Below are positions 1-64,000 of a stretch of DNA of 64,000 nt, in pieces. Source of the stretch: Devosia sp. A16. Its GTDB lineage: Bacteria; Pseudomonadota; Alphaproteobacteria; Rhizobiales; Devosiaceae. Below the pieces are notes generated by a model that worked only from the letters and a program-made list of their open reading frames with translations, did not search any database and had not been told where the DNA came from. The translations under genes were made by a program, and so were the position numbers. Every line of letters starts with the position of its first letter. Within the stretch, counting starts at the first letter, position 1. The stretch lies in contig NZ_CP012945.1 of NCBI RefSeq assembly GCF_001402915.1, positions 2,395,501-2,459,500 on the forward strand. The letters are read 5' to 3'.

Positions 1-359
1 CGCGAGTGAATTTCGCGCGCCGTCTTCTCGGCCTCGACCAGCAGGCGTGACATCGCCTGTTGCGCCGACACCGTGCACACCCGATAGAGCCGCGCATAGG
101 CCTCGTAGCCGGAGTTGAAAGCGCCGGTTAGCCTCTGCTTGCGGTCGTCGTCGGGCTCGTCCAGCGCGATCAGGTCGGCCATCTCGCCACGCCAGTCCGA
201 ACCGGCGCCCGGCTTGCACAGCGGATAGAGGAAGTAGAGGCTTCCCAGGATTTCGGAGAGCCGCTCCATCTCGGCCTGGTAGGGCGGATCGATGGCGCGC
301 GCCGGCCCTGCCGTCAGCAGCAGGGTGATCAGGACGAAGCAAAGCGGGCGGAGGCGCAT
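1..359 (-). CDS. TIGR02301 family secreted protein (partial)
   Basis: The start ATG is at 359 and the frame is open to the window edge, so the C-terminus is missing (119 codons visible). The first ~22 residues form a signal peptide (hydrophobic CFVLITLLLTAG, then an ARA-like cleavage site). The mature part has the pattern I associate with TIGR02301, a small periplasmic family of unknown function in Hyphomicrobiales: MERLSEILGSLYFLYPLC, then a Trp-Arg pair, a run of acidic residues, FNSGYEAYARLYRVC, and Ala/Gln-rich helix. Two Cys residues are visible and could pair. The family often sits beside a NUDIX gene, as here. Identification rests on recalled family pattern and context. Confidence 0.7.
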   Translation of the reverse strand, partial: MRLRPLCFVLITLLLTAGPARAIDPPYQAEMERLSEILGSLYFLYPLCKPGAGSDWRGEMADLIALDEPDDDRKQRLTGAFNSGYEAYARLYRVCTVSAQQAMSRLLVEAEKTAREIHS

Positions 360-391
360 GCCCTGATCCTTAAGTGAAACGCCCGCCTGCC

Positions 392-796
392 TCAACTGCG
401 ATCGAACACCCGGAAGGCGCCGGCCACCACCGCGCCGAGGTCCGGCGTTGTGTGCATGCCGCCGATCTCGTCGGCGCGCACCCAGCGCCAGGCGCTGACC
501 TCGTCGGAGGCGACGATCTCGCCCTCGAACGCTTCGGTGGCATAGACCTGCAGCACGAAGCGACCCTCGCCGAGGAACATCCGGCGGATCGGGTGCAGCC
601 GCCAGACGCTGAGCCCGATCTCTTCCCTGATCTCGCGTTCGGCCGCCCGCTCGGGCGTTTCGCCCGGCTCGAGCCGCCCGCCGGGCAGGCTCCACATGCC
701 GAAATACGGTTTCCGGGCGCGCTGGATCAGCAGCACCTTGTCGCGATCGATCAGGGCGACGCTGGCGGCATTGGGCGACTGTGTGGACTCGGGCAT
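392..796 (-). CDS. NUDIX hydrolase
   Basis: This 134-residue protein has a complete Nudix box at residues 40-62: G40, E46, R54-E55-I56, E58-E59 and G61 all fit the GX5EX7REUXEEXGU pattern. Such enzymes hydrolyse nucleoside diphosphates linked to another moiety and need a divalent cation held by the box glutamates. The IQRARKPYFGMWSLPGG stretch before the box resembles the MutT/ADP-ribose pyrophosphatase group, but the substrate cannot be read from sequence. It is cytosolic, with no signal peptide. It lies just upstream of the TIGR02301 gene on the same strand, 32 bases away, so the two are probably cotranscribed. Confidence 0.88.
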   Translation of the reverse strand: MPESTQSPNAASVALIDRDKVLLIQRARKPYFGMWSLPGGRLEPGETPERAAEREIREEIGLSVWRLHPIRRMFLGEGRFVLQVYATEAFEGEIVASDEVSAWRWVRADEIGGMHTTPDLGAVVAGAFRVFDRS

Positions 797-864
797 AACC
801 AGATGATTGTGGTTTGTCCTCGTCGGTGCAAGCGCCTAACTAAGCCGGATCAAGGAGCCGTCAA

Positions 865-1617
865 ATGTGCGGTCGCTACGCGACAACCCTGCCGCCGGAA
901 ATGATGGTCGAGCTGTTCAACCTGCTCAACCAGATCGATTTTCCGCCGCGCTACAACATCACCCCGACGCAGCCGATCGCGGTAGTGTGGGAGCAGGCGG
1001 GGCGCCGCACCATCCAGCTGGTGCGCTGGGGGTTCGTGCCCGGCTGGGTGAAGGACCCGCGTGAGTTCTCGCTGCTGATCAACGCCCGGGCCGAGACCAT
1101 GGCGGAAAAGCCGTCGTTCCGCGACGCGGTGCGCCACTCGCGCTGCATCGTGCCCGCCTCGGGCTATTACGAGTGGATGAAAGGGCCCGACGGCAAGCGC
1201 CAGCCCTACTACATCACCATGGCGGACGATACTCCCATGGTGTTTGCCGGTCTCTATTCGACCTGGTCCGGGCCCGACGGCGAGGAGGTGGATACGGCCT
1301 GCATCGTCACGGTTGAGCCCAATCTCGAGATCAGTTCGGTCTATGACCGGATGCCGGCGATGCTGACCGGCGATGCCGTCGACATGTGGCTCAACACCCG
1401 CGACTTCGACGTCAAGGCGGCCACGCAACTCGCCCTGCCGCTGCCGCCGGGCTCGCTGAAATACCACCCGGTGAGCAAGGCGGTGGGCCGCGCCGACGCC
1501 GATGGGCCGGAGTTGATCCGCCCGATCACCCCGGAGCAGGCGGAGGTCGAGGCTCAGGCGGCAAAGCCGAAGAAGAAGGCCGTGGCCGGCGGTGGCGGGC
1601 AGTTGGACCTGTTCTAG
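865..1617 (+). CDS. SOS response-associated peptidase-family (SRAP/YedK/HMCES-like) protein
   Basis: This 250-residue protein starts MCGRYA, so Cys2 becomes the N-terminal residue that links covalently to abasic sites in single-stranded DNA in YedK/HMCES proteins. Asn73 (in INARAET) and Glu103 (in SGYYEW) match the other conserved active-site residues. The usual HDRMP motif reads YDRMP here, so residue 160 is Tyr rather than the catalytic His. The C-terminal ~35 residues are an Ala/Glu/Lys-rich tail ending GGGQLDLF, common in alphaproteobacterial members. An RBS-like AAGGAG lies upstream. The gene is monocistronic, between a divergent NUDIX gene and a convergent neighbour. The His-to-Tyr change could alter cross-link reversal (inference). 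Confidence 0.92.
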   Translation: MCGRYATTLPPEMMVELFNLLNQIDFPPRYNITPTQPIAVVWEQAGRRTIQLVRWGFVPGWVKDPREFSLLINARAETMAEKPSFRDAVRHSRCIVPASGYYEWMKGPDGKRQPYYITMADDTPMVFAGLYSTWSGPDGEEVDTACIVTVEPNLEISSVYDRMPAMLTGDAVDMWLNTRDFDVKAATQLALPLPPGSLKYHPVSKAVGRADADGPELIRPITPEQAEVEAQAAKPKKKAVAGGGGQLDLF

Positions 1618-1640
1618 TGGGGCCGCTCCCAGGGCGAGCA

Positions 1641-2513
1641 CTAGATCAGCGGCGTGAACAGGCTTCGCTGCACCGGCAGTCCGACGCGCTCAAGATAGGA
1701 CACGACGCCGTAGATGAGCGTGTCGCTCATCGACATGATCCCGTCAGGTGTCTCGACCAGGGGCCGAAACGCTGTATTGGCATAGACCTCGTGCTCCAGC
1801 GTCCGGCTCTCGACCAGCGGGTTGCCGCGCAGCTGCGCCGGATAGAAAGCCGGATCGAGGTAGTTTTTGCGCCAGCCGCGCCGCGAGGCGTGCAGCCAGT
1901 TGATAAGCTCGTCGCGGCGTTCGGTCAGGGTTGCCTCGGTCACCACCGCAAGATTGTTGGGCAGCGGCGCGCCGTGTTCGAACAGCAGCGTTGCATGGGG
2001 TTCGACCCCGGCGAGCCGCAGCCGGTATTGCGGATCGACGACGAAATCGACCAGTCCGGCAATTCGCTTCTCGATCAGCGGCTGCGGGTCGTGACTGTAG
2101 GGCACGATGGTCACGTCGCCGGGCTGCACTCCGGCATGCGCCAGCAATTCCTCGACCATTGTCCGGTTCATGTCCGGCACTGACAGCGTGCGGCCCCTGA
2201 GCTCGCTCAGGCTGCGCACCGGCTCGTCGGCCCGGCTGACGATGCCGAGCGGGCTCTGCTGGAACTGCGCCCCGATGATGCAGAGCCGCGCGCCGCTGTC
2301 GCGGATCGTCGCCGCCACCGATTCCGGGGCGCTCAGCGCGATATCGACGGCGCCGTCGAGCAGCTTGTGCTCGGGCGTCAGGCCGGCATGGCCGGCAAGG
2401 TGCGCAACATCCAGACCGGCGGCTGCATAGAAGCCTTCTGCTGCAGCGACGAAATAGCCGATGAACTCGGAATCGTTGATCCACGACTGCTGGACGACGA
2501 GCTTTCTCACCAC
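1641..2513 (-). CDS. SsuA/THI5 (NMT1)-like substrate-binding protein without signal peptide
   Basis: The 290-residue protein starts at GTG 2513, just after a GGAGGGAAC ribosome-binding site. The fold pattern is that of NMT1/SsuA-type periplasmic binding proteins: an early WINDSEFIGYFVAAAEGFY helix, LLDGAVDIALSAPESV, and LSELRGRTLSVPD. Relatives bind sulfonates, nitrate, riboflavin or pyrimidine precursors, or are THI5-like enzymes. The protein begins straight at MVRKLVVQQSW, with no signal peptide or lipobox, and no permease or ATPase of this class is adjacent, so a cytosolic ligand sensor or enzyme is possible. It is divergent from the riboside operon, sharing the 154-base region that holds the LacI-type box. 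Confidence 0.7.
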   Translation of the reverse strand: MVRKLVVQQSWINDSEFIGYFVAAAEGFYAAAGLDVAHLAGHAGLTPEHKLLDGAVDIALSAPESVAATIRDSGARLCIIGAQFQQSPLGIVSRADEPVRSLSELRGRTLSVPDMNRTMVEELLAHAGVQPGDVTIVPYSHDPQPLIEKRIAGLVDFVVDPQYRLRLAGVEPHATLLFEHGAPLPNNLAVVTEATLTERRDELINWLHASRRGWRKNYLDPAFYPAQLRGNPLVESRTLEHEVYANTAFRPLVETPDGIMSMSDTLIYGVVSYLERVGLPVQRSLFTPLI

Positions 2514-2557
2514 GTTCCCTCCGAGTCCGATGGCATGACAGTTGGACAGATTCTCGC

Positions 2558-2587
2558 TTGACGGTCGACATGAAACGTTTAACTAAT
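2558..2587 (+). promoter_or_regulatory. Promoter with LacI-type operator for the riboside operon
   Basis: A -35-like TTGACG (2558-2563) and a -10-like ACTAAT (2582-2587) are 18 bases apart. Between them and touching the -10 is the box TGAAACGTTTAA (2571-2582), a near-palindrome around AAACGTTT of the kind bound by LacI-family repressors. The same 12 bases, with the same flanking promoter elements, occur at 16722-16733 before the permease operon. The likely regulator is the LacI protein encoded at 10702-11718. Promoter assignment is by eye. Confidence 0.7.
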
Positions 2588-2667
2588 ATCGACCAGGACC
2601 TCAAGCGGGGATCGTAGCGAGGTCTCGGGAGAGTGCCGGCCCGCCGGCATCAACAGGGGAATACGTC

Positions 2668-3984
2668 ATGTGGAAAGTCGCCGTCGCCGCAGCGTCTGTG
2701 CTGATCGCTGTATCGTCCAACGCCCTGGCCAGGGAGCCGGTCACGTTGTGGTTCTGGGGCGCGCCGCCCAACCTGCAGGAAGCCTTTGAGAAGGTGCTGG
2801 TCGAGCCGTTCAACGCCTCGCAGGACCAGTATGAACTGCAGATGGATTACAATAACGACGTGGACAACAACGTCCGCGTCTCGGTGCTGGCCGGCGAGGG
2901 ACCGGATCTCGTCTACACCTCCGGCCCGTCCTACATCGCGCCGCTGGCCAAGGCCGGCGTGCTCGAGCCGCTCGAGGGCTATGCTGAAAAGTTCGGCTGG
3001 AACGACAAGCTGCTGAAGCCGGTGCTCGACACCTGCCAGCAGCTCGGTCACCTCTACTGCATGCCCCCATCGCTGATTTCCGACGGCATGTTCTACAACA
3101 AGGCGCTGCTCGCGGAAAAAGGCTGGGCCGTGCCCAAGACCCTCGAGGAAGCCGAGACCATCATGAAGGCCGCGCAGGCCGACGGGCTCTACGCCTCGGT
3201 CACCGGCAACAAGGGCTGGCAGCCGGTCAACGAGAACTACGCCTCGATCTTCATCAACAACATCGTCGGACCGAACAAGTTCTACGACATCCTGTCGACC
3301 GGCAAGGGCTGGGACTCGCCCGAGATGCAGAAGGCGATCGAGGAGTCGGCGCGCTGGTTCAAGGCCGGCTATCTCGGCGGCAAGGACTACTTCTCGCTCA
3401 ATTTCGACGAGTCGATCTCGCTGGTCAGCCAGAAGAAGTCGCCCTTCTTCTTTGCCCCCTCGATCGGCTTCCAATGGGCCACCAACTACTTCAAGGACGC
3501 AACGGCCGGTGATTTCGCCTTTGCGCCGATCCCGCAGCTCGACGCCAGCCAGCCCTACCCGATCTACGACATGGGCGTAGCCTTTACCCTGTCGATCAAC
3601 GCCAATTCCAAGGTCAAGGACGGCGCCGCCCTGGTGCTCGACCGCATCTTCTCGCCCGAGTTCGCGGCCGAGATGGCCAAGGTCTGGCCGGGCTACTGGG
3701 GCATTCCGCTCAAGCAGTTCCCGACTGATCCCGCGGCGACGGGTCTGACGGCGTCGTTCCTCAACGCGATGGCCGACATGACCGCCGCCGTCGACAAGGG
3801 TACCTTCGGCTTCAAGATCGGCACCTTCTTCCCGCCGGCCACCAGCCAGGTGATGTTCGAAGACATCGAGAGCGTCTGGCTCGACAAGATGAGCGTCGCC
3901 GACATGCTGAAGAAGGCCGAGACCACCTACGCCGACGAGAAGGCGCAAGGTCTGGTGCAGGAACTCCCCAAGCCGTCCCTCTAG
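2668..3984 (+). CDS. Sugar-type ABC transporter substrate-binding protein
   Basis: This 438-residue protein has a signal peptide of about 21 residues (VAVAAASVLIAVSSNALA), then TLWFWGAP, the usual start of family-1 extracellular solute-binding proteins. Later features fit: LAGEGPDLVYTSGPSYIAPLAKAG in two parts, GMFYNKALLAEKGW, and a C-terminal helical region. It would capture ligand in the periplasm and deliver it to MalFG-type permeases. It is the first gene of a seven-gene operon driven by the operator-bearing promoter upstream, and its RBS is AGGGGA. The matching permeases (14990-16694) and ATPase (11757-12836) are on the opposite strand in the convergent operon. The ligand is unknown; downstream enzymes point to a riboside or related glycoside. 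Confidence 0.9.
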   Translation: MWKVAVAAASVLIAVSSNALAREPVTLWFWGAPPNLQEAFEKVLVEPFNASQDQYELQMDYNNDVDNNVRVSVLAGEGPDLVYTSGPSYIAPLAKAGVLEPLEGYAEKFGWNDKLLKPVLDTCQQLGHLYCMPPSLISDGMFYNKALLAEKGWAVPKTLEEAETIMKAAQADGLYASVTGNKGWQPVNENYASIFINNIVGPNKFYDILSTGKGWDSPEMQKAIEESARWFKAGYLGGKDYFSLNFDESISLVSQKKSPFFFAPSIGFQWATNYFKDATAGDFAFAPIPQLDASQPYPIYDMGVAFTLSINANSKVKDGAALVLDRIFSPEFAAEMAKVWPGYWGIPLKQFPTDPAATGLTASFLNAMADMTAAVDKGTFGFKIGTFFPPATSQVMFEDIESVWLDKMSVADMLKKAETTYADEKAQGLVQELPKPSL

Positions 3985-3997
3985 TTGGCTTGGCTCC

Positions 3998-4032
3998 GAC
4001 GCGGACGGCCATCCTCCCCGGTCGTCCGCGTC
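3998..4032 (+). other. Stem-loop after the binding-protein gene
   Basis: GACGCGGACG (3998-4007) pairs perfectly with CGTCCGCGTC (4023-4032) across a 15-base loop. No T-run follows, so it is not a classical terminator. Placed directly after the binding-protein stop, it more likely stabilises that part of the mRNA or causes partial termination, so that binding protein exceeds the downstream enzymes. Confidence 0.55.
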
Positions 4033-4062
4033 CTCCTCCCGGCCTGTGGCGGCGGGAGATCG

Positions 4063-5223
4063 ATGATCAAGAGGTCTGTTGTGGAACTGTCCAATCCGAT
4101 GCGCGAGCAGGTCTTTGCCACGCCGGGCGCCCTGCTCGAGGGCTTTGACGCGCTGGAGCTGAATGCCCGGCTCGCCGTCGAAACCCCCGATATCTACCGC
4201 ACCCAGCGCGTCGTGCTTACCGGCAGCGGCGATTCCTGGTTCGCCGCCAAGGCCGCCGAGCTCGCCTTCTGGATCGACGCCCAGGTTGCCGCCGAAGTGC
4301 GCTCGCCGCTCGAGGCAGGGCGCTACCAGTCGCAGCACTTTCCGCGCCGCGAGCTCGAGACCACGCTGCTGGTGGCGCTCTCCAATTCCGGCGCTGCCGC
4401 GCGAGTCGCCGAAGCGGCGACGCTGTGGCGCGGCGCCGGCGCCAAAGTGCTGGCCGTCACCAAAAACGAGGCTGGTCGGCTGGCCGGCATTGCCGATCGC
4501 ACGCTGCTTCTGCCGGTGCCCGAGCTGCCGAACGCCCCAGGGGTCGGCCCGTATCTGTTCGCCGTCCTCGGCCTTGAGCTGCTTGCCATCCGCTTCGGCG
4601 AAGTGAAGCTGGCGATCACCATGGACGAGGCACAGGCCCTGCGTGCCGAACTCAAGTCGCTGCTGGCGAGGCTGGAGGGCGTGGTCGCCGACCTCGACGC
4701 GCCGGCGCTGGAGGTGGCCGCCGCGATCTCCGGCGGGCAGCTGGTGGAATTCGTCGGCGGCGGTCCCAACTTTGCCGTCGCCGAGTATGGCGCCGCCAAA
4801 CTGCTCGAAGCCTCGGGCCGCCATGCGCTGGCGCGCGACCTCGAGGAGTGGACGCACCTCAACTATTTCGACAACGCGCCCACCCGGATCGCGACAGTTC
4901 TGGTGGTGCCGGCCAACAGCCCCACCCAGGGTCGGGCGGTCGAGCTGATCGCCTATATGCATAAGCTTGGCCGCAGCCTCGTGGTGGTTGGCGGCGGCGA
5001 GGCCGCCGAGCTGGTGCAGCGTCTCGGCCATGCCGTCCTCGCCGTTCCGGCGATCGCTGAACGCTGGTCGCCGCTCTTCACCAGCATCGCCCCGGCATTG
5101 CTCGCCGCCCATCTCAGCGCCCTGGACGGCGCCGAGTATGGCCGCGGCGGCAAGGCACCATGGGACGATAGCCGCACCGCCGCCACCGTGCAGCAGAGCG
5201 CTATCTGGGAGCCGGGCAAATGA
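4063..5223 (+). CDS. Tandem SIS-domain protein (GlmS isomerase-like)
   Basis: The ATG at 4063 is chosen because GGGAG lies just upstream and the open frame before it is in the intergenic hairpin region; this gives 386 residues. Two SIS domains are visible: one at about residues 30-170 with VLTGSGDSWFAAKAAEL and ALSNSGAAARVAEAA, and a second at about 210-350 with VEFVGGGPNFAVAEYGAAKLLEASG. This layout matches the isomerase half of GlmS and the AgaS/FrlB-type deglycases and isomerases, without the glutaminase domain. Likely role is isomerisation or deamination of a phosphosugar released by the operon's other enzymes (inference). Its last four bases overlap the next gene (ATGA). Confidence 0.85.
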   Translation: MIKRSVVELSNPMREQVFATPGALLEGFDALELNARLAVETPDIYRTQRVVLTGSGDSWFAAKAAELAFWIDAQVAAEVRSPLEAGRYQSQHFPRRELETTLLVALSNSGAAARVAEAATLWRGAGAKVLAVTKNEAGRLAGIADRTLLLPVPELPNAPGVGPYLFAVLGLELLAIRFGEVKLAITMDEAQALRAELKSLLARLEGVVADLDAPALEVAAAISGGQLVEFVGGGPNFAVAEYGAAKLLEASGRHALARDLEEWTHLNYFDNAPTRIATVLVVPANSPTQGRAVELIAYMHKLGRSLVVVGGGEAAELVQRLGHAVLAVPAIAERWSPLFTSIAPALLAAHLSALDGAEYGRGGKAPWDDSRTAATVQQSAIWEPGK

Positions 5224-5624
5224 GCCTTTCCAACCACAAGCTCTCGACCGTAGCGAACGCGGCCTACGAGATCACCGTCACCGTGCGCGAGGCCGTCGCT
5301 GCCTCCGGCATCCGCGACGGATTGTGCGTGGTGTTCGTGCCGCACACCACCGCCGGCCTGTCGATCAGCTCGTTCTGGGACCCCAAGGGGCTCGAGGACG
5401 TGCACGACGACATCAACCGCCTGGTGCCGACACGCATCGACTTCAAGCACCAGTTCGACACCCCGCAGGATGCCGCCGGGCACGTCAAATCGGTGCTGGT
5501 CGGGGTCAGCCTGACGCTGATCATCGTCGACGGGGCGCCGCTGCTCGGCCACTCGCAGGGGATCTTCTTCAACGAGTTCGACGGGCCGCGACAGCGCCAG
5601 TTCTTCGTGAAGTGCCATGGCTGA
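5220..5624 (+). CDS. YjbQ/UPF0047 family protein
   Basis: The 134-residue single-domain protein matches UPF0047/YjbQ. The signatures are FVPHTTAGLSI near residue 45, DDINRLVP, and the C-terminal LLGHSQGIFFNEFDGPRQRQ. E. coli YjbQ has weak thiamine-phosphate synthase activity, so databases call members secondary thiamine-phosphate synthase, but the physiological role is unsettled. The conserved His residues form a pocket in known structures. It is translationally coupled to the SIS gene (ATGA overlap) and overlaps the kinase gene by 8 bases. Its position inside a sugar/nucleoside catabolic operon suggests it acts on a sugar-phosphate or thiamine-like intermediate, which is inference only. Confidence 0.9.
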   Translation: MSLSNHKLSTVANAAYEITVTVREAVAASGIRDGLCVVFVPHTTAGLSISSFWDPKGLEDVHDDINRLVPTRIDFKHQFDTPQDAAGHVKSVLVGVSLTLIIVDGAPLLGHSQGIFFNEFDGPRQRQFFVKCHG

Positions 5625-6540
5625 CGCTGCCGACATCATCGTCGGCGCCGTCCTCATGGACAATATCGTCTATGCCGACGGCACCCGGCGCGACGACATC
5701 CCGGGCGGTGCGGGCCTTTACGCGCTGGCCGGGGCGACGCTGTTCGGCGACGATGCGGTGCTGGTTACCGGCACCGGCCGCGACCTGCCGCTGACCTTCG
5801 GTCCCTGGCTCGATCGCAACGGCCTGTCGACACGTGGCTTGCGCTTCGCTGACGACCACGCGCCGCGCAACATCATGCGCTATATCGACGAGCGCACCCG
5901 CACCGAGGCGCCGGTCTATGGCGCCGATCACTTCCGGCGGATCGAGCCGACCGCCGGCGACATCGCCAGGGTGATTGCTGGGGCCCGCAGCCTTTTCATC
6001 TTCCGCAATCTCGACCCAACGTTCTGGGCTGAAACCCTGCCGCTGCTCGCCGCCCATCGCCCCCTCACCATGTGGGAAATCGCGCTCGACGCGTGCCTGC
6101 CCGAGAACCTCGCTCGGATCGAGCAACTGGCCCGCCAGGTCGAAGCGCTGTCGATCAACCTCGAGGAGGCGGCGCTGATCTACGGCGCCGCCGAGGAAGC
6201 AACGCTGATCGCCCGGCTCGCTGCCATCGGCACCGGCACGGTGTTCCTCAGGGCCGGTGCGCGCGGCAGCTTCGTCATCACCCGCGGAGCGGCCCGCTTC
6301 GTGCCCAGCCTGCCGGTTGCGCCGGTCGACGTCACCGGCGGCGGCAATGCCTATGGCGGCGCAGCCCTGGTGGGGCTGGCGCAAGGCCTCGACCCGGTGC
6401 GCGCCGGGGCCATGGGCACCGTGGCGGCGCGCCTCGCCATCTCACAATACGGCCCCCCCGAAGCGGGGTCCGCCACGACGCGCGCGACGGCTGCCGCCCT
6501 CGTTGCCGAACTCATGACTATGCTGGAGCAGACCGCATGA
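5617..6540 (+). CDS. PfkB/ribokinase-like carbohydrate kinase with atypical active-site motif
   Basis: This 307-residue protein has the ribokinase fold pattern: an N-terminal sugar-binding GGAGLYALAGATLFG (residues ~30-45) and a C-terminal PfkB motif. The usual DTTGAGD motif reads DVTGGGNAYGG (residues 238-248), placing Asn244 where the catalytic base Asp normally lies. The same GGGN variant occurs in a Mak32-like branch of the superfamily, as I recall, so this may be a defined subfamily with a different activity rather than a dead enzyme. Expected role would be phosphorylation of the ribose or sugar released by its neighbours. It overlaps the YjbQ gene by 8 bases and the nucleoside hydrolase gene by 4. 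Confidence 0.8.
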   Translation: MADAADIIVGAVLMDNIVYADGTRRDDIPGGAGLYALAGATLFGDDAVLVTGTGRDLPLTFGPWLDRNGLSTRGLRFADDHAPRNIMRYIDERTRTEAPVYGADHFRRIEPTAGDIARVIAGARSLFIFRNLDPTFWAETLPLLAAHRPLTMWEIALDACLPENLARIEQLARQVEALSINLEEAALIYGAAEEATLIARLAAIGTGTVFLRAGARGSFVITRGAARFVPSLPVAPVDVTGGGNAYGGAALVGLAQGLDPVRAGAMGTVAARLAISQYGPPEAGSATTRATAAALVAELMTMLEQTA

Positions 6541-7484
6541 AGAAGATCCTGATCGATACCGACCCGGGGATGGACGATACCCTCGCCATCATCCTGGCGA
6601 TCAAATCCAAGGCAGTGCAACTGCTCGGCATTTCCTCAGTGGCCGGCAACTACCCGATCGAGGTGACGACCCGGAACGCGCTCAAGACCGTCGAACTGCT
6701 CAAGCGTAGCGACATTCCGGTGGCGCGTGGCATGGGCAAGCCGCTGGCGCGGCCTCTGGCCAAGGATCCGTTCTCGCACGGCTCCGACGGCCAGGCCGAA
6801 ACCCACCTGCCCGAGCCGACGACGAAGCCGAGCGGCAAGCACGGCGTCGATCAGATCATCGACATGGTGCGGGCCAATCCCGGCGAGGTGACGGTCATTA
6901 CCCTGGGGCCGCTGACCAACCTCGCCATGGCCTTCATGAAGGAGCCGGACATAGTACCGTTGGTCAAGGAGGTGGTGGCGATCGCCGGCTCCTTCGGGCT
7001 CAACAAGTATGCTTTCGCCAACGCCACCGGCGACACGCCGCAGAGCGAGTGGAACGTCTTCGTCGATCCCGAGGCGGCGCGGCTGGTGTTCGAGTCCGGT
7101 GTGCCGGTGCGGGCCGTCGGCCTCGATGTCGCGACGCATTTCGACATCAATTTCACCGAGGAGCAACTGGCGACGCTCAAGGCCTCGGCCCGGCCCGAAG
7201 CCAATATCGTCGAGAAGATGGTCCGGTTCGTCCAGGGCCGTGGGTTCGAATCCTATTGCGTGCTGATCGACTCGATGGCCGTGGCAGCGGTGATCGACGA
7301 GAGCCTGATCGGCACCACCCGGGCGCGGGTCGGGGTCGAGACCAAGGGGGAGCTGACGCTGGGGCAGACCGTCGCCGACTTCCGCCATCATCACGGCTGG
7401 GCCCACCTGCCAGAGATCGAGGTCGCCTCGAGCGCCGACTATCGGCGCTTCCTCGACCTGGTGATGACGCTGGTGCTGGAGTAA
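6537..7484 (+). CDS. Inosine/uridine-preferring nucleoside hydrolase family protein
   Basis: The ATG at 6537 overlaps the kinase stop (ATGA), giving 315 residues. The hallmark DTDPGMDD calcium- and ribose-binding motif is at residues 7-14. Other family elements are LGISSVAGNY, VTVITLGPLTNLA, NVFVDPEAARLVFESG and the terminal Asp in VLIDSMAVA (Asp245). The residue before that Asp is Ile, where group I enzymes have the catalytic His, so base specificity may differ. The family hydrolyses the N-glycosidic bond of ribonucleosides to free ribose and base. It is cytosolic. It sits between the kinase and an ARH-family gene, which supports a pathway that cleaves ribosyl bonds. Confidence 0.92.
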   Translation: MKKILIDTDPGMDDTLAIILAIKSKAVQLLGISSVAGNYPIEVTTRNALKTVELLKRSDIPVARGMGKPLARPLAKDPFSHGSDGQAETHLPEPTTKPSGKHGVDQIIDMVRANPGEVTVITLGPLTNLAMAFMKEPDIVPLVKEVVAIAGSFGLNKYAFANATGDTPQSEWNVFVDPEAARLVFESGVPVRAVGLDVATHFDINFTEEQLATLKASARPEANIVEKMVRFVQGRGFESYCVLIDSMAVAAVIDESLIGTTRARVGVETKGELTLGQTVADFRHHHGWAHLPEIEVASSADYRRFLDLVMTLVLE

Positions 7485-7487
7485 CCG

Positions 7488-9548
7488 ATGGACCGCGCGA
7501 CCGAAGAAAAGATCTACGCCGGCGTCCTTGGCAAGATCCTCGGCGTCTATCACGGCCGGCCGGTCGAGGGCTGGTCATATGAGCGGATCATCGAGACGCA
7601 TGGCGAGGTGGATTACTTCGTAAATGGCAGAATGAACCTGCCGATCATGCTGCCCGACGACGATATCTCTGGCACCTTCGCCTTCTTCCGGGCGCTCGAG
7701 GACAACGGCTACCCCAAGCACCTCGATCCGCACACCGTCGGCAAGACCTGGCTCAACTACATCATCGAGGAGAAGACCATCCTGTGGTGGGGCGGCCTCG
7801 GGCGCTCCACCGAGCACACGGCATACCTGCATCTGAAGAACGGCATCAAGGCGCCGCTCACCGGTTCGCACCAGCTCAACGGCCCGTGGATCCCGGCGCA
7901 GATCGGCGCCCAGATCTTCATGGACGCCTTTGCGCTGGCCAACCCCGACGATCCGGATCGGGCGGCCCAGATGGTGCGTGCCGCCGCCTCTGTCAGCCAT
8001 GACGGCGTGGCGCTCGATGCGGCCGTGCTGCTCGGCACCATGGAGGCGATGGCGTTCTCGGAGCGGAGCGTCGACAAGCTGCTCGACGCCGGGCTCCGCT
8101 ACGTCAGCAACAACCAGCTGCTGAGCCTGGTCGAGCAGTTGCGCAACCAATGCGCCAAGACCGACGACTGGCACGAGGTGCGCGCCTGGATCGCCGGCAA
8201 CCACGGCTACGCCCATTATGACGGGCCGTGCCACATGATCCCCAACCACGCCATCGTGCTGATGGCCCTGATGATGGCCGGTGATGATTTCGGCCGCTCG
8301 CTGAAAATCGCCACCACTGCCGGTTGGGACACCGACTGCAATGCCGGCAATGTCGGCTGCCTCAACGGTGTGCGGCTCGGGCTTGCCGCCCTCAACCAGG
8401 GGCCCGACCTGCGCGGCCCGGTCAGCGACTTCATGTATGTGGTCACCGCCGACGGCGCCGCCGGCATCACCGACGCGGTGCAGCAGACCCGCGGCATCGT
8501 CGCGGCGGCCAATGCGCTCAACGATGAGCCGGCTCCTGCCGCCCGGCCGAAATATGGCTTCGACTATCCCGGCGCGACGCAGGGCTTTGCGCTCTGCCCG
8601 CGCCATGTCGGCCGGCAGGCCGCGCTCCGGCTCGGCAATGCAGGTTCGGGGCTGGCGGTCGAGCTCAGCGGCCTGTCGCTCGGCGTCACCGGTTCGGTGT
8701 CGACGCCGGTCTTCGTCGAACCGTTCGCAGCGCAGTCGAGCTTTGCCATGGTGGCGAGCCCGACGCTCTATCCGGGACAGACCGTGACCGCCCGGCTCGA
8801 TCGGCCGGCCGGCGTGAACGCGCGCCTCTACGCCTTGATCTATGATCGCGACGATGCCGTGCAGCGCATCGAGGGAGAATGGTCCGAAGCCGGCGATCTC
8901 AGCTGGACGGTGCCCGACACCAATGGCCTGCCGCTCTACCGGCTTGGCCTCGAGTTCGGTTCCGACAGTCGCTTCGATGGCACCGTTACGGTCAGATCCG
9001 TCGACTGGTCCGGCGCGCCGGTCGCCTATGAGACCAAGGGCATGCTGGTCAAATCGATCTGGAACCTCACCCCGTTCTGGACCCGCGCCTGGGTCAGTTC
9101 GGCCAAGCACTTCGCACCGGATTTCAAGTACACGCTGTGCTTCTCGCATCCATACGAGAACGGCGTCGCCACCACCGGCAGCCGCGACTGGGACAATTAC
9201 TCGGTCGCCAGTTCCCTCGACTACTCGATCAATGACGGCGCCGGCTTGGTGGCCCGGGCTCGCGGTCATCGCCGCTATTATGCCGGCATGCTGCGCGGCC
9301 GCGAGGCGCTGATCATCAGGCGTTATGACGATGAGGTTGAGGTGCTGTCGCGCGTTCCGGTAGAGGTCGGCGCCGAAGGCAAGCGCGACCTCAAACTGAC
9401 CGTGGCCGGCGACCGGCTGAGTCTGGTGGTCGATGGCCGCCCGGCCGGCGAGGCCACCGACGCCACCTTCAGCAGCGGCAGCGCCGGCTTCATCGTCGAG
9501 AAGGGGACCATCGTCGCCGATGGTTTCCTCGTTCACGCTGTGCACTAG
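7488..9548 (+). CDS. ADP-ribosylglycohydrolase (ARH)-family protein with C-terminal jelly-roll-like extension
   Basis: The 686-residue protein has an ARH/DraG-like domain over about residues 5-340. It shows the helix-rich N-terminus (KIYAGVLGKILGVYHGRPVEGW), the metal-site candidate PDDDISGTF (Asp57-59), and GWDTDCNAGN (279-288), matching the C-terminal Asp pair of the di-metal site. The remaining ~340 residues have no counterpart in classical ARH enzymes. Their last ~140 residues (DGAGLVARARGHRRYYAG, then SLVVDGRPAGEATDATFSSG) look like a concanavalin/LamG or DUF1080-type beta sandwich. It likely cleaves an N- or O-ribosyl or glycosyl bond. No signal peptide is present. Start is 3 bases after the hydrolase stop; a paralogue is at 12839-14986. 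Confidence 0.85.
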   Translation: MDRATEEKIYAGVLGKILGVYHGRPVEGWSYERIIETHGEVDYFVNGRMNLPIMLPDDDISGTFAFFRALEDNGYPKHLDPHTVGKTWLNYIIEEKTILWWGGLGRSTEHTAYLHLKNGIKAPLTGSHQLNGPWIPAQIGAQIFMDAFALANPDDPDRAAQMVRAAASVSHDGVALDAAVLLGTMEAMAFSERSVDKLLDAGLRYVSNNQLLSLVEQLRNQCAKTDDWHEVRAWIAGNHGYAHYDGPCHMIPNHAIVLMALMMAGDDFGRSLKIATTAGWDTDCNAGNVGCLNGVRLGLAALNQGPDLRGPVSDFMYVVTADGAAGITDAVQQTRGIVAAANALNDEPAPAARPKYGFDYPGATQGFALCPRHVGRQAALRLGNAGSGLAVELSGLSLGVTGSVSTPVFVEPFAAQSSFAMVASPTLYPGQTVTARLDRPAGVNARLYALIYDRDDAVQRIEGEWSEAGDLSWTVPDTNGLPLYRLGLEFGSDSRFDGTVTVRSVDWSGAPVAYETKGMLVKSIWNLTPFWTRAWVSSAKHFAPDFKYTLCFSHPYENGVATTGSRDWDNYSVASSLDYSINDGAGLVARARGHRRYYAGMLRGREALIIRRYDDEVEVLSRVPVEVGAEGKRDLKLTVAGDRLSLVVDGRPAGEATDATFSSGSAGFIVEKGTIVADGFLVHAVH

Positions 9549-9616
9549 TCAGGGCGCGCCAGCAGTCCTGGAGCCGACGCCTGGCGCCGGCTTCCCCTGT
9601 TTGAAGGAGTTACCCC

Positions 9617-10534
9617 ATGTCACGCGACGAGGTGGCGCGCCGCGCCGCCCTAAAGCAGATCCACGAGCGTTACACGTACTGGAACAACGTGCCGCATCGC
9701 GGCCTGATGGTGGAAGGCCGCCCGGCCATGACCCGCATCGACCCCGACAAGGTCGGCGACTTCGTCCTGGTGACGGTGCGTGATCCGCTGATCGCCTATG
9801 CCGGCGATCCGACCGCCCATATCGGACAGTACCTCGAGGGGGCTGAGCTGATCGGTGAGTCCGGTATGTTCACGTCGATATCGGGCACCTATGAGGGGGC
9901 GAGGATCACCGTCGTCTCGGGTGGCAGCGGCTCGTCGGAGGCCGAACTGCTGCTCTATGATTTCATGGAGTTCTCCAAGGCTCACACGTACCTGCGCGTC
10001 GGCGGCTCCGGCGGCATCGGCACCGATGTGAAGCCGGGCGACATCGTCGTTTCCTCGGGTGTGGTGCGCGAGGAAGGCATGACCCGCGCCTATGTCGATC
10101 GCGCCTTCCCGGCCGCCAGCCATTATGAAGTGGTGGCCGCCATGGCCCAGGCGGCAGATGAGCTCGGCGCCGACTATCACGTCGGCGTCACCCTGTCGGT
10201 CGACAGCGATTTCGCCGGCGTCGGCCGGCCCGGCGTCGGCGGCTACCTGCAGCCGTGGAACATCGAAATGCTGGCGACCTATAACCGCGCCGGCGTGCTC
10301 AACGGCGACCGGGAATCGGCGGCGGTGGTCACGCTCGCGGCGCTCTACGGCTTCCGCGGTGGTTCGGTGTGTTCGGTGGCCGACAATGTCATCACCAATG
10401 CCGAATTCAGCCACGGCGCCGGTCACGCCAAAGCCATCGACGTGGCGCTCAAGGGCTGCGCCCTTCTCGATCGGATGGACAGGAAGCGCACTGCCGGCGG
10501 CAAGAAATACTGGCTGCCTTCGATGGGGTGCTGA
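9617..10534 (+). CDS. Nucleoside phosphorylase (PNP/UDP family)
   Basis: The 305-residue protein starts at ATG 9617 behind a clear GAAGGAG. It has the trimeric/hexameric PNP_UDP_1 pattern: FVLVTVRDPLIAYA, ISGTYEGARITVVSGGSGSSEAE (split over the phosphate site), LRVGGSGGIGTDVKPGDIVVSSG, and NIEMLATYNRAG. These correspond to the phosphate-binding, base-binding and conserved nucleoside-contact segments of uridine or purine nucleoside phosphorylases. It would convert a nucleoside plus phosphate to base and ribose-1-phosphate. As the last gene of the operon, after a nucleoside hydrolase and an ARH-family protein, it supports nucleoside or riboside breakdown. Base specificity cannot be read safely. 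A 68-base gap separates it from the ARH gene. Confidence 0.9.
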   Translation: MSRDEVARRAALKQIHERYTYWNNVPHRGLMVEGRPAMTRIDPDKVGDFVLVTVRDPLIAYAGDPTAHIGQYLEGAELIGESGMFTSISGTYEGARITVVSGGSGSSEAELLLYDFMEFSKAHTYLRVGGSGGIGTDVKPGDIVVSSGVVREEGMTRAYVDRAFPAASHYEVVAAMAQAADELGADYHVGVTLSVDSDFAGVGRPGVGGYLQPWNIEMLATYNRAGVLNGDRESAAVVTLAALYGFRGGSVCSVADNVITNAEFSHGAGHAKAIDVALKGCALLDRMDRKRTAGGKKYWLPSMGC

Positions 10535-10571
10535 GCAGTTCGCGGCCCACCCCGCGGGACCGGTGGCTATG

Positions 10572-10672
10572 GACCCCCACCCTTGATCCCTCCCGTAAGG
10601 GGGAGGGAGACGTAAACTGAGATGCCGGTGTGAGGGTCTCCCTCCCCCTTGCGGGGGGCAGGGGTGGGGGTC
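10572..10672. repeat. Intergenic inverted repeat, family A
   Basis: GACCCCCACCC at the left end mirrors GGGTGGGGGTC at the right end. Inside, the CCTCCC/AGGGGGAGGGAGAC arm pairs with GTCTCCCTCCCCCTT. It fills the gap between two convergent operons, so it can also fold in both transcripts. A related copy is at 54511-54626. It has the look of a REP/BIME- or MITE-like element common between alphaproteobacterial genes. Confidence 0.75.
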
Positions 10673-10701
10673 AGCCCGCAGGGCGCCGGAGTGTCTGCTA
10701 G

Positions 10702-11718
10702 CTAGCTCCGCCCGATCTTGCGCCAGCCCCAGGAAACCGGGGCCGCGGCGACGCTCTGGCGCTTGATCAGCTCGACCCCGACCTTGAAATGGCGCACCGC
10801 TCGGGTCGGCTCGGCGATCCGGTCGAGCAGCAGGGTGAGCGCCACGGCCGCCATCTCCGAGACCGGCTGGCGCACTGTCGTCAGTTCCGGCTCGACGATC
10901 GAGGCCCAGGGGATGTCGTCGAAGCCGACGACCGACAGATCGGTGGGGACATGGATGCCGAGCTGGCGGGCGGCGCGTAGCACGCCGACCGCGATCAGGT
11001 CGTTGCCGCACATCACCGCGCTGACGTCCCGACGCTCCAGGGCGGCGCGGATGCGTTCGGGCAGGTCGATGGCAAACGGCGCCTTTTCCTCCCACATCAC
11101 GGTGGCGTGCCCGGCCAGCGCCTCAATGAAGCCGAGGCGCCGATCGTCCTTGCTGGGGAGCACGCTCGCCGCCGTCAACATGCCGATACGGGTGTGCCCC
11201 ATGTCGACCAGGTGCCGCGCCAGCAACTGGCCGCCCTCGTAGTCCTTGGTGGTGACGTTGTCGACGCTGAGGCTGGGTGTGCCAATCACCACGATGGGCA
11301 CCGAATAGTCCGAGCTGACCACCTCGTCGGGTCCCGCCGTCTGGCACCAGACCACCCCCTCGACGCCATGCTGCTCGAGCCGCCGGATCCCCTGCACCTC
11401 TTCGTCGGCATGGCCCGAGGTGTCGATCAGCACCACGGTGTAGCCGGCCTGCCGCGCGGCCCGTTCGAAGCTCTGCGCCAGCGCCGGGTAATAGGGGTTG
11501 TTGAGGTCGGGAAGCACCAGGCCCAGCGTCATGCTCTTGCCGGTGCGCACCGCCTGTGCCGAGCGGTTGGGACGATAGCCGAGCCGCTGCGCCACTTCGC
11601 GCACCCGGGCACGGACCTCTTCGCCGATCGTGCCGCCGCCGTTGAGGGCATACGACACCGCCGCGATGGAGACCTTGGCCTCCCGCGCCACGTCGCGGAT
11701 CGTCGCTGACTTTCTCAT
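10702..11718 (-). CDS. LacI-family transcriptional regulator of the riboside system
   Basis: The ATG at 11718 gives 338 residues; a TTG at 11736 is an alternative start. The N-terminal helix-turn-helix (TIRDVAREAKVSIAAVSYAL, then NG) is canonical LacI, including the VSxAL reading head and the hinge helix region. The rest is the periplasmic-binding-protein-like effector domain, with SMTLGLVLPDLNNPYY and DLSVVGFDDIPWA. It is the last gene of the permease-ARH-ATPase operon. It most likely binds the TGAAACGTTTAA boxes at 2571-2582 and 16722-16733 and releases them when its ligand, probably the imported compound or a breakdown product, accumulates. Autoregulation follows from its operon position. 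Confidence 0.93.
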   Translation of the reverse strand: MRKSATIRDVAREAKVSIAAVSYALNGGGTIGEEVRARVREVAQRLGYRPNRSAQAVRTGKSMTLGLVLPDLNNPYYPALAQSFERAARQAGYTVVLIDTSGHADEEVQGIRRLEQHGVEGVVWCQTAGPDEVVSSDYSVPIVVIGTPSLSVDNVTTKDYEGGQLLARHLVDMGHTRIGMLTAASVLPSKDDRRLGFIEALAGHATVMWEEKAPFAIDLPERIRAALERRDVSAVMCGNDLIAVGVLRAARQLGIHVPTDLSVVGFDDIPWASIVEPELTTVRQPVSEMAAVALTLLLDRIAEPTRAVRHFKVGVELIKRQSVAAAPVSWGWRKIGRS

Positions 11719-11756
11719 TGTCGGCGGGCGCCCCAATTTCCTGCCCCCAGCCAGTC

Positions 11757-12836
<1,080 letters not shown>

Positions 12837-12838
12837 GG

Positions 12839-14986
12839 TCAGCCTCCGATCCGGCGAACGCTGAGCCCGAGGGCCGGCACCGTTCCGCCTTCGATGAGGA
12901 ACCCTGCGCCCCCCGATAGGTAGGACGCATCCACCGCCTCGACGATCGGCTTGCCATTGATCGTGAGGCTGATCCGGTCTCCCACGGCGCTGACCTCGAA
13001 CCGTTGTCGGCTGTTTGGCACGAAGTCGAACGGCACCGAAGCGAGGATGTCGAGCTCTGCGTCCCGCCGGCGGACGATCGATGACTTGCCGTCATGCACC
13101 ACACCCGCATAGTAGCGGCGGTGGCCGCGGGCGCGCACCACCAGTCCCGCCATCTCATGCAGCTCGATCACCAGTTCCGACGCGATGGCATAGTCGGTCC
13201 AGTCGCGCGTGCCGAAGGTGATCACGCCGTTGCTGTCGGGATGCGACAGGGTGAAGGTGTTGTAGATGTCGGTCGCCCAGTGCTTGGCCGACGACACGAA
13301 CTGCTTGGTCCAGAACGTCGTGGTGTCCCAGGGCGTGAGACGCGGTGTCAGCTCCTTCGAGCTTCCGAACGTCAGATTCTCCGGCGCCCCGGTCCAGTCG
13401 AGCGAGATGATGGCGATCCGGCCCGACAGCCGGTGCGCGGCCGAGAGTTCGATGCCCAGCCGATGGATCGGCCGCCCACCCGTGTCGGGAACCTTGAAGG
13501 CGACCGGGTTGTCGCCCTCGGCGATCTCGATCCACTCGCCGTCGAGGCGGGCGAGCTGATCGGTCTCGTCGAAATAGTGGATGAAGAAGCGTGCCATCGG
13601 GTTGACCGCCTCGAAGCCGCGGATGGTGCCGGTGACGGTCTGCGTGGCGTAGAGCGTCGGGCTGGCGATCACCTCGAAATACGAGGTGTCCGACACGCCG
13701 CGCGGCTTGGGGTCTATGAAGGTGGGCACCGAAACTGCTCCGGTCACCCCCGCTGCCAACCCCTCGAAGCTCAGCTCCAGCCCGTTGGCTGCGCTTGACG
13801 TGTTGAGGTTGCCGACGCGGGTGATCGCCTGGCGTCCCTGGTGCAGCGGGCAGCGGGCAAAGCCCTGCACGGCGCCCGGAAACTCGAAGGCGAAGCGGCT
13901 TGCCGGTGCGGCGTAGCTTTCACCCTTGAGCTGCGCGGCGCTGCGCAGCACGCGGCGGGTCTCGATCACCGCATCGGTGACGCATTCGCCGCCATCGGCG
14001 CCCACCACATACATCAGGTCCGCTACCGGCCCGCGAAAGTCAGGACCGGTCTCGAGGCCCGCGAGCCCCAGGCGGATGCCGTTCAGGGCGCCAAGGTTGC
14101 CGGCGTTGCAATCGGTGTCCCAGCCCGAGGAGACGGCAATCTTGAGCCCCTTCTGGAAGTCGTCGCCACCCAGCAGGAACGAGGCGATCAGCAGCGCGTG
14201 GTTGGGCACCATCGGACAGTTGCCCGGGTAGCGTTCATAACCGTGGTTGGCGCCCAGCCAGTGGCGCACGGCGCGCCAGTCGTCGCCCGCCTTGGCGCAC
14301 TGCTCGCGCACATCGGCGATGACGCCGTTGAGCTCGTTGCTCCGCGAGTAGCGAAGGCCGAGGTCGAGCAGCTTGTCGATATCGCGCTCGTCATAGGCCG
14401 CCGCCTGCATGGCGGCGAGCAGACACGCCGCTTCCACTGCCACGCCGTCATGGCTCACCGAGCCCGCGGCGCGAGCCATGGCCGCCGCCCGGTCGGGGTC
14501 GGACGGGTTCACCATCGACCAGGTGTCGATGAAGATCTCGGCGCCGATCTGCTCGGCCATGCCCTTGCCGTTCATGGCGATCGAACCGCTGGCCGGGGCG
14601 GCGATGCCGTGCTTGAGTCGGAGATAGGCCGTGTGCTCGGTCGAGCGGCCGAGACCGCCCCACCAGAGCACCGTCTTGTCCTCGACGATGTAATTGAGCC
14701 AGGTGTCACCGATCGCCTTGGCGGAGATGTCGGCGGGAAAGCCGTTATCCTCGAGCGCCCGATAGAACAGGAACGTGCCCGAGATATCGTCGTCGGGGAC
14801 GATCAGCGGCCAGTTCACCCGATGGTTCACATAGTCTTCGACTTCCCCGAAGGTGTCGCGAATGGCCTCGTAGGTCCAGCCTTCGACCGCACGCCCGAGA
14901 TAGACGCCGATCAGCTTGCCGAGGACGCCCGCATAGGTCCTTTCGGCGACGGCGGTGAGCGGGGTGGGGGAGACACGGACGTTCAT
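12839..14986 (-). CDS. Second ADP-ribosylglycohydrolase (ARH)-family protein, paralogue of 7488-9548
   Basis: The 715-residue protein is collinear with the ARH protein at 7488-9548. Shared landmarks are TYAGVLGKLIGVYLGRAVEG, PDDDISGTF, WWGGLGRSTEHTAYL, SHDGVA, GWDTDCNAGN and a C-terminal RARGHRRYYAGVV region. It carries both metal-site Asp clusters, so it should be active. The C-terminal half again resembles a beta-sandwich domain and is about 30 residues longer than in the paralogue. It lies between permease and ATPase genes of the importer operon, which ties the enzyme to the imported substrate. Two diverged copies on convergent operons suggest different bond or anomer specificity, or action at successive steps. 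No signal peptide is present. Confidence 0.85.
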   Translation of the reverse strand: MNVRVSPTPLTAVAERTYAGVLGKLIGVYLGRAVEGWTYEAIRDTFGEVEDYVNHRVNWPLIVPDDDISGTFLFYRALEDNGFPADISAKAIGDTWLNYIVEDKTVLWWGGLGRSTEHTAYLRLKHGIAAPASGSIAMNGKGMAEQIGAEIFIDTWSMVNPSDPDRAAAMARAAGSVSHDGVAVEAACLLAAMQAAAYDERDIDKLLDLGLRYSRSNELNGVIADVREQCAKAGDDWRAVRHWLGANHGYERYPGNCPMVPNHALLIASFLLGGDDFQKGLKIAVSSGWDTDCNAGNLGALNGIRLGLAGLETGPDFRGPVADLMYVVGADGGECVTDAVIETRRVLRSAAQLKGESYAAPASRFAFEFPGAVQGFARCPLHQGRQAITRVGNLNTSSAANGLELSFEGLAAGVTGAVSVPTFIDPKPRGVSDTSYFEVIASPTLYATQTVTGTIRGFEAVNPMARFFIHYFDETDQLARLDGEWIEIAEGDNPVAFKVPDTGGRPIHRLGIELSAAHRLSGRIAIISLDWTGAPENLTFGSSKELTPRLTPWDTTTFWTKQFVSSAKHWATDIYNTFTLSHPDSNGVITFGTRDWTDYAIASELVIELHEMAGLVVRARGHRRYYAGVVHDGKSSIVRRRDAELDILASVPFDFVPNSRQRFEVSAVGDRISLTINGKPIVEAVDASYLSGGAGFLIEGGTVPALGLSVRRIGG

Positions 14987-14989
14987 GGA

Positions 14990-15823
14990 CTATCCTTTGA
15001 CGGCGCCGGAGGTCATGCCGGAGATGAAGAAGCGCTGCAGCAGCAGGAAGAAGACGATGATCGGGGCGACCAGGATGAAGGCACCGGCCATCAGCGCGCC
15101 CTGGTCGGTGGCGTAGGTGCCGTTCATCGACAGGTAGCCCAGCGTCATGGTGATGTTCGATCGCCCCTTCTGGAAGGTCGAGGTGATCAGGAACTCGTTC
15201 CAGGAATTGAGGAACACGATGATTGCCACGGTGATCAGGCCCGGGCGCATCAGCGGCAGGATGACGTGCAGGAACGTCTGCAGCGGATTGGCCCCATCCA
15301 TAAATGCGGCATCGTCGACATCGTGCGGGATCGAGATGACGTAGGCGCGCAACAAAAAGATCGAGATCGGCAGGTTGATGGCGGCGAGGATCAGCGACGT
15401 CGCAGCGAAATTCCCCACGATCCCCAGCTTGGCGTAGACGAAGTAGAGCGGGAACAGGAACAGCTGGATCGGTACCGTCGTCGCGCAGAGGAAGTAGATG
15501 GTGATCAGCTGCCAGCCGGGGATCTTGCGCCGCGCCAGGGCGAAGGCGGCGAGCGATGCAAAGGCCAGCGTGATCAGCGTCGTGGTGCCGCTCAGGAGCA
15601 GCGAGTTGACGATGCCGATCGAAAACTTGCCGCCGTTCCAGGCCCGGACGAAGTTGTCGAGGCTGAAGCTTTCGGGCAGGCTCAGCGGGTTGGCGACGAT
15701 CGCCGTATGCGGCTTGAAGGCGTTGAGCGCCACCAGCCCCAGCGGCAGCAGCGCCACCAGCACCGCGCCGATGAGGAAGACGTTGGCGAGCGTGCGTGAA
15801 ACCGGGGATGCGCTGGTCTGCAT
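14990..15823 (-). CDS. Carbohydrate ABC transporter permease (MalG-like)
   Basis: The 277-residue inner-membrane protein has six predicted membrane segments beginning with LANVFLIGAVLVALLPLGLV. The conserved EAA-type cytoplasmic loop appears as DVDDAAFMDGANPLQTFLHV, followed by ILPLMRPGL, the contact site for the ATPase. It is the partner of the upstream MalF-like permease, 1 base away, and together they form the channel for the binding protein encoded at 2668-3984. The next gene, 3 bases on, is an ARH-family enzyme. The start ATG is preceded by GAGG within the end of the upstream gene, suggesting coupled translation. Confidence 0.93.
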   Translation of the reverse strand: MQTSASPVSRTLANVFLIGAVLVALLPLGLVALNAFKPHTAIVANPLSLPESFSLDNFVRAWNGGKFSIGIVNSLLLSGTTTLITLAFASLAAFALARRKIPGWQLITIYFLCATTVPIQLFLFPLYFVYAKLGIVGNFAATSLILAAINLPISIFLLRAYVISIPHDVDDAAFMDGANPLQTFLHVILPLMRPGLITVAIIVFLNSWNEFLITSTFQKGRSNITMTLGYLSMNGTYATDQGALMAGAFILVAPIIVFFLLLQRFFISGMTSGAVKG

Positions 15824-15824
15824 G

Positions 15825-16694
15825 TCAGGCCTCGAGGCTGGCGCGGCTCATGCGCACATAGACGATCGATGCGATGAGCCCGAAAAAGCTCATCACCAAA
15901 GCCACCGCTGCCGCCTTGCCGACCTGGAAGCTGGTGAAGGCGAACTTGTAGGCATAGGTCGAGAGCATCTCGGTGGCGCGCGCCGGCCCACCCTGAGTGA
16001 TCAGGTAGATGTAATCGAAGGTGAGGAACGAGAAGATCGTGACCAGCACCAGCATCAGCCCCAGCGTGGGCAGGATGTTCGGCAACGTCACGTTCCAGAA
16101 CACCTGCCAGCCATTGGCGCCCTCAAGGAACGCCGCCTCGAGCTGCTCCTCCGGCGTCTGCCGCATGGCGGCGAAGAACACCACGGTGAGATAGCCCCAG
16201 AAATGCCAGATATCGACGCCGGCCACCGCATAGAGCGCGGTCGACGGCTCGGTCAGCGGGCTCGACATCGGGATGAAATTCTTGGAGACGAACCCCAAGA
16301 GGCCCGAAACCGGTGACAGGATGATATTCTGCCAGATCACCGCGTTGGCCACCGGGGCGAGCACATAGGGCAACAGGAAGATCACCTGGTAGACCGCACC
16401 GGATTTGCGCCGGCTCAGCAGCAGCGATGCCGCGACGAGGGCAATGGCCATCGGGATAGTGAGGAAGATCAGCGCCCACTGGATATTGTTGGTGATCGCC
16501 GCCCAGAACACGTTGTCGGCGAACAGCGCCTCAAAGTTGTCGAGTCCGATAAAGCTGGGAGCGGAGACGCCGTCCCAGCGGGAGAACGACGCGCCGAAGG
16601 TCAGCAGCGCCGGCAGCAACACGATGGCCACGCTGAGCAGCAGGGCCGGCGTGACGAACAGCACGTGATAGGCTCTCTGTGACAACGGCTTCAA
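15825..16694 (-). CDS. Carbohydrate ABC transporter permease (MalF-like), TTG start
   Basis: The TTG at 16694 is preferred: GGAGGG (16709-16704) lies 9 bases upstream, and the promoter and operator at 16717-16747 lie inside the longer frame that would start at ATG 16778. The resulting 289-residue protein begins with KPLSQRAYHVLFVTPALLL, a typical MalF-like first segment, and has about six membrane spans. The EAA loop reads EEQLEAAFLEGANGWQVF, followed by NVTLPNILPTLG. It is the first gene of the minus-strand importer operon. The short leader, about 16-20 bases from the inferred transcript start, fits the chosen start codon. Confidence 0.9.
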   Translation of the reverse strand: MKPLSQRAYHVLFVTPALLLSVAIVLLPALLTFGASFSRWDGVSAPSFIGLDNFEALFADNVFWAAITNNIQWALIFLTIPMAIALVAASLLLSRRKSGAVYQVIFLLPYVLAPVANAVIWQNIILSPVSGLLGFVSKNFIPMSSPLTEPSTALYAVAGVDIWHFWGYLTVVFFAAMRQTPEEQLEAAFLEGANGWQVFWNVTLPNILPTLGLMLVLVTIFSFLTFDYIYLITQGGPARATEMLSTYAYKFAFTSFQVGKAAAVALVMSFFGLIASIVYVRMSRASLEA

Positions 16695-16716
16695 CGTCCG
16701 CAACCCTCCGTTGTCA

Positions 16717-16747
16717 ATTAGTGAAACGTTTAATGTAGCGATGTCAA
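16717..16747 (-). promoter_or_regulatory. Promoter with LacI-type operator for the permease/ARH operon
   Basis: On the minus strand, TTGACA (16747-16742) and ACTAAT (16722-16717) are separated by 19 bases. The forward-strand box TGAAACGTTTAA (16722-16733) lies between them. The identical 12-base box and identical ACTAAT hexamer occur at 2571-2587. Repressor bound here would cover the -10 region. The arrangement strongly suggests one LacI protein controlling both convergent operons. Confidence 0.72.
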
Positions 16748-16784
16748 GTGAGCTTGCGGTGCTATATTCCACCTGCAATGGGCG

Positions 16785-17369
16785 CTAGAACAGCTCGAAG
16801 TAACCCAGGGCGTCACCGATTGCCTCTTCCTCGTAGCCGAGGTGGCTGAGCAACACGCGCTCGAGGGCGTGATAGATCTCGAGCGTATCGGCGAAGCGGC
16901 TGGGGCCGGGCTCCAGCGCCAGCTCGCCCAGTGCATCGATCAGGCGGACCAGCAGCTCGTGCACCACCACATGCTCGGCGCGCAGCCGGTCGGCGATCGC
17001 CTTGAAGCCGGCGCCCTGCGAGGCGATGGCCGGGAAGATCGCCTCGTCCTCGATCGAGTGATGCACGTTGACGATGTTGCAGTGCTGGCCGCAGAGGTTC
17101 CCGAAGCGCCGGTAGTTGGCCACCATGGCGAGGGTGGCGGCCTCGTCGGTCGCGGCTTGCGGGTCGACCTCGCCGGCCGCGGCGCGCTCGATCAGCACGG
17201 CCAGTGTCTTCATGTTGTCGCGCAGGTGATCGTGCACCTCCCTGAGGTGCAGCCCTGGCGCGCGCTGCGCCTCGGTCAGGCCTTCGAGCTTGATGGGCTG
17301 GGGCCGGGTGGCGTCGTCGAGAAATCCGATATCGAGCAGCATGCCCGTCAGATGGGACGCCTGGCCCAA
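16785..17369 (-). CDS. Hemerythrin-like (HHE) domain protein
   Basis: The 194-residue cytosolic protein has the spaced His/Glu pattern of HHE cation-binding proteins: LREVHDHLRDNM, GQHCNIVNVHHSIEDEAIFP, LRAEHVVVHELL and ERVLLSHLGYEEEAIGDAL. These would place a di-iron site in a four-helix bundle. Relatives sense or buffer oxygen, iron or NO, or act in iron-sulfur repair, but no specific role can be chosen. It ends just before the permease promoter and sits 31 bases downstream of an FAD-linked oxidase on the same strand, so the two may be cotranscribed. About 45 N-terminal residues precede the HHE core. Confidence 0.85.
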   Translation of the reverse strand: MGQASHLTGMLLDIGFLDDATRPQPIKLEGLTEAQRAPGLHLREVHDHLRDNMKTLAVLIERAAAGEVDPQAATDEAATLAMVANYRRFGNLCGQHCNIVNVHHSIEDEAIFPAIASQGAGFKAIADRLRAEHVVVHELLVRLIDALGELALEPGPSRFADTLEIYHALERVLLSHLGYEEEAIGDALGYFELF

Positions 17370-17400
17370 GGCGTCAACAAGGCACTTCTGGGTGACCGGG

Positions 17401-18816
17401 CTAAAGCACCTTGCCCGGATTGAGGATGCAGTTGGGGTCGAGCGCTGCCTTGATCGCCTGCATCATCTCGAGCGCCACCGGATCCTTCACCTGCCGCAGC
17501 AAGCCCGACTTCAGCTGCCCGATGCCGTGCTCGGCCGACACTGAACCGCCGAGCTTCCGCACCACGGCGTAGACCGCTGCGTTGGCATCGGCCTCGCGCG
17601 CCATGAACGCCTTCGGGTCGGCGCCGGCGGGCTGGCTGAAGTTGAAATGGATATTGCCGTCGCCCATATGGCCGAACGGGCAGGGGCGCACGCCGGGAAT
17701 GGCGCGCTCCACTGCGGCGCTGCCCTCGGCGATCAGTTGTGGCACGGCGCCGATCGGCACCGAGACATCGTGCTTGATCGAGGCGCCCTCCTTCGATTGC
17801 ACCTCGCTCATCTGTTCCCGCGCCGCCCACATCAGCGTGCGATCGGCCTCCGATTCCGCCACCACGGCATCGGCGACAAGGCCCGAACCGAGCGCCTCTT
17901 CGAGCGCCGCCTGCAGCGCTCCGGGCGCGCCGCCCTTCATCCGGTTCACTTCGGCGAGCACATACCAGGGCGACAGGCTGGCCGTCGGGTCACGCGGCAA
18001 CAACCCGTATTTCAACTGCAGGTCGACGCCGAACCGGTTCATCAGCTCGAACGCGGTGAGCCGCGAGCCGGCCCGTTCGCGCAGCAGGTAGAACAGCTCG
18101 AGCGCCACGCCGGGGTCGGCGACATTGATCAGCGCGGTCTCCTGCGCTTGGGGGATCGGGAACAGCTTGACCGTCGCCGCGGTGATGAACCCGAGCGTGC
18201 CCTCGGCGCCCACCAGCAGGTCTTTGAGGTCGTAGCCGGTATTGTCCTTCTTCAGCGCATTGAGCCCGTTATAGAGCCGGCCATCCGCCAGCACGGCCTC
18301 GACCCCGAGCGTCAGCTCCCTGGCATTGCCATAGGCCAGCACCTGCACGCCGCCGGCATTGGAGCTCAGGACGCCACCGATCCGGGCCGAGCCCTGTGAG
18401 GCCAGCCACAGCGGGAAGATGGCGCCGGCCGCTTCCGCCACCCTGTGCGCTTCCTCGAGGATCAACCCGGCTTCCACCGTCATGTGCCCGGCCGCCGCAT
18501 TGACCTCGCGCACCCGGTTGATGCGGGAAAGGTTGACGATCACTTCGTTGCCGCCGAGCGGCACCTGCCCGCCGACCAGCCCGGTATTGCCGCTCTGCGG
18601 CACCAGCGGCACCCGATGCTGGTTGGCCCAGCGGCAGATCGCCTGCAGCGCCGCAACGCTCCCCGGCAACGCCACCGCCACTGCCGGTACATGGAAGCGT
18701 TTGCGAGGTTCCGTGAGGTAGCTCGTCATCTCCGCGATATCGGTGAGCAGCGCGCCGCCTTCGCCGACCAGGGGTTTGAGGGCGCGGGCAATGTCTTTGG
18801 GCGTCAGCGTGGTCAT
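17401..18816 (-). CDS. FAD-linked oxidase (D-2-hydroxyglutarate/D-lactate dehydrogenase type)
   Basis: The ATG at 18816 (MTTLTPKDIA) is chosen over an ATG 12 codons upstream because it matches the family start; this gives 471 residues. The FAD-binding PCMH domain shows VPLVPQSGNTGLVGGQVPLG and QGSARIGGVLSSNAGGVQVL (each typical of GlcD/D2HGDH). The C-terminal FAD-oxidase domain has PFGHMGDGNIHFNF, SAEHGIGQLK and ALDPNCILNPGK. It oxidises a D-2-hydroxy acid and passes electrons to a flavoprotein or quinone. Lack of GlcE/GlcF neighbours favours a single-subunit D-2-hydroxyglutarate or D-lactate enzyme. The exact substrate is unproven. Confidence 0.9.
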   Translation of the reverse strand: MTTLTPKDIARALKPLVGEGGALLTDIAEMTSYLTEPRKRFHVPAVAVALPGSVAALQAICRWANQHRVPLVPQSGNTGLVGGQVPLGGNEVIVNLSRINRVREVNAAAGHMTVEAGLILEEAHRVAEAAGAIFPLWLASQGSARIGGVLSSNAGGVQVLAYGNARELTLGVEAVLADGRLYNGLNALKKDNTGYDLKDLLVGAEGTLGFITAATVKLFPIPQAQETALINVADPGVALELFYLLRERAGSRLTAFELMNRFGVDLQLKYGLLPRDPTASLSPWYVLAEVNRMKGGAPGALQAALEEALGSGLVADAVVAESEADRTLMWAAREQMSEVQSKEGASIKHDVSVPIGAVPQLIAEGSAAVERAIPGVRPCPFGHMGDGNIHFNFSQPAGADPKAFMAREADANAAVYAVVRKLGGSVSAEHGIGQLKSGLLRQVKDPVALEMMQAIKAALDPNCILNPGKVL

Positions 18817-18925
18817 GGCGGGGGAAGATAGCCCCGGGCCGGCATGGCGCAAGGGCGAACTTGCCCGCTACCGGTCGCTATGCGACAAGCGGCGCCAACG
18901 AGACATTGCTTACGGGAGCACGACG

Positions 18926-19738
18926 ATGGCGCAGGGTCTGATGGCCGGCAAGAAGGGCCTGATCATGGGCGTGGCGAACAACCGCTCGATCGCCTGGGGC
19001 ATCGCCAAGGCCCTTGCCGACCAAGGGGCCGAGATCGCTTTCTCCTACCAGGGCGAAGCGCTGAAGAAGCGCGTCGAGCCGCTCGCCACCGAGATCGGCG
19101 TCACCACGCTGGTCGAGTGCGACGTGTCGAACGACGCCGCGATGGACGAGACCTTCCGGGTGCTCAAGGACAAGTGGGGGACGATGGATTTCCTCGTCCA
19201 CGCTATCGGCTTTTCCAACAAGGAAGAGCTCGAGGGCCGCTACATCAACACCAGCGCCGAGAATTTTGCGCTGACCATGAATATCTCGGTCTATTCGTTC
19301 ACCGCCGTGGCCAAGCGCGCCGAGGCGATGCTGAACCCCGGTGGCTCGCTGCTGACCCTGACCTATTACGGCGCCGAGAAATACGTGCCGAACTACAATG
19401 TCATGGGCGTCGCCAAGGCGGCGCTCGAGGCCTCGGTGCGCTACCTCGCGCATGACCTCGGCCCGCAGAACATCCGCGTCAACGCCATCTCGGCCGGCGC
19501 CATCAAGACGCTCGCCGCCTCCGGCATTTCCGGGCTCCGCACCATGCTGCATTTCCAGGAGAAGGCGGCGCCGCTGAAGCGCAACGTCACCCAGGAAGAA
19601 GTCGGTTCGGCCGCGTTGTACCTGCTCAGCGACCTCGCCTCCGGCGTCACCGGCCAGGTGCAGTATGTCGATTGCGGCTTCAACATCATCGGCATGCATG
19701 TCGACGATGAAGCCGACGCCGCCGCGCCCACCGCCTGA
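18926..19738 (+). CDS. fabI: Enoyl-[acyl-carrier-protein] reductase (NADH)
   Basis: The ATG at 18926, behind GGGAG, gives 270 residues (MAQGLMAGKKGLIMGVAN); longer in-frame starts run into the divergent oxidase gene. FabI landmarks are the nucleotide site GVANNRSIAWGIAKAL and the catalytic Tyr147, Tyr157 and Lys164 (Y-x6-K) in YYGAEKYVPNYNVMGVAK. The C-terminal AASGISGL region lines the substrate and triclosan pocket. It catalyses the last reduction of each fatty-acid elongation cycle. It is transcribed alone and is followed by a terminator-like hairpin. Confidence 0.96.
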   Translation: MAQGLMAGKKGLIMGVANNRSIAWGIAKALADQGAEIAFSYQGEALKKRVEPLATEIGVTTLVECDVSNDAAMDETFRVLKDKWGTMDFLVHAIGFSNKEELEGRYINTSAENFALTMNISVYSFTAVAKRAEAMLNPGGSLLTLTYYGAEKYVPNYNVMGVAKAALEASVRYLAHDLGPQNIRVNAISAGAIKTLAASGISGLRTMLHFQEKAAPLKRNVTQEEVGSAALYLLSDLASGVTGQVQYVDCGFNIIGMHVDDEADAAAPTA

Positions 19739-19746
19739 CCTGTCCC

Positions 19747-19776
19747 GGGGCTGCCGCAAGGCGGCCCCGCCTGTTT
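19747..19776 (+). terminator. Probable terminator after fabI
   Basis: GGGGCTGCC pairs with GGCGGCCCC (one G-T wobble) around a GCAA tetraloop, followed by GCCTGTTT. The stem is strong but the T-run is short, so termination may be partial, with the next gene starting 13 bases on. Confidence 0.6.
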
Positions 19777-19788
19777 CCGAGCGCCCTT

Positions 19789-20418
19789 ATGTCCATCACC
19801 TGGCCCGAACTCTACTTCATCCGTCACGGGGAAACCGACTGGAACGCCGAGGGGCGGTATCAGGGGTCGAAGGACATCCCGCTCAACGATATCGGCCGCG
19901 GTCAGGCCGATCTCAACGGCAAGCTGCTGGTCCAGATCCTCGAGCGCGCCGGACGCAACCCGGCCGAGTTCACCTGGCACGCCTCGCCGCTCGGCCGCAC
20001 CCGCGAAACCATGCAGCGGGTGCGCTCGGCCTTTGCCGTACCGCTGCCCGAGGTGGCTTTCGACCAGCGCCTGGTCGAAGTGTCTTTCGGCATCTACGAA
20101 GGCCGGCTGCATACCGAGCTGAGTTCAGGCGAGATGGCGATTGCCGGCGAGCGCGATGCCAGCTTCTGGGATTTCCGCCCGCCCTCGGGCGAGAGTTATG
20201 AGGATGTGGCGCAGCGCGTGCAGAGCTTTGCCGCCGACACGCTCAAGGGCCCGGCCATCATCGTGGCGCATGGTGGAATTCTGCGTATCCTCCGCCGCCT
20301 GATCGAGGATTTCCCGGCCGAGCGCGCAGTGAACTGGTTCCCGCCGCAGGATTCGGTGGTGCATTTCATCGACGGCAAGAGCGTCGTCTACCCGGCCGGT
20401 CACAGCTGGGACGATTGA
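19789..20418 (+). CDS. Histidine phosphatase family protein (phosphoglycerate mutase-like)
   Basis: The 209-residue protein carries the RHG motif (YFIRHGETDWNAEGRYQG), in which the His is phosphorylated during catalysis. HASPLGRTRETMQ, the second phosphate-pocket Arg region, and IIVAHGGILRILRRL, the second catalytic His, complete the site. It is a broad-specificity cofactor-independent phosphatase-type member; the C-terminal NWFPPQDSVVHFIDG is seen in alphaproteobacterial relatives. It starts soon after the fabI hairpin and leads a three-gene run with the unknown protein and the acetyltransferase that follow. The physiological substrate cannot be inferred. Confidence 0.92.
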   Translation: MSITWPELYFIRHGETDWNAEGRYQGSKDIPLNDIGRGQADLNGKLLVQILERAGRNPAEFTWHASPLGRTRETMQRVRSAFAVPLPEVAFDQRLVEVSFGIYEGRLHTELSSGEMAIAGERDASFWDFRPPSGESYEDVAQRVQSFAADTLKGPAIIVAHGGILRILRRLIEDFPAERAVNWFPPQDSVVHFIDGKSVVYPAGHSWDD

Positions 20419-20427
20419 GGGCCGGCG

Positions 20428-21183
20428 GTGTCGATTGCATTCGCCACCATCATCCACGATACCGAAGGCAAGCTCGTCGAGCCGATCCGCGCCGCTGCGC
20501 CGGCGCTGCGCCGGATGTTCGCGGATTTCGCCGCCAGCCTCACCGAAGCAACCGACCCCCGTGTCGCGACGGTGCTGCGCGAGGCGCTCGGTGCCCGTCT
20601 CGCCTCGCATCCGACCGGCGAGGCGATCATCGGGCTGGCACGGCGCAACGCTGTGGCGCTGGCGCTCGAAGGCGACACCGAGCGCATGCTCTACTCCGAC
20701 ATGGATCACGTGCTGCGCTGGATCGAGGCCGACGCCGACGAGATGCAGGCGGTGCTGTCGGCGCAGCCGGAAGCCCAGCTGCTCATCATCGGCCGTACGG
20801 CTGAGGCAATGGCGGCGGTGCCGCGGCGGCTGCGCGATACCGAGACACCGGTTAACCGCGCCTATGAGCTGTTGACCGGACGCGCCGCCGACCTTCTGTT
20901 CGCGGTGCGCCGTATCGACCGGGCAGCGGCCGCCGATATCGTCGTCCAAAGCCAGGTCGACAGCATCGCCAACGATGTCGAGTGGCCACTGCTGGCCGAG
21001 CAACGCGGCCACCGCATCGGCTATGCCGAGGCGCATGGCCTCAGCTACCGCACCATCGAGGAGTATGGCGCCGCCTCCGACAGTTACGACCACGATCCGC
21101 TCCAATGGATCCGTCGCTTGGAGATGGCCGGCGACATGGCGCGGGCGATGCGGCCCTACCTGCGTCCGGCGGATGAGAGATGA
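20428..21183 (+). CDS. Protein of unknown function, possible GT-A-like fold
   Basis: The GTG start at 20428 lies 9 bases after the phosphatase stop and gives 251 residues. I do not recognise the family with certainty. The chain alternates short beta-strands and helices, has RMLYSDMDHVLRWI (a DxD-like motif near residue 90), a LLIIGRT strand and a closing region SIANDVEWPLLAEQRGHRIG with YAEAHGLSYRT. This resembles glycosyltransferase-A or nucleotide-sugar proteins in layout, so it may act on a sugar. No signal peptide or membrane segment is evident. It overlaps the next gene by four bases, so it is probably coexpressed with the phosphatase and the acetyltransferase. Confidence 0.7.
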   Translation: MSIAFATIIHDTEGKLVEPIRAAAPALRRMFADFAASLTEATDPRVATVLREALGARLASHPTGEAIIGLARRNAVALALEGDTERMLYSDMDHVLRWIEADADEMQAVLSAQPEAQLLIIGRTAEAMAAVPRRLRDTETPVNRAYELLTGRAADLLFAVRRIDRAAAADIVVQSQVDSIANDVEWPLLAEQRGHRIGYAEAHGLSYRTIEEYGAASDSYDHDPLQWIRRLEMAGDMARAMRPYLRPADER

Positions 21184-21692
21184 TGGGCGACATTTCGATC
21201 CGGCCATGGCTCGAAACGGACTCGGCGGTCGAACTGACCGAACTGCTGCACCGCGCCTATGCCCGCCTCGCCGCGATGAACCTGCGCTTCTGGGCGACGC
21301 ACCAGAGTGCCGAAATTACCGAGCAGCGGATCGCCTCAGGCGAGTGCTTCGTCGCCGTTGCCGATGGGGTGATCTGCGGCACCATCCTGTTTCGTGACGC
21401 CTCCCGCACCAGTGGCAGCCCCTGGTATGATCGACCTAATGTCGCCTCGTTCGGCCAGTTCGCGGTCGAGCCGGGCCTGCAGAGCAACGGCCTCGGCCGC
21501 CGGCTTGTTGCGCATGTCGAAGCGCGCGCCGCCGCCTCCGGCGCGAGGGAACTGGCGCTCGACACGGCAGAGCCAGCCGTGCATCTCGTCGACTGGTACA
21601 CCCGGCTGGGCTACCGCTTCATCGAGTATGCACAGTGGCAGCACACGAACTATCGCAGTGTTGTGCTGAGCAAGGCGGTTGGCGATGCGTAG
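21180..21692 (+). CDS. GNAT family N-acetyltransferase
   Basis: The 170-residue protein starts at ATG 21180 (or the adjacent ATG 21183) overlapping the previous stop. It has the GNAT fold pattern: DISIRPWLETDSAVELTELL at the N-terminus, CGTILFRD as the central strand, and the acetyl-CoA loop LQSNGLGRRLVAHVEARA (Q/RxxGxG/A). The C-terminus WYTRLGYRFIEYAQWQHTNY is the usual last helix-strand. The acceptor is unknown; antibiotic, amine or protein N-terminus acetylation are all possible. It closes the three-gene run beginning with the histidine phosphatase. Confidence 0.9.
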   Translation: MMGDISIRPWLETDSAVELTELLHRAYARLAAMNLRFWATHQSAEITEQRIASGECFVAVADGVICGTILFRDASRTSGSPWYDRPNVASFGQFAVEPGLQSNGLGRRLVAHVEARAAASGARELALDTAEPAVHLVDWYTRLGYRFIEYAQWQHTNYRSVVLSKAVGDA

Positions 21693-21821
21693 GCAGCTCC
21701 AGTCGTCACCTCGACGTAGTTAGCGACATGGCGCCCGATGGCGGAATGACCCGGGAACGTGGAGCGATTGAAAGTCGCGAGCGGATGGCAGATGTCTCGG
21801 CATATGCCAGGAGAGTGTCCC

Positions 21822-22067
21822 GTGTCTCAAGTGCGCAAAGTCAGCCTGTTTCGAAATGGTCGCAATCAGGCGGTTCGCATCCCGGCAGAGTTCGAGCTGC
21901 CCGGCAATGAAGCGACCATCCGCAAGGAAGGCAATCTGCTCATTCTGGAGCCGGTACGCCCTAAAGCCACACTACGCGAGCTGCTGCAGAGTTGGGAGCC
22001 GGAGCCGGACTTTCCAGATATTGATGACAGCGACCTGCCGCCGTTGCGTGACATCGACCTCGAATGA
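21822..22067 (+). CDS. vapB: VapB/AbrB-type antitoxin
   Basis: The GTG at 21822 is chosen because AGGAG lies about 8 bases upstream and it produces the standard VapB start (SQVRKVSLFRNGRNQAVRIP); the protein is 81 residues. Residues ~4-45 are a swapped-hairpin AbrB DNA-binding domain. The acidic tail (WEPEPDFPDIDDSDLPP) is the toxin-binding part. VapB proteins neutralise VapC endoribonucleases and repress their own promoter with them. The stop overlaps the toxin start (ATGA). The antitoxin reads intact although the toxin does not. Confidence 0.9.
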   Translation: MSQVRKVSLFRNGRNQAVRIPAEFELPGNEATIRKEGNLLILEPVRPKATLRELLQSWEPEPDFPDIDDSDLPPLRDIDLE

Positions 22068-22466
22068 GCTTCGAACTCATGCTCGACACGACATCGTGTC
22101 GGAAGTGATCAAGAACCCTGCGGGTCGGGCGGCGGCTCGCCTCATGCAGCACCGGGCGGGCGCGGCTTGCATCAGCATAGTGACGGCCGCCGAGCTGCGG
22201 TTCGGGGCAAGAAAGGTCAGGTCGGACAGGATCTGGAACAAGATCACCGACTTCACGGCGTTTGTGCCCGCTCTGCCGTTCGACCATCCAGCCGAAGAGT
22301 TGTACGCCGAGGTTCGTGCGGTGTTGGAGGCCGCCGGAAGACCAATCGGGCCAACGATATTTTTATTGCCGCCCATGCGCTTGCATTGGGCCTGACGCTG
22401 GTCACCGCCAATCTCCGCGAGTTCTCGCGGGTGCCGGGACTAAAAGTCGAGAACTGGCTCGATTGA
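22064..22466 (+). pseudogene. vapC: VapC-type PIN-domain toxin, disrupted by two single-base deletions
   Basis: Reading from ATG 22064 gives MSFELMLDT and then breaks where the invariant PIN Asn is expected: the DNA has ACGACATC where ACGAACATC is needed. Restoring one base near 22090 continues as IVSEVIKNPAGRAAA... through [17 protein letters not shown] second break lies near 22350, where GGGCCAACGAT needs one more G to read [21 protein letters not shown] and end ENWLD at 22466. The three frames together make a full VapC of about 134 residues with the PIN acidic residues. Both lost bases are in short homopolymers, so sequencing or assembly error is possible. As written, the toxin is inactive. 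Confidence 0.85.
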
Positions 22467-22516
22467 CCGTCTCGCCCTCTGCCCCTAGAACCGCCACAGT
22501 CCCCGGGGGCACCTTC

Positions 22517-23623
22517 ATGAGCTTCAATACTTTCGGTCACCTGTTCCGTTTCACCACCTGGGGCGAAAGCCATGGGCCGGCGCTGGGCGTGGTGGTCGAC
22601 GGCTGCCCGTCGGGGCTGCCGATCTCGGCCGAGGTGATCCAGCGCGATCTTGATCGGCGTAAACCCGGCCAGTCGCGCTTCACCACGCAGCGGCGCGAGG
22701 ACGACCAGGTGCGCATCCTCTCGGGCGCCTTCGAGGATGAGCGCGACGGCCAGCTGAAGACCACCGGCACGCCGATCTCGCTGATGATCGAGAACACCGA
22801 CCAGCGCTCCAAGGACTATTCCGAGATCAAGGACAAATACCGTCCCGGCCACGCCGATTTCACCTACCACCAGAAATACGGCATCCGCGACTACAAGGGC
22901 TCGGGCCGCGCCTCGGCGCGCGAAACCGCGGCGCGGGTAGCGGCTGGCGCGGTGGCGCGGCTGGTGATCCCCAACGTCACGGTGCGCGCCAGCCTGGTGC
23001 AGATTGGGCCGCACAAGATCGATTACGCGCGCTTCGACTGGGCCCAGGTGGATCAGAACCCGTTCTTCTGCGCCGATCCCGTCGCCGCCAGGGAGTGGGA
23101 GGTTTACCTCGACGGCATCCGCAAGGCCGGCAACTCCGTCGGTGCGGTGATCGAGGTGGTGGCCGAAGGCGTGCCGCCGGGCTGGGGTGCGCCGATCTAC
23201 GGCAAGCTCAGCGCCGACCTCGCCTCGGCGATGATGTCGATCAATGCGGTCAAGGCAGTGGAGATCGGCGCCGGCTTCGAGGCAGCCGAACTCACCGGTA
23301 CCGAAAACGCCGACGAGATGCGGGCGGGCAATGCCGGGCCGTATTTCACCTCCAACAAGGCCGGGGGCATCCTCGGCGGCATCTCCAACGGCGACCCGAT
23401 CGTCTGCCGTTTCGCGGTCAAGCCGACTTCGTCGATCATCACGCCGCGCCAGACGGTGACCACGCACAACGAGAACACCGAAGTCATCACCAAGGGGCGG
23501 CACGATCCCTGCGTCGGCATCCGCGCCGTGCCGATCGGCGAGGCGATGATGGCAGTGGTGCTGGCCGACCATTTCCTGCGCCACCGCGGCCAGACCGGGC
23601 GCGAAGGCGGCATCGGCTACTAA
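22517..23623 (+). CDS. aroC: Chorismate synthase
   Basis: The ATG at 22517 gives 368 residues with the standard start [20 protein letters not shown]. AroC signatures follow: [19 protein letters not shown] (His in the first signature), [39 protein letters not shown] and [14 protein letters not shown]. The enzyme makes chorismate from EPSP using reduced FMN, the last shikimate-pathway step leading to aromatic amino acids, folate and ubiquinone. It is transcribed alone after the VapBC remnant. The C-terminus [11 protein letters not shown] is typical of the alphaproteobacterial form. Confidence 0.97.
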
Positions 23624-23835
23624 GGCCGATCCGCGTCGCTCCGCACCCCGCTGCGGCAGAAACTTAGGATCGAGAAAATTGTCGGCGCAGACCGCGCGCT
23701 AGTGCGCATTGACCATGCGCGCGACGAGGCGCTTGCTGTGAGCATCGGCCGTAAGCCTTTGCTCGTGCTGTATTATTTCTACGGGTAAGCGCGAGATGAC
23801 TAAGCGGTCGCACTGAGACAGCTGAGGGTTATCAG

Positions 23836-24447
23836 ATGTTCGAGTCCTGCCGCGTCTATGTCATGGCCGCCAATCTTCGCGACAGCCTGGCGCTGGAAAC
23901 CGCCGCCCATCAGCTTGGCTTCGGCGAGGTGGTGTGCGGGCTGGGCAACAGCGCTGCGACCATTGGTCGGTCGGGGACGACGATCACCTACTTCTTCCTC
24001 GATTACCGCATGCGTGACGAGGACCTGATCGACACCATCGCCTCCATTCGCCAGGAACGGGGTGGGCAGCTCTGCTACTCGCCGATCATCCTGTTCACCG
24101 CCGATCGGGCAGCCGAGACGGTGCTGCGCTATGTGCGCTTGGGCTTTGATGATGTCATCAGCCTGCCGGCGCGGCGCGACGAGCTGGCGGAGCGCCTGGC
24201 GGAACAGCTCCATGGCCAGCAGCTCTACATCGAGACCAAGGATTATTTCGGCCCCGACCGCCGCCGGCTGGATCGCGGCGCCGCCCTGCGGCTCGGCATC
24301 TCGCCGCATACCCGTCTGGTGTTCGAGCGCGATCCGAGGCGCGGCATCAAGGTGCTGGATCGCGAGGTCCGCGGCCACCGCTTCAAGGCGCGGCCGGCCC
24401 CGCACACTCATTTCATGGCCAAGCTGTTCGGCCAGCACGCCGTTTAG
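23836..24447 (+). CDS. Degenerate response-regulator receiver (pseudo-receiver) protein
   Basis: The 203-residue protein has the receiver-domain outline: strand VYVMAANL, a phosphoacceptor-like Asp56 in YFFLDYRM, strand PIILFTADRAAETV, and FDDVISLP. The acidic pair normally at the end of strand 1 is AA here and the conserved Lys after strand 5 is Leu, so Mg-dependent phosphorylation is doubtful. Residues ~125-203 carry YFGPDRRR followed by a basic Arg-rich tail, a motif I have seen in alphaproteobacterial receiver-like and PilZ-associated proteins. It may act as a phosphorylation-independent signalling or docking protein. It is monocistronic, with about 210 gene-free bases upstream in which I found no clear site. 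Confidence 0.75.
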   Translation: MFESCRVYVMAANLRDSLALETAAHQLGFGEVVCGLGNSAATIGRSGTTITYFFLDYRMRDEDLIDTIASIRQERGGQLCYSPIILFTADRAAETVLRYVRLGFDDVISLPARRDELAERLAEQLHGQQLYIETKDYFGPDRRRLDRGAALRLGISPHTRLVFERDPRRGIKVLDREVRGHRFKARPAPHTHFMAKLFGQHAV

Positions 24448-24478
24448 TGGCAGGCGACACTCGGTACGGAAGCAATAT

Positions 24479-24634
24479 CCCTTTTCCCCTCAGGGGAGAA
24501 GGTGGCCGAGGGTCGGTTGAGGGGTGAAGCGGCGCAGCGAGCGCTCGCTGAGAAGCTGAACCCCTCACCCTAGTTCCGCTACGGACCCCTTGGGTCGTAG
24601 CTGCACTACCCTCTTCGCTGAGGGGAGAGGGGCA
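24479..24634. repeat. Intergenic inverted repeat, family B
   Basis: CCCCTCAGGGGAGAAGG near the left end mirrors CTTCGCTGAGGGGAGAGGGG near the right, and GGTTGAGGGGT mirrors ACCCCTCACC inside. It separates two convergent genes. It belongs with the CTCTCCCC-type elements at 59283-59414 and 61267-61432. Confidence 0.7.
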
Positions 24635-24650
24635 GCGGGTGCCACAAGCC

Positions 24651-25388
24651 CTAACTGCGCCGAAACCCGGCGACAATTTCGCGGTTGCCGTCGCCGCCAG
24701 CGATCGGCGAGGCCACGGAGAACCTGCGCTCCCACCCGGCAGCGACGAAATGTGCGATGACCCGTTCGACCGCCTCGGCGATCGCGGCTTCATCGCTGAC
24801 GATCCCGCCCTTGCCTATCCTGTCGCGGCCGACCTCGAACTGCGGCTTGATCAGGATCACTGCCTCGGCATGCGGAGCGGCCAGCGCCAGCGCCGGATCG
24901 ATCACCTTGAGGATCGACACAAAGCTCACATCGGAGACGATCAACTCGATCCGCTCGGGGATGAGCTCAGCCGTCAGGTCGCGCCCGTTCACCCCCTCGA
25001 GCGAAACCACGGCCGGCTCGGCCCTGAGCCGCTCGTGCAACTGGTCGTGGCCGACGTCGACGGCATAGACCCGGCTGGCGCCGCGTTCCAGCAGCACCTG
25101 AGTGAAGCCGCCGGTCGAGGCGCCCAGATCGAGGCAGATCCGCCCGGCCGGGTCGATGGCGCCTGCCTCGAGCCCCGCCACCAGTTTCAGTGCCGCCCGC
25201 GAAACATAGCCGGCGGCCGGATCGTCGAGGCCGATCACGTCATCTGCTCCGACCTGCTGGTTCGGCTTGCGCGCCACGCTGCCGTTGACCGTCACCGTGC
25301 CGCGCAGTACGGCATCGCGAGCCCGGGCCCGGCTCGGCAGCAGGCCGCGCAGTTCGAGTGCCTGATCGAGCCGGATCCGTTCGCTCAC
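24651..25388 (-). CDS. tlyA: TlyA family rRNA (cytidine-2'-O)-methyltransferase / hemolysin-like
   Basis: The GTG at 25388 overlaps the SCO stop (GTGA) and gives 245 residues; the larger open frame upstream is the SCO gene read out of frame. Residues 1-60 are an S4 RNA-binding domain (RIRLDQALELRGLLPSRARA). The rest is an FtsJ/RrmJ-like methyltransferase with SAM motif CLDLGASTGGFTQVLLERGA, VYAVDVGHDQLH, LIVSDVSFVSI and ILIKPQFE. TlyA proteins methylate C1409 of 16S and/or C1920 of 23S rRNA. In this order the gene usually follows dxs, but here it follows a SCO gene. Confidence 0.92.
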   Translation of the reverse strand: MSERIRLDQALELRGLLPSRARARDAVLRGTVTVNGSVARKPNQQVGADDVIGLDDPAAGYVSRAALKLVAGLEAGAIDPAGRICLDLGASTGGFTQVLLERGASRVYAVDVGHDQLHERLRAEPAVVSLEGVNGRDLTAELIPERIELIVSDVSFVSILKVIDPALALAAPHAEAVILIKPQFEVGRDRIGKGGIVSDEAAIAEAVERVIAHFVAAGWERRFSVASPIAGGDGNREIVAGFRRS

Positions 25389-25987
25389 GAGGCCATCAGC
25401 TTCCGGATCTTGCCGACCGCGACGTCCTTGGCCTCGCCATAGGCGATGGTGCCTTCGAAGCTGCCGTCCTTGTTGATCAGGAACACCGAGGCGGTGTGGT
25501 TGACCAGGTAGAACCCGTCGGCATCCGGCTCGGTGGTTTCCGAGGCGGCGCCGAACGCGGCCTTGGCCGCTGCGGTCTGGGCGTCGTCGCCGACGAGGCC
25601 GATGGTGCCGGGGAACGAGCTCAGATAGTCGGTCAGCACGTCCTTGGTGTCGCGCTTGGGATCGACCGTCACGAAGATGGTGCGCAACTGCTCGGGGCTG
25701 AGCCCCAGCTCTTCTTTCCAGGCCGTCGATTCTGCCAGGGTGGTCGGACAGACGTCGGGGCAGTGGGTGTAGCCGAAGAACACCAGGCTGGGCGTGCCCT
25801 TTAGGTTCGCCTCGGTAAAGGTGCCGCCCAGCGTTGACTGTAGCGCGAACGGCTTGCCGGTCACCGCGAGCGGGGCGGTCGGGGGGCGGAAAATGAACAG
25901 CGCCGTGGCGCCCAGTGCAGCCAGGACGACCAGCGTCCACAGGATGATGCGGAAGCGCGACAGCGCCAGAGAGTTTGTATCGGCCAT
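25385..25987 (-). CDS. SCO1/SenC family copper chaperone / thiol protein
   Basis: The 200-residue protein has one N-terminal membrane segment (IILWTLVVLAALGATALFIF), which anchors it to the inner membrane facing the periplasm. The thioredoxin-like domain has the copper-binding CxxxC in FFGYTHCPDVCPTTLAE and the distal His in YLVNHTASVFLINKDG. SCO proteins deliver copper to the CuA centre of cytochrome c oxidase or keep its cysteines reduced. No oxidase gene is adjacent. It overlaps tlyA by four bases, so the two are translated together. Confidence 0.94.
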   Translation of the reverse strand: MADTNSLALSRFRIILWTLVVLAALGATALFIFRPPTAPLAVTGKPFALQSTLGGTFTEANLKGTPSLVFFGYTHCPDVCPTTLAESTAWKEELGLSPEQLRTIFVTVDPKRDTKDVLTDYLSSFPGTIGLVGDDAQTAAAKAAFGAASETTEPDADGFYLVNHTASVFLINKDGSFEGTIAYGEAKDVAVGKIRKLMAS

Positions 25988-26100
25988 GATCCTTGCCCAG
26001 CTGAGTTGGCGCCTTATAGCGCCGGCCCGCCGATCCTGGCGCGCGTCATTGTCGCGCAGTCACCGATGTTTGAAGCCAGCGGTCGCGATCGCGGCAATTC

Positions 26101-26355
26101 TTACTGGGGATCGAGCGGCTCGGTGCCGGCAGGCTGGCCGTTGCGCAGGGTGATCTTTTCGATCCGCATCTCCGCCTGCTTCAGCAGCGCCTCGCAATGT
26201 GCCTTCAGCGCTTCGCCGCGCTCGTAGATGGCGATCGACTCGGCCAGCGGCGCCTGCCCGCTCTCCAGCTTGCCGACGATGCCCTCGAGTTCGCGCAGCG
26301 CCGCCTCGAAGCTCATGAGCTTGATGTCTTCGGCGGTGGCGGGGGAATCGGCCAT
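26101..26355 (-). CDS. xseB: Exodeoxyribonuclease VII small subunit
   Basis: The 84-residue protein has the XseB pattern: [20 protein letters not shown], then [20 protein letters not shown], a helical hairpin ending in a coiled segment [12 protein letters not shown]. With XseA it forms a nuclease that degrades single-stranded DNA. The xseA gene is not in this window. Its length is normal for alphaproteobacteria. It lies 26 bases downstream of the deacetylase gene on the same strand and may share its promoter. A 113-base spacer separates it from the SCO gene. Confidence 0.95.
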
Positions 26356-26381
26356 GTCAGTTCCTTGCGTGTGGACCGTAG

Positions 26382-27311
26382 CTAGCTTGCGGCCATCAAC
26401 ATTTCAACATGCGCCGCGGCGCCGGTGGCGAGACCGTGCCGGTCATAACCGCCCTCGAGCATCGAGATCAGGCGCCCTTCGCATACCCGGTCGGCCACCT
26501 CGGTCAAGCGGCCGGTCACCCAGGCGAAGTCCTCCGGTTGCCAGTTGAGCCCGGCGAGCGGATCGCGATAGTCGGCATCGAAGCCGGCCGAAACCAGGAG
26601 GAAATCCGGACGGAACGCCTCCAGCGCCGGCAGGATGCGGTCGGTATAGGCGGCGCGCATCTCGGCCCCGCCGCTGCCGGCCGACAGCGCGGCGTTGCAG
26701 ATGTTGCCGACCCCGGTGAAGCTGGGGGACCCGGTTCCCGGATAGAGCGGCATCTGGTGGCTCGAGGCGTAGAACACCGTAGGATCCTCCTTGAAGATGT
26801 CCTCGGTGCCATTGCCGTGATGCACGTCGAAGTCGACGATAGCCACCCGCTCGGCCCCGAACTTGCGCTGCGCCTCGCGCGCCACCACGGCGATCGAGTT
26901 GATCAGGCAGAAACCCATCGGCCGGTCGATCTCGGCGTGGTGTCCAGGCGGGCGGACGGCGCAGAACGCATTGCGGGCTTCGCCCAGGGCCACCGCCTCG
27001 AGCGCCGCAAGTCCTCCCCCCAATGCCGTCGCGGCGGCCTCCAGCGAATGCGAGGAGATGAAGGTGTCCTCATCGATCTGGCCGATACCTTCGGCCGGGC
27101 GGGCCTTGACGAGAATGCCCAGGTAGTTGGCGTCGTGCACCAGTTCGGCGAGCGTCAGGTCGGCCGAGGGTGCTTCGCGCCGGAGGAGCCGGGCGAAGCG
27201 GTCGGCGCTCAGCGCCTCTTCGACCGCCCGGATCCGGTCAGGGCGCTCGGGGTGCCCGGTCGGCGTAGCGTGGCTGGCGAAATTGGGCTGGGAGACGAGG
27301 AGGGTGGCCAT
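26382..27311 (-). CDS. Histone deacetylase superfamily (acetoin utilisation/acetylpolyamine hydrolase) protein
   Basis: The 309-residue protein is a class II HDAC-type zinc hydrolase. Visible residues are RPPGHHAE (the charge-relay His pair), [18 protein letters not shown] (zinc Asp and His), [15 protein letters not shown] (second zinc Asp) and the C-terminal EGGYD. Bacterial members deacetylate polyamines, proteins or other amides. The alphaproteobacterial form beside xseB is a common pairing. It is divergent from the threonylcarbamoyl-AMP synthase gene. The natural substrate is unknown. Confidence 0.94.
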
Positions 27312-27379
27312 GAGCTCGGGAAACTGTCGCTGCTCCGACAGCTTGACGTTGTGCCTGCGAGCTTGTCAAACGTCGCGGC

Positions 27380-28309
27380 ATGGCCAGCGCCGTTCATTCC
27401 GCATCCGATCTGCCTGAGCTCGCGGCGCGACTGCGGGCCGGCGAGCTCGTCGCCTTCCCCACCGAGACGGTCTATGGCCTCGGCGCCGACGCCACCAATT
27501 CGGATGCCGTGCTGAAGATCTACGAAACCAAGGGCCGGCCGCGGTTCAATCCGCTGATCGTGCATGTGGCCGATCTCGCCATGGCCGAACGCTTCGTCAG
27601 TTTCGGCCCGATGGCCCTGAAGCTCGCAACCTTCTGGCCCGGACCGCTGACCTTGGTGTTGCCGAAACGCCAGGAAGCCGGGCTCTCCGACCTGGTCACC
27701 GCCGGGCTCGACACCGTCGGCATCCGCATCCCGAACCATCCATTGGCGCTCGAACTGATCCGCTCAACCGACCGGCCGCTGGCGGCGCCGTCAGCCAATC
27801 GTTCGGGCAAGCTGTCGCCGACCACCGCGGCGCAGGTCGAGCGTTCGTTCGCCGGCCTCGTTCCAGTGCTCGAGGGCGGCGCGTCCGAGGCCGGGGTCGA
27901 ATCCACCATTCTGGCGGTCGAGGGCGACCTGGTGACGCAGCTGCGCGCTGGCGCCCTGCCGCGCGACGAAATCGAGGCGGCGATCGGCCGGTCGGTAGCA
28001 GTGGCGAGGCACGACGCCGCCATCGCCTCGCCCGGCATGCTGGCCAGCCACTACGCCCCCAATGCGACGCTGCGGCTCGACGCCGAACACGCCGAGCCCG
28101 GCGAGACCTGGCTCGGCTTCGGTCCCGGACCTGCCGGACCTAATCTCTCGCCCGGCGGCGACCTGCGCGAGGCGGCCCGCAACCTGTTCTCGATGCTGCA
28201 TCAGCTCGACGAGCGGGCGACGCGCATCGCGGTGGCGCCGATCCCGCGCCGGGGCCTCGGCGAGGCGATCAACGACCGGCTGAAACGCGCCGCCGCGCCG
28301 CGAGGCTGA
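27380..28309 (+). CDS. tsaC: L-threonylcarbamoyladenylate synthase (Sua5/YrdC type)
   Basis: The 309-residue protein has a YrdC domain over residues ~10-200: LVAFPTETVYGLGADATN, KIYETKGRPRFNPLIVHVAD, FWPGPLTLVLPK and PSANRSGKLSPTTA. A Sua5 extension of ~100 residues follows (SPGMLASHYAPNATLRLD). It makes threonylcarbamoyl-AMP from threonine, bicarbonate and ATP, the first step of t6A modification of ANN-decoding tRNAs. The presence of the Sua5 domain distinguishes it from short TsaC. It is divergent from the deacetylase and followed by an inverted repeat. Confidence 0.95.
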   Translation: MASAVHSASDLPELAARLRAGELVAFPTETVYGLGADATNSDAVLKIYETKGRPRFNPLIVHVADLAMAERFVSFGPMALKLATFWPGPLTLVLPKRQEAGLSDLVTAGLDTVGIRIPNHPLALELIRSTDRPLAAPSANRSGKLSPTTAAQVERSFAGLVPVLEGGASEAGVESTILAVEGDLVTQLRAGALPRDEIEAAIGRSVAVARHDAAIASPGMLASHYAPNATLRLDAEHAEPGETWLGFGPGPAGPNLSPGGDLREAARNLFSMLHQLDERATRIAVAPIPRRGLGEAINDRLKRAAAPRG

Positions 28310-28336
28310 TCCGGTTGTTTCTATGAAAGTGCCCAT

Positions 28337-28434
28337 CCACCAGAGTCATCCCCGCGAAAGCAGGGACCTCCGTTTAGGATGGTGCCGCAGGCAAGAAAAC
28401 AGAGGTTCCCGCTTTCGCGGGAATGACCCGGTGG
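28337..28434. repeat. Intergenic inverted repeat, family C
   Basis: Arms CCACCAGAGTCATCCCCGCG and CGCGGGAATGACCCGGTGG pair across a ~60-base centre, with GAAAGC/GCTTTC and ACCTC/GAGGT pairs continuing inward. It lies between convergent genes. The GTCATCCC-GCGAAAGC core also occurs at 63861-63963. Such elements are frequent in this order, often hundreds per genome. Confidence 0.75.
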
Positions 28435-28476
28435 AGGAAGCGAGGCGGCGGATCAGCCCGTCCGTCCGCGAAGCGC

Positions 28477-29430
28477 CTAGTTGTCCCGCACCTTGTACGG
28501 CTTCTGGTCGCGCCAGAACCGCATCAGGCTTTCGAGATCGGGGTCGGCCTGTTCGGGCAGCACGATCCTGAGCGTGGCATAGAGATCGCCGGCGCCATGG
28601 AGGCCCTTGCCCTTGAGCCGCAGCGCCTTGGCGGTGTTCACCGAGGCCGGCAGGTTCAGTTCGGCCGAACCATCGAGGGTCGGCACGCGCACCTTGCCGC
28701 CCAGCACTGCCTCATAGAGCGTGATCGGCACATCGACGCGCAGGTCTGCGCCGTCGCGGCGGAACTGCTTGTGGCGCTCGAACTTCACCGTGACGATAGC
28801 GTCGCCCGGCGGGCCCCCATAGGGCGAGGCGTGGCCCTGGCCCTTGAGCCGGATCTGCTGGCCTTCCTCGACCTTCTCGGGCAGCTTGACGTTCAGCACC
28901 TTGCCGGTCGGCATGCGCAGCGGCACGCTCTGGGCGGCGTGCGCTTCCTCCAGCGTAACCGTGACGGTGGCGTTGATGTCCTCGCCACCCATGCCGGTGG
29001 CCCGGCCCTGAAAGCCGCCACTCGAGCTGCCGGCGAACGGATCCCAGCTCTGGCTGCCGCCGCCGCCGCGGGTCGGACCACGCTGCTGGCCGCCGAAGCC
29101 GGACATGAATTCCTTGAGGATGTCCTCGGCGGAAAAGCCGCCTGCGCCGGCCCCTGCGCCCGGGCGTGCGCCGCCGCCGGCGCCGCGGCCGAAGCCGGCG
29201 AAGCGCGGGTTGCCGTCGGCGTCGATCTCGCCGCGGTCGTAGCTGGCACGCTTTTCCTTGTCGGAAAGGAAGTCATAGGCCGACGAAACCTCGGCGAATT
29301 TCGCGTGGGCCTTGGGGTCGTCCTTGTTCTGGTCGGGGTGATGCGCCTTGGCGAGCTTGCGATAGGCGGACTTGAGGTCCTTTTCGGTGACGGACCTCGG
29401 CACCCCGAGCACGGTATACGGGTCGCGCAT
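28477..29430 (-). CDS. DnaJ C-terminal domain protein, CbpA-like co-chaperone
   Basis: The ATG at 29430 gives 317 residues starting MRDPYTVLGVPRSV; the frame upstream is antisense to pdxH. Residues 1-70 are a J domain with the HPD motif (AKAHHPDQNKDD) that stimulates DnaK ATPase. A Gly/Phe-rich linker (FGRGAGGGARPGAGAG) follows to about residue 145, then the two client-binding beta domains (EDINATVTVTLEEAHA and VDVPITLYEAVLGGKVRVP). There is no Cys-rich zinc finger, so it is CbpA/DjlB-like rather than DnaJ itself. It is divergent from pdxH. Confidence 0.95.
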   Translation of the reverse strand: MRDPYTVLGVPRSVTEKDLKSAYRKLAKAHHPDQNKDDPKAHAKFAEVSSAYDFLSDKEKRASYDRGEIDADGNPRFAGFGRGAGGGARPGAGAGAGGFSAEDILKEFMSGFGGQQRGPTRGGGGSQSWDPFAGSSSGGFQGRATGMGGEDINATVTVTLEEAHAAQSVPLRMPTGKVLNVKLPEKVEEGQQIRLKGQGHASPYGGPPGDAIVTVKFERHKQFRRDGADLRVDVPITLYEAVLGGKVRVPTLDGSAELNLPASVNTAKALRLKGKGLHGAGDLYATLRIVLPEQADPDLESLMRFWRDQKPYKVRDN

Positions 29431-29538
29431 GGGTTCCTTCAATTCGGGCGGGTTGGGATTTGCTTTCGCGGCCCGCGCCATCCTATATGGCCATGCGCTC
29501 CGGGCTTGTCCAGACTGGCGCGCCACGAGGATAAAACC

Positions 29539-30174
29539 ATGCCGGCAACCACACTTACCGAGCGGCTGTTCGACGACTCCGATACCGCGCCGATCGATCC
29601 CTGCTCGCTGTTCGAAGAGTGGTTCGCCGCAGCCCAGCAAAGCGAGCCGAACGACCCGCATGCGATGGCGTTGGCCAGCGTCGATTCCGACGGCATGCCC
29701 GATGTGCGCATGGTGCTGCTGAACCAGCGCGATTCCCGCGGCTTCTGTTTCTTCACCAATTTCGAGAGCGACAAGGGACGCGAACTGCTCGCCCATCCCA
29801 AGGCCGCCTTCGTCATGCACTGGAAGACGCTGCGCCGGCAGATCCGCGTGCGCGGGCCGGTGGAGGTGGTCGCCGACAAGGAAGCCGATGCCTATTTCGC
29901 CACCCGCGCCCGGGTCAGCCAGATCGGCGCCCATGCCAGCAAGCAGTCGCGCCCGCTGGCCAACCGCTACACCCTGCTCGAGCGGGTCGAAACGCTGAAG
30001 AAAAGCTTTGGCGAGGATGAGCCGGTGAACCGCCCTGCCCACTGGTCGGGCTTCCGGGTGATCCCTCAGAGCATGGAGTTCTGGAAGGACGGCGCCAACC
30101 GCCTGCACGACCGGGTCCGATTCACCCGCACCCTGCCGGATGGCGCCTGGACCCGGCAACGGCTCTATCCGTAG
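29539..30174 (+). CDS. pdxH: Pyridoxamine 5'-phosphate oxidase
   Basis: The ATG at 29539 gives 211 residues; the longer upstream frame is antisense to the dnaJ-like gene. Typical PdxH elements are DPHAMALASVDSDGMPDVRMV, FTNFESDKGRELLAHP (FMN contacts), AAFVMHWKTLRRQIRVRGPV, SQIGAHASKQSRPL and the C-terminal EFWKDGANRLHDR with RLYP. It oxidises pyridoxamine or pyridoxine phosphate to pyridoxal phosphate using FMN. It is divergent from the dnaJ-like gene, a pairing common in Hyphomicrobiales. Confidence 0.96.
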   Translation: MPATTLTERLFDDSDTAPIDPCSLFEEWFAAAQQSEPNDPHAMALASVDSDGMPDVRMVLLNQRDSRGFCFFTNFESDKGRELLAHPKAAFVMHWKTLRRQIRVRGPVEVVADKEADAYFATRARVSQIGAHASKQSRPLANRYTLLERVETLKKSFGEDEPVNRPAHWSGFRVIPQSMEFWKDGANRLHDRVRFTRTLPDGAWTRQRLYP

Positions 30175-30229
30175 CGGCCGAACGCGGCAACGTTCCGGCC
30201 CTTGCCAATAACGTCATTGTCGTCGCAAC

Positions 30230-31444
30230 ATGCCGGTGCTGTTCGGGGGCGATGGCGTGAGCACGACGACAACATTGACAAGTGACGCGAGGATCAGTCG
30301 CGTCCCGGCCAAGTTCAGCGGCACACGGGCCGAGCTGTTCTGGCGTCTGGTGCGTGGCTATCTGCTGATGGTGCCGACCATCGGCCTCTATCGCTTTTGG
30401 GTCACCACCATGAAGCGCCAGTTCTACTGGCACAACACCAGCATCGATGGCGACGCGCTGGAATATAGCGGCACCCCGTTGCAGCTGCTGATCGGGTTCC
30501 TGTTCGCCCTGGCGGTCTTCCTGCCGCTCTATATCGCCTTGTTCTATCTCTCGACCCAGGTGGGCCCCGTGGTCTTGGCCGGCTACGGTGTCGTCGTGGC
30601 CCTGTTCTGGTTCCTGTTCGGCTACGCCAGCTATCGCGGACGCGATTTTCGGCTGTCGCGCACGCTGTGGCGCGGCATTCGTTTCGACCAGAAGGGCAAT
30701 GCCTGGGCCTATGCGACGCGGCAGTTCCTGTGGTCGCTGCTGGTCGTCGTCACCCTCGGCCTGGCTTACCCCTTCATGTCGGCCGACCTCTGGCGCTACC
30801 GCTATACCAACACCTGGTACGGCGATCGCCAGTTCGGCTTCACCGGCAGCTGGCGCACCATTGCCGGCCCGTTCTACCGCGCCTATGCCACCTTCGTGAT
30901 CCTGATCGGTGCCCTGGTGCTCGTCGGCTTGTTCACCCAGGGCCGGTCCATGGCGCTGGCGCCGCTCCTCGCCATCGTGCTCGGGTTCGGCGGCTTCTTC
31001 TACTACCGCGCCCGCGAGAGCAGCCGGCTGTTCTCCGAGGTGCACCTCGGCGCGGCGCGGCTGCGCGTCGAGATCAAGGCGCGGGCCCTCGCCCTGCAGT
31101 TCGCGGCCTATCTCGGCATGCTGCTGGTCGCGTTCACCATCGTCGGCCTGCTCGGTTACCTTGTCGCCCTGGCGGTGCAGGCGCAGTTCGATTTCACGTC
31201 GCTGGCCGGTATTGCCCGGGCCGGCTGGATCGGGGTGGCGCTCGGGCTCGGCGGCTACCTGGTGAGTCTCGCGACGCTCGGACTGATGGCGGAGGTCTAC
31301 CTCGATTGCGGGTACTGGATGCTGGTGGCGCGCGGCGCCACCATTACCGGTCTCGCGAACCTTGGAACCGTCGGGGCCGGCAACGAGGATACGGCGCTGG
31401 CGGGTGAAGGCCTTGCCGATGCACTCAACGTGGGGTCGTTCTGA
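30230..31444 (+). CDS. DUF898 (YjgN-like) integral membrane protein
   Basis: The open frame of 404 residues may really begin at GTG 30257. FSGTRAELFWRLVRGYLLMV and RFWVTTMKRQFYWHNTSIDG match the DUF898/YjgN start, where pairs of membrane spans are followed by a conserved FDFxG- or tyrosine-rich segment (here YRYTNTWYGDRQFGFTGSW). About eight to nine membrane segments are visible. Function is unknown. It overlaps the following M48 protease gene by one base. The pair DUF898-M48 protease is a recurrent operon, so the membrane protein may be a partner or substrate of the protease (inference). Confidence 0.85.
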   Translation: MPVLFGGDGVSTTTTLTSDARISRVPAKFSGTRAELFWRLVRGYLLMVPTIGLYRFWVTTMKRQFYWHNTSIDGDALEYSGTPLQLLIGFLFALAVFLPLYIALFYLSTQVGPVVLAGYGVVVALFWFLFGYASYRGRDFRLSRTLWRGIRFDQKGNAWAYATRQFLWSLLVVVTLGLAYPFMSADLWRYRYTNTWYGDRQFGFTGSWRTIAGPFYRAYATFVILIGALVLVGLFTQGRSMALAPLLAIVLGFGGFFYYRARESSRLFSEVHLGAARLRVEIKARALALQFAAYLGMLLVAFTIVGLLGYLVALAVQAQFDFTSLAGIARAGWIGVALGLGGYLVSLATLGLMAEVYLDCGYWMLVARGATITGLANLGTVGAGNEDTALAGEGLADALNVGSF

Positions 31445-32556
31445 TGGAGATCGAGCCGACCGGACGCTATTATGACGGCGTCGTGGCAAGCCGACATTTC
31501 GTCACCCTGGCGCTGACCCGCGACGCTTCGCGGCCCGAGCTCATCATTGCCGATCGCGCGACGCGAGAAGAGCTGGACCGCTGGCCGGTCGACAGCCTGT
31601 TCGAGGTCGAGGGGCCGGGCGACGCATTGAGCCTCGGCACCGTTGACCGGCCTTATGGGGCGCGGGTCAGGGTCCCCGCCGGTGAGTGGAGCGCTGCGTT
31701 GCGCGAAGCGATCCCCGGCCTCGGCCGGCGGGCGCTGCTGGCGCGCGGGCAGCAGCGGCGTATCCTCGGTATCGCAGTAGCGGCGCTTGCCTCGGTCATT
31801 GCCGCCTACGTATTCGGCGTGCCGGTGCTGGCCGGCAGCGTCACGCCGCTGGTGCCATCGGCCTGGGAGACGCGGCTCGGCGAGGGCGCCCGCCTGCAGG
31901 TCGAGGGCATGCTGAGCAACGGCCGCGGCTTTCAGGCGTGTGGCGGCGAGCGCGATGCCGGCAACATCGCCATCAGCCGCTTTGCTGCCGATGTGATTGC
32001 CGAGAGCGGCTCGCCCTTCACCCCGAAGGTGACGGTGGTGCGCTCGCCGCTGACCAACGCCTTCGCCTTGCCCGGTGGCCAGGTCTACTATTTCTCGGGC
32101 CTGCTCGACCGCACCGAGACCGCCGACGAGTTTGCCGGCGTACTGGCGCACGAGCTTGGCCACGTGGCGCATCGACACAGCATGCAGATGCTGATCGAGA
32201 GCTCCGCCACCGGCCTGCTGGTCGGTTTCGTGCTCGGCGACATGACCAACCTGTCGATCGCCGCCGCGGCCGGCGTGACGCTCATCGACAGCCGCTTCTC
32301 GCGCCAGGCCGAGCATGAGGCCGACGCCTTCGCCGGCGCCGCCGGAAACCGCCTCGGTTTTTCTCCCCTTGCCCTGGCAGATCTGCTCGAGCGGGTTGCC
32401 GCCGATGACACCATGACACGGAGCCTGGCCCTGCTGAACACGCACCCGCTGACCGACGAGCGGCGGGCCGCGCTCGAGGCGCTGCCGGTAGCGCCCAGCA
32501 CCACGCGCTCGGCTTTCTCGGAGGCCGAATGGCGGGCGATCAAGTCGATGTGCTAG
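31444..32556 (+). CDS. M48 family zinc metalloprotease
   Basis: The 370-residue protein has the HELGH zinc motif (LAHELGHVAHRHSM, His236-Glu237-His240) and the third ligand Glu in EHEADAFAG. One membrane segment at about residues 105-130 (ILGIAVAALASVIAAYVFG) precedes the protease domain, so the catalytic part probably faces the periplasm. About 100 N-terminal residues form a cytoplasmic domain with a strand-rich pattern. Relatives such as BepA and LoiP process or degrade misfolded outer-membrane proteins. It is coupled to the upstream DUF898 gene. Confidence 0.92.
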   Translation: MEIEPTGRYYDGVVASRHFVTLALTRDASRPELIIADRATREELDRWPVDSLFEVEGPGDALSLGTVDRPYGARVRVPAGEWSAALREAIPGLGRRALLARGQQRRILGIAVAALASVIAAYVFGVPVLAGSVTPLVPSAWETRLGEGARLQVEGMLSNGRGFQACGGERDAGNIAISRFAADVIAESGSPFTPKVTVVRSPLTNAFALPGGQVYYFSGLLDRTETADEFAGVLAHELGHVAHRHSMQMLIESSATGLLVGFVLGDMTNLSIAAAAGVTLIDSRFSRQAEHEADAFAGAAGNRLGFSPLALADLLERVAADDTMTRSLALLNTHPLTDERRAALEALPVAPSTTRSAFSEAEWRAIKSMC

Positions 32557-32649
32557 TTCACGGCCCTCAACAACTTTCTTGCGCGAGGCTTTGCACGAAG
32601 CGCTGCGCCGTGCTTATCCCTTAGCTCTGTTGCAGTTCCGGCCGGCACG

Positions 32650-33459
32650 ATGCGCATCCTCATCCGCACCTCGAAATGGGCGATCTGGGCCCGGCGTTTC
32701 GGTAGCCTGGCGCTGCCTCTCACCATTATCCCGGTGCTGCTGCATCGCGAGCAGCTGATCAGCAGCGCCGATTTCCTCGTCGTCGAGGCGGTCGCCGCCG
32801 CCGTGGCGGCGCTGGCGGTGTTCCTGGCGCTCGGCGCCTTCGGCCGCTTGTGGATCACCGGGGACCAGGGCTGGAGCAAGGCCGGCTGGGGGCTGTTCTT
32901 CGGTATCGTCTGCCTGCTGCCCTTTGCCTATCTCGGCTATCAGGCGATGCAGTACCCGATGGTCAACGAGGTGACGACCGACGTCGCCGACCCGCTGCCG
33001 CTGGTCTCGCCGGTGCGCGTCGCACCGACCAGCGCGGCCCTCCGGGCGCAGATCGAGGCGATCTTTCCCAATGTCCAGACGCGCAGCTATCCGATCGACG
33101 CCACCGAGATGTTCGGTATCGTCGAGGACCTCGTGGATGCACGCGGCTGGGAGGTGCGGACCCGCCGGGCGCCGCCGACGGCGCTCGATATCGGCCAGAT
33201 CAACGCCATTGCCGTGACGCTGTTCGGCTGGCGCGACGAGGTGGCGGTGCGGGTCACCGGCACGGCGCAGGGCGCCACCATCGACATGCGCTCGGTGCCG
33301 CTGGGCGGCTTCCACGATTTCGGCGAGAACGGCAAGCGGGTCGAGGAGTTCCTCCTGGCGCTGGATCAGAAGATCACCCTGACCCTGCGCGACGCCCCGC
33401 AGGCCGCTGCAGCGGCCGATACCGACAGCCCGCCCCCGCCTGCCGAAGCCGACGATTAG
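32650..33459 (+). CDS. DUF1499 domain membrane protein
   Basis: The 269-residue protein has three membrane segments in residues ~15-120, then a C-terminal DUF1499 domain (FPNVQTRSYPIDATEMFGIV, RGWEVRTRRAP, INAIAVTLFGWRDEVAVRV and GGFHDFGENGKRVEEFL). The domain is found in bacterial envelope and plant chloroplast proteins of unknown function. The tail is acidic and proline-rich. It ends in a four-base overlap with the convergent MBL-fold gene. A 93-base gap separates it from the M48 gene, so it may be transcribed separately. No function is assigned. Confidence 0.85.
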   Translation: MRILIRTSKWAIWARRFGSLALPLTIIPVLLHREQLISSADFLVVEAVAAAVAALAVFLALGAFGRLWITGDQGWSKAGWGLFFGIVCLLPFAYLGYQAMQYPMVNEVTTDVADPLPLVSPVRVAPTSAALRAQIEAIFPNVQTRSYPIDATEMFGIVEDLVDARGWEVRTRRAPPTALDIGQINAIAVTLFGWRDEVAVRVTGTAQGATIDMRSVPLGGFHDFGENGKRVEEFLLALDQKITLTLRDAPQAAAAADTDSPPPPAEADD

Positions 33460-34379
33460 GCGCTGAGCGGGAACATCGTGATGCCGAACGGGCCATGGGT
33501 AACACCGATCAGGCCGTGGTCGGCCAGATACTCGACATGCGCCTTGAGCGTCATCCGCGCCGCCGCATGCAGCGGCAGCGGCAGCGTCGGATAGATCGAG
33601 GCCAGCAGCTGGCCGATCCTGCGGGCGCCGGCATCTACCGCGGCAACCACCTGGCGGTTGCGCTCCTGCCGGTGCGCCAGCAGCGCCCGCGCATAATCCG
33701 GACCGTCGTCGATGACCCCGCCATGGGCAGGCGGATACCGGCCGTAGGCAAGGCCGATCACCTTCTCGAGCGAACTGAGATAGTCCGCCATCGAGCCGTC
33801 GGGCACCGAGACGAGCGTCGAGTTCCAGCCCATGACATGGTCGCCGGTCAGCAGCCATGGCGTGTCGACGAGGCCAAACGCCAGGTGATTGGCGCAGTGG
33901 CCGGGCGTCGTGATCGCCTCCAGCTTCACCCCGCCGATCTGCAAGGGCTCGCCATCCCTCAGCACCCGGTCCGGTACGAGGGTCCAGTCGCTGTCGCGGC
34001 CCACGGCATTGAATTCGAACAGTCGGCGCTGCCGGCTGAGCCGATGCCTGCCGCCCGACCAGACCGGCGCCGCGGTGGCAGCCCTTAGCCTCGGCACCAG
34101 GGCCGAGTGGTCGAGGTGGGTGTGGGTGAGGATGATCGCCTCCACCTCTCGTCGTCCGATGGCATCCAGCAGCGCTGCCAGATGCGTGCCGTCATCGGGG
34201 CCGGGGTCGATCACCGCCACCCGATCGTGACCGACGATGAAGCTGTTGGTGCCCTTGAAGGTGTAGGGTCCGGCATTGGGCGCGGTGACGCGCACAAGCC
34301 CGTCGGTGACGGTCACCGGGCGTCCGGTCTGTGCGTCGAACGTCGTGTTGAAGCTCAGCGCCGGCGTCTGGCCAGCCAT
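33456..34379 (-). CDS. MBL-fold metallo-hydrolase (LACTB2/beta-lactamase-like)
   Basis: The 307-residue protein has the metal motif THTHLDHSALVPRL (HxHxDH), the phosphate or metal Asp in VAVIDPGPDDGTHL, and TTPGHCANHLAF plus LLTGDHVMGW for the remaining ligands. The C-terminal helical domain (KVIGLAYGRYPPAHGG, then ARALLAHRQERNRQV) is the winged-helix-like LACTB2 extension typical of glyoxalase II-like and RNase-type hydrolases. Substrate is not determined; hydroxyacyl thioesters or RNA are possible. The gene is convergent with the DUF1499 gene and divergent from bioY. Confidence 0.92.
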   Translation of the reverse strand: MAGQTPALSFNTTFDAQTGRPVTVTDGLVRVTAPNAGPYTFKGTNSFIVGHDRVAVIDPGPDDGTHLAALLDAIGRREVEAIILTHTHLDHSALVPRLRAATAAPVWSGGRHRLSRQRRLFEFNAVGRDSDWTLVPDRVLRDGEPLQIGGVKLEAITTPGHCANHLAFGLVDTPWLLTGDHVMGWNSTLVSVPDGSMADYLSSLEKVIGLAYGRYPPAHGGVIDDGPDYARALLAHRQERNRQVVAAVDAGARRIGQLLASIYPTLPLPLHAAARMTLKAHVEYLADHGLIGVTHGPFGITMFPLSA

Positions 34380-34445
34380 TGCGCTCTCCCAGGCGAGCGA
34401 CTAGTAATCGGCGCTAGCAATGCTCCTCAAACTGAAGGATTGGCA

Positions 34446-35084
34446 ATGGCCTTGACGCTCACCACGCCGAATACCGTGCTCGGCGCGCTTTCGCCCAAGT
34501 CGCAGTCGGCGCGCCTCGTGGCAAACCTCGTCACCGTGGTGCTCGGCTCGCTGGCGCTGGCGCTGTCGGCCAAGCTCTCGGTGCCGGTGATGCCGATCCC
34601 GGTGACGCTGCAGACCATGGTCGTTGCCGCGCTTGCCGCCGGCTTCGGCTGGCGCATCGGTGTCGCCACCGTGGCGCTCTACATCGTCGAGGGCCTCGCG
34701 GGCTTGCCGGTCTTCGCCACCGGCGGCGGGATCGACTACATCCTGCGCCCGTCCTTCGGCTTCATCCTCGGCTATCTGCCGATGGGCTACATCATCGGCC
34801 GCGCCGCCGATCTTGGCGCGTCGCGCCGTATCGTGCTGCTGTTCGGCGCCATGCTGCTCGCCGACGCGGTGCTGTTTGCCTTCGGCTTCACCTGGCTGCT
34901 GGTGGTGGCCAACGTCATCGTCCAGTCGGGCGCCGCGCTCCCCGGCTGGCTCGACGCTACCAACCTCGTCGGCACCGCCTGGAACGGCGCCGTCGCCCCG
35001 TTCATCGTGTGGGACGTGCTGAAGATGGCGTTCGCGGCGCTCAGCGTCGTCGGCGTCTGGAAGCTGCTGCCCAAGCAGGGCTGA
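34446..35084 (+). CDS. bioY: Biotin transporter S component BioY
   Basis: The ATG at 34446, behind AAGGA, gives 212 residues; the longer upstream frame is antisense to the MBL gene. BioY features are SAKLSVPVMPIPVTLQTMVV (biotin-binding loop), six membrane spans, GLAGLPVFATGGG and PSFGFILGYLPMGYIIGR. It is the substrate-specific component of an energy-coupling-factor importer. No BioM/BioN gene is adjacent, so it either works alone or with a shared ECF module. A strong terminator follows immediately. Confidence 0.95.
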   Translation: MALTLTTPNTVLGALSPKSQSARLVANLVTVVLGSLALALSAKLSVPVMPIPVTLQTMVVAALAAGFGWRIGVATVALYIVEGLAGLPVFATGGGIDYILRPSFGFILGYLPMGYIIGRAADLGASRRIVLLFGAMLLADAVLFAFGFTWLLVVANVIVQSGAALPGWLDATNLVGTAWNGAVAPFIVWDVLKMAFAALSVVGVWKLLPKQG

Positions 35085-35107
35085 GGCCGTCCGTCGATCG
35101 AATTGGT

Positions 35108-35140
35108 AAGGGCCGGTCTTGCGACCGGCCCTTCTGTTTT
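35108..35140 (+). terminator. Rho-independent terminator after bioY
   Basis: AAGGGCCGGTC and GACCGGCCCTT form a perfect 11-base stem around TTGC, followed by CTGTTTT. It is the clearest classical terminator in the window and closes the bioY transcript. Confidence 0.9.
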
Positions 35141-35162
35141 GCCGCGCCGGACCGCAACTCTC

Positions 35163-35720
35163 TTAGTTGGTGAACACCGCCAGCGAACCGTCCGCCGCGA
35201 CGCCGATGGCGATCACATCCTCGGCCGCCGTATTATTGGCCTCCAGCCAGGCGTTGAGCGCCACGTTCGACGCCAGCGCGACGTGCAGGTCGTCGATCTC
35301 GTCGGCGTTGCTGTCGAGCGCGAGCTCGAGGGCGGCGGCATTGTCCGCATTGATCCAGCCCCCGACATCATAGGCCGTGCCGTCGATTTCCGTCAGGTTA
35401 GCGAGGCTGGTTTCGCTCCAGTGGCTGGCTTCGATCAGCCCGATCACCACCGCCAGCTCATCACCGGCCGTTAAGGACTGGGCTGCAGAGCCATTGGCGG
35501 AGAGGCTGGCCTCCGTGCTATTGGTGGTGCCGAGGTGATCCTGCCCCAGACTGGCTGTTGCGTCGATGCCGGTGGCAACGCCGAGTGAGAGTCCGCTCTC
35601 GCCTGAGCTTGCCGATGCGTTGCCGCCGACCGAGAGGCCGAGGCCGACATCGAGCGCCATGGCGGGCGCGCCGAGCATGCACAGACAAGCAAAAGCTGCG
35701 GCAAGGGTACGGGTTTTCAT
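35163..35720 (-). CDS. Secreted Ala/Asp-rich protein of unknown function
   Basis: The ATG at 35720 (MKTRTLAAAFACLCMLGAPA) is chosen because it yields a clean signal peptide cleaved near AMA-LDVG; an upstream in-frame ATG would bury it. The 185-residue precursor has no family I recognise. The mature N-terminus LDVGLGLSVGGNASASSG resembles QVGLGLDLGGLGS in the divergent neighbour's product. The C-terminal half is acidic, rich in Ala, Asn and Asp, with IGLIEASHWSETSLANL and NAWLEANNTAAEDVIAIGV. No Cys remains after cleavage. It is probably periplasmic or surface-exposed. Its divergent position next to the two-component operon hints at coregulation. Confidence 0.7.
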   Translation of the reverse strand: MKTRTLAAAFACLCMLGAPAMALDVGLGLSVGGNASASSGESGLSLGVATGIDATASLGQDHLGTTNSTEASLSANGSAAQSLTAGDELAVVIGLIEASHWSETSLANLTEIDGTAYDVGGWINADNAAALELALDSNADEIDDLHVALASNVALNAWLEANNTAAEDVIAIGVAADGSLAVFTN

Positions 35721-35832
35721 GTTGATGGCTCCGTTGCAATTGATGCGTCGAGGAGCCTCAAGGATTCGGCCTGACATGTTCATGAGATCGTTGTCAGCCA
35801 ATCGTCAGGGTCGGGAATGTAATCTGCGGCGC

Positions 35833-36327
35833 ATGCTCCCCATCACACCGAATCGCTGGTTCTGGCTCGTCGTCGCCTGCCTTGCCGGGTTGTCGTTCTC
35901 TTCCCCCGCCACGGCGCAGGTCGGCCTCGGTCTCGATCTGGGGGGGCTCGGCAGCGTCGATGTCGATATTGGTGGCGATGCGGGGCTGGGCGTGGACGTC
36001 GATCTTGGCGGCGGCAATGGCGGCGGCGGGCTCGGCGTCGATCTCGACATCGGCGGTTCGGGCGGCAATGGCGGGCTGGGCCTCGAGACGGCCGGCAAGC
36101 CGCTCGGTCAGAAGGCGGCGTTGCAGGCGGTGCGCAGCGGCAGGGCGCTCCCCATGGAAGAGATCATGCTGCGCGCCAAGCTGTTGACCGACGGCGAGAT
36201 CATCGACGCCCAGTTAGTGTCGCTGCAAGATGTGTTGCTGTATGAGATCAAGGCGCTGGGTAAGTCCGGCGACGTGAGCGAACTGTATTTCCTTGCCCAG
36301 TCGGGTGAGTATCTCGACCTGAACTGA
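35833..36327 (+). CDS. Secreted Gly/Asp-rich protein with PepSY-like C-terminus
   Basis: The ATG at 35833 gives 164 residues with a signal peptide (WFWLVVACLAGLSFSSPATA). Residues ~30-95 are a low-complexity Gly/Asp/Val-rich stretch (repeats of VDLGG, VDIGG, GGNGG), which could bind calcium or span the wall. The last ~60 residues (AKLLTDGEIIDAQLVSLQDV, then YEIKALGKSGDV) fit the PepSY pattern found in periplasmic protease-inhibitor and sensor-associated proteins. It begins the operon with the response regulator and kinase, 7 bases before the regulator. It may feed a signal to the kinase, which is inference. Confidence 0.75.
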   Translation: MLPITPNRWFWLVVACLAGLSFSSPATAQVGLGLDLGGLGSVDVDIGGDAGLGVDVDLGGGNGGGGLGVDLDIGGSGGNGGLGLETAGKPLGQKAALQAVRSGRALPMEEIMLRAKLLTDGEIIDAQLVSLQDVLLYEIKALGKSGDVSELYFLAQSGEYLDLN

Positions 36328-36334
36328 GTTTCAC

Positions 36335-37000
36335 ATGCGCGTACTGGTTGCCGAAGACGACCGCCGGATCGCCGAAGCCCTTGCCGCTGCCTTGCAGGCG
36401 GCCGGCTTCGTGGCGGAGGTCGAAGCGGACGGCGAAGAGGCCTGGTATCGCGGCGACACCGAAGAGTTCGATGCCATTATCCTCGATCTCGGCCTGCCGA
36501 CGCTCGACGGCTTGACCGTTCTCAAGCGCTGGCGCAAGGCGGGTCGCACCGGACCGGTGCTGATCCTGACGGCGCGCGGCCATTGGGAGGAGCGCGTCGA
36601 AGGCATCGAGGCCGGTGCCGACGATTATGTCGTCAAGCCCTTCCGGGTCGAGGAAGTGGTGGCCCGCATCCGCGCCATCGTGCGCCGCGCCGGCGGCTTT
36701 GCCTCGTCGCGGGTCGAGATCGACGACCTGGTGCTCGATACCCGCGCCATGCAGGTGACTCGCGACGGCATCCCGATCAGCTTGAGCCCGCAGGAGTATC
36801 GGCTGTTCGCCTACCTGGCGCATCAGCGCGGCCGGGTGGTGTCGCAGATGGAGATCACCGAGCATCTCTACGCGCAGGATTTCGAGCGCGAATCCAACTC
36901 CATCGAAGTGCTGGTCGGCCGGGTGCGCCGCCGCCTCGGCACCGACATCATCAAGACCCGTCGCGGCTTCGGCTACTATATGGGGACGCTCGAGGAATGA
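36335..37000 (+). CDS. OmpR/PhoP-family response regulator
   Basis: The 221-residue protein has a receiver domain (residues 1-115) with the acidic pair in VAEDDRRIAE, phosphoacceptor Asp in AIILDLGLPTLDG, Thr in ILTARG and Lys in DDYVVKPF. The C-terminal winged helix (PISLSPQEYRLFAYLAHQRG and SIEVLVGRVRRRLG) is the OmpR DNA-binding type. It is coupled to the downstream kinase by an ATGA overlap. Its partner has a PhoQ-like core, so Mg, pH or antimicrobial-peptide stress are reasonable signals, but the PepSY-like protein upstream suggests an envelope signal. Confidence 0.95.
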   Translation: MRVLVAEDDRRIAEALAAALQAAGFVAEVEADGEEAWYRGDTEEFDAIILDLGLPTLDGLTVLKRWRKAGRTGPVLILTARGHWEERVEGIEAGADDYVVKPFRVEEVVARIRAIVRRAGGFASSRVEIDDLVLDTRAMQVTRDGIPISLSPQEYRLFAYLAHQRGRVVSQMEITEHLYAQDFERESNSIEVLVGRVRRRLGTDIIKTRRGFGYYMGTLEE

Positions 37001-38361
37001 ATCCGCGCTCGCTGCGCCTGCGCCTGCTGGGCGGCGCGGCGCTGTGGATCGTCCTCGCATTGCTGATTGCCGGCCTCGCCATCGGCTGGATGTTCACCGG
37101 CAATGTCGAGCGCTCGATGCGCGACGGTCTGACCGCCAGCCTCAACCGGCTGGTCGCGCAGATCGATCCCGTGGCGGAAGAACCAGTGCAGGGCGACGCG
37201 CTGCCCGACCCCCGCTACGCCATTCCGCTCTCGGGCATCTACTGGCAGGTCGAGGCCGTAGCTTCCGACGATTCCTGGCGCTCGCGTTCCCTCGGCGATC
37301 ACGTGCTGGAGACCGGCTCGGCGGTTGCCCCTGATGGCGCCGAGCGCTTCGGTACGCTCACCGGGCCCGGCGCGCAGCCGCTGTCCGCCATGGTCCGCCA
37401 AGTCAGCTTCGCCTCCGATGCGGGGCCGCGGGTATTCCGCGTCACCCTGGCCGAGGACCGGGCGCTGCTCGACGAGTCGATCCGCCGCTTCGGCGGCGAT
37501 CTGATGCTGGCTTTGGCCGTGCTCGGGGTGGCGCTGATCCTTGCCGCCTGGCTGCAGGTGCAACTGGGGCTGAAGCCGCTCGAGCACCTGCGCGAAGGCA
37601 TCGGCGCCGTCCGCCGCGGCGAGGTGCAGAAGCTGCCGCCGCGCTATCCGGCCGAAGTGCTGCCGCTGGTGGGCGAGGTCAACGAACTGTTGAGCCAGCA
37701 GCAGAAATCCATGGAGTTTGCCCGGGCCCGCGCCGCCGACCTGGCGCATGGGCTGAAGACCCCGCTCTCGGTGCTGCGCAACCTCGCCGCCCACATGCAG
37801 GCCACCGGCCACGCCGAAGCCGGTGAACAGGTCGATCAGATCGTCGGCGAGATGGATGACCGGGTCGAGTACCAGCTGCGCCTGTCGCGGCTCAGGATGC
37901 GGACCCGGGCCCATCAGCTCAGCGCTTCGCTCAACGAGACGGTGGACCGCACCATCGCGGTGCTGAGCCGCACCCAGGAGGGCGAGGAACTCGACTGGCA
38001 GGTCGAGCTGGCGGCGGGGCTGACGGTCGATATCGATCCGCATGACCTGATGGAACTGATCGGCGTCATCCTCGAAAACGCCGCCAAATGGGGCAAATCC
38101 CGGGTGCAGGTTGTCGGCCGGGCCGTCGGCGAGTTCGTCGAGATCACCATTTCCGACGATGGTCCCGGTCTCACCGAAGAGCAGATCGCCAGACTCGGTG
38201 TGCGTGGCCAGCGCCACGATGAAAGCCGGCGCGGCTCGGGCCTGGGGCTCGCCATCGCCCTCGAGGTGGTGGCGCTCAATGCCGGCAACGTGCACTTCGC
38301 CCGGGCGCCGGAGGGCGGCCTGGCGGTCACGGTCCGCCTGCCGCGCGCTTTAGCTGGTTAA
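36997..38361 (+). CDS. PhoQ-like sensor histidine kinase
   Basis: The ATG at 36997 overlaps the regulator stop, giving 454 residues. Membrane segments at ~10-32 and ~170-190 flank a periplasmic sensor of ~140 residues. A HAMP-like linker follows (LEHLREGIGAVRRGEVQKL), then the H-box RAADLAHGLKTPLSVL with the phosphorylated His, and the ATPase domain with N-box LIGVILENAAKWGKS, ISDDGPG and GSGLGLAI. The FARARAADLAHGLKTPL form is that of PhoQ-type kinases. It phosphorylates the regulator encoded immediately upstream. Confidence 0.95.
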   Translation: MNPRSLRLRLLGGAALWIVLALLIAGLAIGWMFTGNVERSMRDGLTASLNRLVAQIDPVAEEPVQGDALPDPRYAIPLSGIYWQVEAVASDDSWRSRSLGDHVLETGSAVAPDGAERFGTLTGPGAQPLSAMVRQVSFASDAGPRVFRVTLAEDRALLDESIRRFGGDLMLALAVLGVALILAAWLQVQLGLKPLEHLREGIGAVRRGEVQKLPPRYPAEVLPLVGEVNELLSQQQKSMEFARARAADLAHGLKTPLSVLRNLAAHMQATGHAEAGEQVDQIVGEMDDRVEYQLRLSRLRMRTRAHQLSASLNETVDRTIAVLSRTQEGEELDWQVELAAGLTVDIDPHDLMELIGVILENAAKWGKSRVQVVGRAVGEFVEITISDDGPGLTEEQIARLGVRGQRHDESRRGSGLGLAIALEVVALNAGNVHFARAPEGGLAVTVRLPRALAG

Positions 38362-38489
38362 CTCCCGGTTACCCGATTGGCCGGAAATCACGGCGCTTTG
38401 GAACGAAGCCGTGAGCCTTTTCGCGTACATCGATACGGGCCGGCCGAATGCCGGCGTCGCCGCCACTCTGGCCGCACAGTGAGGATTTC

Positions 38490-39569
38490 GTGCTCCGGCG
38501 TACCGAAAAGATCGCTTTCAAGGATGACAGCGAGACCAGCGAAGCCCTGCGGCCGGAGCTGCCGCGGACCGCGGCCCTCAAGGCCGATCCGGAAGTGCTC
38601 GATAAGGTACTGGCCGAGGTCACCTGGACGCCGCCGCCGACCCGAACCGAACGCCGCAATCTCGATGCCTGGCGCAACGAGGCGCTGCAGACCGTGGTCA
38701 CCCACGATCGCCGCAAGGGCGATCGCCGGCAGCCCGCGCCGCCGCCGCCCCGGCTGGGTTGGCGCTGGAAAATTCCGCCCTCCCGTCTGGCGCTCCTGGC
38801 GGTGGCGCTGGTCGCCGGTGGGCTCGCCGCCTATCTCACCACGCAGACCAACCAGCCGGTGGCGCAGCCCGTCCCCGAGACGGTGACGCAGGTGGTGCCG
38901 GAGGCCCGGGTCCAGGTGCTGGCGGCGAGGACCAGTATCGGCCTCGGCCAGCGGCTGACGCCGGAAACGGTCGAGTGGATCGATTGGCCCGAGGGGGCAG
39001 TGCGTCCCGAATACATCACCACGACCGCAAGGCCCGACGCCATCACCGAGATGAACGGCGCGGTGGCGCGTTTCGAGTTCCTGCCCGGCGAGCCGATCCG
39101 CGCCGACAAGCTGGCACGCGGGGCCGACGGTTATCTTTCGGCCGTGCTCGACAGCGGCACGCGCGCCGTCTCCGTGACGGTTTCCGCGTCCTCGGCTTCG
39201 GGGGGCTTCATCGTTCCCAACGATCGCGTCGATGTGGTGTTGACCCGCAGCCCCGCAAGCGAAGGCGGCCAGCAGGTTTCGGACACCATCCTCGGCAATG
39301 TCCGGGTGCTGGCGATCAACACCCGGCTGGGCGAAACCGGTTCGACCGGTGCGCCGGCCGATCCGGAGAATCCGCGGGCCGAGATCTTTGCCAACGAGGC
39401 GATCGCCACTTTGCAGCTCGACCCGGCTCAGTCCGAGATCATCATCAATGCATCGACTCTCGGCCGCCTGACCCTGGTGCTGCGGCCGCTGGTCGACACC
39501 GCCGAAGCGGGCGACGCGCGCAGCGCCAACCAGGCGATCCGCATCTCCAGCCCGTTCTGGGCCAAATAG
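38490..39569 (+). CDS. cpaB: Flp/Tad pilus assembly protein CpaB with N-terminal extension
   Basis: The GTG at 38490 has a GAGGA ribosome-binding site 5 bases upstream and gives 359 residues; an earlier ATG at 38448 lacks one. A membrane segment (SRLALLAVALVAGGLAAYL) is followed by the SAF domain (VQVLAARTSIGLGQRLTPET) and an RcpC/CpaB C-terminal domain (GTRAVSVTVSASSASGGFIV, NDRVDVVLTR). CpaB joins secretin and inner-membrane parts of the Tad pilus machine. Most CpaB proteins begin at the membrane segment, whereas here ~90 charged and proline-rich cytoplasmic residues precede it. No cpaA is adjacent. Confidence 0.88.
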   Translation: MLRRTEKIAFKDDSETSEALRPELPRTAALKADPEVLDKVLAEVTWTPPPTRTERRNLDAWRNEALQTVVTHDRRKGDRRQPAPPPPRLGWRWKIPPSRLALLAVALVAGGLAAYLTTQTNQPVAQPVPETVTQVVPEARVQVLAARTSIGLGQRLTPETVEWIDWPEGAVRPEYITTTARPDAITEMNGAVARFEFLPGEPIRADKLARGADGYLSAVLDSGTRAVSVTVSASSASGGFIVPNDRVDVVLTRSPASEGGQQVSDTILGNVRVLAINTRLGETGSTGAPADPENPRAEIFANEAIATLQLDPAQSEIIINASTLGRLTLVLRPLVDTAEAGDARSANQAIRISSPFWAK

Positions 39570-39667
39570 CTGGCGCGGCGGCCGCCGCCCGGCGCTCGTT
39601 TCCGACGCCGTTAAATCGCCGTTGACCCGGTCCTGCTAGAACTTTGCCGTTGCTTGAGAACGTTAGC

Positions 39668-41086
39668 ATGTACAAGATATCCACAAACCGGGGCTTCGGC
39701 AGAATGCTGCTGTCCCAGTCACTTAGGGCGATGCTGGGCGCCGCCGTGCTGCTCGCCGCGTTGCTGGGGGCGGGTGTCGCTCCGGCGCTGGCGCAGACCG
39801 TCAACTACGATCTGAAAACCACTTCGGTGATGCGGATCAAGCTGCCGGTGTCGCAGGCGGTCACCGTGGTGATCTCCGACGCCGTCGGCAAGATCGTTTC
39901 GGCCGATCCGGCGATTGCCGATGCCCAGCCGATCACCGACAAGTCGCTCTACCTGGTCGGCAAGGCCTTCGGCACCACGACGGTGAACCTGTTCTCGGCG
40001 GATGGCGCGCCGGTGGGCCTGCTGGCGGTGGAAGTCGGCGCCGACACCGCCGACATCGCCCGCTCGATCCGGGCCGCGGTTCCAAATTCCAACGTCAAGG
40101 TCAGCACCGTCAACGGGCGAGTGAAGCTGGGGGGCAGCGTCAGCGACGCGGTCACCATGCAGAAGGTGCTCGAAATCGTCGATCAATATGGCAGCCCCGC
40201 GGTGATCAACACCATGACGCTCAGCGGCGGCCAGCAGGTCAATCTCGAGGTCCGCATCCTCGAAGCGCAACGCGACGCCGGCCGCGAACTGGGCGTGCAA
40301 TGGGGCGGCAGCATCGGCGGCGTTTCGACCAGCATCAGTGGCGGCCCGTCCGATCCGGCCAGCGGCTCGTTCGCCAGCTTCGTCACCAACATCATTTCGA
40401 CCGGCGGCGGCATCAACCTCAACGCCACCATCAACGCGCTCGAGAGCAAGCGCCTGGTGCGTACCCTGGCGGAGCCGAACCTCACGACGCTCTCCGGCGT
40501 CAGCGCCAGCTTCCTCGCCGGCGGCCAGGTGCCGATCCGCACCAACGACCAGAACAACAACGCCACGCTCAGTTATCGCGATTTCGGCGTGCGTCTGGTG
40601 TTCCAGCCGGTGGTGCTCGAGGGCGACCGCATCCAGATTCACCTGACCCCGGAGGTCAGCGGCATCAACGGCTTCACCACCTCGGGCGACCCGGTGTTCA
40701 ACACCCGCAACCTCGACGCCACGGTGGAGCTGCGCGATGGCCAGAGCTTCTCGGTGGCGGGTCTGCTGCAGAGCAACACCAACCTCAACCAGAACCAGTT
40801 GCCATGGCTCGGCGATGTGCCGATCCTGGGCTCGCTGTTCAAATCCTCCGGTTTCCAAAAACACGATACCGAACTGGTGGTGATCGTCACCCCGCGCCTC
40901 GTGCAGCCGAGTGCTCCCGGGCAGGTCGCCGCTACGCCGCTCGACGCCACCCAGCCTGCCAACGACCTCGAGTTCTTCGCGCTTGGCCAGATGGAAGTGA
41001 CGCCAAAGATGATCAAGCGCTTCGAGACCGGCAGTGGCGTCATTGGCCCCTATGGCTACATCATCGATCTGAGGAGCGGCAGTTGA
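39668..41086 (+). CDS. cpaC: Tad/Flp pilus secretin CpaC (RcpA)
   Basis: The ATG at 39668 gives 472 residues with a signal peptide ending APALA-QTVNY. The N-terminal domain (LPVSQAVTVVISDAVGKIVS) is the Tad secretin N-domain; a BON domain follows (DTADIARSIRAAVPNSNVKV). The secretin core has VNLEVRILEAQRDAGRELGV, NLNATINALESKRLVRTLAE, PNLTTLSG and the closing SVAGLLQSNTNLNQNQLPWLG. It forms the outer-membrane ring through which Flp pili pass. It follows cpaB by 98 bases and its stop overlaps the TTG start of a small lipoprotein gene. Confidence 0.95.
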   Translation: MYKISTNRGFGRMLLSQSLRAMLGAAVLLAALLGAGVAPALAQTVNYDLKTTSVMRIKLPVSQAVTVVISDAVGKIVSADPAIADAQPITDKSLYLVGKAFGTTTVNLFSADGAPVGLLAVEVGADTADIARSIRAAVPNSNVKVSTVNGRVKLGGSVSDAVTMQKVLEIVDQYGSPAVINTMTLSGGQQVNLEVRILEAQRDAGRELGVQWGGSIGGVSTSISGGPSDPASGSFASFVTNIISTGGGINLNATINALESKRLVRTLAEPNLTTLSGVSASFLAGGQVPIRTNDQNNNATLSYRDFGVRLVFQPVVLEGDRIQIHLTPEVSGINGFTTSGDPVFNTRNLDATVELRDGQSFSVAGLLQSNTNLNQNQLPWLGDVPILGSLFKSSGFQKHDTELVVIVTPRLVQPSAPGQVAATPLDATQPANDLEFFALGQMEVTPKMIKRFETGSGVIGPYGYIIDLRSGS

Positions 41087-41322
41087 GCACGGTGACGGTT
41101 GCCCGTGCCGCCGTGTTGCTGGCCGTGGTCACGGCGCTGAGCGGCTGCAGCTACGACTATCGTCAACGCACCGACCGGGTTGCCTATAGCGCCGGTGACG
41201 CGGTCAGGGCCAACCTGGCGCGTGAAACCAGCAATCCGAGCCGCGGCTCAATGTACTCGACCGGCGGGCTGGGCCAGAACGGCCCGGTCGTCGTCGGCGG
41301 CGGCACAGCCCCGACGCCGTAG
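41083..41322 (+). CDS. Small lipoprotein in the Tad pilus locus
   Basis: The TTG start at 41083 overlaps the cpaC stop (TTGA) and has GAGGAG 7 bases upstream. The 79-residue protein has a lipobox, LSGCSYDYRQR, so it is likely anchored at the outer membrane through Cys22. The rest is Gly/Asn/Ser-rich and disordered, ending GGTAPTP. In other Tad loci a larger lipoprotein, CpaD, follows cpaC. This product begins like CpaD (YDYRQRTDRV) but stops after ~80 residues, so it may be a minimal or truncated relative. Translation coupling supports a role as secretin pilotin or partner (inference). Confidence 0.78.
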   Translation: MSTVTVARAAVLLAVVTALSGCSYDYRQRTDRVAYSAGDAVRANLARETSNPSRGSMYSTGGLGQNGPVVVGGGTAPTP

Positions 41323-41449
41323 CGGCATGCCGTCAACCAGCATCGTGGGTGTGGCGCACCATGGTCCGGGACCGGGCCACACCGACGCGATCCAATCGTG
41401 CAATGCTCCAGATCCGGATGCACGGACGAGCAGAGGTTGCTGAAGTCAT

Positions 41450-41486
41450 CGCGATGGGCTCCGGCCTTCGCCGGGGTGGCATCGCG
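41450..41486. repeat. Intergenic hairpin between cpa and TPR genes
   Basis: CGCGATG and CATCGCG form the outer stem and CCGGC/GCCGG the inner one, around CTTC. It is a strong local hairpin in the 214-base gap between convergent genes. It lacks a T-run. It may be a fragment of a dispersed repeat of the CTCCGGCCTTCGCCGG type. Confidence 0.5.
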
Positions 41487-41536
41487 GAGAGGGCAAGCCC
41501 AGGGTCGCGGAAGGCCGCAGCCTGACGTTTTCCGCC

Positions 41537-42067
41537 TCAGGCGCGGGAGCCGGCTGCCGCGCTTTGCAGGATCTGGATGTTGTTGGCGACCACCAGGTTG
41601 TCCGGCTCCAGCTTCTGCGCCTTGCGGAAATTCTTCAGCGCCTCGGTCAGGTTGCCGCGCAGCATGTAGGAATAGCCGACATTGTTGAAGTACTGGGCCG
41701 TGCCGCCGGTCATCTGGTAGAGCGAGGCATAGACCCGGTCGGACAGGTCGAACCGGCCCAGTCGGTCATAGGAGGCGCTGAGCCCGACATAGCCCTCCGC
41801 CTGGTTCGGCGCCAGCTCGACCGCGCGTTTGTAGAACGCCGCCGCGTAGCCGAAATTGTCGTTGCGGAAATGCGCCCGCGCCTCGGTCAGCGCGCCCTCG
41901 GCAGTGTAGGTCTCGATATTGGAGATTTCGGCGACCGCCAGCTTGTTGCTGCCGAAGCTGCTCATCCCCGCCGAACTGCAACCACTCAGCGGCAGCGCCA
42001 CCATGACCAGAGCGGCCAGCCCATGCCGAGCCAACCCGCGAAACGACCTGCCCTTACGGCGATACAT
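41537..42067 (-). CDS. TPR-repeat lipoprotein (TadD-like)
   Basis: The 176-residue protein has a signal peptide and lipobox (LPLSGCSSAG, Cys ~30). Two to three tetratricopeptide repeats follow: ARAHFRNDNFGYAAAFYKRA, ELAPNQAEGYVGLSASYDRL and AQYFNNVGYSYMLRGNLTEA. It is most like TadD, an outer-membrane-associated TPR lipoprotein of Tad machinery. Its position beside cpaB-cpaC supports this, although it is on the opposite strand. It is likely transcribed from its own promoter. Confidence 0.85.
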   Translation of the reverse strand: MYRRKGRSFRGLARHGLAALVMVALPLSGCSSAGMSSFGSNKLAVAEISNIETYTAEGALTEARAHFRNDNFGYAAAFYKRAVELAPNQAEGYVGLSASYDRLGRFDLSDRVYASLYQMTGGTAQYFNNVGYSYMLRGNLTEALKNFRKAQKLEPDNLVVANNIQILQSAAAGSRA

Positions 42068-42186
42068 GTCTCAATGCCCCCATCGAGGGGCCCGCTTCTG
42101 CGGACCTTGCGATGCGACGCTAGGCGCCGCAGGGATACCGCTTCGTAAACGCCGTGCCCCGGCCGCGAACTAGGCTTAACGGCGGG

Positions 42187-43059
42187 TTATACCCGCTTGG
42201 TGGACAGCACGTCGAAGGTGCGCTCGATGGTCGAAACGGCGCGGTCATAGTCGGCCAGCGCCAGCGCGGCGATCAGGGCGTCGATGATGGCGAGCTGGGC
42301 GATGCGGCTGGTCATCGCCTCGGTGCGGAACTGGGTTTCCCGGGCCAGCGTGTTGAGCACGATATCGGCATGACTGAGGATCGGCGATTTGCCGAAATTG
42401 GTGACCGCGATGGTGGTGGCGCCGGCTTCCTTGGCGAGGCGGGTGGCGGTCAGCGTTTCGATGGTCGAACCCGAGTGCGAGATGGTCAGCACCGTCACGT
42501 CGGGCGTGCAGAGCGCCGCGGTGATTGCCTGCACGTGGCTGTCGACGGTGGCGCGCGAGTTGATGCCGATGCGCAAGAGCCGGTAGTTGGCGTCCTCGGC
42601 GATGGTCGCGGCGCTGCCGATGCCGAACACCTCGACCCGGCTGGCCTTGCTGATGGCGGCGACGGCGCGGCTCAGCTGGCCGAGGTCGAGCGCCTTCTGC
42701 GTATCGTGCAGCGCCTGCAGGTCGGAGCGAAAGATCTTTTCGACCACAGTGCCAAGGTCGTCGTTGGGTTCCAGATCCTCGTGGATGAACTGCACCGGCT
42801 GCACCAGGTCGCGGGCGATGGCGATCTTGACCTGCTGGAAGCCGCGCGCACCGAGCTGCTGGCAGAGGCCGATGACGCTGCCTTCGCTGGAGCCGGAGCG
42901 CTCCGCCACCTCGGTCACCGACATATGGACGACGTCGGCGGCATTGGCGGTGATGAAGTCGGCGATGCGGCCGGCAGTCGGCGGCAGGTTCGGCCTGAGC
43001 GCCGCGATGCGGTCGAGAATGCCGGAAAGCTGGCCCGGTTCGGTGCGATCGGTGTTCAT
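42187..43059 (-). CDS. MurR/RpiR-family transcriptional regulator
   Basis: The 290-residue protein has an N-terminal HTH_6 domain (RIADFITANAADVVHMSVTE, then RSGSSEGSVIGLCQQLG) and a C-terminal SIS domain (RVEVFGIGSAATIAEDANY and VLTISHSGSTIETLTATRLA) that binds a phosphosugar. Such regulators sense sugar phosphates. It overlaps the HAD phosphatase gene by four bases and the pair is divergent from the metallophosphoesterase-importer operon, so it probably controls that operon through the palindrome at 43818-43856. The effector is likely a phosphorylated sugar from the imported compound (inference). Confidence 0.93.
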   Translation of the reverse strand: MNTDRTEPGQLSGILDRIAALRPNLPPTAGRIADFITANAADVVHMSVTEVAERSGSSEGSVIGLCQQLGARGFQQVKIAIARDLVQPVQFIHEDLEPNDDLGTVVEKIFRSDLQALHDTQKALDLGQLSRAVAAISKASRVEVFGIGSAATIAEDANYRLLRIGINSRATVDSHVQAITAALCTPDVTVLTISHSGSTIETLTATRLAKEAGATTIAVTNFGKSPILSHADIVLNTLARETQFRTEAMTSRIAQLAIIDALIAALALADYDRAVSTIERTFDVLSTKRV

Positions 43060-43787
43060 GCGGGCATGAGCTCACGCAGCGCCTCGTTCAGGCCACCCGG
43101 CACCGCCTGCCAGAACGTCATGCCCAGCGCCCGGGCGCCGGCGCCGTCGGTCAGGGGATTGTCGCCGATCATCACGCCTTCTTCCGGCTCGATGCCGAGC
43201 CGTTCGCAGCCCAGCCGGAACAGCGCCGGCTCGGGCTTGCCGATCACTGTATGCGGCACCGGCCCGGCACAGGCAAGCACCGCCGCGGCCAGCGCGCCGG
43301 CTTCCGGCACCGGCTGGCCGCTGGGGCCGGGATGGGTGGTGTCGGGGCAGGCGACATAGAGTTCGGCGCCTGCGGCCATCGCCTCGGCGGCAGCGGCAAG
43401 CTTGCCGTAGTTGAAGCGCCGGTCGCGCGCCACCAGCACCACGTCGGGCTCGGGCAGATCGATATCGAGGCCCAGCCGCCGCCCATAGGCGCGCAGCGGC
43501 GTCGAGCCCAGCACCATCACCGGGGCCCGCGGATGCCGCCGGGCAATGGTCTCGAGGGCACAGGTACCGGCGAGGATGATCCGGTCGGCCGGCACGGCGA
43601 CGCCGAGGTCGGCGAAGCGGCTCATCAGCTGCAGCGGCGTGTGCTCGGAGTCGTTGGAGACGATGGCGAAGCGGCCCTCGAGCCGGCCCAGCAGCTCACG
43701 GGCGCCCGGCAACAGGTGCCGGCCGCTCATCAATGTTCCATCGAGGTCGATGAGATAGCCGCGTGCGGAATGCACATTGGGCAGCAA
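43056..43787 (-). CDS. HAD-IIA family phosphatase (NagD-like)
   Basis: The TTG at 43787 has GGGAG 9 bases upstream, giving 243 residues. The HAD nucleophile motif GYLIDLDGTLMSG supplies both catalytic Asp residues, FAIVSNDSEHT the second motif, and GKPEPALFRLGCERL with MIGDNPLTDGAGARALGM motifs III and IV. The class IIA cap lies between residues ~75 and 180. NagD-like enzymes dephosphorylate nucleotides and sugar phosphates such as UMP or glycolate-like esters. It precedes the RpiR gene in a two-gene operon, which suggests the phosphatase and the regulator see the same phosphosugar. Confidence 0.9.
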   Translation of the reverse strand: MLPNVHSARGYLIDLDGTLMSGRHLLPGARELLGRLEGRFAIVSNDSEHTPLQLMSRFADLGVAVPADRIILAGTCALETIARRHPRAPVMVLGSTPLRAYGRRLGLDIDLPEPDVVLVARDRRFNYGKLAAAAEAMAAGAELYVACPDTTHPGPSGQPVPEAGALAAAVLACAGPVPHTVIGKPEPALFRLGCERLGIEPEEGVMIGDNPLTDGAGARALGMTFWQAVPGGLNEALRELMPA

Positions 43788-43817
43788 TGTCGGTTCTCCC
43801 GCTGATTTGCCTCAGGA

Positions 43818-43856
43818 ATTTGTACTGAGCTTGTCTCAGTGTCAAGCTTTACAAAT
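43818..43856. promoter_or_regulatory. Nested palindromes, candidate RpiR operator
   Basis: ACTGAG (43824-43829) and CTCAGT (43835-43840) form a perfect 6-5-6 palindrome. ATTTGT (43818-43823) and ACAAAT (43851-43856) form an outer imperfectly centred pair. The site lies in the 138-base region between the divergent HAD/RpiR and metallophosphoesterase operons. Further TGAG and GAAAG half-sites follow at 43857-43880. Regulator identity is inferred from position. Confidence 0.5.
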
Positions 43857-43925
43857 GCTGAGAAAGTTTCATGAGACTGTCACATAGCGGCGCTATCGGT
43901 TGGCCCGCAACGAGAGGGTCGAACC

Positions 43926-44795
43926 ATGAAGATCGCCATCATTACCGACATCCACCACGGCCCGCAGTCGCACACCAAGGAACCGGGCTGGGATGCCTTG
44001 CAGGTCATGCGCGATTGCATCTGGCATGCCGGCGAGCAGGGGGCGGACCTGCTGCTCGATCTGGGCGACCGCATCTCCGACACCAGTCGCGAGGATGACC
44101 GGCAGGCCGTTTCGGAAGTCGCCGCCACCTTCGTGACCTTCAAAGGCCCGCGCTATCACGTGCTCGGCAATCACGACGTCGCCAATATGAGCATCGAAGA
44201 CAACGAGGAAATCCTCGGTCAGTCGATGCAAAGCCAGGTGGTGGATCTCGGGGAAGCGCGGCTGATCCTGTGGCAGCCGGGCGTCAAGATCACCTGGCCG
44301 GATGGTTTTCCGCACGCGACGGCCAATCTCGCCTGGCTGGTCGAAGCGCTCAGTGCTGACACCAAGCCCGCCATCATCGCGACGCACGTGCCGCTCTCGG
44401 GGCACCTGCAGACCGGCAACTACTATTTCGAGCGCAACCCGCAATTCGCCACCTATCCGGACCACGTGACGGTTCGCGAGGCGGTCGAGGCGACCGGCAA
44501 TGCGGCGCTCTGGCTCTCGGGCCATGTGCACTGGAACACCGTCACCAACATACGCGGCCTGCCGCACATCACGGTGCAGTCGGTAAGCGAGCGCTTCACT
44601 ACCTTCCCGCATGGCGCCGCCGCCTTCGCCATGCTCGAGGTTGCCGACGGCAAGTTCTCCCTCGATGTGCATGGCCGCGATCCGTTTGCCGTTTCCATGC
44701 CGTTCCGTCGCTCCGGCGAGCAGCCGTGGATGCCGGCGCTGGGGCCGTTCACGGCGCGTGGGCTGCCGGAAGAGCGGGAGTCCGAGCGTGCTTGA
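43926..44795 (+). CDS. Calcineurin-like metallophosphoesterase
   Basis: The 289-residue protein has the five metallophosphoesterase motifs: IITDIHHG, LLLDLGDRISD, VLGNHDVANM, IIATHVPLSGHL and LWLSGHVHWNT. These place a di-metal site of the cAMP/glycerophosphodiester phosphodiesterase type. It is cytosolic, having no signal peptide. It is the first gene of the importer operon and overlaps the permease gene by 8 bases. It would hydrolyse a phosphodiester or phosphomonoester taken up by the transporter (inference). Length and motif spacing are normal for the class. Confidence 0.92.
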   Translation: MKIAIITDIHHGPQSHTKEPGWDALQVMRDCIWHAGEQGADLLLDLGDRISDTSREDDRQAVSEVAATFVTFKGPRYHVLGNHDVANMSIEDNEEILGQSMQSQVVDLGEARLILWQPGVKITWPDGFPHATANLAWLVEALSADTKPAIIATHVPLSGHLQTGNYYFERNPQFATYPDHVTVREAVEATGNAALWLSGHVHWNTVTNIRGLPHITVQSVSERFTTFPHGAAAFAMLEVADGKFSLDVHGRDPFAVSMPFRRSGEQPWMPALGPFTARGLPEERESERA

Positions 44796-45708
44796 TTTCC
44801 TCACCCGTCGCACGCTCGGCTCGCTGGCGACGCTGGTCGTCGTGGTGGTGGCGGTGTTCTTTGCGACCCGCCTCTCCGGCAACGCCATGGACTACATGCT
44901 GCCGCCGGGCATCGACACCGAGACCAAGGCTGCGATGGTCCGGCATTTCGGCCTCGATCAGCCGCTCCTCGAGCAGTTCTGGCGCTATGTCACCGGGCTG
45001 TTCAGCGGCGATGTCGGGATCAGCCTGTTCGAGCGCCGCTCGGTGGTGGCCATCTATGCCGAGCGCCTGCCCAACACGGTGGTGCTGTTCAGCTATGCGC
45101 TGGTGCTTTCGGTCGCTCTGGGCGTGCCCTTGGGGATCGCCGCGGCGCTCAACCGCCGCAATCCGGTGGGCTCGGCGATCATGGCGGTGGCCTTCGTCGG
45201 CTATGCCACGCCGAATTTCGTCCTCGCCATCGTGATGATCCTGATCTTCTCGTTCAACCTCCACTGGTTGCCGAGCTCGGGCGACGCGACGCCGCTGCAT
45301 TTCCTGATGCCGTCGATCGTGCTCGCGGCGCCGATGCTGGCCGAGATCGTCCGCTTCACCCGCAACGCGCTGCTCGACGTGCTGAGCCAGGACTATCTCC
45401 GCACCGCCCGCGCCAAGGGGCTGCCGGAGTGGTTGGTGATCGTCAAGCATGCGCTGCGCAATGCCGCCATTCCGGTGGTCACCATCGTCGGGCTGCAGGT
45501 CGCCTGCATGGTGGCGCGCTGCGTCCTCGTCGAGGCGGTGTTCGCCACCAAGGGCATCGGCGACCTGGTGGTGTTCGCCACCATGCAGCGCGATTACCCG
45601 GTGCTGCAGTTCGGGGTGATCCTCATCGCCGGCCTGGTGGTCCTCGTCTCGCTGGTGGTCGACCTGCTCTACGCCGCCATCGATCCTCGCGTGAAGGTGA
45701 CAGCATGA
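44788..45708 (+). CDS. Dipeptide/oligopeptide-type ABC permease (DppB-like)
   Basis: The GTG at 44788 gives 306 residues. A first membrane span (TLGSLATLVVVVVAVFFATR) is followed by a periplasmic region and five more spans. The DppB-like core shows GLFSGDVGISLFERRSV, RLPNTVVLFSYALVLSVALG, the ATPase-contact EAA-type loop DYLRTARAKGLPEW and HALRNAAIPVVTIVG. It forms the channel with the next gene. Such transporters import peptides but also opines, nickel and glycerophospho- or sugar-phosphate compounds. Confidence 0.94.
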   Translation: MLDFLTRRTLGSLATLVVVVVAVFFATRLSGNAMDYMLPPGIDTETKAAMVRHFGLDQPLLEQFWRYVTGLFSGDVGISLFERRSVVAIYAERLPNTVVLFSYALVLSVALGVPLGIAAALNRRNPVGSAIMAVAFVGYATPNFVLAIVMILIFSFNLHWLPSSGDATPLHFLMPSIVLAAPMLAEIVRFTRNALLDVLSQDYLRTARAKGLPEWLVIVKHALRNAAIPVVTIVGLQVACMVARCVLVEAVFATKGIGDLVVFATMQRDYPVLQFGVILIAGLVVLVSLVVDLLYAAIDPRVKVTA

Positions 45709-46634
45709 CCGACCTCGCCGCTCCGCTGCCCGGCCTCGCGCCGGCACCCGACACCAGCAACAAGGTGCACACCGGCCGACGTCGCCAGGGCACGCTCGCC
45801 ATGCTTTGGCGCAAGGCCAATTGGCTGATGCGCCTCTATATCGGGCTGTTCGTGCTGATCTTGCTCGTGGCGCTGTTCGCGCCACTCCTCGCGCCCTACG
45901 ATCCGAATGCCCAGACGCTTCCGGCACGCCTCCGCCCGCCGGTCGGCTTCGAGCGGGCGATGCTGGAGCATCCGCTCGGTACCGACCAGCTCGGCCGCGA
46001 CATGCTCTCGCGCACGCTCCATGGCCTGCAGCTGACCATGCTGATCGCGCTCGTGGGCAGCCTCATCTCGATGCTGCTGGGGACGGCGCTCGGCGTTCTC
46101 GCCGGCTATGTGCGCGGACCGCTCGGCGCGCTGATCATGGCGCTGGTCGACATCCAGATCGCCGTGCCGTTCACCCTGATCGCGCTGCTGGTGATCGCGA
46201 TTTTCGGCAACTCGCTGCCGGTGCTGATCGCGGTTATCGGCGTCGCCGGCTGGGAGGCTTATGCCCGGGTGGTACGGGCTCAGGTGCTGACGGTATCGCG
46301 CATGCCGTTCGTCGAGGCGACCATTGCCGCCGGCGCCACCCACCCGCGCATTCTGTTGAAGCACATCCTGCCCAACATCGTTTCGCCCATCATCGTGATG
46401 TGGACGATGACCTTTTCGGCGCTGATCCTGCTCGAAAGCTCGATGTCGTTCCTCGGGCTCGGCGTGCAGCCGCCCACCGCCACGCTCGGCTCGATGGTTG
46501 GGCTCGGTCGCGACTACCTCGCGTCGAGCCCGTGGATCGCCGTCGTTCCATCGCTTGCCATCATGTTCGTCTCGCTGCTGGTCCTCCTGATCGGCGACTG
46601 GCTGCGCGACGCCCTCGACGTCAAGCTCAAGTAA
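45705..46634 (+). CDS. Dipeptide/oligopeptide-type ABC permease (DppC-like)
   Basis: The ATG at 45705 overlaps the DppB-like stop, giving 309 residues. A cytoplasmic N-terminus of ~35 residues precedes the first span. DppC features are [36 protein letters not shown], the EAA-type loop [20 protein letters not shown] and [20 protein letters not shown] with QPPTATLG. It pairs with the DppB-like protein. It is followed by 134 bases, which contain a weak hairpin at the start (CCGGGTAAATCCGGCAACCC), before the binding-protein gene. Confidence 0.94.
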
Positions 46635-46768
46635 CCGGGTAAATCCGGCAACCCGGCCGTCGCGGTTTCCCTTCCCCGCGCCGGCCAGCCACTTCCCCCA
46701 CGCATCACCCTCCGTCCGATCGCCGATCGGTCGGCCGGGACGGTGCTTGTCAAAAACAGGATGCTGTC

Positions 46769-48322
46769 ATGCACAAGACCCTGCTCATCGCCCTCGCGAC
46801 GACCACCATGCTGGTGGCCCCCAGCCATGCGCTCGACCTCAAGGTCGCGGTGCAGAACCTGCCGGCCACACTCGATCCGGGCAAGGACCACTCCAACACC
46901 GGTTCGCAGATCTACTACAACGCCTTCGATCCGTTGATCGAGAAAGACTATTCGTCCGCCGAAGTGACCTTCAAGCCGGGCATTGCCACCGAGTGGAAGC
47001 AGATCGAGCCGACCGTCTTCGAGGTGAAGCTGCGCGATGGCGTCAAGTTCCACAACGGCGCCACCGTGACCGCCGAGGACGTGGTGTTCTCGTTCGAGCG
47101 GATCATCAACGAAGCGACCCCCGAGTTCGGCTCGGTCAAGAAGCAGTTCTTCAACAATTTCGAGAAGGTCGAGGCAGTCGATGCCGTGACCATACGCTTC
47201 ACCACCTTCAAGCCCGAGCCGCTGTTCGAGACGCTGCTCAACACCTCGGAAGGATCGATCGTCCCCAAGGCCTATATCGCCGGGCTGTCGGGTGATCCGG
47301 CCGTGGTCGAACCCTCGGACTTCGACGCCTTCGGCCTCGCACCGATCGGCACCGGCCCCTACTCGATCCAGAACTTCCAGCCCGGCGAGGGCCTGACCTA
47401 TGTGAAGTTCCAGGACTACTGGGGTGACAAAGCGCCGCTCGATACGGCCGAACTGCGCCGCATCCCCGAGATGGCGACCCGCATCACCGCGCTCGCCAAC
47501 GGCGAAGTGGACCTCATCACCAATGTGCCGCCCGATCAGCTGGCGACCATCGAAGCCAACCCCAACCTCAAGGTCGAGGGCGCGGTGACGCCGCTGTTCC
47601 ACGTGGTGTTCTTCAACACCGAGAACCCCAAGCTCGCCGACAAGCGCATCCGCCAGGCGCTCAGCATGGCGATCGATCGGAACCTGCTCAACGAAGCGCT
47701 GTGGCTGGGCAAGGCCGTGGTGCCCTCGACCCACACCTACCCGCAATATGGCCAGCTCTACATGCCGGAGCTGCAGACCTTCGAGTACAACCCGGAAAAG
47801 GCCAGGGAGCTGCTGAAGGAAGCCGGCTTCGAGGGCCAGACGGTCCGTTACGACACCGACCCGGTCTACTACACCAACGGGTTGCTCGCGGCGCAGGCGA
47901 TCAAGGAGATGTGGGCCGCCGTCGGTGTCACCATGGACCTCAAGGTCGATCCCAAGTGGACCGGCGACGACAAGGACATGGAATCGCGCAACTGGTCGAA
48001 CCCGATGTACTTCGCCGACCCGGCGGGTTCGTTCGGTACCATGTGGAGCCCGACCGGCGCCCGCATCACCGGCGGGTCGTGGAAGCCGAACGAGGCCTAT
48101 ACCGAGATGTGGGAGCGCTTCCGCTATTCCACGGACATCGAGACCCGCAAGGCCGCCTATGCCGAGATCATGGCCTATGTGAAGGAAGAGGCGCCGTTCC
48201 TGGTGCTGTACCAGCCGTATGAATCCTACGGCATGAGCAAGAGCCTCGAGTGGAAGCCGCTGCCGGGCCACATCCCCTATGTGCTGGATTTCCGCGCCGG
48301 CGCCGTCGCCTTCAACGACTGA
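46769..48322 (+). CDS. Family-5 extracellular solute-binding protein (Dpp/Opp type)
   Basis: The 517-residue protein has a signal peptide ending SHALD or nearby. SBP_bac_5 features follow: [40 protein letters not shown] and SFERI (the family start), [17 protein letters not shown], and [17 protein letters not shown]. The C-terminal lobe has [19 protein letters not shown]. It binds the ligand in the periplasm. No peptide-specific motif is decisive, and the phosphoesterase neighbours suggest a non-peptide ligand. It is followed by four tandem hairpins before the ATPase gene. Confidence 0.93.
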
Positions 48323-48328
48323 CGCACC

Positions 48329-48435
48329 GGCCGGCGGGGAGCGATCCCCGCCGGCCTCTCCCGAGAGCGCACTGGGCTCTCGGGAATCCTCCCCCCCGAT
48401 GCGAGGGAGGAGCACGGAGAGCTCTGTGGCTCTCC
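48329..48435 (+). other. Array of four tandem stem-loops between binding-protein and ATPase genes
   Basis: Hairpin 1 is GGCCGGCGGGGA / TCCCCGCCGGCC (12 perfect pairs, GCGA loop; 48329-48356). Hairpin 2 is TCCCGAGAGC / GCTCTCGGGA (10 pairs; 48359-48385). Hairpin 3 is CCTCCC / GGGAGG (6 pairs; 48388-48410). Hairpin 4 is GGAGAGC / GCTCTCC (7 pairs; 48416-48435). None has a T-run. They probably protect the binding-protein mRNA 3' end or lower downstream expression. Confidence 0.7.
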
Positions 48436-48458
48436 ATCTGCAATGAACGGAGCCTCCG

Positions 48459-50249
<1,791 letters not shown>

Positions 50250-50267
50250 TTGCTCTCGGAGACCACT

Positions 50268-51158
50268 ATGCTTTCGGCTTTTTCCGCCCCCGGCCGCTTC
50301 TGGAAGGGAAACCTGCACACCCACTCGAACCGTTCGGACGGCGCACTCGAGCCGGCCGAAGTCTGCCGCCGTTATCGCGAGGCGGGCTATGATTTCCTTT
50401 GCCTCTCCGATCACTTCCTCTCCCAGTTCAGCTTTCCGCTGACTGACACGCGGGAGTATCGCACCGCGGGTTTCACCACGCTGATCGGCGCCGAGCTGCA
50501 TGCCCCGGCGACACACCTGGGCGACCTGTGGCATATCCTCGCGGTCGGCCTGCCGCACGATTTCGCCCCGACGCCGGAGGGTGAGGACGGGCCGGCTCTG
50601 GCGCGTCGTGCCGCAGCGGCCGGCGCCTTTGTCGGCATTGCCCACCCGCAATGGTATGGGCTCGATTTCACCGACGGCCTGGCGCTCGACGCCGCGCATG
50701 CGGTCGAGATCTATAATCACACTTGCGAGATGCTGTCCGCACGGCCCGACGGCGTGGCGCTGTTCGATGACCTGCTGACCCGCGGCCGGCAGCTCACCGG
50801 CTTTGCCTCCGACGACGCGCATTTTCATGCCGACGACAGCTTTGGCGGCTGGGTGCAGGTGAAGTCGGAAACGCTTGCGCCCGAAGCGCTGCTCGCCGCG
50901 CTCAAGGCCGGTAACTACTACGCCAGCACCGGCCCGGAGATCGTCTCGATCGACCGTGCTGGCGAGGTCCTCCGCGTTGCTGCCTCGCCGGTGCGCAGCA
51001 TCGTCCTGGCCGGACCGGGCGCTAAGTCGACGGTGGTGCATGGTGAGGCCATCACCGAGGCCGAGCTCGATCTTTCCCGCTTCGCCGGTAGCTGGTGCCG
51101 CGTCCTCGTCACCGACAGCAACGGCAAGCGCGCCTGGGCGCAGCCTTTCACGGTGTAG
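50268..51158 (+). CDS. PHP-domain phosphoesterase-like protein
   Basis: The ATG at 50268, behind GGAG, gives 296 residues. Metal-site motifs of the PHP fold are WKGNLHTHSNRSDGALEP, FLCLSDHF, IGAELHAP, GIAHPQW and FASDDAHFH. These resemble CehA/McbA-type and small PHP phosphatases. About 70 C-terminal residues form a beta-rich domain seen in CehA-like members (RSIVLAGPGAKS, WCRVLVTDSNGKRAWA). It ends the importer operon 18 bases after the ATPase stop. With the HAD and calcineurin-like enzymes it makes a third phosphoesterase-type protein linked to one transporter. Confidence 0.88.
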   Translation: MLSAFSAPGRFWKGNLHTHSNRSDGALEPAEVCRRYREAGYDFLCLSDHFLSQFSFPLTDTREYRTAGFTTLIGAELHAPATHLGDLWHILAVGLPHDFAPTPEGEDGPALARRAAAAGAFVGIAHPQWYGLDFTDGLALDAAHAVEIYNHTCEMLSARPDGVALFDDLLTRGRQLTGFASDDAHFHADDSFGGWVQVKSETLAPEALLAALKAGNYYASTGPEIVSIDRAGEVLRVAASPVRSIVLAGPGAKSTVVHGEAITEAELDLSRFAGSWCRVLVTDSNGKRAWAQPFTV

Positions 51159-51163
51159 GCCGC

Positions 51164-52186
51164 TTACTGAAGCGGCGCGCGCGACGTGCTGCTGCGTGCA
51201 ATCAACACGGGAAGCAGCGGCTCTGCTTCCTGTGGCGGCTCGCCATTGATCCGCACCATCAGCGCCTCGATGCAGCGGCGCCCGAGCTTGGTGAAATCCT
51301 GGCGCATGGTGGTGAGCGGCGGAATGCAGTAGGCGGCCTCGGGCACGTCATCGAAGCCGACGACGCTGAAGTCGCGCGGCACGACGCGGCCGGCTTCGTG
51401 GAGCGCCAGCAACAAGCCTTGGGCGATCCGGTCATTGGCGCAATAGGCGGCGGTGAAGCGCTGGTCGGCGAGCACCTGCTTGCCGGCCTGGTAGCCGCTC
51501 TCGGCCGTCCAGTCGCAGATGAACGGATCGGCTGCCACCAGATGCGCCGCCCCCAGCGCCTTGCGCCAGCCATGGATGCGCGACTCCGATACGGTGAAGC
51601 CCGCCGGCCCCGCCAGATGCGCGATCCATTTGTGTCCCAGTTCGATCAGGTGCTGTGTGGCGGCGCGCGACCCCTCGACCGAGTCGTACATGATCGAGGT
51701 GTGTTCGCCGGTATCCACCGAGCTCAGCGTCACCACCGGCACGTTGTCGAAACTGAGAAAGGCGGCACTGGCAGAGACATCCTGCGGCGAGATCATCACG
51801 ATGCCCTCGACGGACTGCCCGACCAGCCGCGCCAGCGCCTCCGAGATGGTCTCCCGGTTCGATTCGCGCAGACTCACGATGCTGACCCCATAGCCCTCTT
51901 CGCTGGCCGCCTGCTCGACGCCGAAAAGCGCCGACGCCGGCCCGAAGCTCAGATAGTCCGAGGCGACGACGCCGATGGTGCGGGAGCGGCTGGTGGCGAG
52001 CGTTCGCGCTGCCATGTTCGGTCGATAGTCGAGACTGGCGATCGCCTTCAGCACCCGCTCGCGGGTGTCCGGCCTGATGAAGGCATAGTCGTTCAGCACC
52101 CGCGATACGGTCTGCTGCGAAACCTGCGCCAGCCGTGCCACGTCGGCCATGGTGGGGGAGCTGCGCTTGCGTGACTGTCGAACCAA
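51164..52186 (-). CDS. LacI-family regulator of the beta-glycoside locus
   Basis: The TTG at 52186 is preferred: AAAGGGA lies just upstream and it yields a 340-residue protein of normal length. Longer starts would run over the operator. The HTH (TMADVARLAQVSQQTVSRVL, then ND) is preceded by a short basic arm (VRQSRKRSSP). The effector domain has RTIGVVASDYLSFGPASALF and RDFSVVGFDDVPEAAYC. It is divergent from the GH42 gene and flanks two TTGTTT-type sites. It likely represses GH42 and itself until a beta-galactoside or derived sugar is present. Confidence 0.92.
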   Translation of the reverse strand: MVRQSRKRSSPTMADVARLAQVSQQTVSRVLNDYAFIRPDTRERVLKAIASLDYRPNMAARTLATSRSRTIGVVASDYLSFGPASALFGVEQAASEEGYGVSIVSLRESNRETISEALARLVGQSVEGIVMISPQDVSASAAFLSFDNVPVVTLSSVDTGEHTSIMYDSVEGSRAATQHLIELGHKWIAHLAGPAGFTVSESRIHGWRKALGAAHLVAADPFICDWTAESGYQAGKQVLADQRFTAAYCANDRIAQGLLLALHEAGRVVPRDFSVVGFDDVPEAAYCIPPLTTMRQDFTKLGRRCIEALMVRINGEPPQEAEPLLPVLIARSSTSRAPLQ

Positions 52187-52200
52187 TGCCGTCCCTTTCG

Positions 52201-52215
52201 TTAGCGTAAACAATA
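52201..52215 (-). promoter_or_regulatory. Second, imperfect LacI-type operator near the regulator start
   Basis: On the minus strand the sequence TTGTTTACGCTAA matches the perfect operator at 52319-52338 in 11 of 13 positions (TTGTTTGCGCAAA). It lies 15-30 bases upstream of the TTG start at 52186, where it could block transcription of the regulator gene itself. Confidence 0.5.
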
Positions 52216-52308
52216 GTGAGCTGATCTGCGCTGCGCAAGCGCTGGCCAACCAAGAAGAAGGCAAAATAGGGCCGCTAGCCTCATCCGTAGGGATGATGCC
52301 AGGCCGCC

Positions 52309-52340
52309 TTGACAACGAAATTGTTTGCGCAAACAATTAT
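52309..52340 (+). promoter_or_regulatory. GH42 promoter overlapped by a perfect 20-base palindromic operator
   Basis: AATTGTTTGCGCAAACAATT (52319-52338) is an exact palindrome. A -35-like TTGACA (52309-52314) and -10-like AACAAT (52332-52337), 17 bases apart, bracket and overlap it, so a bound repressor would exclude RNA polymerase. The downstream gene starts at GTG 52378. The adjacent divergent LacI protein is the natural binder. Confidence 0.82.
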
Positions 52341-52377
52341 GACAACGAGACGGAACCGTCTGAGGGAGGAGAGCGCA

Positions 52378-54468
52378 GTGCAAGACGAGTCGGCCTATCG
52401 CATCGGCGATCGCATCCTGTTCGGGGCGGCCTATTACCCCGAATACCAGCCGGTGGAACGGATGGCCGAGGATTTCCGGCTGATGCGCGAGGCGGGCTTC
52501 AACCTGATCCGGGTCGGCGAATCCGTCTGGTCGACCTGGGAGCCGCGCGACGGCGAATTCGAGCTCGAATGGTTGCTGCCGGTGCTCGATGCGGCGCACG
52601 AGCACGGCATCTCGGTGGTGCTGGGCACCCCCACCTACGCCGTGCCGCCCTGGCTGATGCTCAAACACCCGGAGATCGCGGCGGAGTCGCGCACCGGCGT
52701 GCGAGTGCCGTGGGGGGCGCGGCAGGAGACCGACACTTCGCACCCGGTATTCCTCGATTATGCCGAGCGGATCATCCGCAAGGTGGTGGGGCGTTATGCC
52801 GGCCATCCGGCGGTGGTCGGGTTTCAGGTCGACAACGAGCCAGGCCATCAGGTGCCGCACAACGCCCATGTCTTCGCGCGCTTCAAACAGTGGCTGATGA
52901 CCAAGTACAACGGCGTCGAAGCGATCAACCAGGCGTGGAACCTGACCCACTGGGCGCATCGTCTCAACGACATCGACGAGCTCTGGCTGCCCGACGGCAA
53001 CCACGTGCCGCAATACGATCTCGACTGGCGTCGCTTCCATGCGCTGCAGACCACCGAGTATATCGCCTGGCAGGTGGCGATCGTGCGCGAGTATGCGAGC
53101 CCCGATCAGTTCATCACCACCTGCATCGATCCGATGCGCGCCGCGGTCGACGACCGCGGCATCGGCGCCGCCTGCGACGTCATCGCCTCCAACCAGTACA
53201 TCGCCACCCAGGACCAGCTGGGCCCGGAAACGCTTGGTGACTACGGCTTCCCGCCCTCCGGCAGCTGGGCGCCGTTCTTCATTTCCGACCGCACCTGGGC
53301 CATCGGCCAGCGCCGCTTCATGGTCACCGAGACCAATGCCACCAGCATCGGTTTCCCCTGGTTCAACCACCCCATGTATGACGGGCAGTGGCGGCAGGTC
53401 GGCTGGGCGATGATCGCCCGCGGCGCCCGCGCCGTCGAATACTGGCACTGGCACACCATGCACGGCTCCTGGGAGACGTTCTGGGGCGGGGTGCTGCCGC
53501 ATAGTTTCATCCCCGGCCGAGTCTACGGGCAGGTGGCCGAACTCGGACGCGAGATCAGCAAGGCCGGCGCGGCGGTCGAGGGCATCGTACCCGATGCCAA
53601 TGTCGGGCTCATCTTCTCGATGCCCAACCGCTGGGCCTTCGAATATCACCCGCCGATGCAGGATCCGGCGGCGCCGCCCGAGAAGCAGGGACCGGCCGAT
53701 CGTGCCGCCTATGAGCGGATCGTCTACCGCTTCTATGGCGGCCTCGATCGCGCCGGCCACCAGGTCCGGGTACTGCATGCGGCCGATTTCGAGCTCGCTG
53801 ACCCCGTGCGGCTGGCGCACGAGCTGCCGACCCTCGTCGTTCCGGCGCTCTATCTCGCCTCCGACCGGCTGGTCGCCAACCTCGTCGCCTATGCCGAGGC
53901 CGGCGGACACCTGGTGGTGGGCATCCGCACCGGCTATGCCGACGAGATCGGCCGCCCCAAGCTCGACCGCCAGCCTGCCGGTCTCGCCGCCGCGGCCGGC
54001 GTCTGGTACGACGAGTTCTCCAACCTCGTGACCCCGCTCGCCGTCACCGGCCAGTTGCGCGGCACGGCGCGGAGCCTCGTCGAGGGCCTCGTCACCGACG
54101 GCGCCGAGGTCATCGCCAGCTACGATCACCCGCATTTCGGCCGCTGGCCGGCGGCCACCAGCCGGGCCTTCGGGGCCGGCCGCATCACCTATGTCGGGGC
54201 GTTCCCCGATCTCGACCTGGCCCAGTCGCTGGGCGAGTGGCTGCAGCCGAACCACCCCTGGCAGGGGCAACTGGTGCCCGGCGCGCTGGCCGTGCACGGC
54301 GCCACCAACCGCGCCGGCGAGCGGCTGTGGTTCGTCCACAATTTCGGCTGGGAGACGCGGACGGTGACGCCGCCGATGCCGGTGACGGATGTGCTGACGG
54401 GCGAGGCGGTCACCACCTTGGCGCTCAAGGCCTGGGACGTGCGCGTGCTGCGCGAGGTCGCGGCGTGA
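52378..54468 (+). CDS. Beta-galactosidase, glycoside hydrolase family 42
   Basis: The GTG at 52378 is chosen because GGAGGAG is 5-7 bases upstream; it gives 696 residues. The GH42 TIM barrel has GAAYYPEYQPVERMAEDFRL, GFQVDNEPGHQ with acid/base Glu154, and FMVTETNATSIG with nucleophile Glu318, then a beta-galactosidase trimerisation domain (LVVPALYLASDRLVANLVAY) and a C-terminal beta domain. No signal peptide is present, so it acts on imported beta-galactosides. It is alone after the operator, separated from the ABC genes by a 229-base gap holding an inverted repeat. The adjacent ABC genes and GH1 complete a beta-glycoside pathway. Confidence 0.95.
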   Translation: MQDESAYRIGDRILFGAAYYPEYQPVERMAEDFRLMREAGFNLIRVGESVWSTWEPRDGEFELEWLLPVLDAAHEHGISVVLGTPTYAVPPWLMLKHPEIAAESRTGVRVPWGARQETDTSHPVFLDYAERIIRKVVGRYAGHPAVVGFQVDNEPGHQVPHNAHVFARFKQWLMTKYNGVEAINQAWNLTHWAHRLNDIDELWLPDGNHVPQYDLDWRRFHALQTTEYIAWQVAIVREYASPDQFITTCIDPMRAAVDDRGIGAACDVIASNQYIATQDQLGPETLGDYGFPPSGSWAPFFISDRTWAIGQRRFMVTETNATSIGFPWFNHPMYDGQWRQVGWAMIARGARAVEYWHWHTMHGSWETFWGGVLPHSFIPGRVYGQVAELGREISKAGAAVEGIVPDANVGLIFSMPNRWAFEYHPPMQDPAAPPEKQGPADRAAYERIVYRFYGGLDRAGHQVRVLHAADFELADPVRLAHELPTLVVPALYLASDRLVANLVAYAEAGGHLVVGIRTGYADEIGRPKLDRQPAGLAAAAGVWYDEFSNLVTPLAVTGQLRGTARSLVEGLVTDGAEVIASYDHPHFGRWPAATSRAFGAGRITYVGAFPDLDLAQSLGEWLQPNHPWQGQLVPGALAVHGATNRAGERLWFVHNFGWETRTVTPPMPVTDVLTGEAVTTLALKAWDVRVLREVAA

Positions 54469-54510
54469 TGGGAGCGGTTTGCACCGCAGGTACTGACGGG
54501 CCGGTGCGGG

Positions 54511-54626
54511 AAGAGTACCCCCACCCCTGTCCCCTCCCCGCAAGAGGAAGGGAGACGCCCTCACCAGCGCCGGTGTTCTGGTCTCCTCCCCCCTTGTGGG
54601 GGAGGGACAGGGTGGGGGGTGCTCTT
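54511..54626. repeat. Intergenic inverted repeat, family A
   Basis: AAGAGTACCCCCACCC at the left mirrors GGGTGGGGGGTGCTCTT at the right. Inner arms CCCCTCCCCGCAAGAGG and CCTTGTGGGGGAGGG pair. It is related to the element at 10572-10672 through the AGGGAGAC / GTCTCC segments. It divides the GH42 gene from the ABC operon and could act as a transcript boundary. Confidence 0.72.
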
Positions 54627-54697
54627 CCTGCGCCGAGTTCTCCTCGCCGTGATTGCTACTCACTTCCAGGAAGATGTCGTAGCGGGCGAGGCCCCCG

Positions 54698-55588
54698 ATG
54701 ACCCGCCTCTCCGCCAAGACCCGCGCCACGCCCACCGCTTATCTGTTCCTCACCCCGTTCATCGTGGTGTTCGCCATCTCGGTCGTCGTGCCGCTCGGCT
54801 ACGCGCTGTGGATCAGCTTTTTCAGAAAGCAGATGATCGGCGGCACCGTGTTCGTCGGCTTCGGCAATTACCTCAGGGCGCTGGGTGACACCCTGCTGCA
54901 TGACGCGGTGCTGCGGGTGGTCGTCTTCCTGCTACTGCAGGTGCCGATCATGCTTGGCGTCGCTATGTTCGTGGCGCTCGCCATCGACAGTGGCCGGCTT
55001 GCCGGCAGCCGCATCGTCCGCATCGGGCTGTTCCTGCCCTATGCGGTGCCGGCAGTCGTCGCGGCGCTGATGTGGGGCTACATTTTCGGCGGCCAGTTCG
55101 GGCTCGCCGGCCAGTTGTTCGGCAGCCTCGGCATGCCCACGCCGGATTTCCTCGGTCCCAACCTGATGCTCATGAGCGTCGGCAACGTCGTGACCTGGTC
55201 GTTCGTCGGCTACAACATGCTGATCTTTTACGCCGCGCTGCGTTCGATCCCCACCGACATCTACGAAGCCGCAGCGATCGACGGGGCCAATGAATGGCAC
55301 AAGGCCTGGTTCATCAAGCTGCCGGCGCTGAGGCCGGCGCTGGTGCTGGCGCTGATCTTTTCGGTGATCGGCTCGCTACAGCTCTTCAACGAGCCCTCGA
55401 TCCTCGGCCAGTTGCGTCCCAGCGTCGTCACCACCAGCTGGACGCCCAACCTTTACGCCTACAACCTCAGCTTCACCGGCGGGCAGATCAACTACGCCGC
55501 GGCCGTCGCGATGCTGCTCGGCGGCTTCACCGTCGTCGTCGCCTATGTGGTGCAGCTCGGTGCGATGAAGCGGGGGCGCCTGCTATGA
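54698..55588 (+). CDS. Sugar ABC transporter permease (MalF/LacF-like)
   Basis: The 296-residue membrane protein has six spans starting AYLFLTPFIVVFAISVVVPL. The conserved EAA loop reads DIYEAAAIDGANEWHKAWFI, followed by KLPALRPAL. Its start is 4 bases past an RBS-poor stretch, with GCGAGG at -9. The next gene overlaps by four bases. It belongs to the second sugar transporter, next to GH42 and GH1 genes, so beta-galactosides or cellobiose-like beta-glucosides are likely ligands. The operon contains no ATPase gene. Confidence 0.93.
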   Translation: MTRLSAKTRATPTAYLFLTPFIVVFAISVVVPLGYALWISFFRKQMIGGTVFVGFGNYLRALGDTLLHDAVLRVVVFLLLQVPIMLGVAMFVALAIDSGRLAGSRIVRIGLFLPYAVPAVVAALMWGYIFGGQFGLAGQLFGSLGMPTPDFLGPNLMLMSVGNVVTWSFVGYNMLIFYAALRSIPTDIYEAAAIDGANEWHKAWFIKLPALRPALVLALIFSVIGSLQLFNEPSILGQLRPSVVTTSWTPNLYAYNLSFTGGQINYAAAVAMLLGGFTVVVAYVVQLGAMKRGRLL

Positions 55589-56487
55589 ACAGCCTTGCCG
55601 CTTCGTCCGCGCCGGCTCGCCGGTCGTCGGGACTTCGCCCCCGCAAATCGCCGGTGCTGACCATCATCCTGTGGATGCTGCTCGCCTATTTCATGCTGCC
55701 GCTGTGCTGGCTCGCGGTGAACGCCACCAAGTCCAACGTCGACCTGTTCGGCACTTTCGGGCTGGCCTTCGCCCCGAATTTTGCGCTGTTCGACAATATC
55801 GCCCAGCTCTTCGCCTTTCAGGGCGGCATCTACCTGCGCTGGTTCGCCAACACCATCCTTTACGCCGTGGTCGGGGCCGGCGGCGCGGCGCTGGTCGCCG
55901 CCATGGGCGGCTATGCCCTGGCAAAGTTTGATTTCCATGGCCGCAAGGCCGTGCTCGCCATCGTTCTCGGCGCCACCGCCGTGCCCGGCACCGCGCTCGC
56001 GGTGCCCACCTACATGCTGTTCACCCAATGGGGGTTGATCAATACCGAACTGGCGGTGATCATCCCGGCCTTGGTCAGCCCGTTCGGGCTGTTCCTCATG
56101 CTGGTCTATGCCCAGGACGCAGTGCCCGACTCGATGATCGAGGCGGCCCGCATCGATGGCGCCGGAGAAGCCCGCATTTTCTGGACCATTGCGCTGCCGC
56201 TTATGGCGCCGGGCTTCGTCACCGTGCTGCTGTTCCAGCTGGTCGCCACCTGGAACAACTATTTCCTGCCGCTGATCGTGCTCAACCAGTCCGACAAATT
56301 CCCGCTCACCGTCGGGCTGTCGCTCTGGAACAAGCTGGCCAATGCCGGCGGGGTGAACCTCGCCCAACCGCTCTATCCGCTGGTCATCACCGGCTCGCTG
56401 CTCGCGGTGCTGCCGCTGCTCGTCGCCTTCGTGTTCCTGCAGAAATACTGGCAGTCCGGCATCGCCGCCGGCGGGGTGAAGGAATGA
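55585..56487 (+). CDS. Sugar ABC transporter permease (MalG/LacG-like)
   Basis: The ATG at 55585 overlaps the previous stop, giving 300 residues. A ~25-residue cytoplasmic N-terminus rich in Arg precedes six membrane segments (first: LTIILWMLLAYFMLPLCWLA). The EAA loop is DSMIEAARIDGAGEARIFWT, then IALPLMAPGF. It pairs with the upstream MalF-like permease. The next gene, the binding protein, follows after 82 bases. Confidence 0.94.
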   Translation: MNSLAASSAPARRSSGLRPRKSPVLTIILWMLLAYFMLPLCWLAVNATKSNVDLFGTFGLAFAPNFALFDNIAQLFAFQGGIYLRWFANTILYAVVGAGGAALVAAMGGYALAKFDFHGRKAVLAIVLGATAVPGTALAVPTYMLFTQWGLINTELAVIIPALVSPFGLFLMLVYAQDAVPDSMIEAARIDGAGEARIFWTIALPLMAPGFVTVLLFQLVATWNNYFLPLIVLNQSDKFPLTVGLSLWNKLANAGGVNLAQPLYPLVITGSLLAVLPLLVAFVFLQKYWQSGIAAGGVKE

Positions 56488-56569
56488 GACCCGGGGGGTC
56501 ACGACCGATTCCGGCGTTTGGGAACGCCGCAACCAGGGCGCGGAGGATGCGCCACAAAGGGAGAATACC

Positions 56570-57856
56570 ATGACTCGTATTCTGAAGGGGCTCGCCGCCA
56601 GTGTCGCGGCGGCCGCATTCTTCGTCACCAGCGCGCTCGCCCAGGAGCCGGTCGAGATCACCTTCTGGACCTGGCTGCCCAACATCCAGACCTCGGTCGA
56701 CAAGTTCGAAGCCAGCCACCCCAACATCAAGGTGAAGGTGGAAAATGTCGGCGTCGGCACCGACGAGTACACCAAGATCCAGAACGCCGTGGATGCCGGC
56801 TCGGGCGGTCCCGACGTCGCGCACATGACCTATGACGCGATCCCCAATTTCGCGCTGACCGGAGCGTTGGCCGATGTCACCCAGTTCGGCGGCGCGGCGG
56901 TGAAGGAGCTGTTCCTCCCTGGCGTGCTCGGGCTCGTCGAGATCAATGGCGGCGTCTATGGCGTGCCGCAGGATTTCGGCCCGGGCGTGATGTACTACCG
57001 CAAGGACGTGTTCGATGAAGCCGGCGTCGCGGTGCCCAAGACCTGGGCCGAGTACGCGGCGGCAGCCGAAGCGATCAAGGCCGAGAATCCCGACCACTAC
57101 ATCACCTATCTCGACCCGAGCCTGGTCGATGCCGCCTATATGGGGCTGTGGCAGCTTTCGGCCGAGCCATGGAGCATTGCCGACGGCACCAACGTGACGC
57201 TCAACCTACAGTCGGAAAAGGCGAAGCAGTGGGCCGACTACTGGACCGACCTCAACGCCAAGGGCCTGACCATCGAGTCGGTGCAGGGCTCCGATGAGTG
57301 GTTCAAACAGCTGGGCGCCGGCCAGATCGCCACCTGGGTGGTGGGGGCCTGGGGCCTCCAGGCGCTGACCGGCGTCCTGCCCGACAACAAGGGTCTGTGG
57401 CGCGTCGCGCCGCAGCCGGTGTGGAACGAAGGCGATGTCGGCACCAGCCAGTTCGGCGGCTCGGGCACCGTGGTGCTCGCTCAGTCGGCGAAGAAGGAAG
57501 CGGCCGTCGAGTTCGCGCTGTGGATGAACGGCAGCCCGGAGGGCGTCGCCACGCTGAAGGACGATCAGGGCCTGCTGCCGACCACCAAGGCAGCGTGGGA
57601 AGATCCTGCCTTCATCGACGAGGAGATCGAATATCTGGGCGGCCAGCAGGCCCGGCAGATCTTCGCCGAGTCGGCCAAGAACTCCGTGGTCGGCTGGACC
57701 TGGCTGCCGTTCCAGCCCTATGTCTCCAGCGTCTATCGCGACACCGTCGGCCAGGCGATCTCCGGCAAGACCAGCGTGTTCGATGGCTTCAAGGCCTGGC
57801 AGGACCGCATCGCCCAGTACGCCGGCGAGCAGGGCTTTACCGTCAGCACCAAATAG
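56570..57856 (+). CDS. Sugar ABC transporter substrate-binding protein
   Basis: The 428-residue protein has a signal peptide (GLAASVAAAAFFVTSALA) cleaved before QEPVEITFWTWLP. Family-1 features are VDAGSGGPDVAHMTYDAIPN, VYGVPQDFGPGVMYYRKDVF and AAVEFALWMNGSPEG. A Trp/Tyr-rich ligand cleft fits sugar binding. Coming after two permease genes and before a beta-glucosidase, it likely binds a beta-linked disaccharide. It shares little sequence with the binding protein at 2668, so the two transporters are separate. Confidence 0.93.
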   Translation: MTRILKGLAASVAAAAFFVTSALAQEPVEITFWTWLPNIQTSVDKFEASHPNIKVKVENVGVGTDEYTKIQNAVDAGSGGPDVAHMTYDAIPNFALTGALADVTQFGGAAVKELFLPGVLGLVEINGGVYGVPQDFGPGVMYYRKDVFDEAGVAVPKTWAEYAAAAEAIKAENPDHYITYLDPSLVDAAYMGLWQLSAEPWSIADGTNVTLNLQSEKAKQWADYWTDLNAKGLTIESVQGSDEWFKQLGAGQIATWVVGAWGLQALTGVLPDNKGLWRVAPQPVWNEGDVGTSQFGGSGTVVLAQSAKKEAAVEFALWMNGSPEGVATLKDDQGLLPTTKAAWEDPAFIDEEIEYLGGQQARQIFAESAKNSVVGWTWLPFQPYVSSVYRDTVGQAISGKTSVFDGFKAWQDRIAQYAGEQGFTVSTK

Positions 57857-57933
57857 GGCGCTTGACGCCCTGACGCCGCGCCCTCCTCCCCCGCGCGGCG
57901 TCCCCCCATTCCCGACATTCCAGGACATTTGCC

Positions 57934-59271
57934 GTGGCGAAGTTTCAGTTCCCGGCCGGATTCGATTTCGGCGTTGCGACCAGTGCGTTCCAGATCGAGG
58001 GCGCGTGGAACGAGGACGGCAAGGGCCCGTCGATCTGGGATACCTTCGGCCACACCCCCGGCAAGGTGCATCTCGATATTCCCGGCGATCGCGGCGCCGA
58101 CCACTATCACCGGGTCAAGGAAGATGTGGCGCTGCTGCGCCAGATCGGCGTCACCAGTTATCGCTTCTCGCTCAGCTGGTCGCGCCTCCTCCCAGCGGGG
58201 CGCGGACCGGTGAATCAGGCCGGTGTCGATTTCTACTCCCAGCTGATCGACGAGCTGCTGGCGGCCGGCATCCAGCCCAACGTCACGCTCTATCACTGGG
58301 ACCTGCCGCAGGCGCTCGAGGACCAGGGCGGCTGGATCAACCGTGACGTCGTCGGCGCCTTTGCCGACTATGCCGAGCTGGCCTTCCAGAGCTATGGCGA
58401 CCGCGTTCGCCGCTGGGCCACCCTGAACGAGCCGATCTCGATCTGGGTCGGCTATGCGATGGGGGTGTTCGCCCCCGGCCGCAGCGACGAGAAGACTGCC
58501 CGGCAGGCGCTGCATCACGCGCTGGTTTCACACGGGATGGGCGTCGAGGCGTTTCGTGCCTCAGGCCATGCGGGCGAGATCGGCGCGGTGTTCGACATCT
58601 GGCAACGGCATCCGGCCACCGACAAGCCCGAGGACCTGGCCATCGCCGATCGCGACGAGGACGATGGCTTCCGCTTCTTCCTCGATCCGGTGCTGAAGGG
58701 CGACTATTCCGAGCGCATCCGTCGCCGTCTCACCGAGCGCGGCACCATGCCGGAGATCCGCGACGGCGACCTGAAGCTGATCAGCACGCCGATCGACTAT
58801 CTGGGCCTCAACGTCTACTCGCGCGTCGTGGTCAGCGCCGAGCATTACAACCCGCGCTGGTGGGTGGCCGACGACAAGCACCCCGGCGGCAACTTCCTCG
58901 ACAACGGCATGGAGTACTATCCCAAGGCCGTCTACGACGCGGTGTTCATGGCCAAAGAGCAGTATGGCTGGCAGGGCCCGATCTTCATCACCGAGAACGG
59001 CGCCGCCGACGGCCCCAACGTGACCGACCCGCTCGATGACCAGGAGCGGATCAACTACGTCGCCGGCTTCCTCGAGTGGATCCACAAGGCGATCGAAGAC
59101 GGCGCCGACGTGCGCGGCTATTACCTCTGGTCGCTGATGGACAACTACGAATGGGCCGCCGGCTACAGCCAGAAATTCGGCATCGTGCATCTTGATACGG
59201 AGACGATGGCGAGAACGACGAAAGCCTCGGCGAAGTGGTATGCCGAAGTGATCAGGCGCAGGGGGCTTTAG
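57934..59271 (+). CDS. Beta-glucosidase, glycoside hydrolase family 1
   Basis: The GTG start at 57934 gives 445 residues, beginning with FPAGFDFGVATSAFQIEGAW, the GH1 signature. The acid/base Glu166 is in ATLNEPISIWVGY and the nucleophile Glu354 is in IFITENGAAD. The C-terminal VRGYYLWSLMDNYEWAAGYS lines the aglycone site. It is cytosolic, so imported beta-glucosides or 6-phospho forms would be cut inside. No PTS gene is nearby, which argues for non-phosphorylated substrates. It closes the operon and is followed by a long inverted repeat. Confidence 0.96.
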   Translation: MAKFQFPAGFDFGVATSAFQIEGAWNEDGKGPSIWDTFGHTPGKVHLDIPGDRGADHYHRVKEDVALLRQIGVTSYRFSLSWSRLLPAGRGPVNQAGVDFYSQLIDELLAAGIQPNVTLYHWDLPQALEDQGGWINRDVVGAFADYAELAFQSYGDRVRRWATLNEPISIWVGYAMGVFAPGRSDEKTARQALHHALVSHGMGVEAFRASGHAGEIGAVFDIWQRHPATDKPEDLAIADRDEDDGFRFFLDPVLKGDYSERIRRRLTERGTMPEIRDGDLKLISTPIDYLGLNVYSRVVVSAEHYNPRWWVADDKHPGGNFLDNGMEYYPKAVYDAVFMAKEQYGWQGPIFITENGAADGPNVTDPLDDQERINYVAGFLEWIHKAIEDGADVRGYYLWSLMDNYEWAAGYSQKFGIVHLDTETMARTTKASAKWYAEVIRRRGL

Positions 59272-59282
59272 GGTTCCTCCGC

Positions 59283-59414
59283 CAGTGCGCTTGGCGCCCC
59301 TCACCCCGACCCTCTCCCCAGAGGGGCGAGGGGGCGTTGTGGCACCGGCGGTTCAAAGCGCGTCCCCTCGCCCCTCTGGGGAGAGGGCTAGGGTGAGGGG
59401 CGCCAAGCGCACTG
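59283..59414. repeat. Long, nearly perfect inverted repeat, family B
   Basis: The two ~54-base arms match with only about four mismatches: CAGTGCGCTTGGCGCCCCTC at the outside and CCCTCTCCCCAGAGGGGCGA inside, both read inversely on the right. The central spacer is about 24 bases. It could form a cruciform or a very stable RNA hairpin and lies between convergent genes. The near-perfect pairing suggests a recently inserted or actively maintained element. Confidence 0.85.
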
Positions 59415-59444
59415 ACTGAAGAAAATCGTGGACTCAAGCCCGCA

Positions 59445-60272
59445 TCAATGCGGGCCGGTCGGCAGCTCCTGTGTCGTGCCGCACGGGCCGCCATCCATGT
59501 TGGTGGCGATATCCTGCTTTTCGCCGTCGAAGCTCAGCGCCTCGTAATAGTGGCTCATCTCCACGGTGCTCGCCGGCACGTAGTGGAAGATCAGCGAGCG
59601 GCGGAAGCGGTCGGTGCTGGTGTTCGGGGTCGAGCCGTGGATGACGCTGCCGTTGAAGAACAGCACGTCGCCGGCCTTGAGCTCCATCATCTGCGGCGTG
59701 AGCCCAGGCGGCGGCTCGACGTGCTCGGTGGTGAAGAACAGCGCCGGATCGGCCTTCTCCGGGCAGGCGACATCGAGCGTCGCGGTCTGCGGCACGCACA
59801 TCATGCCGCCATTGCCGGCATCGGCATCGTCGACTGCCACCCAGGCGGCCATGCAGGTGCCCGGCTTCACCCGCAGGTAGAAATTGTCCTGGTGCAGGTC
59901 CTGCCCGCGCGCCCCCGGCGGCTTGAAGTAGAACATCGACTGCACGGCATAGGGGCTCTCCCCGAACAGCTCGGCGAGGATCGGCTGCAGCCGCGGGTCG
60001 CGCATATAGCGCATGGCCAGCGGGCCGACCGGTTTGTCGGCATGCTTGTGCGGATGCATCATCCGCGGATAGCGCAGCAGCGGGTCGTTGGCGCCGGCCG
60101 GAGCGCCCTGCCGTGCCTTGGGCACGTCCGACAGTCCGGGCACCGGGCCGTCCTTGGCCATATCCATGAACGTGCCGCGGATCTCCTCGATTTCGGCGGG
60201 ACTGAACAGCCCGCGGATCGCGAGGAACCCGTCGCGGTCGAACAGCTGCTTCTGCTCGGTGGTCAAGCTCAT
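59445..60272 (-). CDS. Phytanoyl-CoA dioxygenase (PhyH) family oxygenase
   Basis: The ATG at 60272 gives 275 residues; the longer frame upstream is antisense to the AraC gene. Fe(II)/2-oxoglutarate ligands appear as His127-x-Asp129 in QDLHQDNFYLRV and His212 in NGSVIHGSTPN. Arg224/225 in DRFRRSLIFHY would bind 2-oxoglutarate. N-terminal EQKQLFDRDGFLAIRGLFSP is the usual PhyH start. Bacterial members hydroxylate ectoine, natural products or fatty acyl chains; the substrate here is unknown. It is divergent from an AraC-family regulator, a frequent pairing that suggests regulation by a sugar-like inducer. Confidence 0.9.
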   Translation of the reverse strand: MSLTTEQKQLFDRDGFLAIRGLFSPAEIEEIRGTFMDMAKDGPVPGLSDVPKARQGAPAGANDPLLRYPRMMHPHKHADKPVGPLAMRYMRDPRLQPILAELFGESPYAVQSMFYFKPPGARGQDLHQDNFYLRVKPGTCMAAWVAVDDADAGNGGMMCVPQTATLDVACPEKADPALFFTTEHVEPPPGLTPQMMELKAGDVLFFNGSVIHGSTPNTSTDRFRRSLIFHYVPASTVEMSHYYEALSFDGEKQDIATNMDGGPCGTTQELPTGPH

Positions 60273-60344
60273 CGATATCCTCCTCGACGTTCGTGACGCT
60301 ACCCGCGCGCCACAGCTTCGCCCATCGCACATCCTGCCGATCGC

Positions 60345-61175
60345 ATGTACTATCCTGCTATGGTCGAAGCCGACGAGTTCCCGCACCGGCCGGTCCTGCA
60401 GCTGCTGACCGGGCATTTCCATGAGATGTCGGGCTACCGCGCCTATCGACCGCGCGGCGGCGACGACTGGCTGTTGATCCACACCATCGACGGCACCGGC
60501 CGCTTCGGCCATGCTGGCGGCGAACTGCTGGCGCGGCCCGGCGACTGGGTGCTGCTCCGCCCGGGGACCCTGCACGATTACGCCGTCGCCGCGTCGGATA
60601 CGCGGTGGGAACTGCTCTGGGCGCATTTCCAGCCGCGCCCCGACTGGTTGCCCTGGCTCGACTGGCCCGAGGTGGCGCCCGGCCTGATGCTGCTGCAGGT
60701 CTCCGATCCGGCAGTGGCGGCGCGGTTCCACGCCGTGCATCGCCTGTTTTACGGCGAGCTGCGTCGCCGTGAGGCCTTCGCCATGAACGCGCTCGAGGCG
60801 CTGTTCCTCGACTGCGATCGGCTGAACCCCGCCGCCGCCAGCGCTCGCTACGATCCCCGCGTGCTGCGCGCCGTGAGCTATCTCGAGCGGCATCTCGCCG
60901 ACAAGGTCGCGCTGGCCGACGTTGCCGCAGCGGCCGGCCTGTCGGAATCGCGTCTCGCCCACATCTTCCGCGCCGAGACCGGGCAGACGGTGCAGCATTA
61001 TCTCGAGGCGCGCCGCATGCAGCGTGCCGGCGAACTGCTGCAGCGTACCGGCTTTCCCGTCCAGCAGATCGCCGCAGTTACCGGCTTCGACAGCCCGTTC
61101 TACTTCAGCCGGCGGTTCAAGCGCTGGACCGGCCAGAGCCCGCTCGCCTACCGTCTCGCGAGCCAGCCCGGATGA
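60345..61175 (+). CDS. AraC-family transcriptional regulator
   Basis: The 276-residue protein has an N-terminal cupin ligand-binding domain (GDDWLLIHTIDGTGRFGHAG, LLARPGDWVLLRPGTLHDYA) and a C-terminal double HTH (KVALADVAAAAGLSESRLAH, IFRAETG and VQQIAAVTGFDSPFYFSRRF). ATG 60345 or 60360 are both possible starts; neither has a strong RBS. It resembles sugar-responsive AraC proteins. It likely controls the divergent PhyH gene through the 72-base intergenic region. No palindrome there is convincing. Confidence 0.93.
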   Translation: MYYPAMVEADEFPHRPVLQLLTGHFHEMSGYRAYRPRGGDDWLLIHTIDGTGRFGHAGGELLARPGDWVLLRPGTLHDYAVAASDTRWELLWAHFQPRPDWLPWLDWPEVAPGLMLLQVSDPAVAARFHAVHRLFYGELRRREAFAMNALEALFLDCDRLNPAAASARYDPRVLRAVSYLERHLADKVALADVAAAAGLSESRLAHIFRAETGQTVQHYLEARRMQRAGELLQRTGFPVQQIAAVTGFDSPFYFSRRFKRWTGQSPLAYRLASQPG

Positions 61176-61266
61176 GCGGGGGCTGCGCGGTCGAGTTGCA
61201 CCGGCTGCGGTCCTCCTTAGGCGCTACTCTATGACCGATGTGAGCTGGAAGCTCGATAATCGTGGC

Positions 61267-61432
61267 TCTCCCCTCATCCGGCGCTACGCGCCACCTCCGG
61301 GCGAGGGCTGCGCCCTCGTCCCGCGACCCCGACGGGGAGAAGAATCCGGAGAGCGCGGCGATCACCGCTTTTCCTCTCCCCGTCGGGGAGAGGGTGGATC
61401 GGCCGAAGGCCGAGACGGGTGAGGGGTGGCGG
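61267..61432. repeat. Intergenic composite inverted repeat, family B
   Basis: CTCTCCCCTCATCCGGCGCT at the left end is mirrored by GGGTGAGGGGTGGCGG at the right. Internal stems are GGGCGAGGGCTGCGCCCTCG and CTCTCCCCGTCGGGGAGAG. The inner stems are each self-complementary, so it may fold as three hairpins. It lies between convergent genes and shares the TCTCCCC/GGGGAGA motif with 59283-59414. Confidence 0.72.
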
Positions 61433-61459
61433 GCACAAGGCAATCCACGCGGGGAGGCC

Positions 61460-62311
61460 TCACTTCGCCCGCAGCACTGCGGCGCAGGCCTTCGGCAGGT
61501 CCGCCAGGGTCAGCGGCGGGGCGGGCGGTTTGGTGCTCGGCTTGTATGGTTCGTCCGTGAACCAGTAGTCGAGCTCGGCGCCGCAGCCATCGCCGGCCGG
61601 GATCGCGTCCTGGTCGACGCAGGCGCTCGCACCGGCCGGGCAGGCGAGGCGCACGTGGAAGTGGTCGTCGTGCCCATACCAGGGGCGCACCTTGTTGAGG
61701 AAGCCCCGGTCGCGCCAGTTGACCGCACACAGCGCCTTCTTGATCCCGGGCGCGACGAAGATGCGAGCGACCCCCGGCAGCGATGCCGCGCGGTAGATCA
61801 GCATCCGCTCGGCCTCGCCGAACCGCTTGGGGTCGATCTCGCGTGTGCCCTTCTTGAGCACCGACTGCGCCGAAAGGCTTTCGCGCTCGTCGGCGCTGAG
61901 CTGGTGGTCGGGCATGGGCTGCAGCCAGATGTCGACGTCGAGGCCGATCTGGTGCGATGCGTGTCCGCTCGCCATCGGCCCGCCGCGCGCCTGGCCCATG
62001 TCGCCCACCATGATGCCGCGCCAGCCGTCCTGGGCCGCCGATTCGGCCAAGGCTCCGATATAGCCGACCAGTTCGGCGCTGCCCCAGCGCCGGTCGCGCG
62101 ACAGCCGCATCGCCTGCCAGCCGGGGCCGTCGGTCGGCAGCTGCACGGCGCCGGCAATGCAGCCCTTGGCGTAGCTGCCGACCGGCATTTCCGCACCACT
62201 GCTCGGCCCGTGCACGGCCCCGAACAGGTCGCGCGCCGGCTGCGCCTCGGCCGTCGAGGCCAGCGCCGCCACGGCGACAATTGCCAGGCTGAGAATGCGG
62301 AACAATGCCAT
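61460..62311 (-). CDS. mepA: Penicillin-insensitive murein endopeptidase
   Basis: The 283-residue protein has a signal peptide (ILSLAIVAVAALASTAEA) and works in the periplasm. MepA features are GCIAGAVQLPTDGPGWQAMR, then GGPMASGHASHQIGLDVDIW (first zinc ligands His and Asp), and WYGHDDHFHVRLACPAGA for the last ligands. It cleaves D-Ala-mDAP cross-links in peptidoglycan. The C-terminal segment ends with Lys/Pro-rich residues. It is preceded on its strand by a small SnoaL-like gene after ~100 bases. Confidence 0.95.
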   Translation of the reverse strand: MALFRILSLAIVAVAALASTAEAQPARDLFGAVHGPSSGAEMPVGSYAKGCIAGAVQLPTDGPGWQAMRLSRDRRWGSAELVGYIGALAESAAQDGWRGIMVGDMGQARGGPMASGHASHQIGLDVDIWLQPMPDHQLSADERESLSAQSVLKKGTREIDPKRFGEAERMLIYRAASLPGVARIFVAPGIKKALCAVNWRDRGFLNKVRPWYGHDDHFHVRLACPAGASACVDQDAIPAGDGCGAELDYWFTDEPYKPSTKPPAPPLTLADLPKACAAVLRAK

Positions 62312-62415
62312 CGCCGGGCCCCTCGCGAATCAACAGTCCGCATCGGGTGGCGACGCGGCAGGTGCCGGCGAGGCTAGCATCGTGATTCCGGCATGACGAT
62401 GAAAACCGCGGGCGG

Positions 62416-62880
62416 CTAGAGCGGCAGGTAGCCGGTGAAGCCGGCGATCTTCCACACGGCATTCTCCCGCCTGAGGTGGAACACCGAACGCCAGCCCAGC
62501 AGCATGTCCTCCCCGGTCAGGCGCCGGATGCGGCCTTCGATGCGCTTGTGGGCCAGAGCTGCGTCGCCCTCGATATCGATCCGCGCGAGCGACTGGCATC
62601 TGAACCAGGCAAGGCGCAGTGGTTCGGCGAAGTCGGCGGGGTTCCAGCGCGCCGTGATGGCGGCGTCGCGATAGGCCGCTACGGTCGAGTAGGCCGGGCG
62701 CCAGTTGGCCGGCTCGAGCGACAGCCCGGCGTCGATGCCGAGAAAGCCGGTTTCGACATAGTCGGCGGCGACCAGCGACCAGTCGCTGCTGAGGAAGAAA
62801 TCGCTGTCGCGCCTGACCAGCATCTCCCAGATGGCGAAGCGGTCGGCATCGTCAGGGGTGAAGGGATTGGTTTCGCTCAT
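62416..62880 (-). CDS. SnoaL/NTF2-like fold protein of unknown function
   Basis: The 154-residue protein has the pattern of the cone-shaped NTF2/SnoaL fold: FAIWEMLVRRDSDFFLSSDW, RPAYSTVAAYRDAAITARW and MLLGWRSVFHLRRENAVWKI. No catalytic residues are certain. It overlaps the IclR gene by four bases (TGA/ATGA), so the two are cotranscribed. Such small proteins often act on polyketide-like, steroid or aromatic substrates, or have no enzymatic role. No signal peptide is present. Confidence 0.75.
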   Translation of the reverse strand: MSETNPFTPDDADRFAIWEMLVRRDSDFFLSSDWSLVAADYVETGFLGIDAGLSLEPANWRPAYSTVAAYRDAAITARWNPADFAEPLRLAWFRCQSLARIDIEGDAALAHKRIEGRIRRLTGEDMLLGWRSVFHLRRENAVWKIAGFTGYLPL

Positions 62881-63743
62881 TCCGGTTGGATGTCCGGCGG
62901 CAGGGGGAAGTGGGGCTCGGGCAGGGTGCCGCCCATCGATTCCGAGATGCGGCGGGCGGCGCGGTAGAGCATGATGGCGGCATCGTCGAAGGGAACGATG
63001 ATCTGCTGGCTGGTGAGGAACGGCATGGTCAGCGCCGCGATCGAGATGCCTGAAGTGTTGATGATGGGGAAGCTGAGGTCGGTCACCCCCTGTACCATCT
63101 CGCCCTCGATCCGCTCGTAGCCGCGTCTGGCGATGGTCTCGATCCGGCCGCGGTAGCGCTTCGCCTGCGCGGCTGGCAGTAAGGCCTCGGATTGGCCGAT
63201 GATCCAGGCCTGTACCGGCGCGGGCTGGAAGGCGATGATGGTGCGCCCGGACGTGCCGCGGATGGCCGGGCTGGCGGCGCCGACGCGCAGCCGGATGGCG
63301 ATCGGCGCCGGGCTGTCGACCTGGGCGATGATGCGCTGGTTCAGCCCATCGAGCACCGCCATGTGGATGGCCTGTGACGTTTCGAGCGCCAGCGCGTTCA
63401 TCACCGGCTGCGCTGCGTCGACGACACGGCGGAACGGCGGGAACAGGGTGGCGAGCCCGTAGAGCTGCGTCGACAGCACCAGCGCTTCTTCTCCGGGCGG
63501 TCGGATCAGGTAGCCACGCCGCTCCAGCGCCATGACCATGCGATACACTTCCGACAACGAGCGGCCGAGGCGCTGGGCGATCTGGCTGGGCGTCACCGGC
63601 ACCGTCAGGGTCGCCAGGAGCTCGAGCACATCGAGGCCCTTTTCCAGCGCCGGGGCGGTATACTCCGCCTTGGGAACCGGCTTTCGGCGCTTGCGGGTGC
63701 CCTTTTCGGCCGCGGTCGGGGCGTCTTTGTCAGCTGCTGCCAT
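62877..63743 (-). CDS. IclR-family transcriptional regulator
   Basis: The 288-residue protein has a basic ~25-residue N-terminal extension (KGTRKRRKPVPKAEY) and then a winged helix (ALEKGLDVLELLATLTVPVT, PSQIAQRLGRSLSEVYRMV). The C-terminal effector domain (RIIAQVDSPAPIAIRLRVGA, then ITGIS-like contacts in INTSGISIAALT) is of IclR type. It overlaps the SnoaL-like gene by four bases and likely controls that gene or a locus outside the window. The upstream 257 bases to the window end contain an inverted repeat and no gene. Confidence 0.92.
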   Translation of the reverse strand: MAAADKDAPTAAEKGTRKRRKPVPKAEYTAPALEKGLDVLELLATLTVPVTPSQIAQRLGRSLSEVYRMVMALERRGYLIRPPGEEALVLSTQLYGLATLFPPFRRVVDAAQPVMNALALETSQAIHMAVLDGLNQRIIAQVDSPAPIAIRLRVGAASPAIRGTSGRTIIAFQPAPVQAWIIGQSEALLPAAQAKRYRGRIETIARRGYERIEGEMVQGVTDLSFPIINTSGISIAALTMPFLTSQQIIVPFDDAAIMLYRAARRISESMGGTLPEPHFPLPPDIQPE

Positions 63744-63860
63744 GCTTCCCCCGCTCGCTCGTCTCCGCGCCGATGTCCACTAGCATCGGCGCATTCGCCC
63801 TGCCACTGCGGGTGGCGATCAGGCACAGGAAATCGAGCTGCCTACTACGCATGAAATAGG

Positions 63861-63963
63861 CCCCATCCACGATGTCATCCCAGCGAAAGCTGGGACCCAT
63901 TTCGCCGTCCGTGCCAGCGGTGAGCTGGTTCCCAGCTTCCGCTGGGATGACAGCCGGTGGGTA
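63861..63963. repeat. Intergenic inverted repeat, family C
   Basis: CATCCACGATGTCATCCCAG on the left pairs with CTGGGATGACAGCCGGTGGG on the right, continuing inward through GCGAAAGCTGGGACC and GGTTCCCAGCTTCCGC. The GTCATCCCxGCGAAAGC core is the same as in the element at 28337-28434. It lies upstream of the IclR gene. Confidence 0.75.
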
Positions 63964-64000
63964 GGTCCAAGATCAAGGCCAACCATCGGGTTGGTTGGAA

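What the first reader, a model, noticed from the sequence alone, without database searches (positions are those of the whole stretch)
2668..16694. Two convergent operons encode an ABC importer with two ARH-family enzymes, nucleoside hydrolase, nucleoside phosphorylase, PfkB-like kinase, SIS protein and YjbQ
The binding protein is on the plus strand, and its only plausible permeases and ATPase are on the minus strand. Both operons also encode large ADP-ribosylglycohydrolase-family proteins plus enzymes that split and process ribosides. Established family activities suggest import of a riboside-like or ADP-ribosyl-derived compound, cleavage of its glycosidic bond, and phosphorylation or isomerisation of the sugar. 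I know of no described pathway with this exact set. The substrate is inference.
Basis: partly seen in the sequence, partly recalled or inferred. Interest (0 to 1): 0.85.

Follow-up and report, generated by a model that had tools for sequence, protein, structure and literature searches.

The report
Co-regulated riboside import and breakdown genes
A soil bacterium carries a twelve-gene set that appears to import an unidentified ribose-containing compound and break it down with unusual relatives of known ribose-cutting enzymes; much the same set occurs in a very distant bacterium, so it is probably a real, undescribed pathway.

Summary
Window 2668-16694 (a Devosia genome) has two convergent operons: plus, binding protein, SIS, YjbQ, PfkB, nucleoside hydrolase (NH), ARH1 and a uridine-phosphorylase-like protein (UP); minus, two permeases, ARH2, ATPase and LacI. 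They look like one regulon: a LacI-type operator, TBAAACGTTTMA, occurs exactly twice in the 5.03-Mb genome, once before each operon. The twelve-gene set recurs in Mesorhizobium and Pleomorphomonas, and ten of the twelve recur as one run in a Tissierellia MAG, followed by a nucleoside-deoxyribosyltransferase-like protein and a purine nucleoside phosphorylase. Best reading: import and cytosolic hydrolysis of an N-riboside or ribofuranoside. UP lacks two of three phosphate-site arginines of uridine phosphorylase, so it is more likely a nucleosidase. PfkB has GGGN for GAGD in 9 of 9 module members, so 'kinase' is unsafe. NH lost its leaving-group histidine. The beta-rich half of ARH1 resembles CBM66, a levan-binding module. 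The same UP subfamily sits with a different, short ARH in six of nine clusters of a second type. The substrate is unproven. I found no description of the system in the open-licence library that I could search.

The parts
2571..2582 (.). LacI-type operator TGAAACGTTTAA of the plus-strand operon, just downstream of a TTGACG hexamer
   Evidence: one of only two genome sites; recurs before the binding-protein gene in L031, L032, L033, L034
2668..3984 (+). solute-binding protein, signal-like N-terminus (by eye), CUT1 type
   Evidence: Pfam SBP_bac_1 61.9 bits; 45-97% in L031-L035
4063..5223 (+). two-domain SIS protein, GlmS/NagB-II-like; Lys/Glu and His of the GlmS-type isomerase site conserved
   Evidence: start chosen at the conserved MIKRS
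5220..5624 (+). YjbQ (UPF0047) protein, function unknown
   Evidence: Pfam UPF0047 119.5 bits, NCBIfam TIGR00149 above cut-off
5617..6540 (+). PfkB-fold protein with GGGN in place of the catalytic GAGD motif
   Evidence: Pfam PfkB; alignments; motif check
6537..7484 (+). IU-type nucleoside hydrolase, DTDPGMDD intact, 'LIDS' in place of the 'HDP' motif
   Evidence: Pfam IU_nuc_hydro 280.5 bits
7488..9548 (+). ARH1: ADP-ribosylglycohydrolase-family domain (residues 12-304) plus a C-terminal half predicted as beta-sandwich, resembling CBM66
   Evidence: Pfam ADP_ribosyl_GH 162.7 bits; metal-site Asp motifs kept; model and Foldseek
9617..10534 (+). uridine-phosphorylase-like protein of a 'DRE' subfamily lacking phosphate-site arginines; probable nucleosidase
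10702..11718 (-). LacI-family regulator, last gene of the minus operon
   Evidence: Pfam LacI/Peripla_BP_3; best NCBIfam match an RbsR model at 232.8 bits, below its cut-off of 382
11757..12836 (-). ABC ATPase, MalK/UgpC type
   Evidence: UgpC subfamily 472 bits, cut-off 432
12839..14986 (-). ARH2, paralogue of ARH1 aligned over its whole length
   Evidence: Pfam ADP_ribosyl_GH 166.7 bits
14990..15823 (-). ABC permease (MalG position)
   Evidence: Pfam BPD_transp_1 66.9 bits
15825..16694 (-). ABC permease (MalF/UgpA position)
   Evidence: Pfam BPD_transp_1 47.3 bits; TTG start at 16694 lies downstream of the operator
16722..16733 (.). second LacI-type operator, before the minus-strand operon
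   Evidence: recurs in L031, L033, L034, L071

Best explanation
One LacI-controlled regulon imports and degrades a small N-riboside or ribofuranoside. Without ligand, LacI sits on the two TBAAACGTTTMA operators and shuts both operons (inferred from operator position). The binding protein delivers the compound to a CUT1 ABC importer (family-level inference). Inside the cell, ARH1 and ARH2, which show no signal sequence by eye, cut furanosidic ribose bonds with a two-metal ARH site, helped by a CBM66-like furanose-binding domain (inferred). The nucleoside hydrolase and the UP-like protein cut the other anomer or later N-ribosides by hydrolysis, not phosphorolysis (inferred from lost phosphate ligands). 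The GlmS-like SIS protein then isomerises the sugar phosphate or removes an amine from it (inferred). The roles of the GGGN PfkB protein and of YjbQ are open. Shown by sequence: gene content, one operator pair, co-conservation across two phyla, altered catalytic motifs. Not shown: substrate, any activity, step order.
For: Operator before both operons and nowhere else in the genome. Twelve-gene set in three further Hyphomicrobiales species with complete loci (L031, L033, L034) and ten genes in one run in a Tissierellia MAG (L035), with both ARH paralogues kept: eight rows form one clade (100/100) and each Tissierellia copy falls beside its own orthologues (88/81 and 94/87). In L035 the run continues into a nucleoside-deoxyribosyltransferase-like protein and a purine nucleoside phosphorylase (343.7 bits, cut-off 218). 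Second cluster type: the same UP subfamily with a purine-deaminase-like amidohydrolase, a ribokinase-like PfkB with normal GAGD and a creatininase-family protein, and a short ARH in 6 of the 9 clusters not cut on that side; a ribokinase there fits release of free ribose, i.e. hydrolysis. A PfkB protein at 290.8 bits of the ribokinase model (cut-off 299.65) lies between two ARHs in Deinococcus. Foldseek best match of the ARH1 model: CBM66, E 5.8e-8, TM 0.73 on the target.
Against: No activity or ligand is known for any member. The binding protein and importer are of a type that mostly carries saccharides, and the nearest NCBIfam models of the binding protein are for chitin or other carbohydrates, far below cut-off. 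NH, UP and PfkB each lack a residue central to their family's usual reaction, so family-based inference is weak exactly here; those residue roles are recalled, not from a call. The smaller variant (PfkB, SIS, YjbQ, UP with a different importer: L058, L059, L085) has no intact ARH next to it, so ARH is not essential to the core. The ARH1 model is of low mean confidence (pLDDT 57.5; residues 14-144 and 300-366 under 50), the match list does not say which residues of it matched, and a second structural aligner was switched off. L035 is a MAG contig placed in Tissierellia by its record title; I did not test it for misbinning. Its ARH rows are long branches, one with odd composition, so their place in the tree is less sure. 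L035 shows no operator of this kind.
Confidence: 0.6

Rival explanations
1. The substrate is a guanidino riboside (for example creatine riboside, creatinine riboside or ribosyl-arginine): ARH cleaves the ribose-guanidine bond, as ARH1 and DraG do in ADP-ribosyl-arginine, and the rest process ribose and the guanidino compound.
For: Recalled chemistry of ARH1/DraG; the second cluster type has a creatininase-family gene in 9 of 9 clusters that reach that far and an amidohydrolase of the purine-deaminase group in 9 of 9 clusters that reach that far, beside the same UP subfamily and often a short ARH.
Against: No creatininase, creatinase, arginase-like or agmatinase-like gene is among the window's twelve. 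Creatininase-fold proteins do many reactions; the best models for the one scanned (MftE 95.4 bits, creatininase 86.4) are far below cut-off. The one paper search on creatine riboside listed no bacterial pathway among the 12 papers shown.
Confidence: 0.12
2. It is a salvage or clean-up route for damaged purine nucleosides (ring-opened formamidopyrimidine or oxidised nucleosides), whose glycosylamine bond anomerises, so that hydrolases for both anomers and an imine-handling SIS enzyme are needed.
For: The three related small-module loci carry a 5-formyl-THF cyclo-ligase-like protein nearby (L058, L059, L085); second-type clusters carry an amidohydrolase with matches to 5'-deoxyadenosine and 8-oxoguanine deaminase models and a creatininase-fold protein, the fold of ArfB FAPy deformylase (19.2 bits, cut-off 180).
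Against: The window's cluster has neither gene; all these NCBIfam matches are below curated cut-offs. A CUT1 importer with a dedicated LacI fits nutrition better than repair.
Confidence: 0.08
3. It is an ordinary disaccharide or oligosaccharide importer operon in which ARH acts as a general intracellular glycosidase and NH/UP-like proteins have left nucleoside chemistry.
For: CUT1 importer; CBM66 is (recalled) a fructan-binding module; related loci, as far as I mapped them, hold LacI, importer and one or two ARHs without NH, SIS, YjbQ or UP (L042, L056, L057, L064-L067); NH and UP have altered active sites.
Against: NH keeps its DTDPGMDD metal motif; L035 adds an above-cut-off purine nucleoside phosphorylase and a deoxyribosyltransferase-like gene to the same run; a near-cut-off ribokinase accompanies ARHs in Deinococcus, and a ribokinase-like PfkB the second cluster type.
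Confidence: 0.15
4. It belongs to thiamine-precursor metabolism: YjbQ (secondary thiamine-phosphate synthase), a COG0212-like protein in relatives and an NMT1/THI5-like neighbour.
For: YjbQ model name; COG0212 listed as 'not a 5-FCL enzyme; involved in thiamine salvage' in PMC3223725 (passages seen); NMT1/THI5 gene at 1641-2513.
Against: The NMT1/THI5 gene was found only in Devosia L031 and L032, not in the fetched stretches of L033-L035; no Rfam family, so no TPP riboswitch, reaches its gathering score in window 1-20000; it does not explain ARH, NH or SIS.
Confidence: 0.04

Closest known systems
Bacterial ribonucleoside hydrolase systems (RihA/B/C, UriH)
   Same: Same NH family (157-205 bits for the window's NH); hydrolysis of ribosides
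   Different: Far below equivalog cut-offs (382-459); leaving-group His replaced; with ARH pair, CUT1 importer, SIS, YjbQ
Ribose-utilisation (rus) loci of Bacteroides, which I recall as combining ribokinases, nucleoside hydrolases and in some variants ADP-ribosylglycohydrolases
   Same: A table in PMC10434189 (passage seen) lists for the B. thetaiotaomicron BT2804 locus a ribokinase, TonB-dependent receptor, SusD-family protein and nucleoside hydrolase; ARH in variants is recalled only
   Different: The rus paper itself was not held. SusC/D-type uptake instead of an ABC importer; no SIS/YjbQ/UP set in that passage
ADP-ribosylglycohydrolases DraG/ARH1/ARH3
   Same: Same Pfam domain; DD and DxD of the metal site kept
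   Different: xDDDIS and WDTDCNAGN instead of TDDT and DTDT-type motifs (recalled; similar ones seen in short ARHs); fused to about 340 residues predicted as beta-sandwich; in an importer operon
Fructosamine-type pathways (FrlB SIS deglycase with FrlD PfkB kinase)
   Same: SIS plus PfkB pair; GlmS-like isomerase site; the PfkB relative in L058 matches the fructoselysine 6-kinase model weakly (34.9 bits, cut-off 247)
   Different: The window's own SIS and PfkB do not match these models at E<=1e-3; PfkB lacks the catalytic Asp
Uridine phosphorylase (NP-I family)
   Same: Fold and closest solved relatives (S. pyogenes UP 3qpb)
   Different: Two phosphate-site arginines missing; E-M-E-type motif changed to D-R-E in all 7 members of alignment A1

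Membership tests
CUT1 carbohydrate ABC importer | SBP_bac_1 binding protein, two BPD_transp_1 permeases, MalK-type ATPase with OB/TOBE domains | tested here: met
CUT1 carbohydrate ABC importer | Transports a carbohydrate | not testable with these tools
   no binding data
ADP-ribosylglycohydrolase family (Pfam PF03747) | Domain above gathering score | tested here: met
   162.7 and 166.7 bits, cut-off 26.2
ADP-ribosylglycohydrolase family (Pfam PF03747) | Two Asp-rich metal-binding motifs | tested here: met
   DDD and DTD invariant in the 8 rows of A2; DD and DxD shared with the 5 short ARHs and 2 other long ones aligned; residue roles recalled
ADP-ribosylglycohydrolase family (Pfam PF03747) | Hydrolysis of ADP-ribosyl conjugates | not testable with these tools
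   no assay
Uridine/purine nucleoside phosphorylase (functional) | Phosphate-site arginines (R30, R48', R91 in E. coli UP, recalled) | tested here: not met
   Only the R91 equivalent is kept (LRVGG); no Arg aligned at the other two in the 3 PDB alignments shown
PfkB sugar kinase (functional) | GAGD motif with catalytic Asp | tested here: not met
   GGGN in 9 of 9 module members (window, L031-L035, L058, L059, L085); GAGD in 5 of 5 other PfkB proteins aligned
IU nucleoside hydrolase | DxDPGxDD metal/ribose motif | tested here: met
   DTDPGMDD in window, L031-L034; DCDPGMDD in L035
IU nucleoside hydrolase | Leaving-group His of the HDP motif (recalled role) | tested here: not met
   LIDS in window, L031-L034; IIDC in L035; His in the 3 PDB relatives shown
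GlmS-type SIS isomerase/deaminase | Glu and His of the isomerase site (recalled roles) | tested here: met
   aligned in 3hba, 8eol, 3tbf; kept in window and all 7 relatives aligned
CBM66 | Fold | tested here: inconclusive
Fructosamine (Frl/Fra) pathway | FrlB/FrlD equivalog models | tested here: not met
   no match of the window's SIS or PfkB to these models at E<=1e-3; a relative matches weakly, far below cut-off

The most novel reading that the evidence does not exclude
A previously undescribed catabolic module for a non-canonical riboside, in which four classical families (PfkB, NP-I phosphorylase, nucleoside hydrolase, ARH) have together shifted their active sites. The paired ARH proteins with CBM66-like domains would be a new group of intracellular furanoside hydrolases, and the GGGN 'kinase', the DRE 'phosphorylase' and YjbQ would catalyse steps not known for their families.
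Probability: 0.35. Interest if true: 0.78.

Novelty: new variant of a known kind. Interest (0 to 1): 0.62.

Why it matters
Long ARH-domain proteins of this kind recur beside importer genes in rhizobia, Devosia, Deinococcus and a Bacillota MAG, and where those records are annotated they are called only ADP-ribosylglycohydrolase family proteins. If they are furanoside hydrolases, a group of sugar-use loci gets a function. The cluster also gives YjbQ (a widespread protein without a settled role, as I recall) and a PfkB group without its catalytic Asp a defined pathway in which to be tested. The two-site regulon makes the inducer, and so the substrate, directly screenable with a reporter.

Tried and rejected
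ADP-ribose as substrate: none of the twelve genes is a NUDIX or phosphatase gene and the importer is saccharide-type; not pursued further. Fructosamine pathway (SIS + PfkB): no match of the window's proteins to those models. Sampling for more members with the UP-subfamily profile: Alphaproteobacteria 1 of 385 genomes (own only, E<=1e-60); Pseudomonadota 1 of 279 (own only, E<=1e-50); class of the Tissierellia MAG 1 of 291 (itself, E<=1e-55); its phylum 3 of 329 (E<=1e-50). Two of these last three showed no DRE motif and no other cluster gene nearby, one of them with the ordinary GDPDRV motif, and were dropped. AlphaFold of ARH1 with 8 rows was poor (mean pLDDT 57.5), so active-site geometry was not used; the UP model (68.6) served only for fold. 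Promoter scan of 2500-17000: 1 site, 1.4 expected in shuffles, on the plus strand beside the second operator and so not the minus operon's promoter; the promoters are judged by eye from TTGAC boxes upstream of the operators. Terminator scan gave 9 against 6.0 expected, uninformative. No AAACGTTT site in L058, L059 or L085, and no palindrome by my criterion in the five L035 stretches tested, so operator conservation is shown only within the close loci. Rfam found nothing in window 1-20000 at gathering scores. Ten paper searches (open-licence PMC only): seven on the gene set or its parts together, three on YjbQ, COG0212 and creatine riboside; none listed a description of the gene set. I saw listings, plus passages of PMC3223725 and PMC10434189.


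Full report
What is there. Two convergent operons fill 2668-16694. Plus strand: binding protein 2668-3984, SIS 4063-5223, YjbQ 5220-5624, PfkB 5617-6540, NH 6537-7484, ARH1 7488-9548, UP-like 9617-10534. Minus strand, in order of transcription: permease 16694-15825, permease 15823-14990, ARH2 14986-12839, ATPase 12836-11757, LacI 11718-10702. Neighbours overlap or lie 1-3 bases apart, except gaps of 78 bases after the binding protein, 68 before the UP-like gene and 38 before lacI. All twelve pass Pfam gathering scores.

One regulon. The upstream regions of both operons in window, L031, L033 and L034 (8 of 8 regions) share a TTGAC box followed by AAACGTTT. The pattern TBAAACGTTTMA occurs at 2571-2582 and 16722-16733 in the window (0 in 100 shuffles) and nowhere else in the 5.03-Mb genome. 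Because the pattern was derived from these sites, what counts is its exclusivity and its presence at both operons in the other species. The encoded LacI protein is the obvious candidate regulator; its best model is an RbsR model, below cut-off.

Conservation. In Mesorhizobium BR1-1-16 and Pleomorphomonas carboxyditropha all twelve genes recur in the same order and orientation at 59-89% identity, while the window's flanking genes were not found in the fetched flanks. A Tissierellia MAG (L035, 48.5% GC against 66.5% in the window) holds binding protein, two permeases, two ARHs, PfkB, UP, SIS, YjbQ and NH in one direction over 4.5-16.4 kb of the locus, in a different order. A tree of 31 ARH rows puts the eight module ARHs in one clade (100/100), split into an ARH1 side and an ARH2 side, each with one Tissierellia member (88/81 and 94/87, moderate; the two are long branches and one has odd composition). 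If that split is right, two distinct ARHs have been kept together for long. The distribution is patchy: the UP subfamily is in 3 of 19 genomes of the genus; a fourth, 82% complete, shows part of the minus operon on a 6.3-kb contig (L071). It is in 8 of 297 genomes of the order and 7 of 28 of the family of G324, most of these with the other cluster types below. Horizontal transfer is the likely cause (inference).

Two related cluster types. A smaller module (L058, L059, and plasmid pRL1 of R. leguminosarum, L085) has UP, YjbQ, SIS and PfkB with another CUT1 importer and, nearby, a 5-formyl-THF cyclo-ligase-like gene, without intact ARH beside it. L085 keeps a short ARH2-like remnant (14% of the length), a NH that reads in two frames, and an open long/short ARH pair with its own importer about 12 kb further. 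A second type (L060-L062, L099-L104, L123; ten loci) has the same UP subfamily with another importer, a ribokinase-like PfkB (GAGD in the four aligned) and a creatininase-family gene. Family models were run on two of the amidohydrolases, two kinases, two short ARHs, one creatininase-family protein and one binding protein; the rest were assigned by tblastn. An amidohydrolase of the purine-deaminase group is present in 9 of 9 of L060-L062 and L099-L104; L123 is cut before that side. The creatininase-family gene is in 9 of 9 loci that reach that far (L104 does not). A short ARH is present in 6 of those 9 (not found in L060, L099, L100). So ARH and this UP subfamily come together in two different architectures. 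As a rough yardstick, P0006 finds four ARH places in the 5-Mb own genome.

Active sites. UP-like: aligned with three solved uridine phosphorylases, the GDPxR arginine and the HRExT arginine are absent, LRVG is kept, and the E-M-E-type motif becomes D-R-E; D-R-E is invariant in the 7 members of A1, including two of the second type. The residue roles are recalled. Loss of phosphate ligands, together with a ribokinase-like protein in the second cluster type, points to hydrolysis. PfkB: GGGN in 9 of 9 module members, GAGD in the 5 others aligned. NH: the DPGMDD motif kept, the His of the HDP motif replaced by Ile (also 'LIDS' in L085). SIS: Glu and His of the GlmS-type site kept. ARH: xDDDIS and WDTDCNAGN, the Asp pairs kept. 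C-terminal half of ARH1: predicted as beta-rich; Foldseek's best match of the model is CBM66 of B. subtilis (E 5.8e-8, TM 0.73 by target), with lectin-like and laminin-G domains and levanases further down. The listing does not give the matched range; since the ARH half is helical I take it to be in the beta half, whose residues 561-686 are modelled at 55-89 pLDDT per block of ten. A second aligner could not be run.

Function. The strongest pointers to ribosides are the NH family, the additional purine nucleoside phosphorylase (343.7 bits, cut-off 218) and deoxyribosyltransferase-like gene directly after NH in L035, ribokinase-like kinases next to ARHs in Deinococcus and near those of R. leguminosarum, and a relative of the SIS protein beside a Bmp/PnrA nucleoside-type importer in Mesorhizobium huakuii. 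The CUT1 importer and CBM66-like domain point to a furanosidic, sugar-like ligand. The best common reading is a ribofuranoside or N-riboside, hydrolysed in the cytosol. I cannot name it. Guanidino ribosides and damaged nucleosides are the most interesting specific guesses, and both rest on neighbour genes of related clusters, not of this one.

Known or new. I found no description of this set in ten searches of an open-licence library (seven of them on the gene set or its parts together). The recalled Bacteroides rus loci are the nearest functional parallel; their main paper was not held, but a table in PMC10434189 lists ribokinase and nucleoside hydrolase together at BT2804 (passage). All parts are known families; the combination, the shared operator and the shifted active sites are what is new.

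Noticed in passing
1641-2513 (minus): NMT1/THI5-like protein divergent from the binding-protein operon, found in Devosia L031/L032 but not in the fetched parts of L033-L035
   Followed up: partly
865-1617 (+), 16785-17369 (-), 17401-18852 (-): SRAP peptidase, hemerythrin-domain protein and FAD-linked oxidase flank the cluster; ordinary neighbours
   Followed up: no
L064 and L065 (own genome C1:1167000-1186000 and C1:2872000-2891000): Two more long ARHs in this genome, each near a LacI gene and CUT1-like permeases: a broader ARH-importer group
   Followed up: partly
L055 6713-11082: Deinococcus aetherius plasmid: a near-cut-off ribokinase lies between two ARH genes behind an importer
   Followed up: partly
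L060-L062, L099-L104, L123: Cluster for which I know no description: purine-deaminase-like amidohydrolase, phosphonate/polyamine-type importer, DRE-type UP, ribokinase-like PfkB, often a short ARH, creatininase-family protein
   Followed up: partly
L087 6925-14635: Mesorhizobium huakuii pMHb: PfkB, SIS, BtpA/SgcQ and a Bmp/PnrA ABC importer in one run, probably another nucleoside-type route
   Followed up: partly
L106 1480-2205 (own genome C1:4957604-4958188): 5-formyl-THF cyclo-ligase-like gene directly after ABC permease and ATPase genes
   Followed up: no
L058 11621-13051: Amidohydrolase close to the ErtD hydantoin-5-propionate amidohydrolase model (498.7 bits, cut-off 600) near the small module
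   Followed up: no
L037 (Armatimonadetes bacterium Uphvl-Ar1): Long ARH relative whose mapped neighbours look like ABC-exporter genes (by tblastn and by eye), not a CUT1 importer
   Followed up: no
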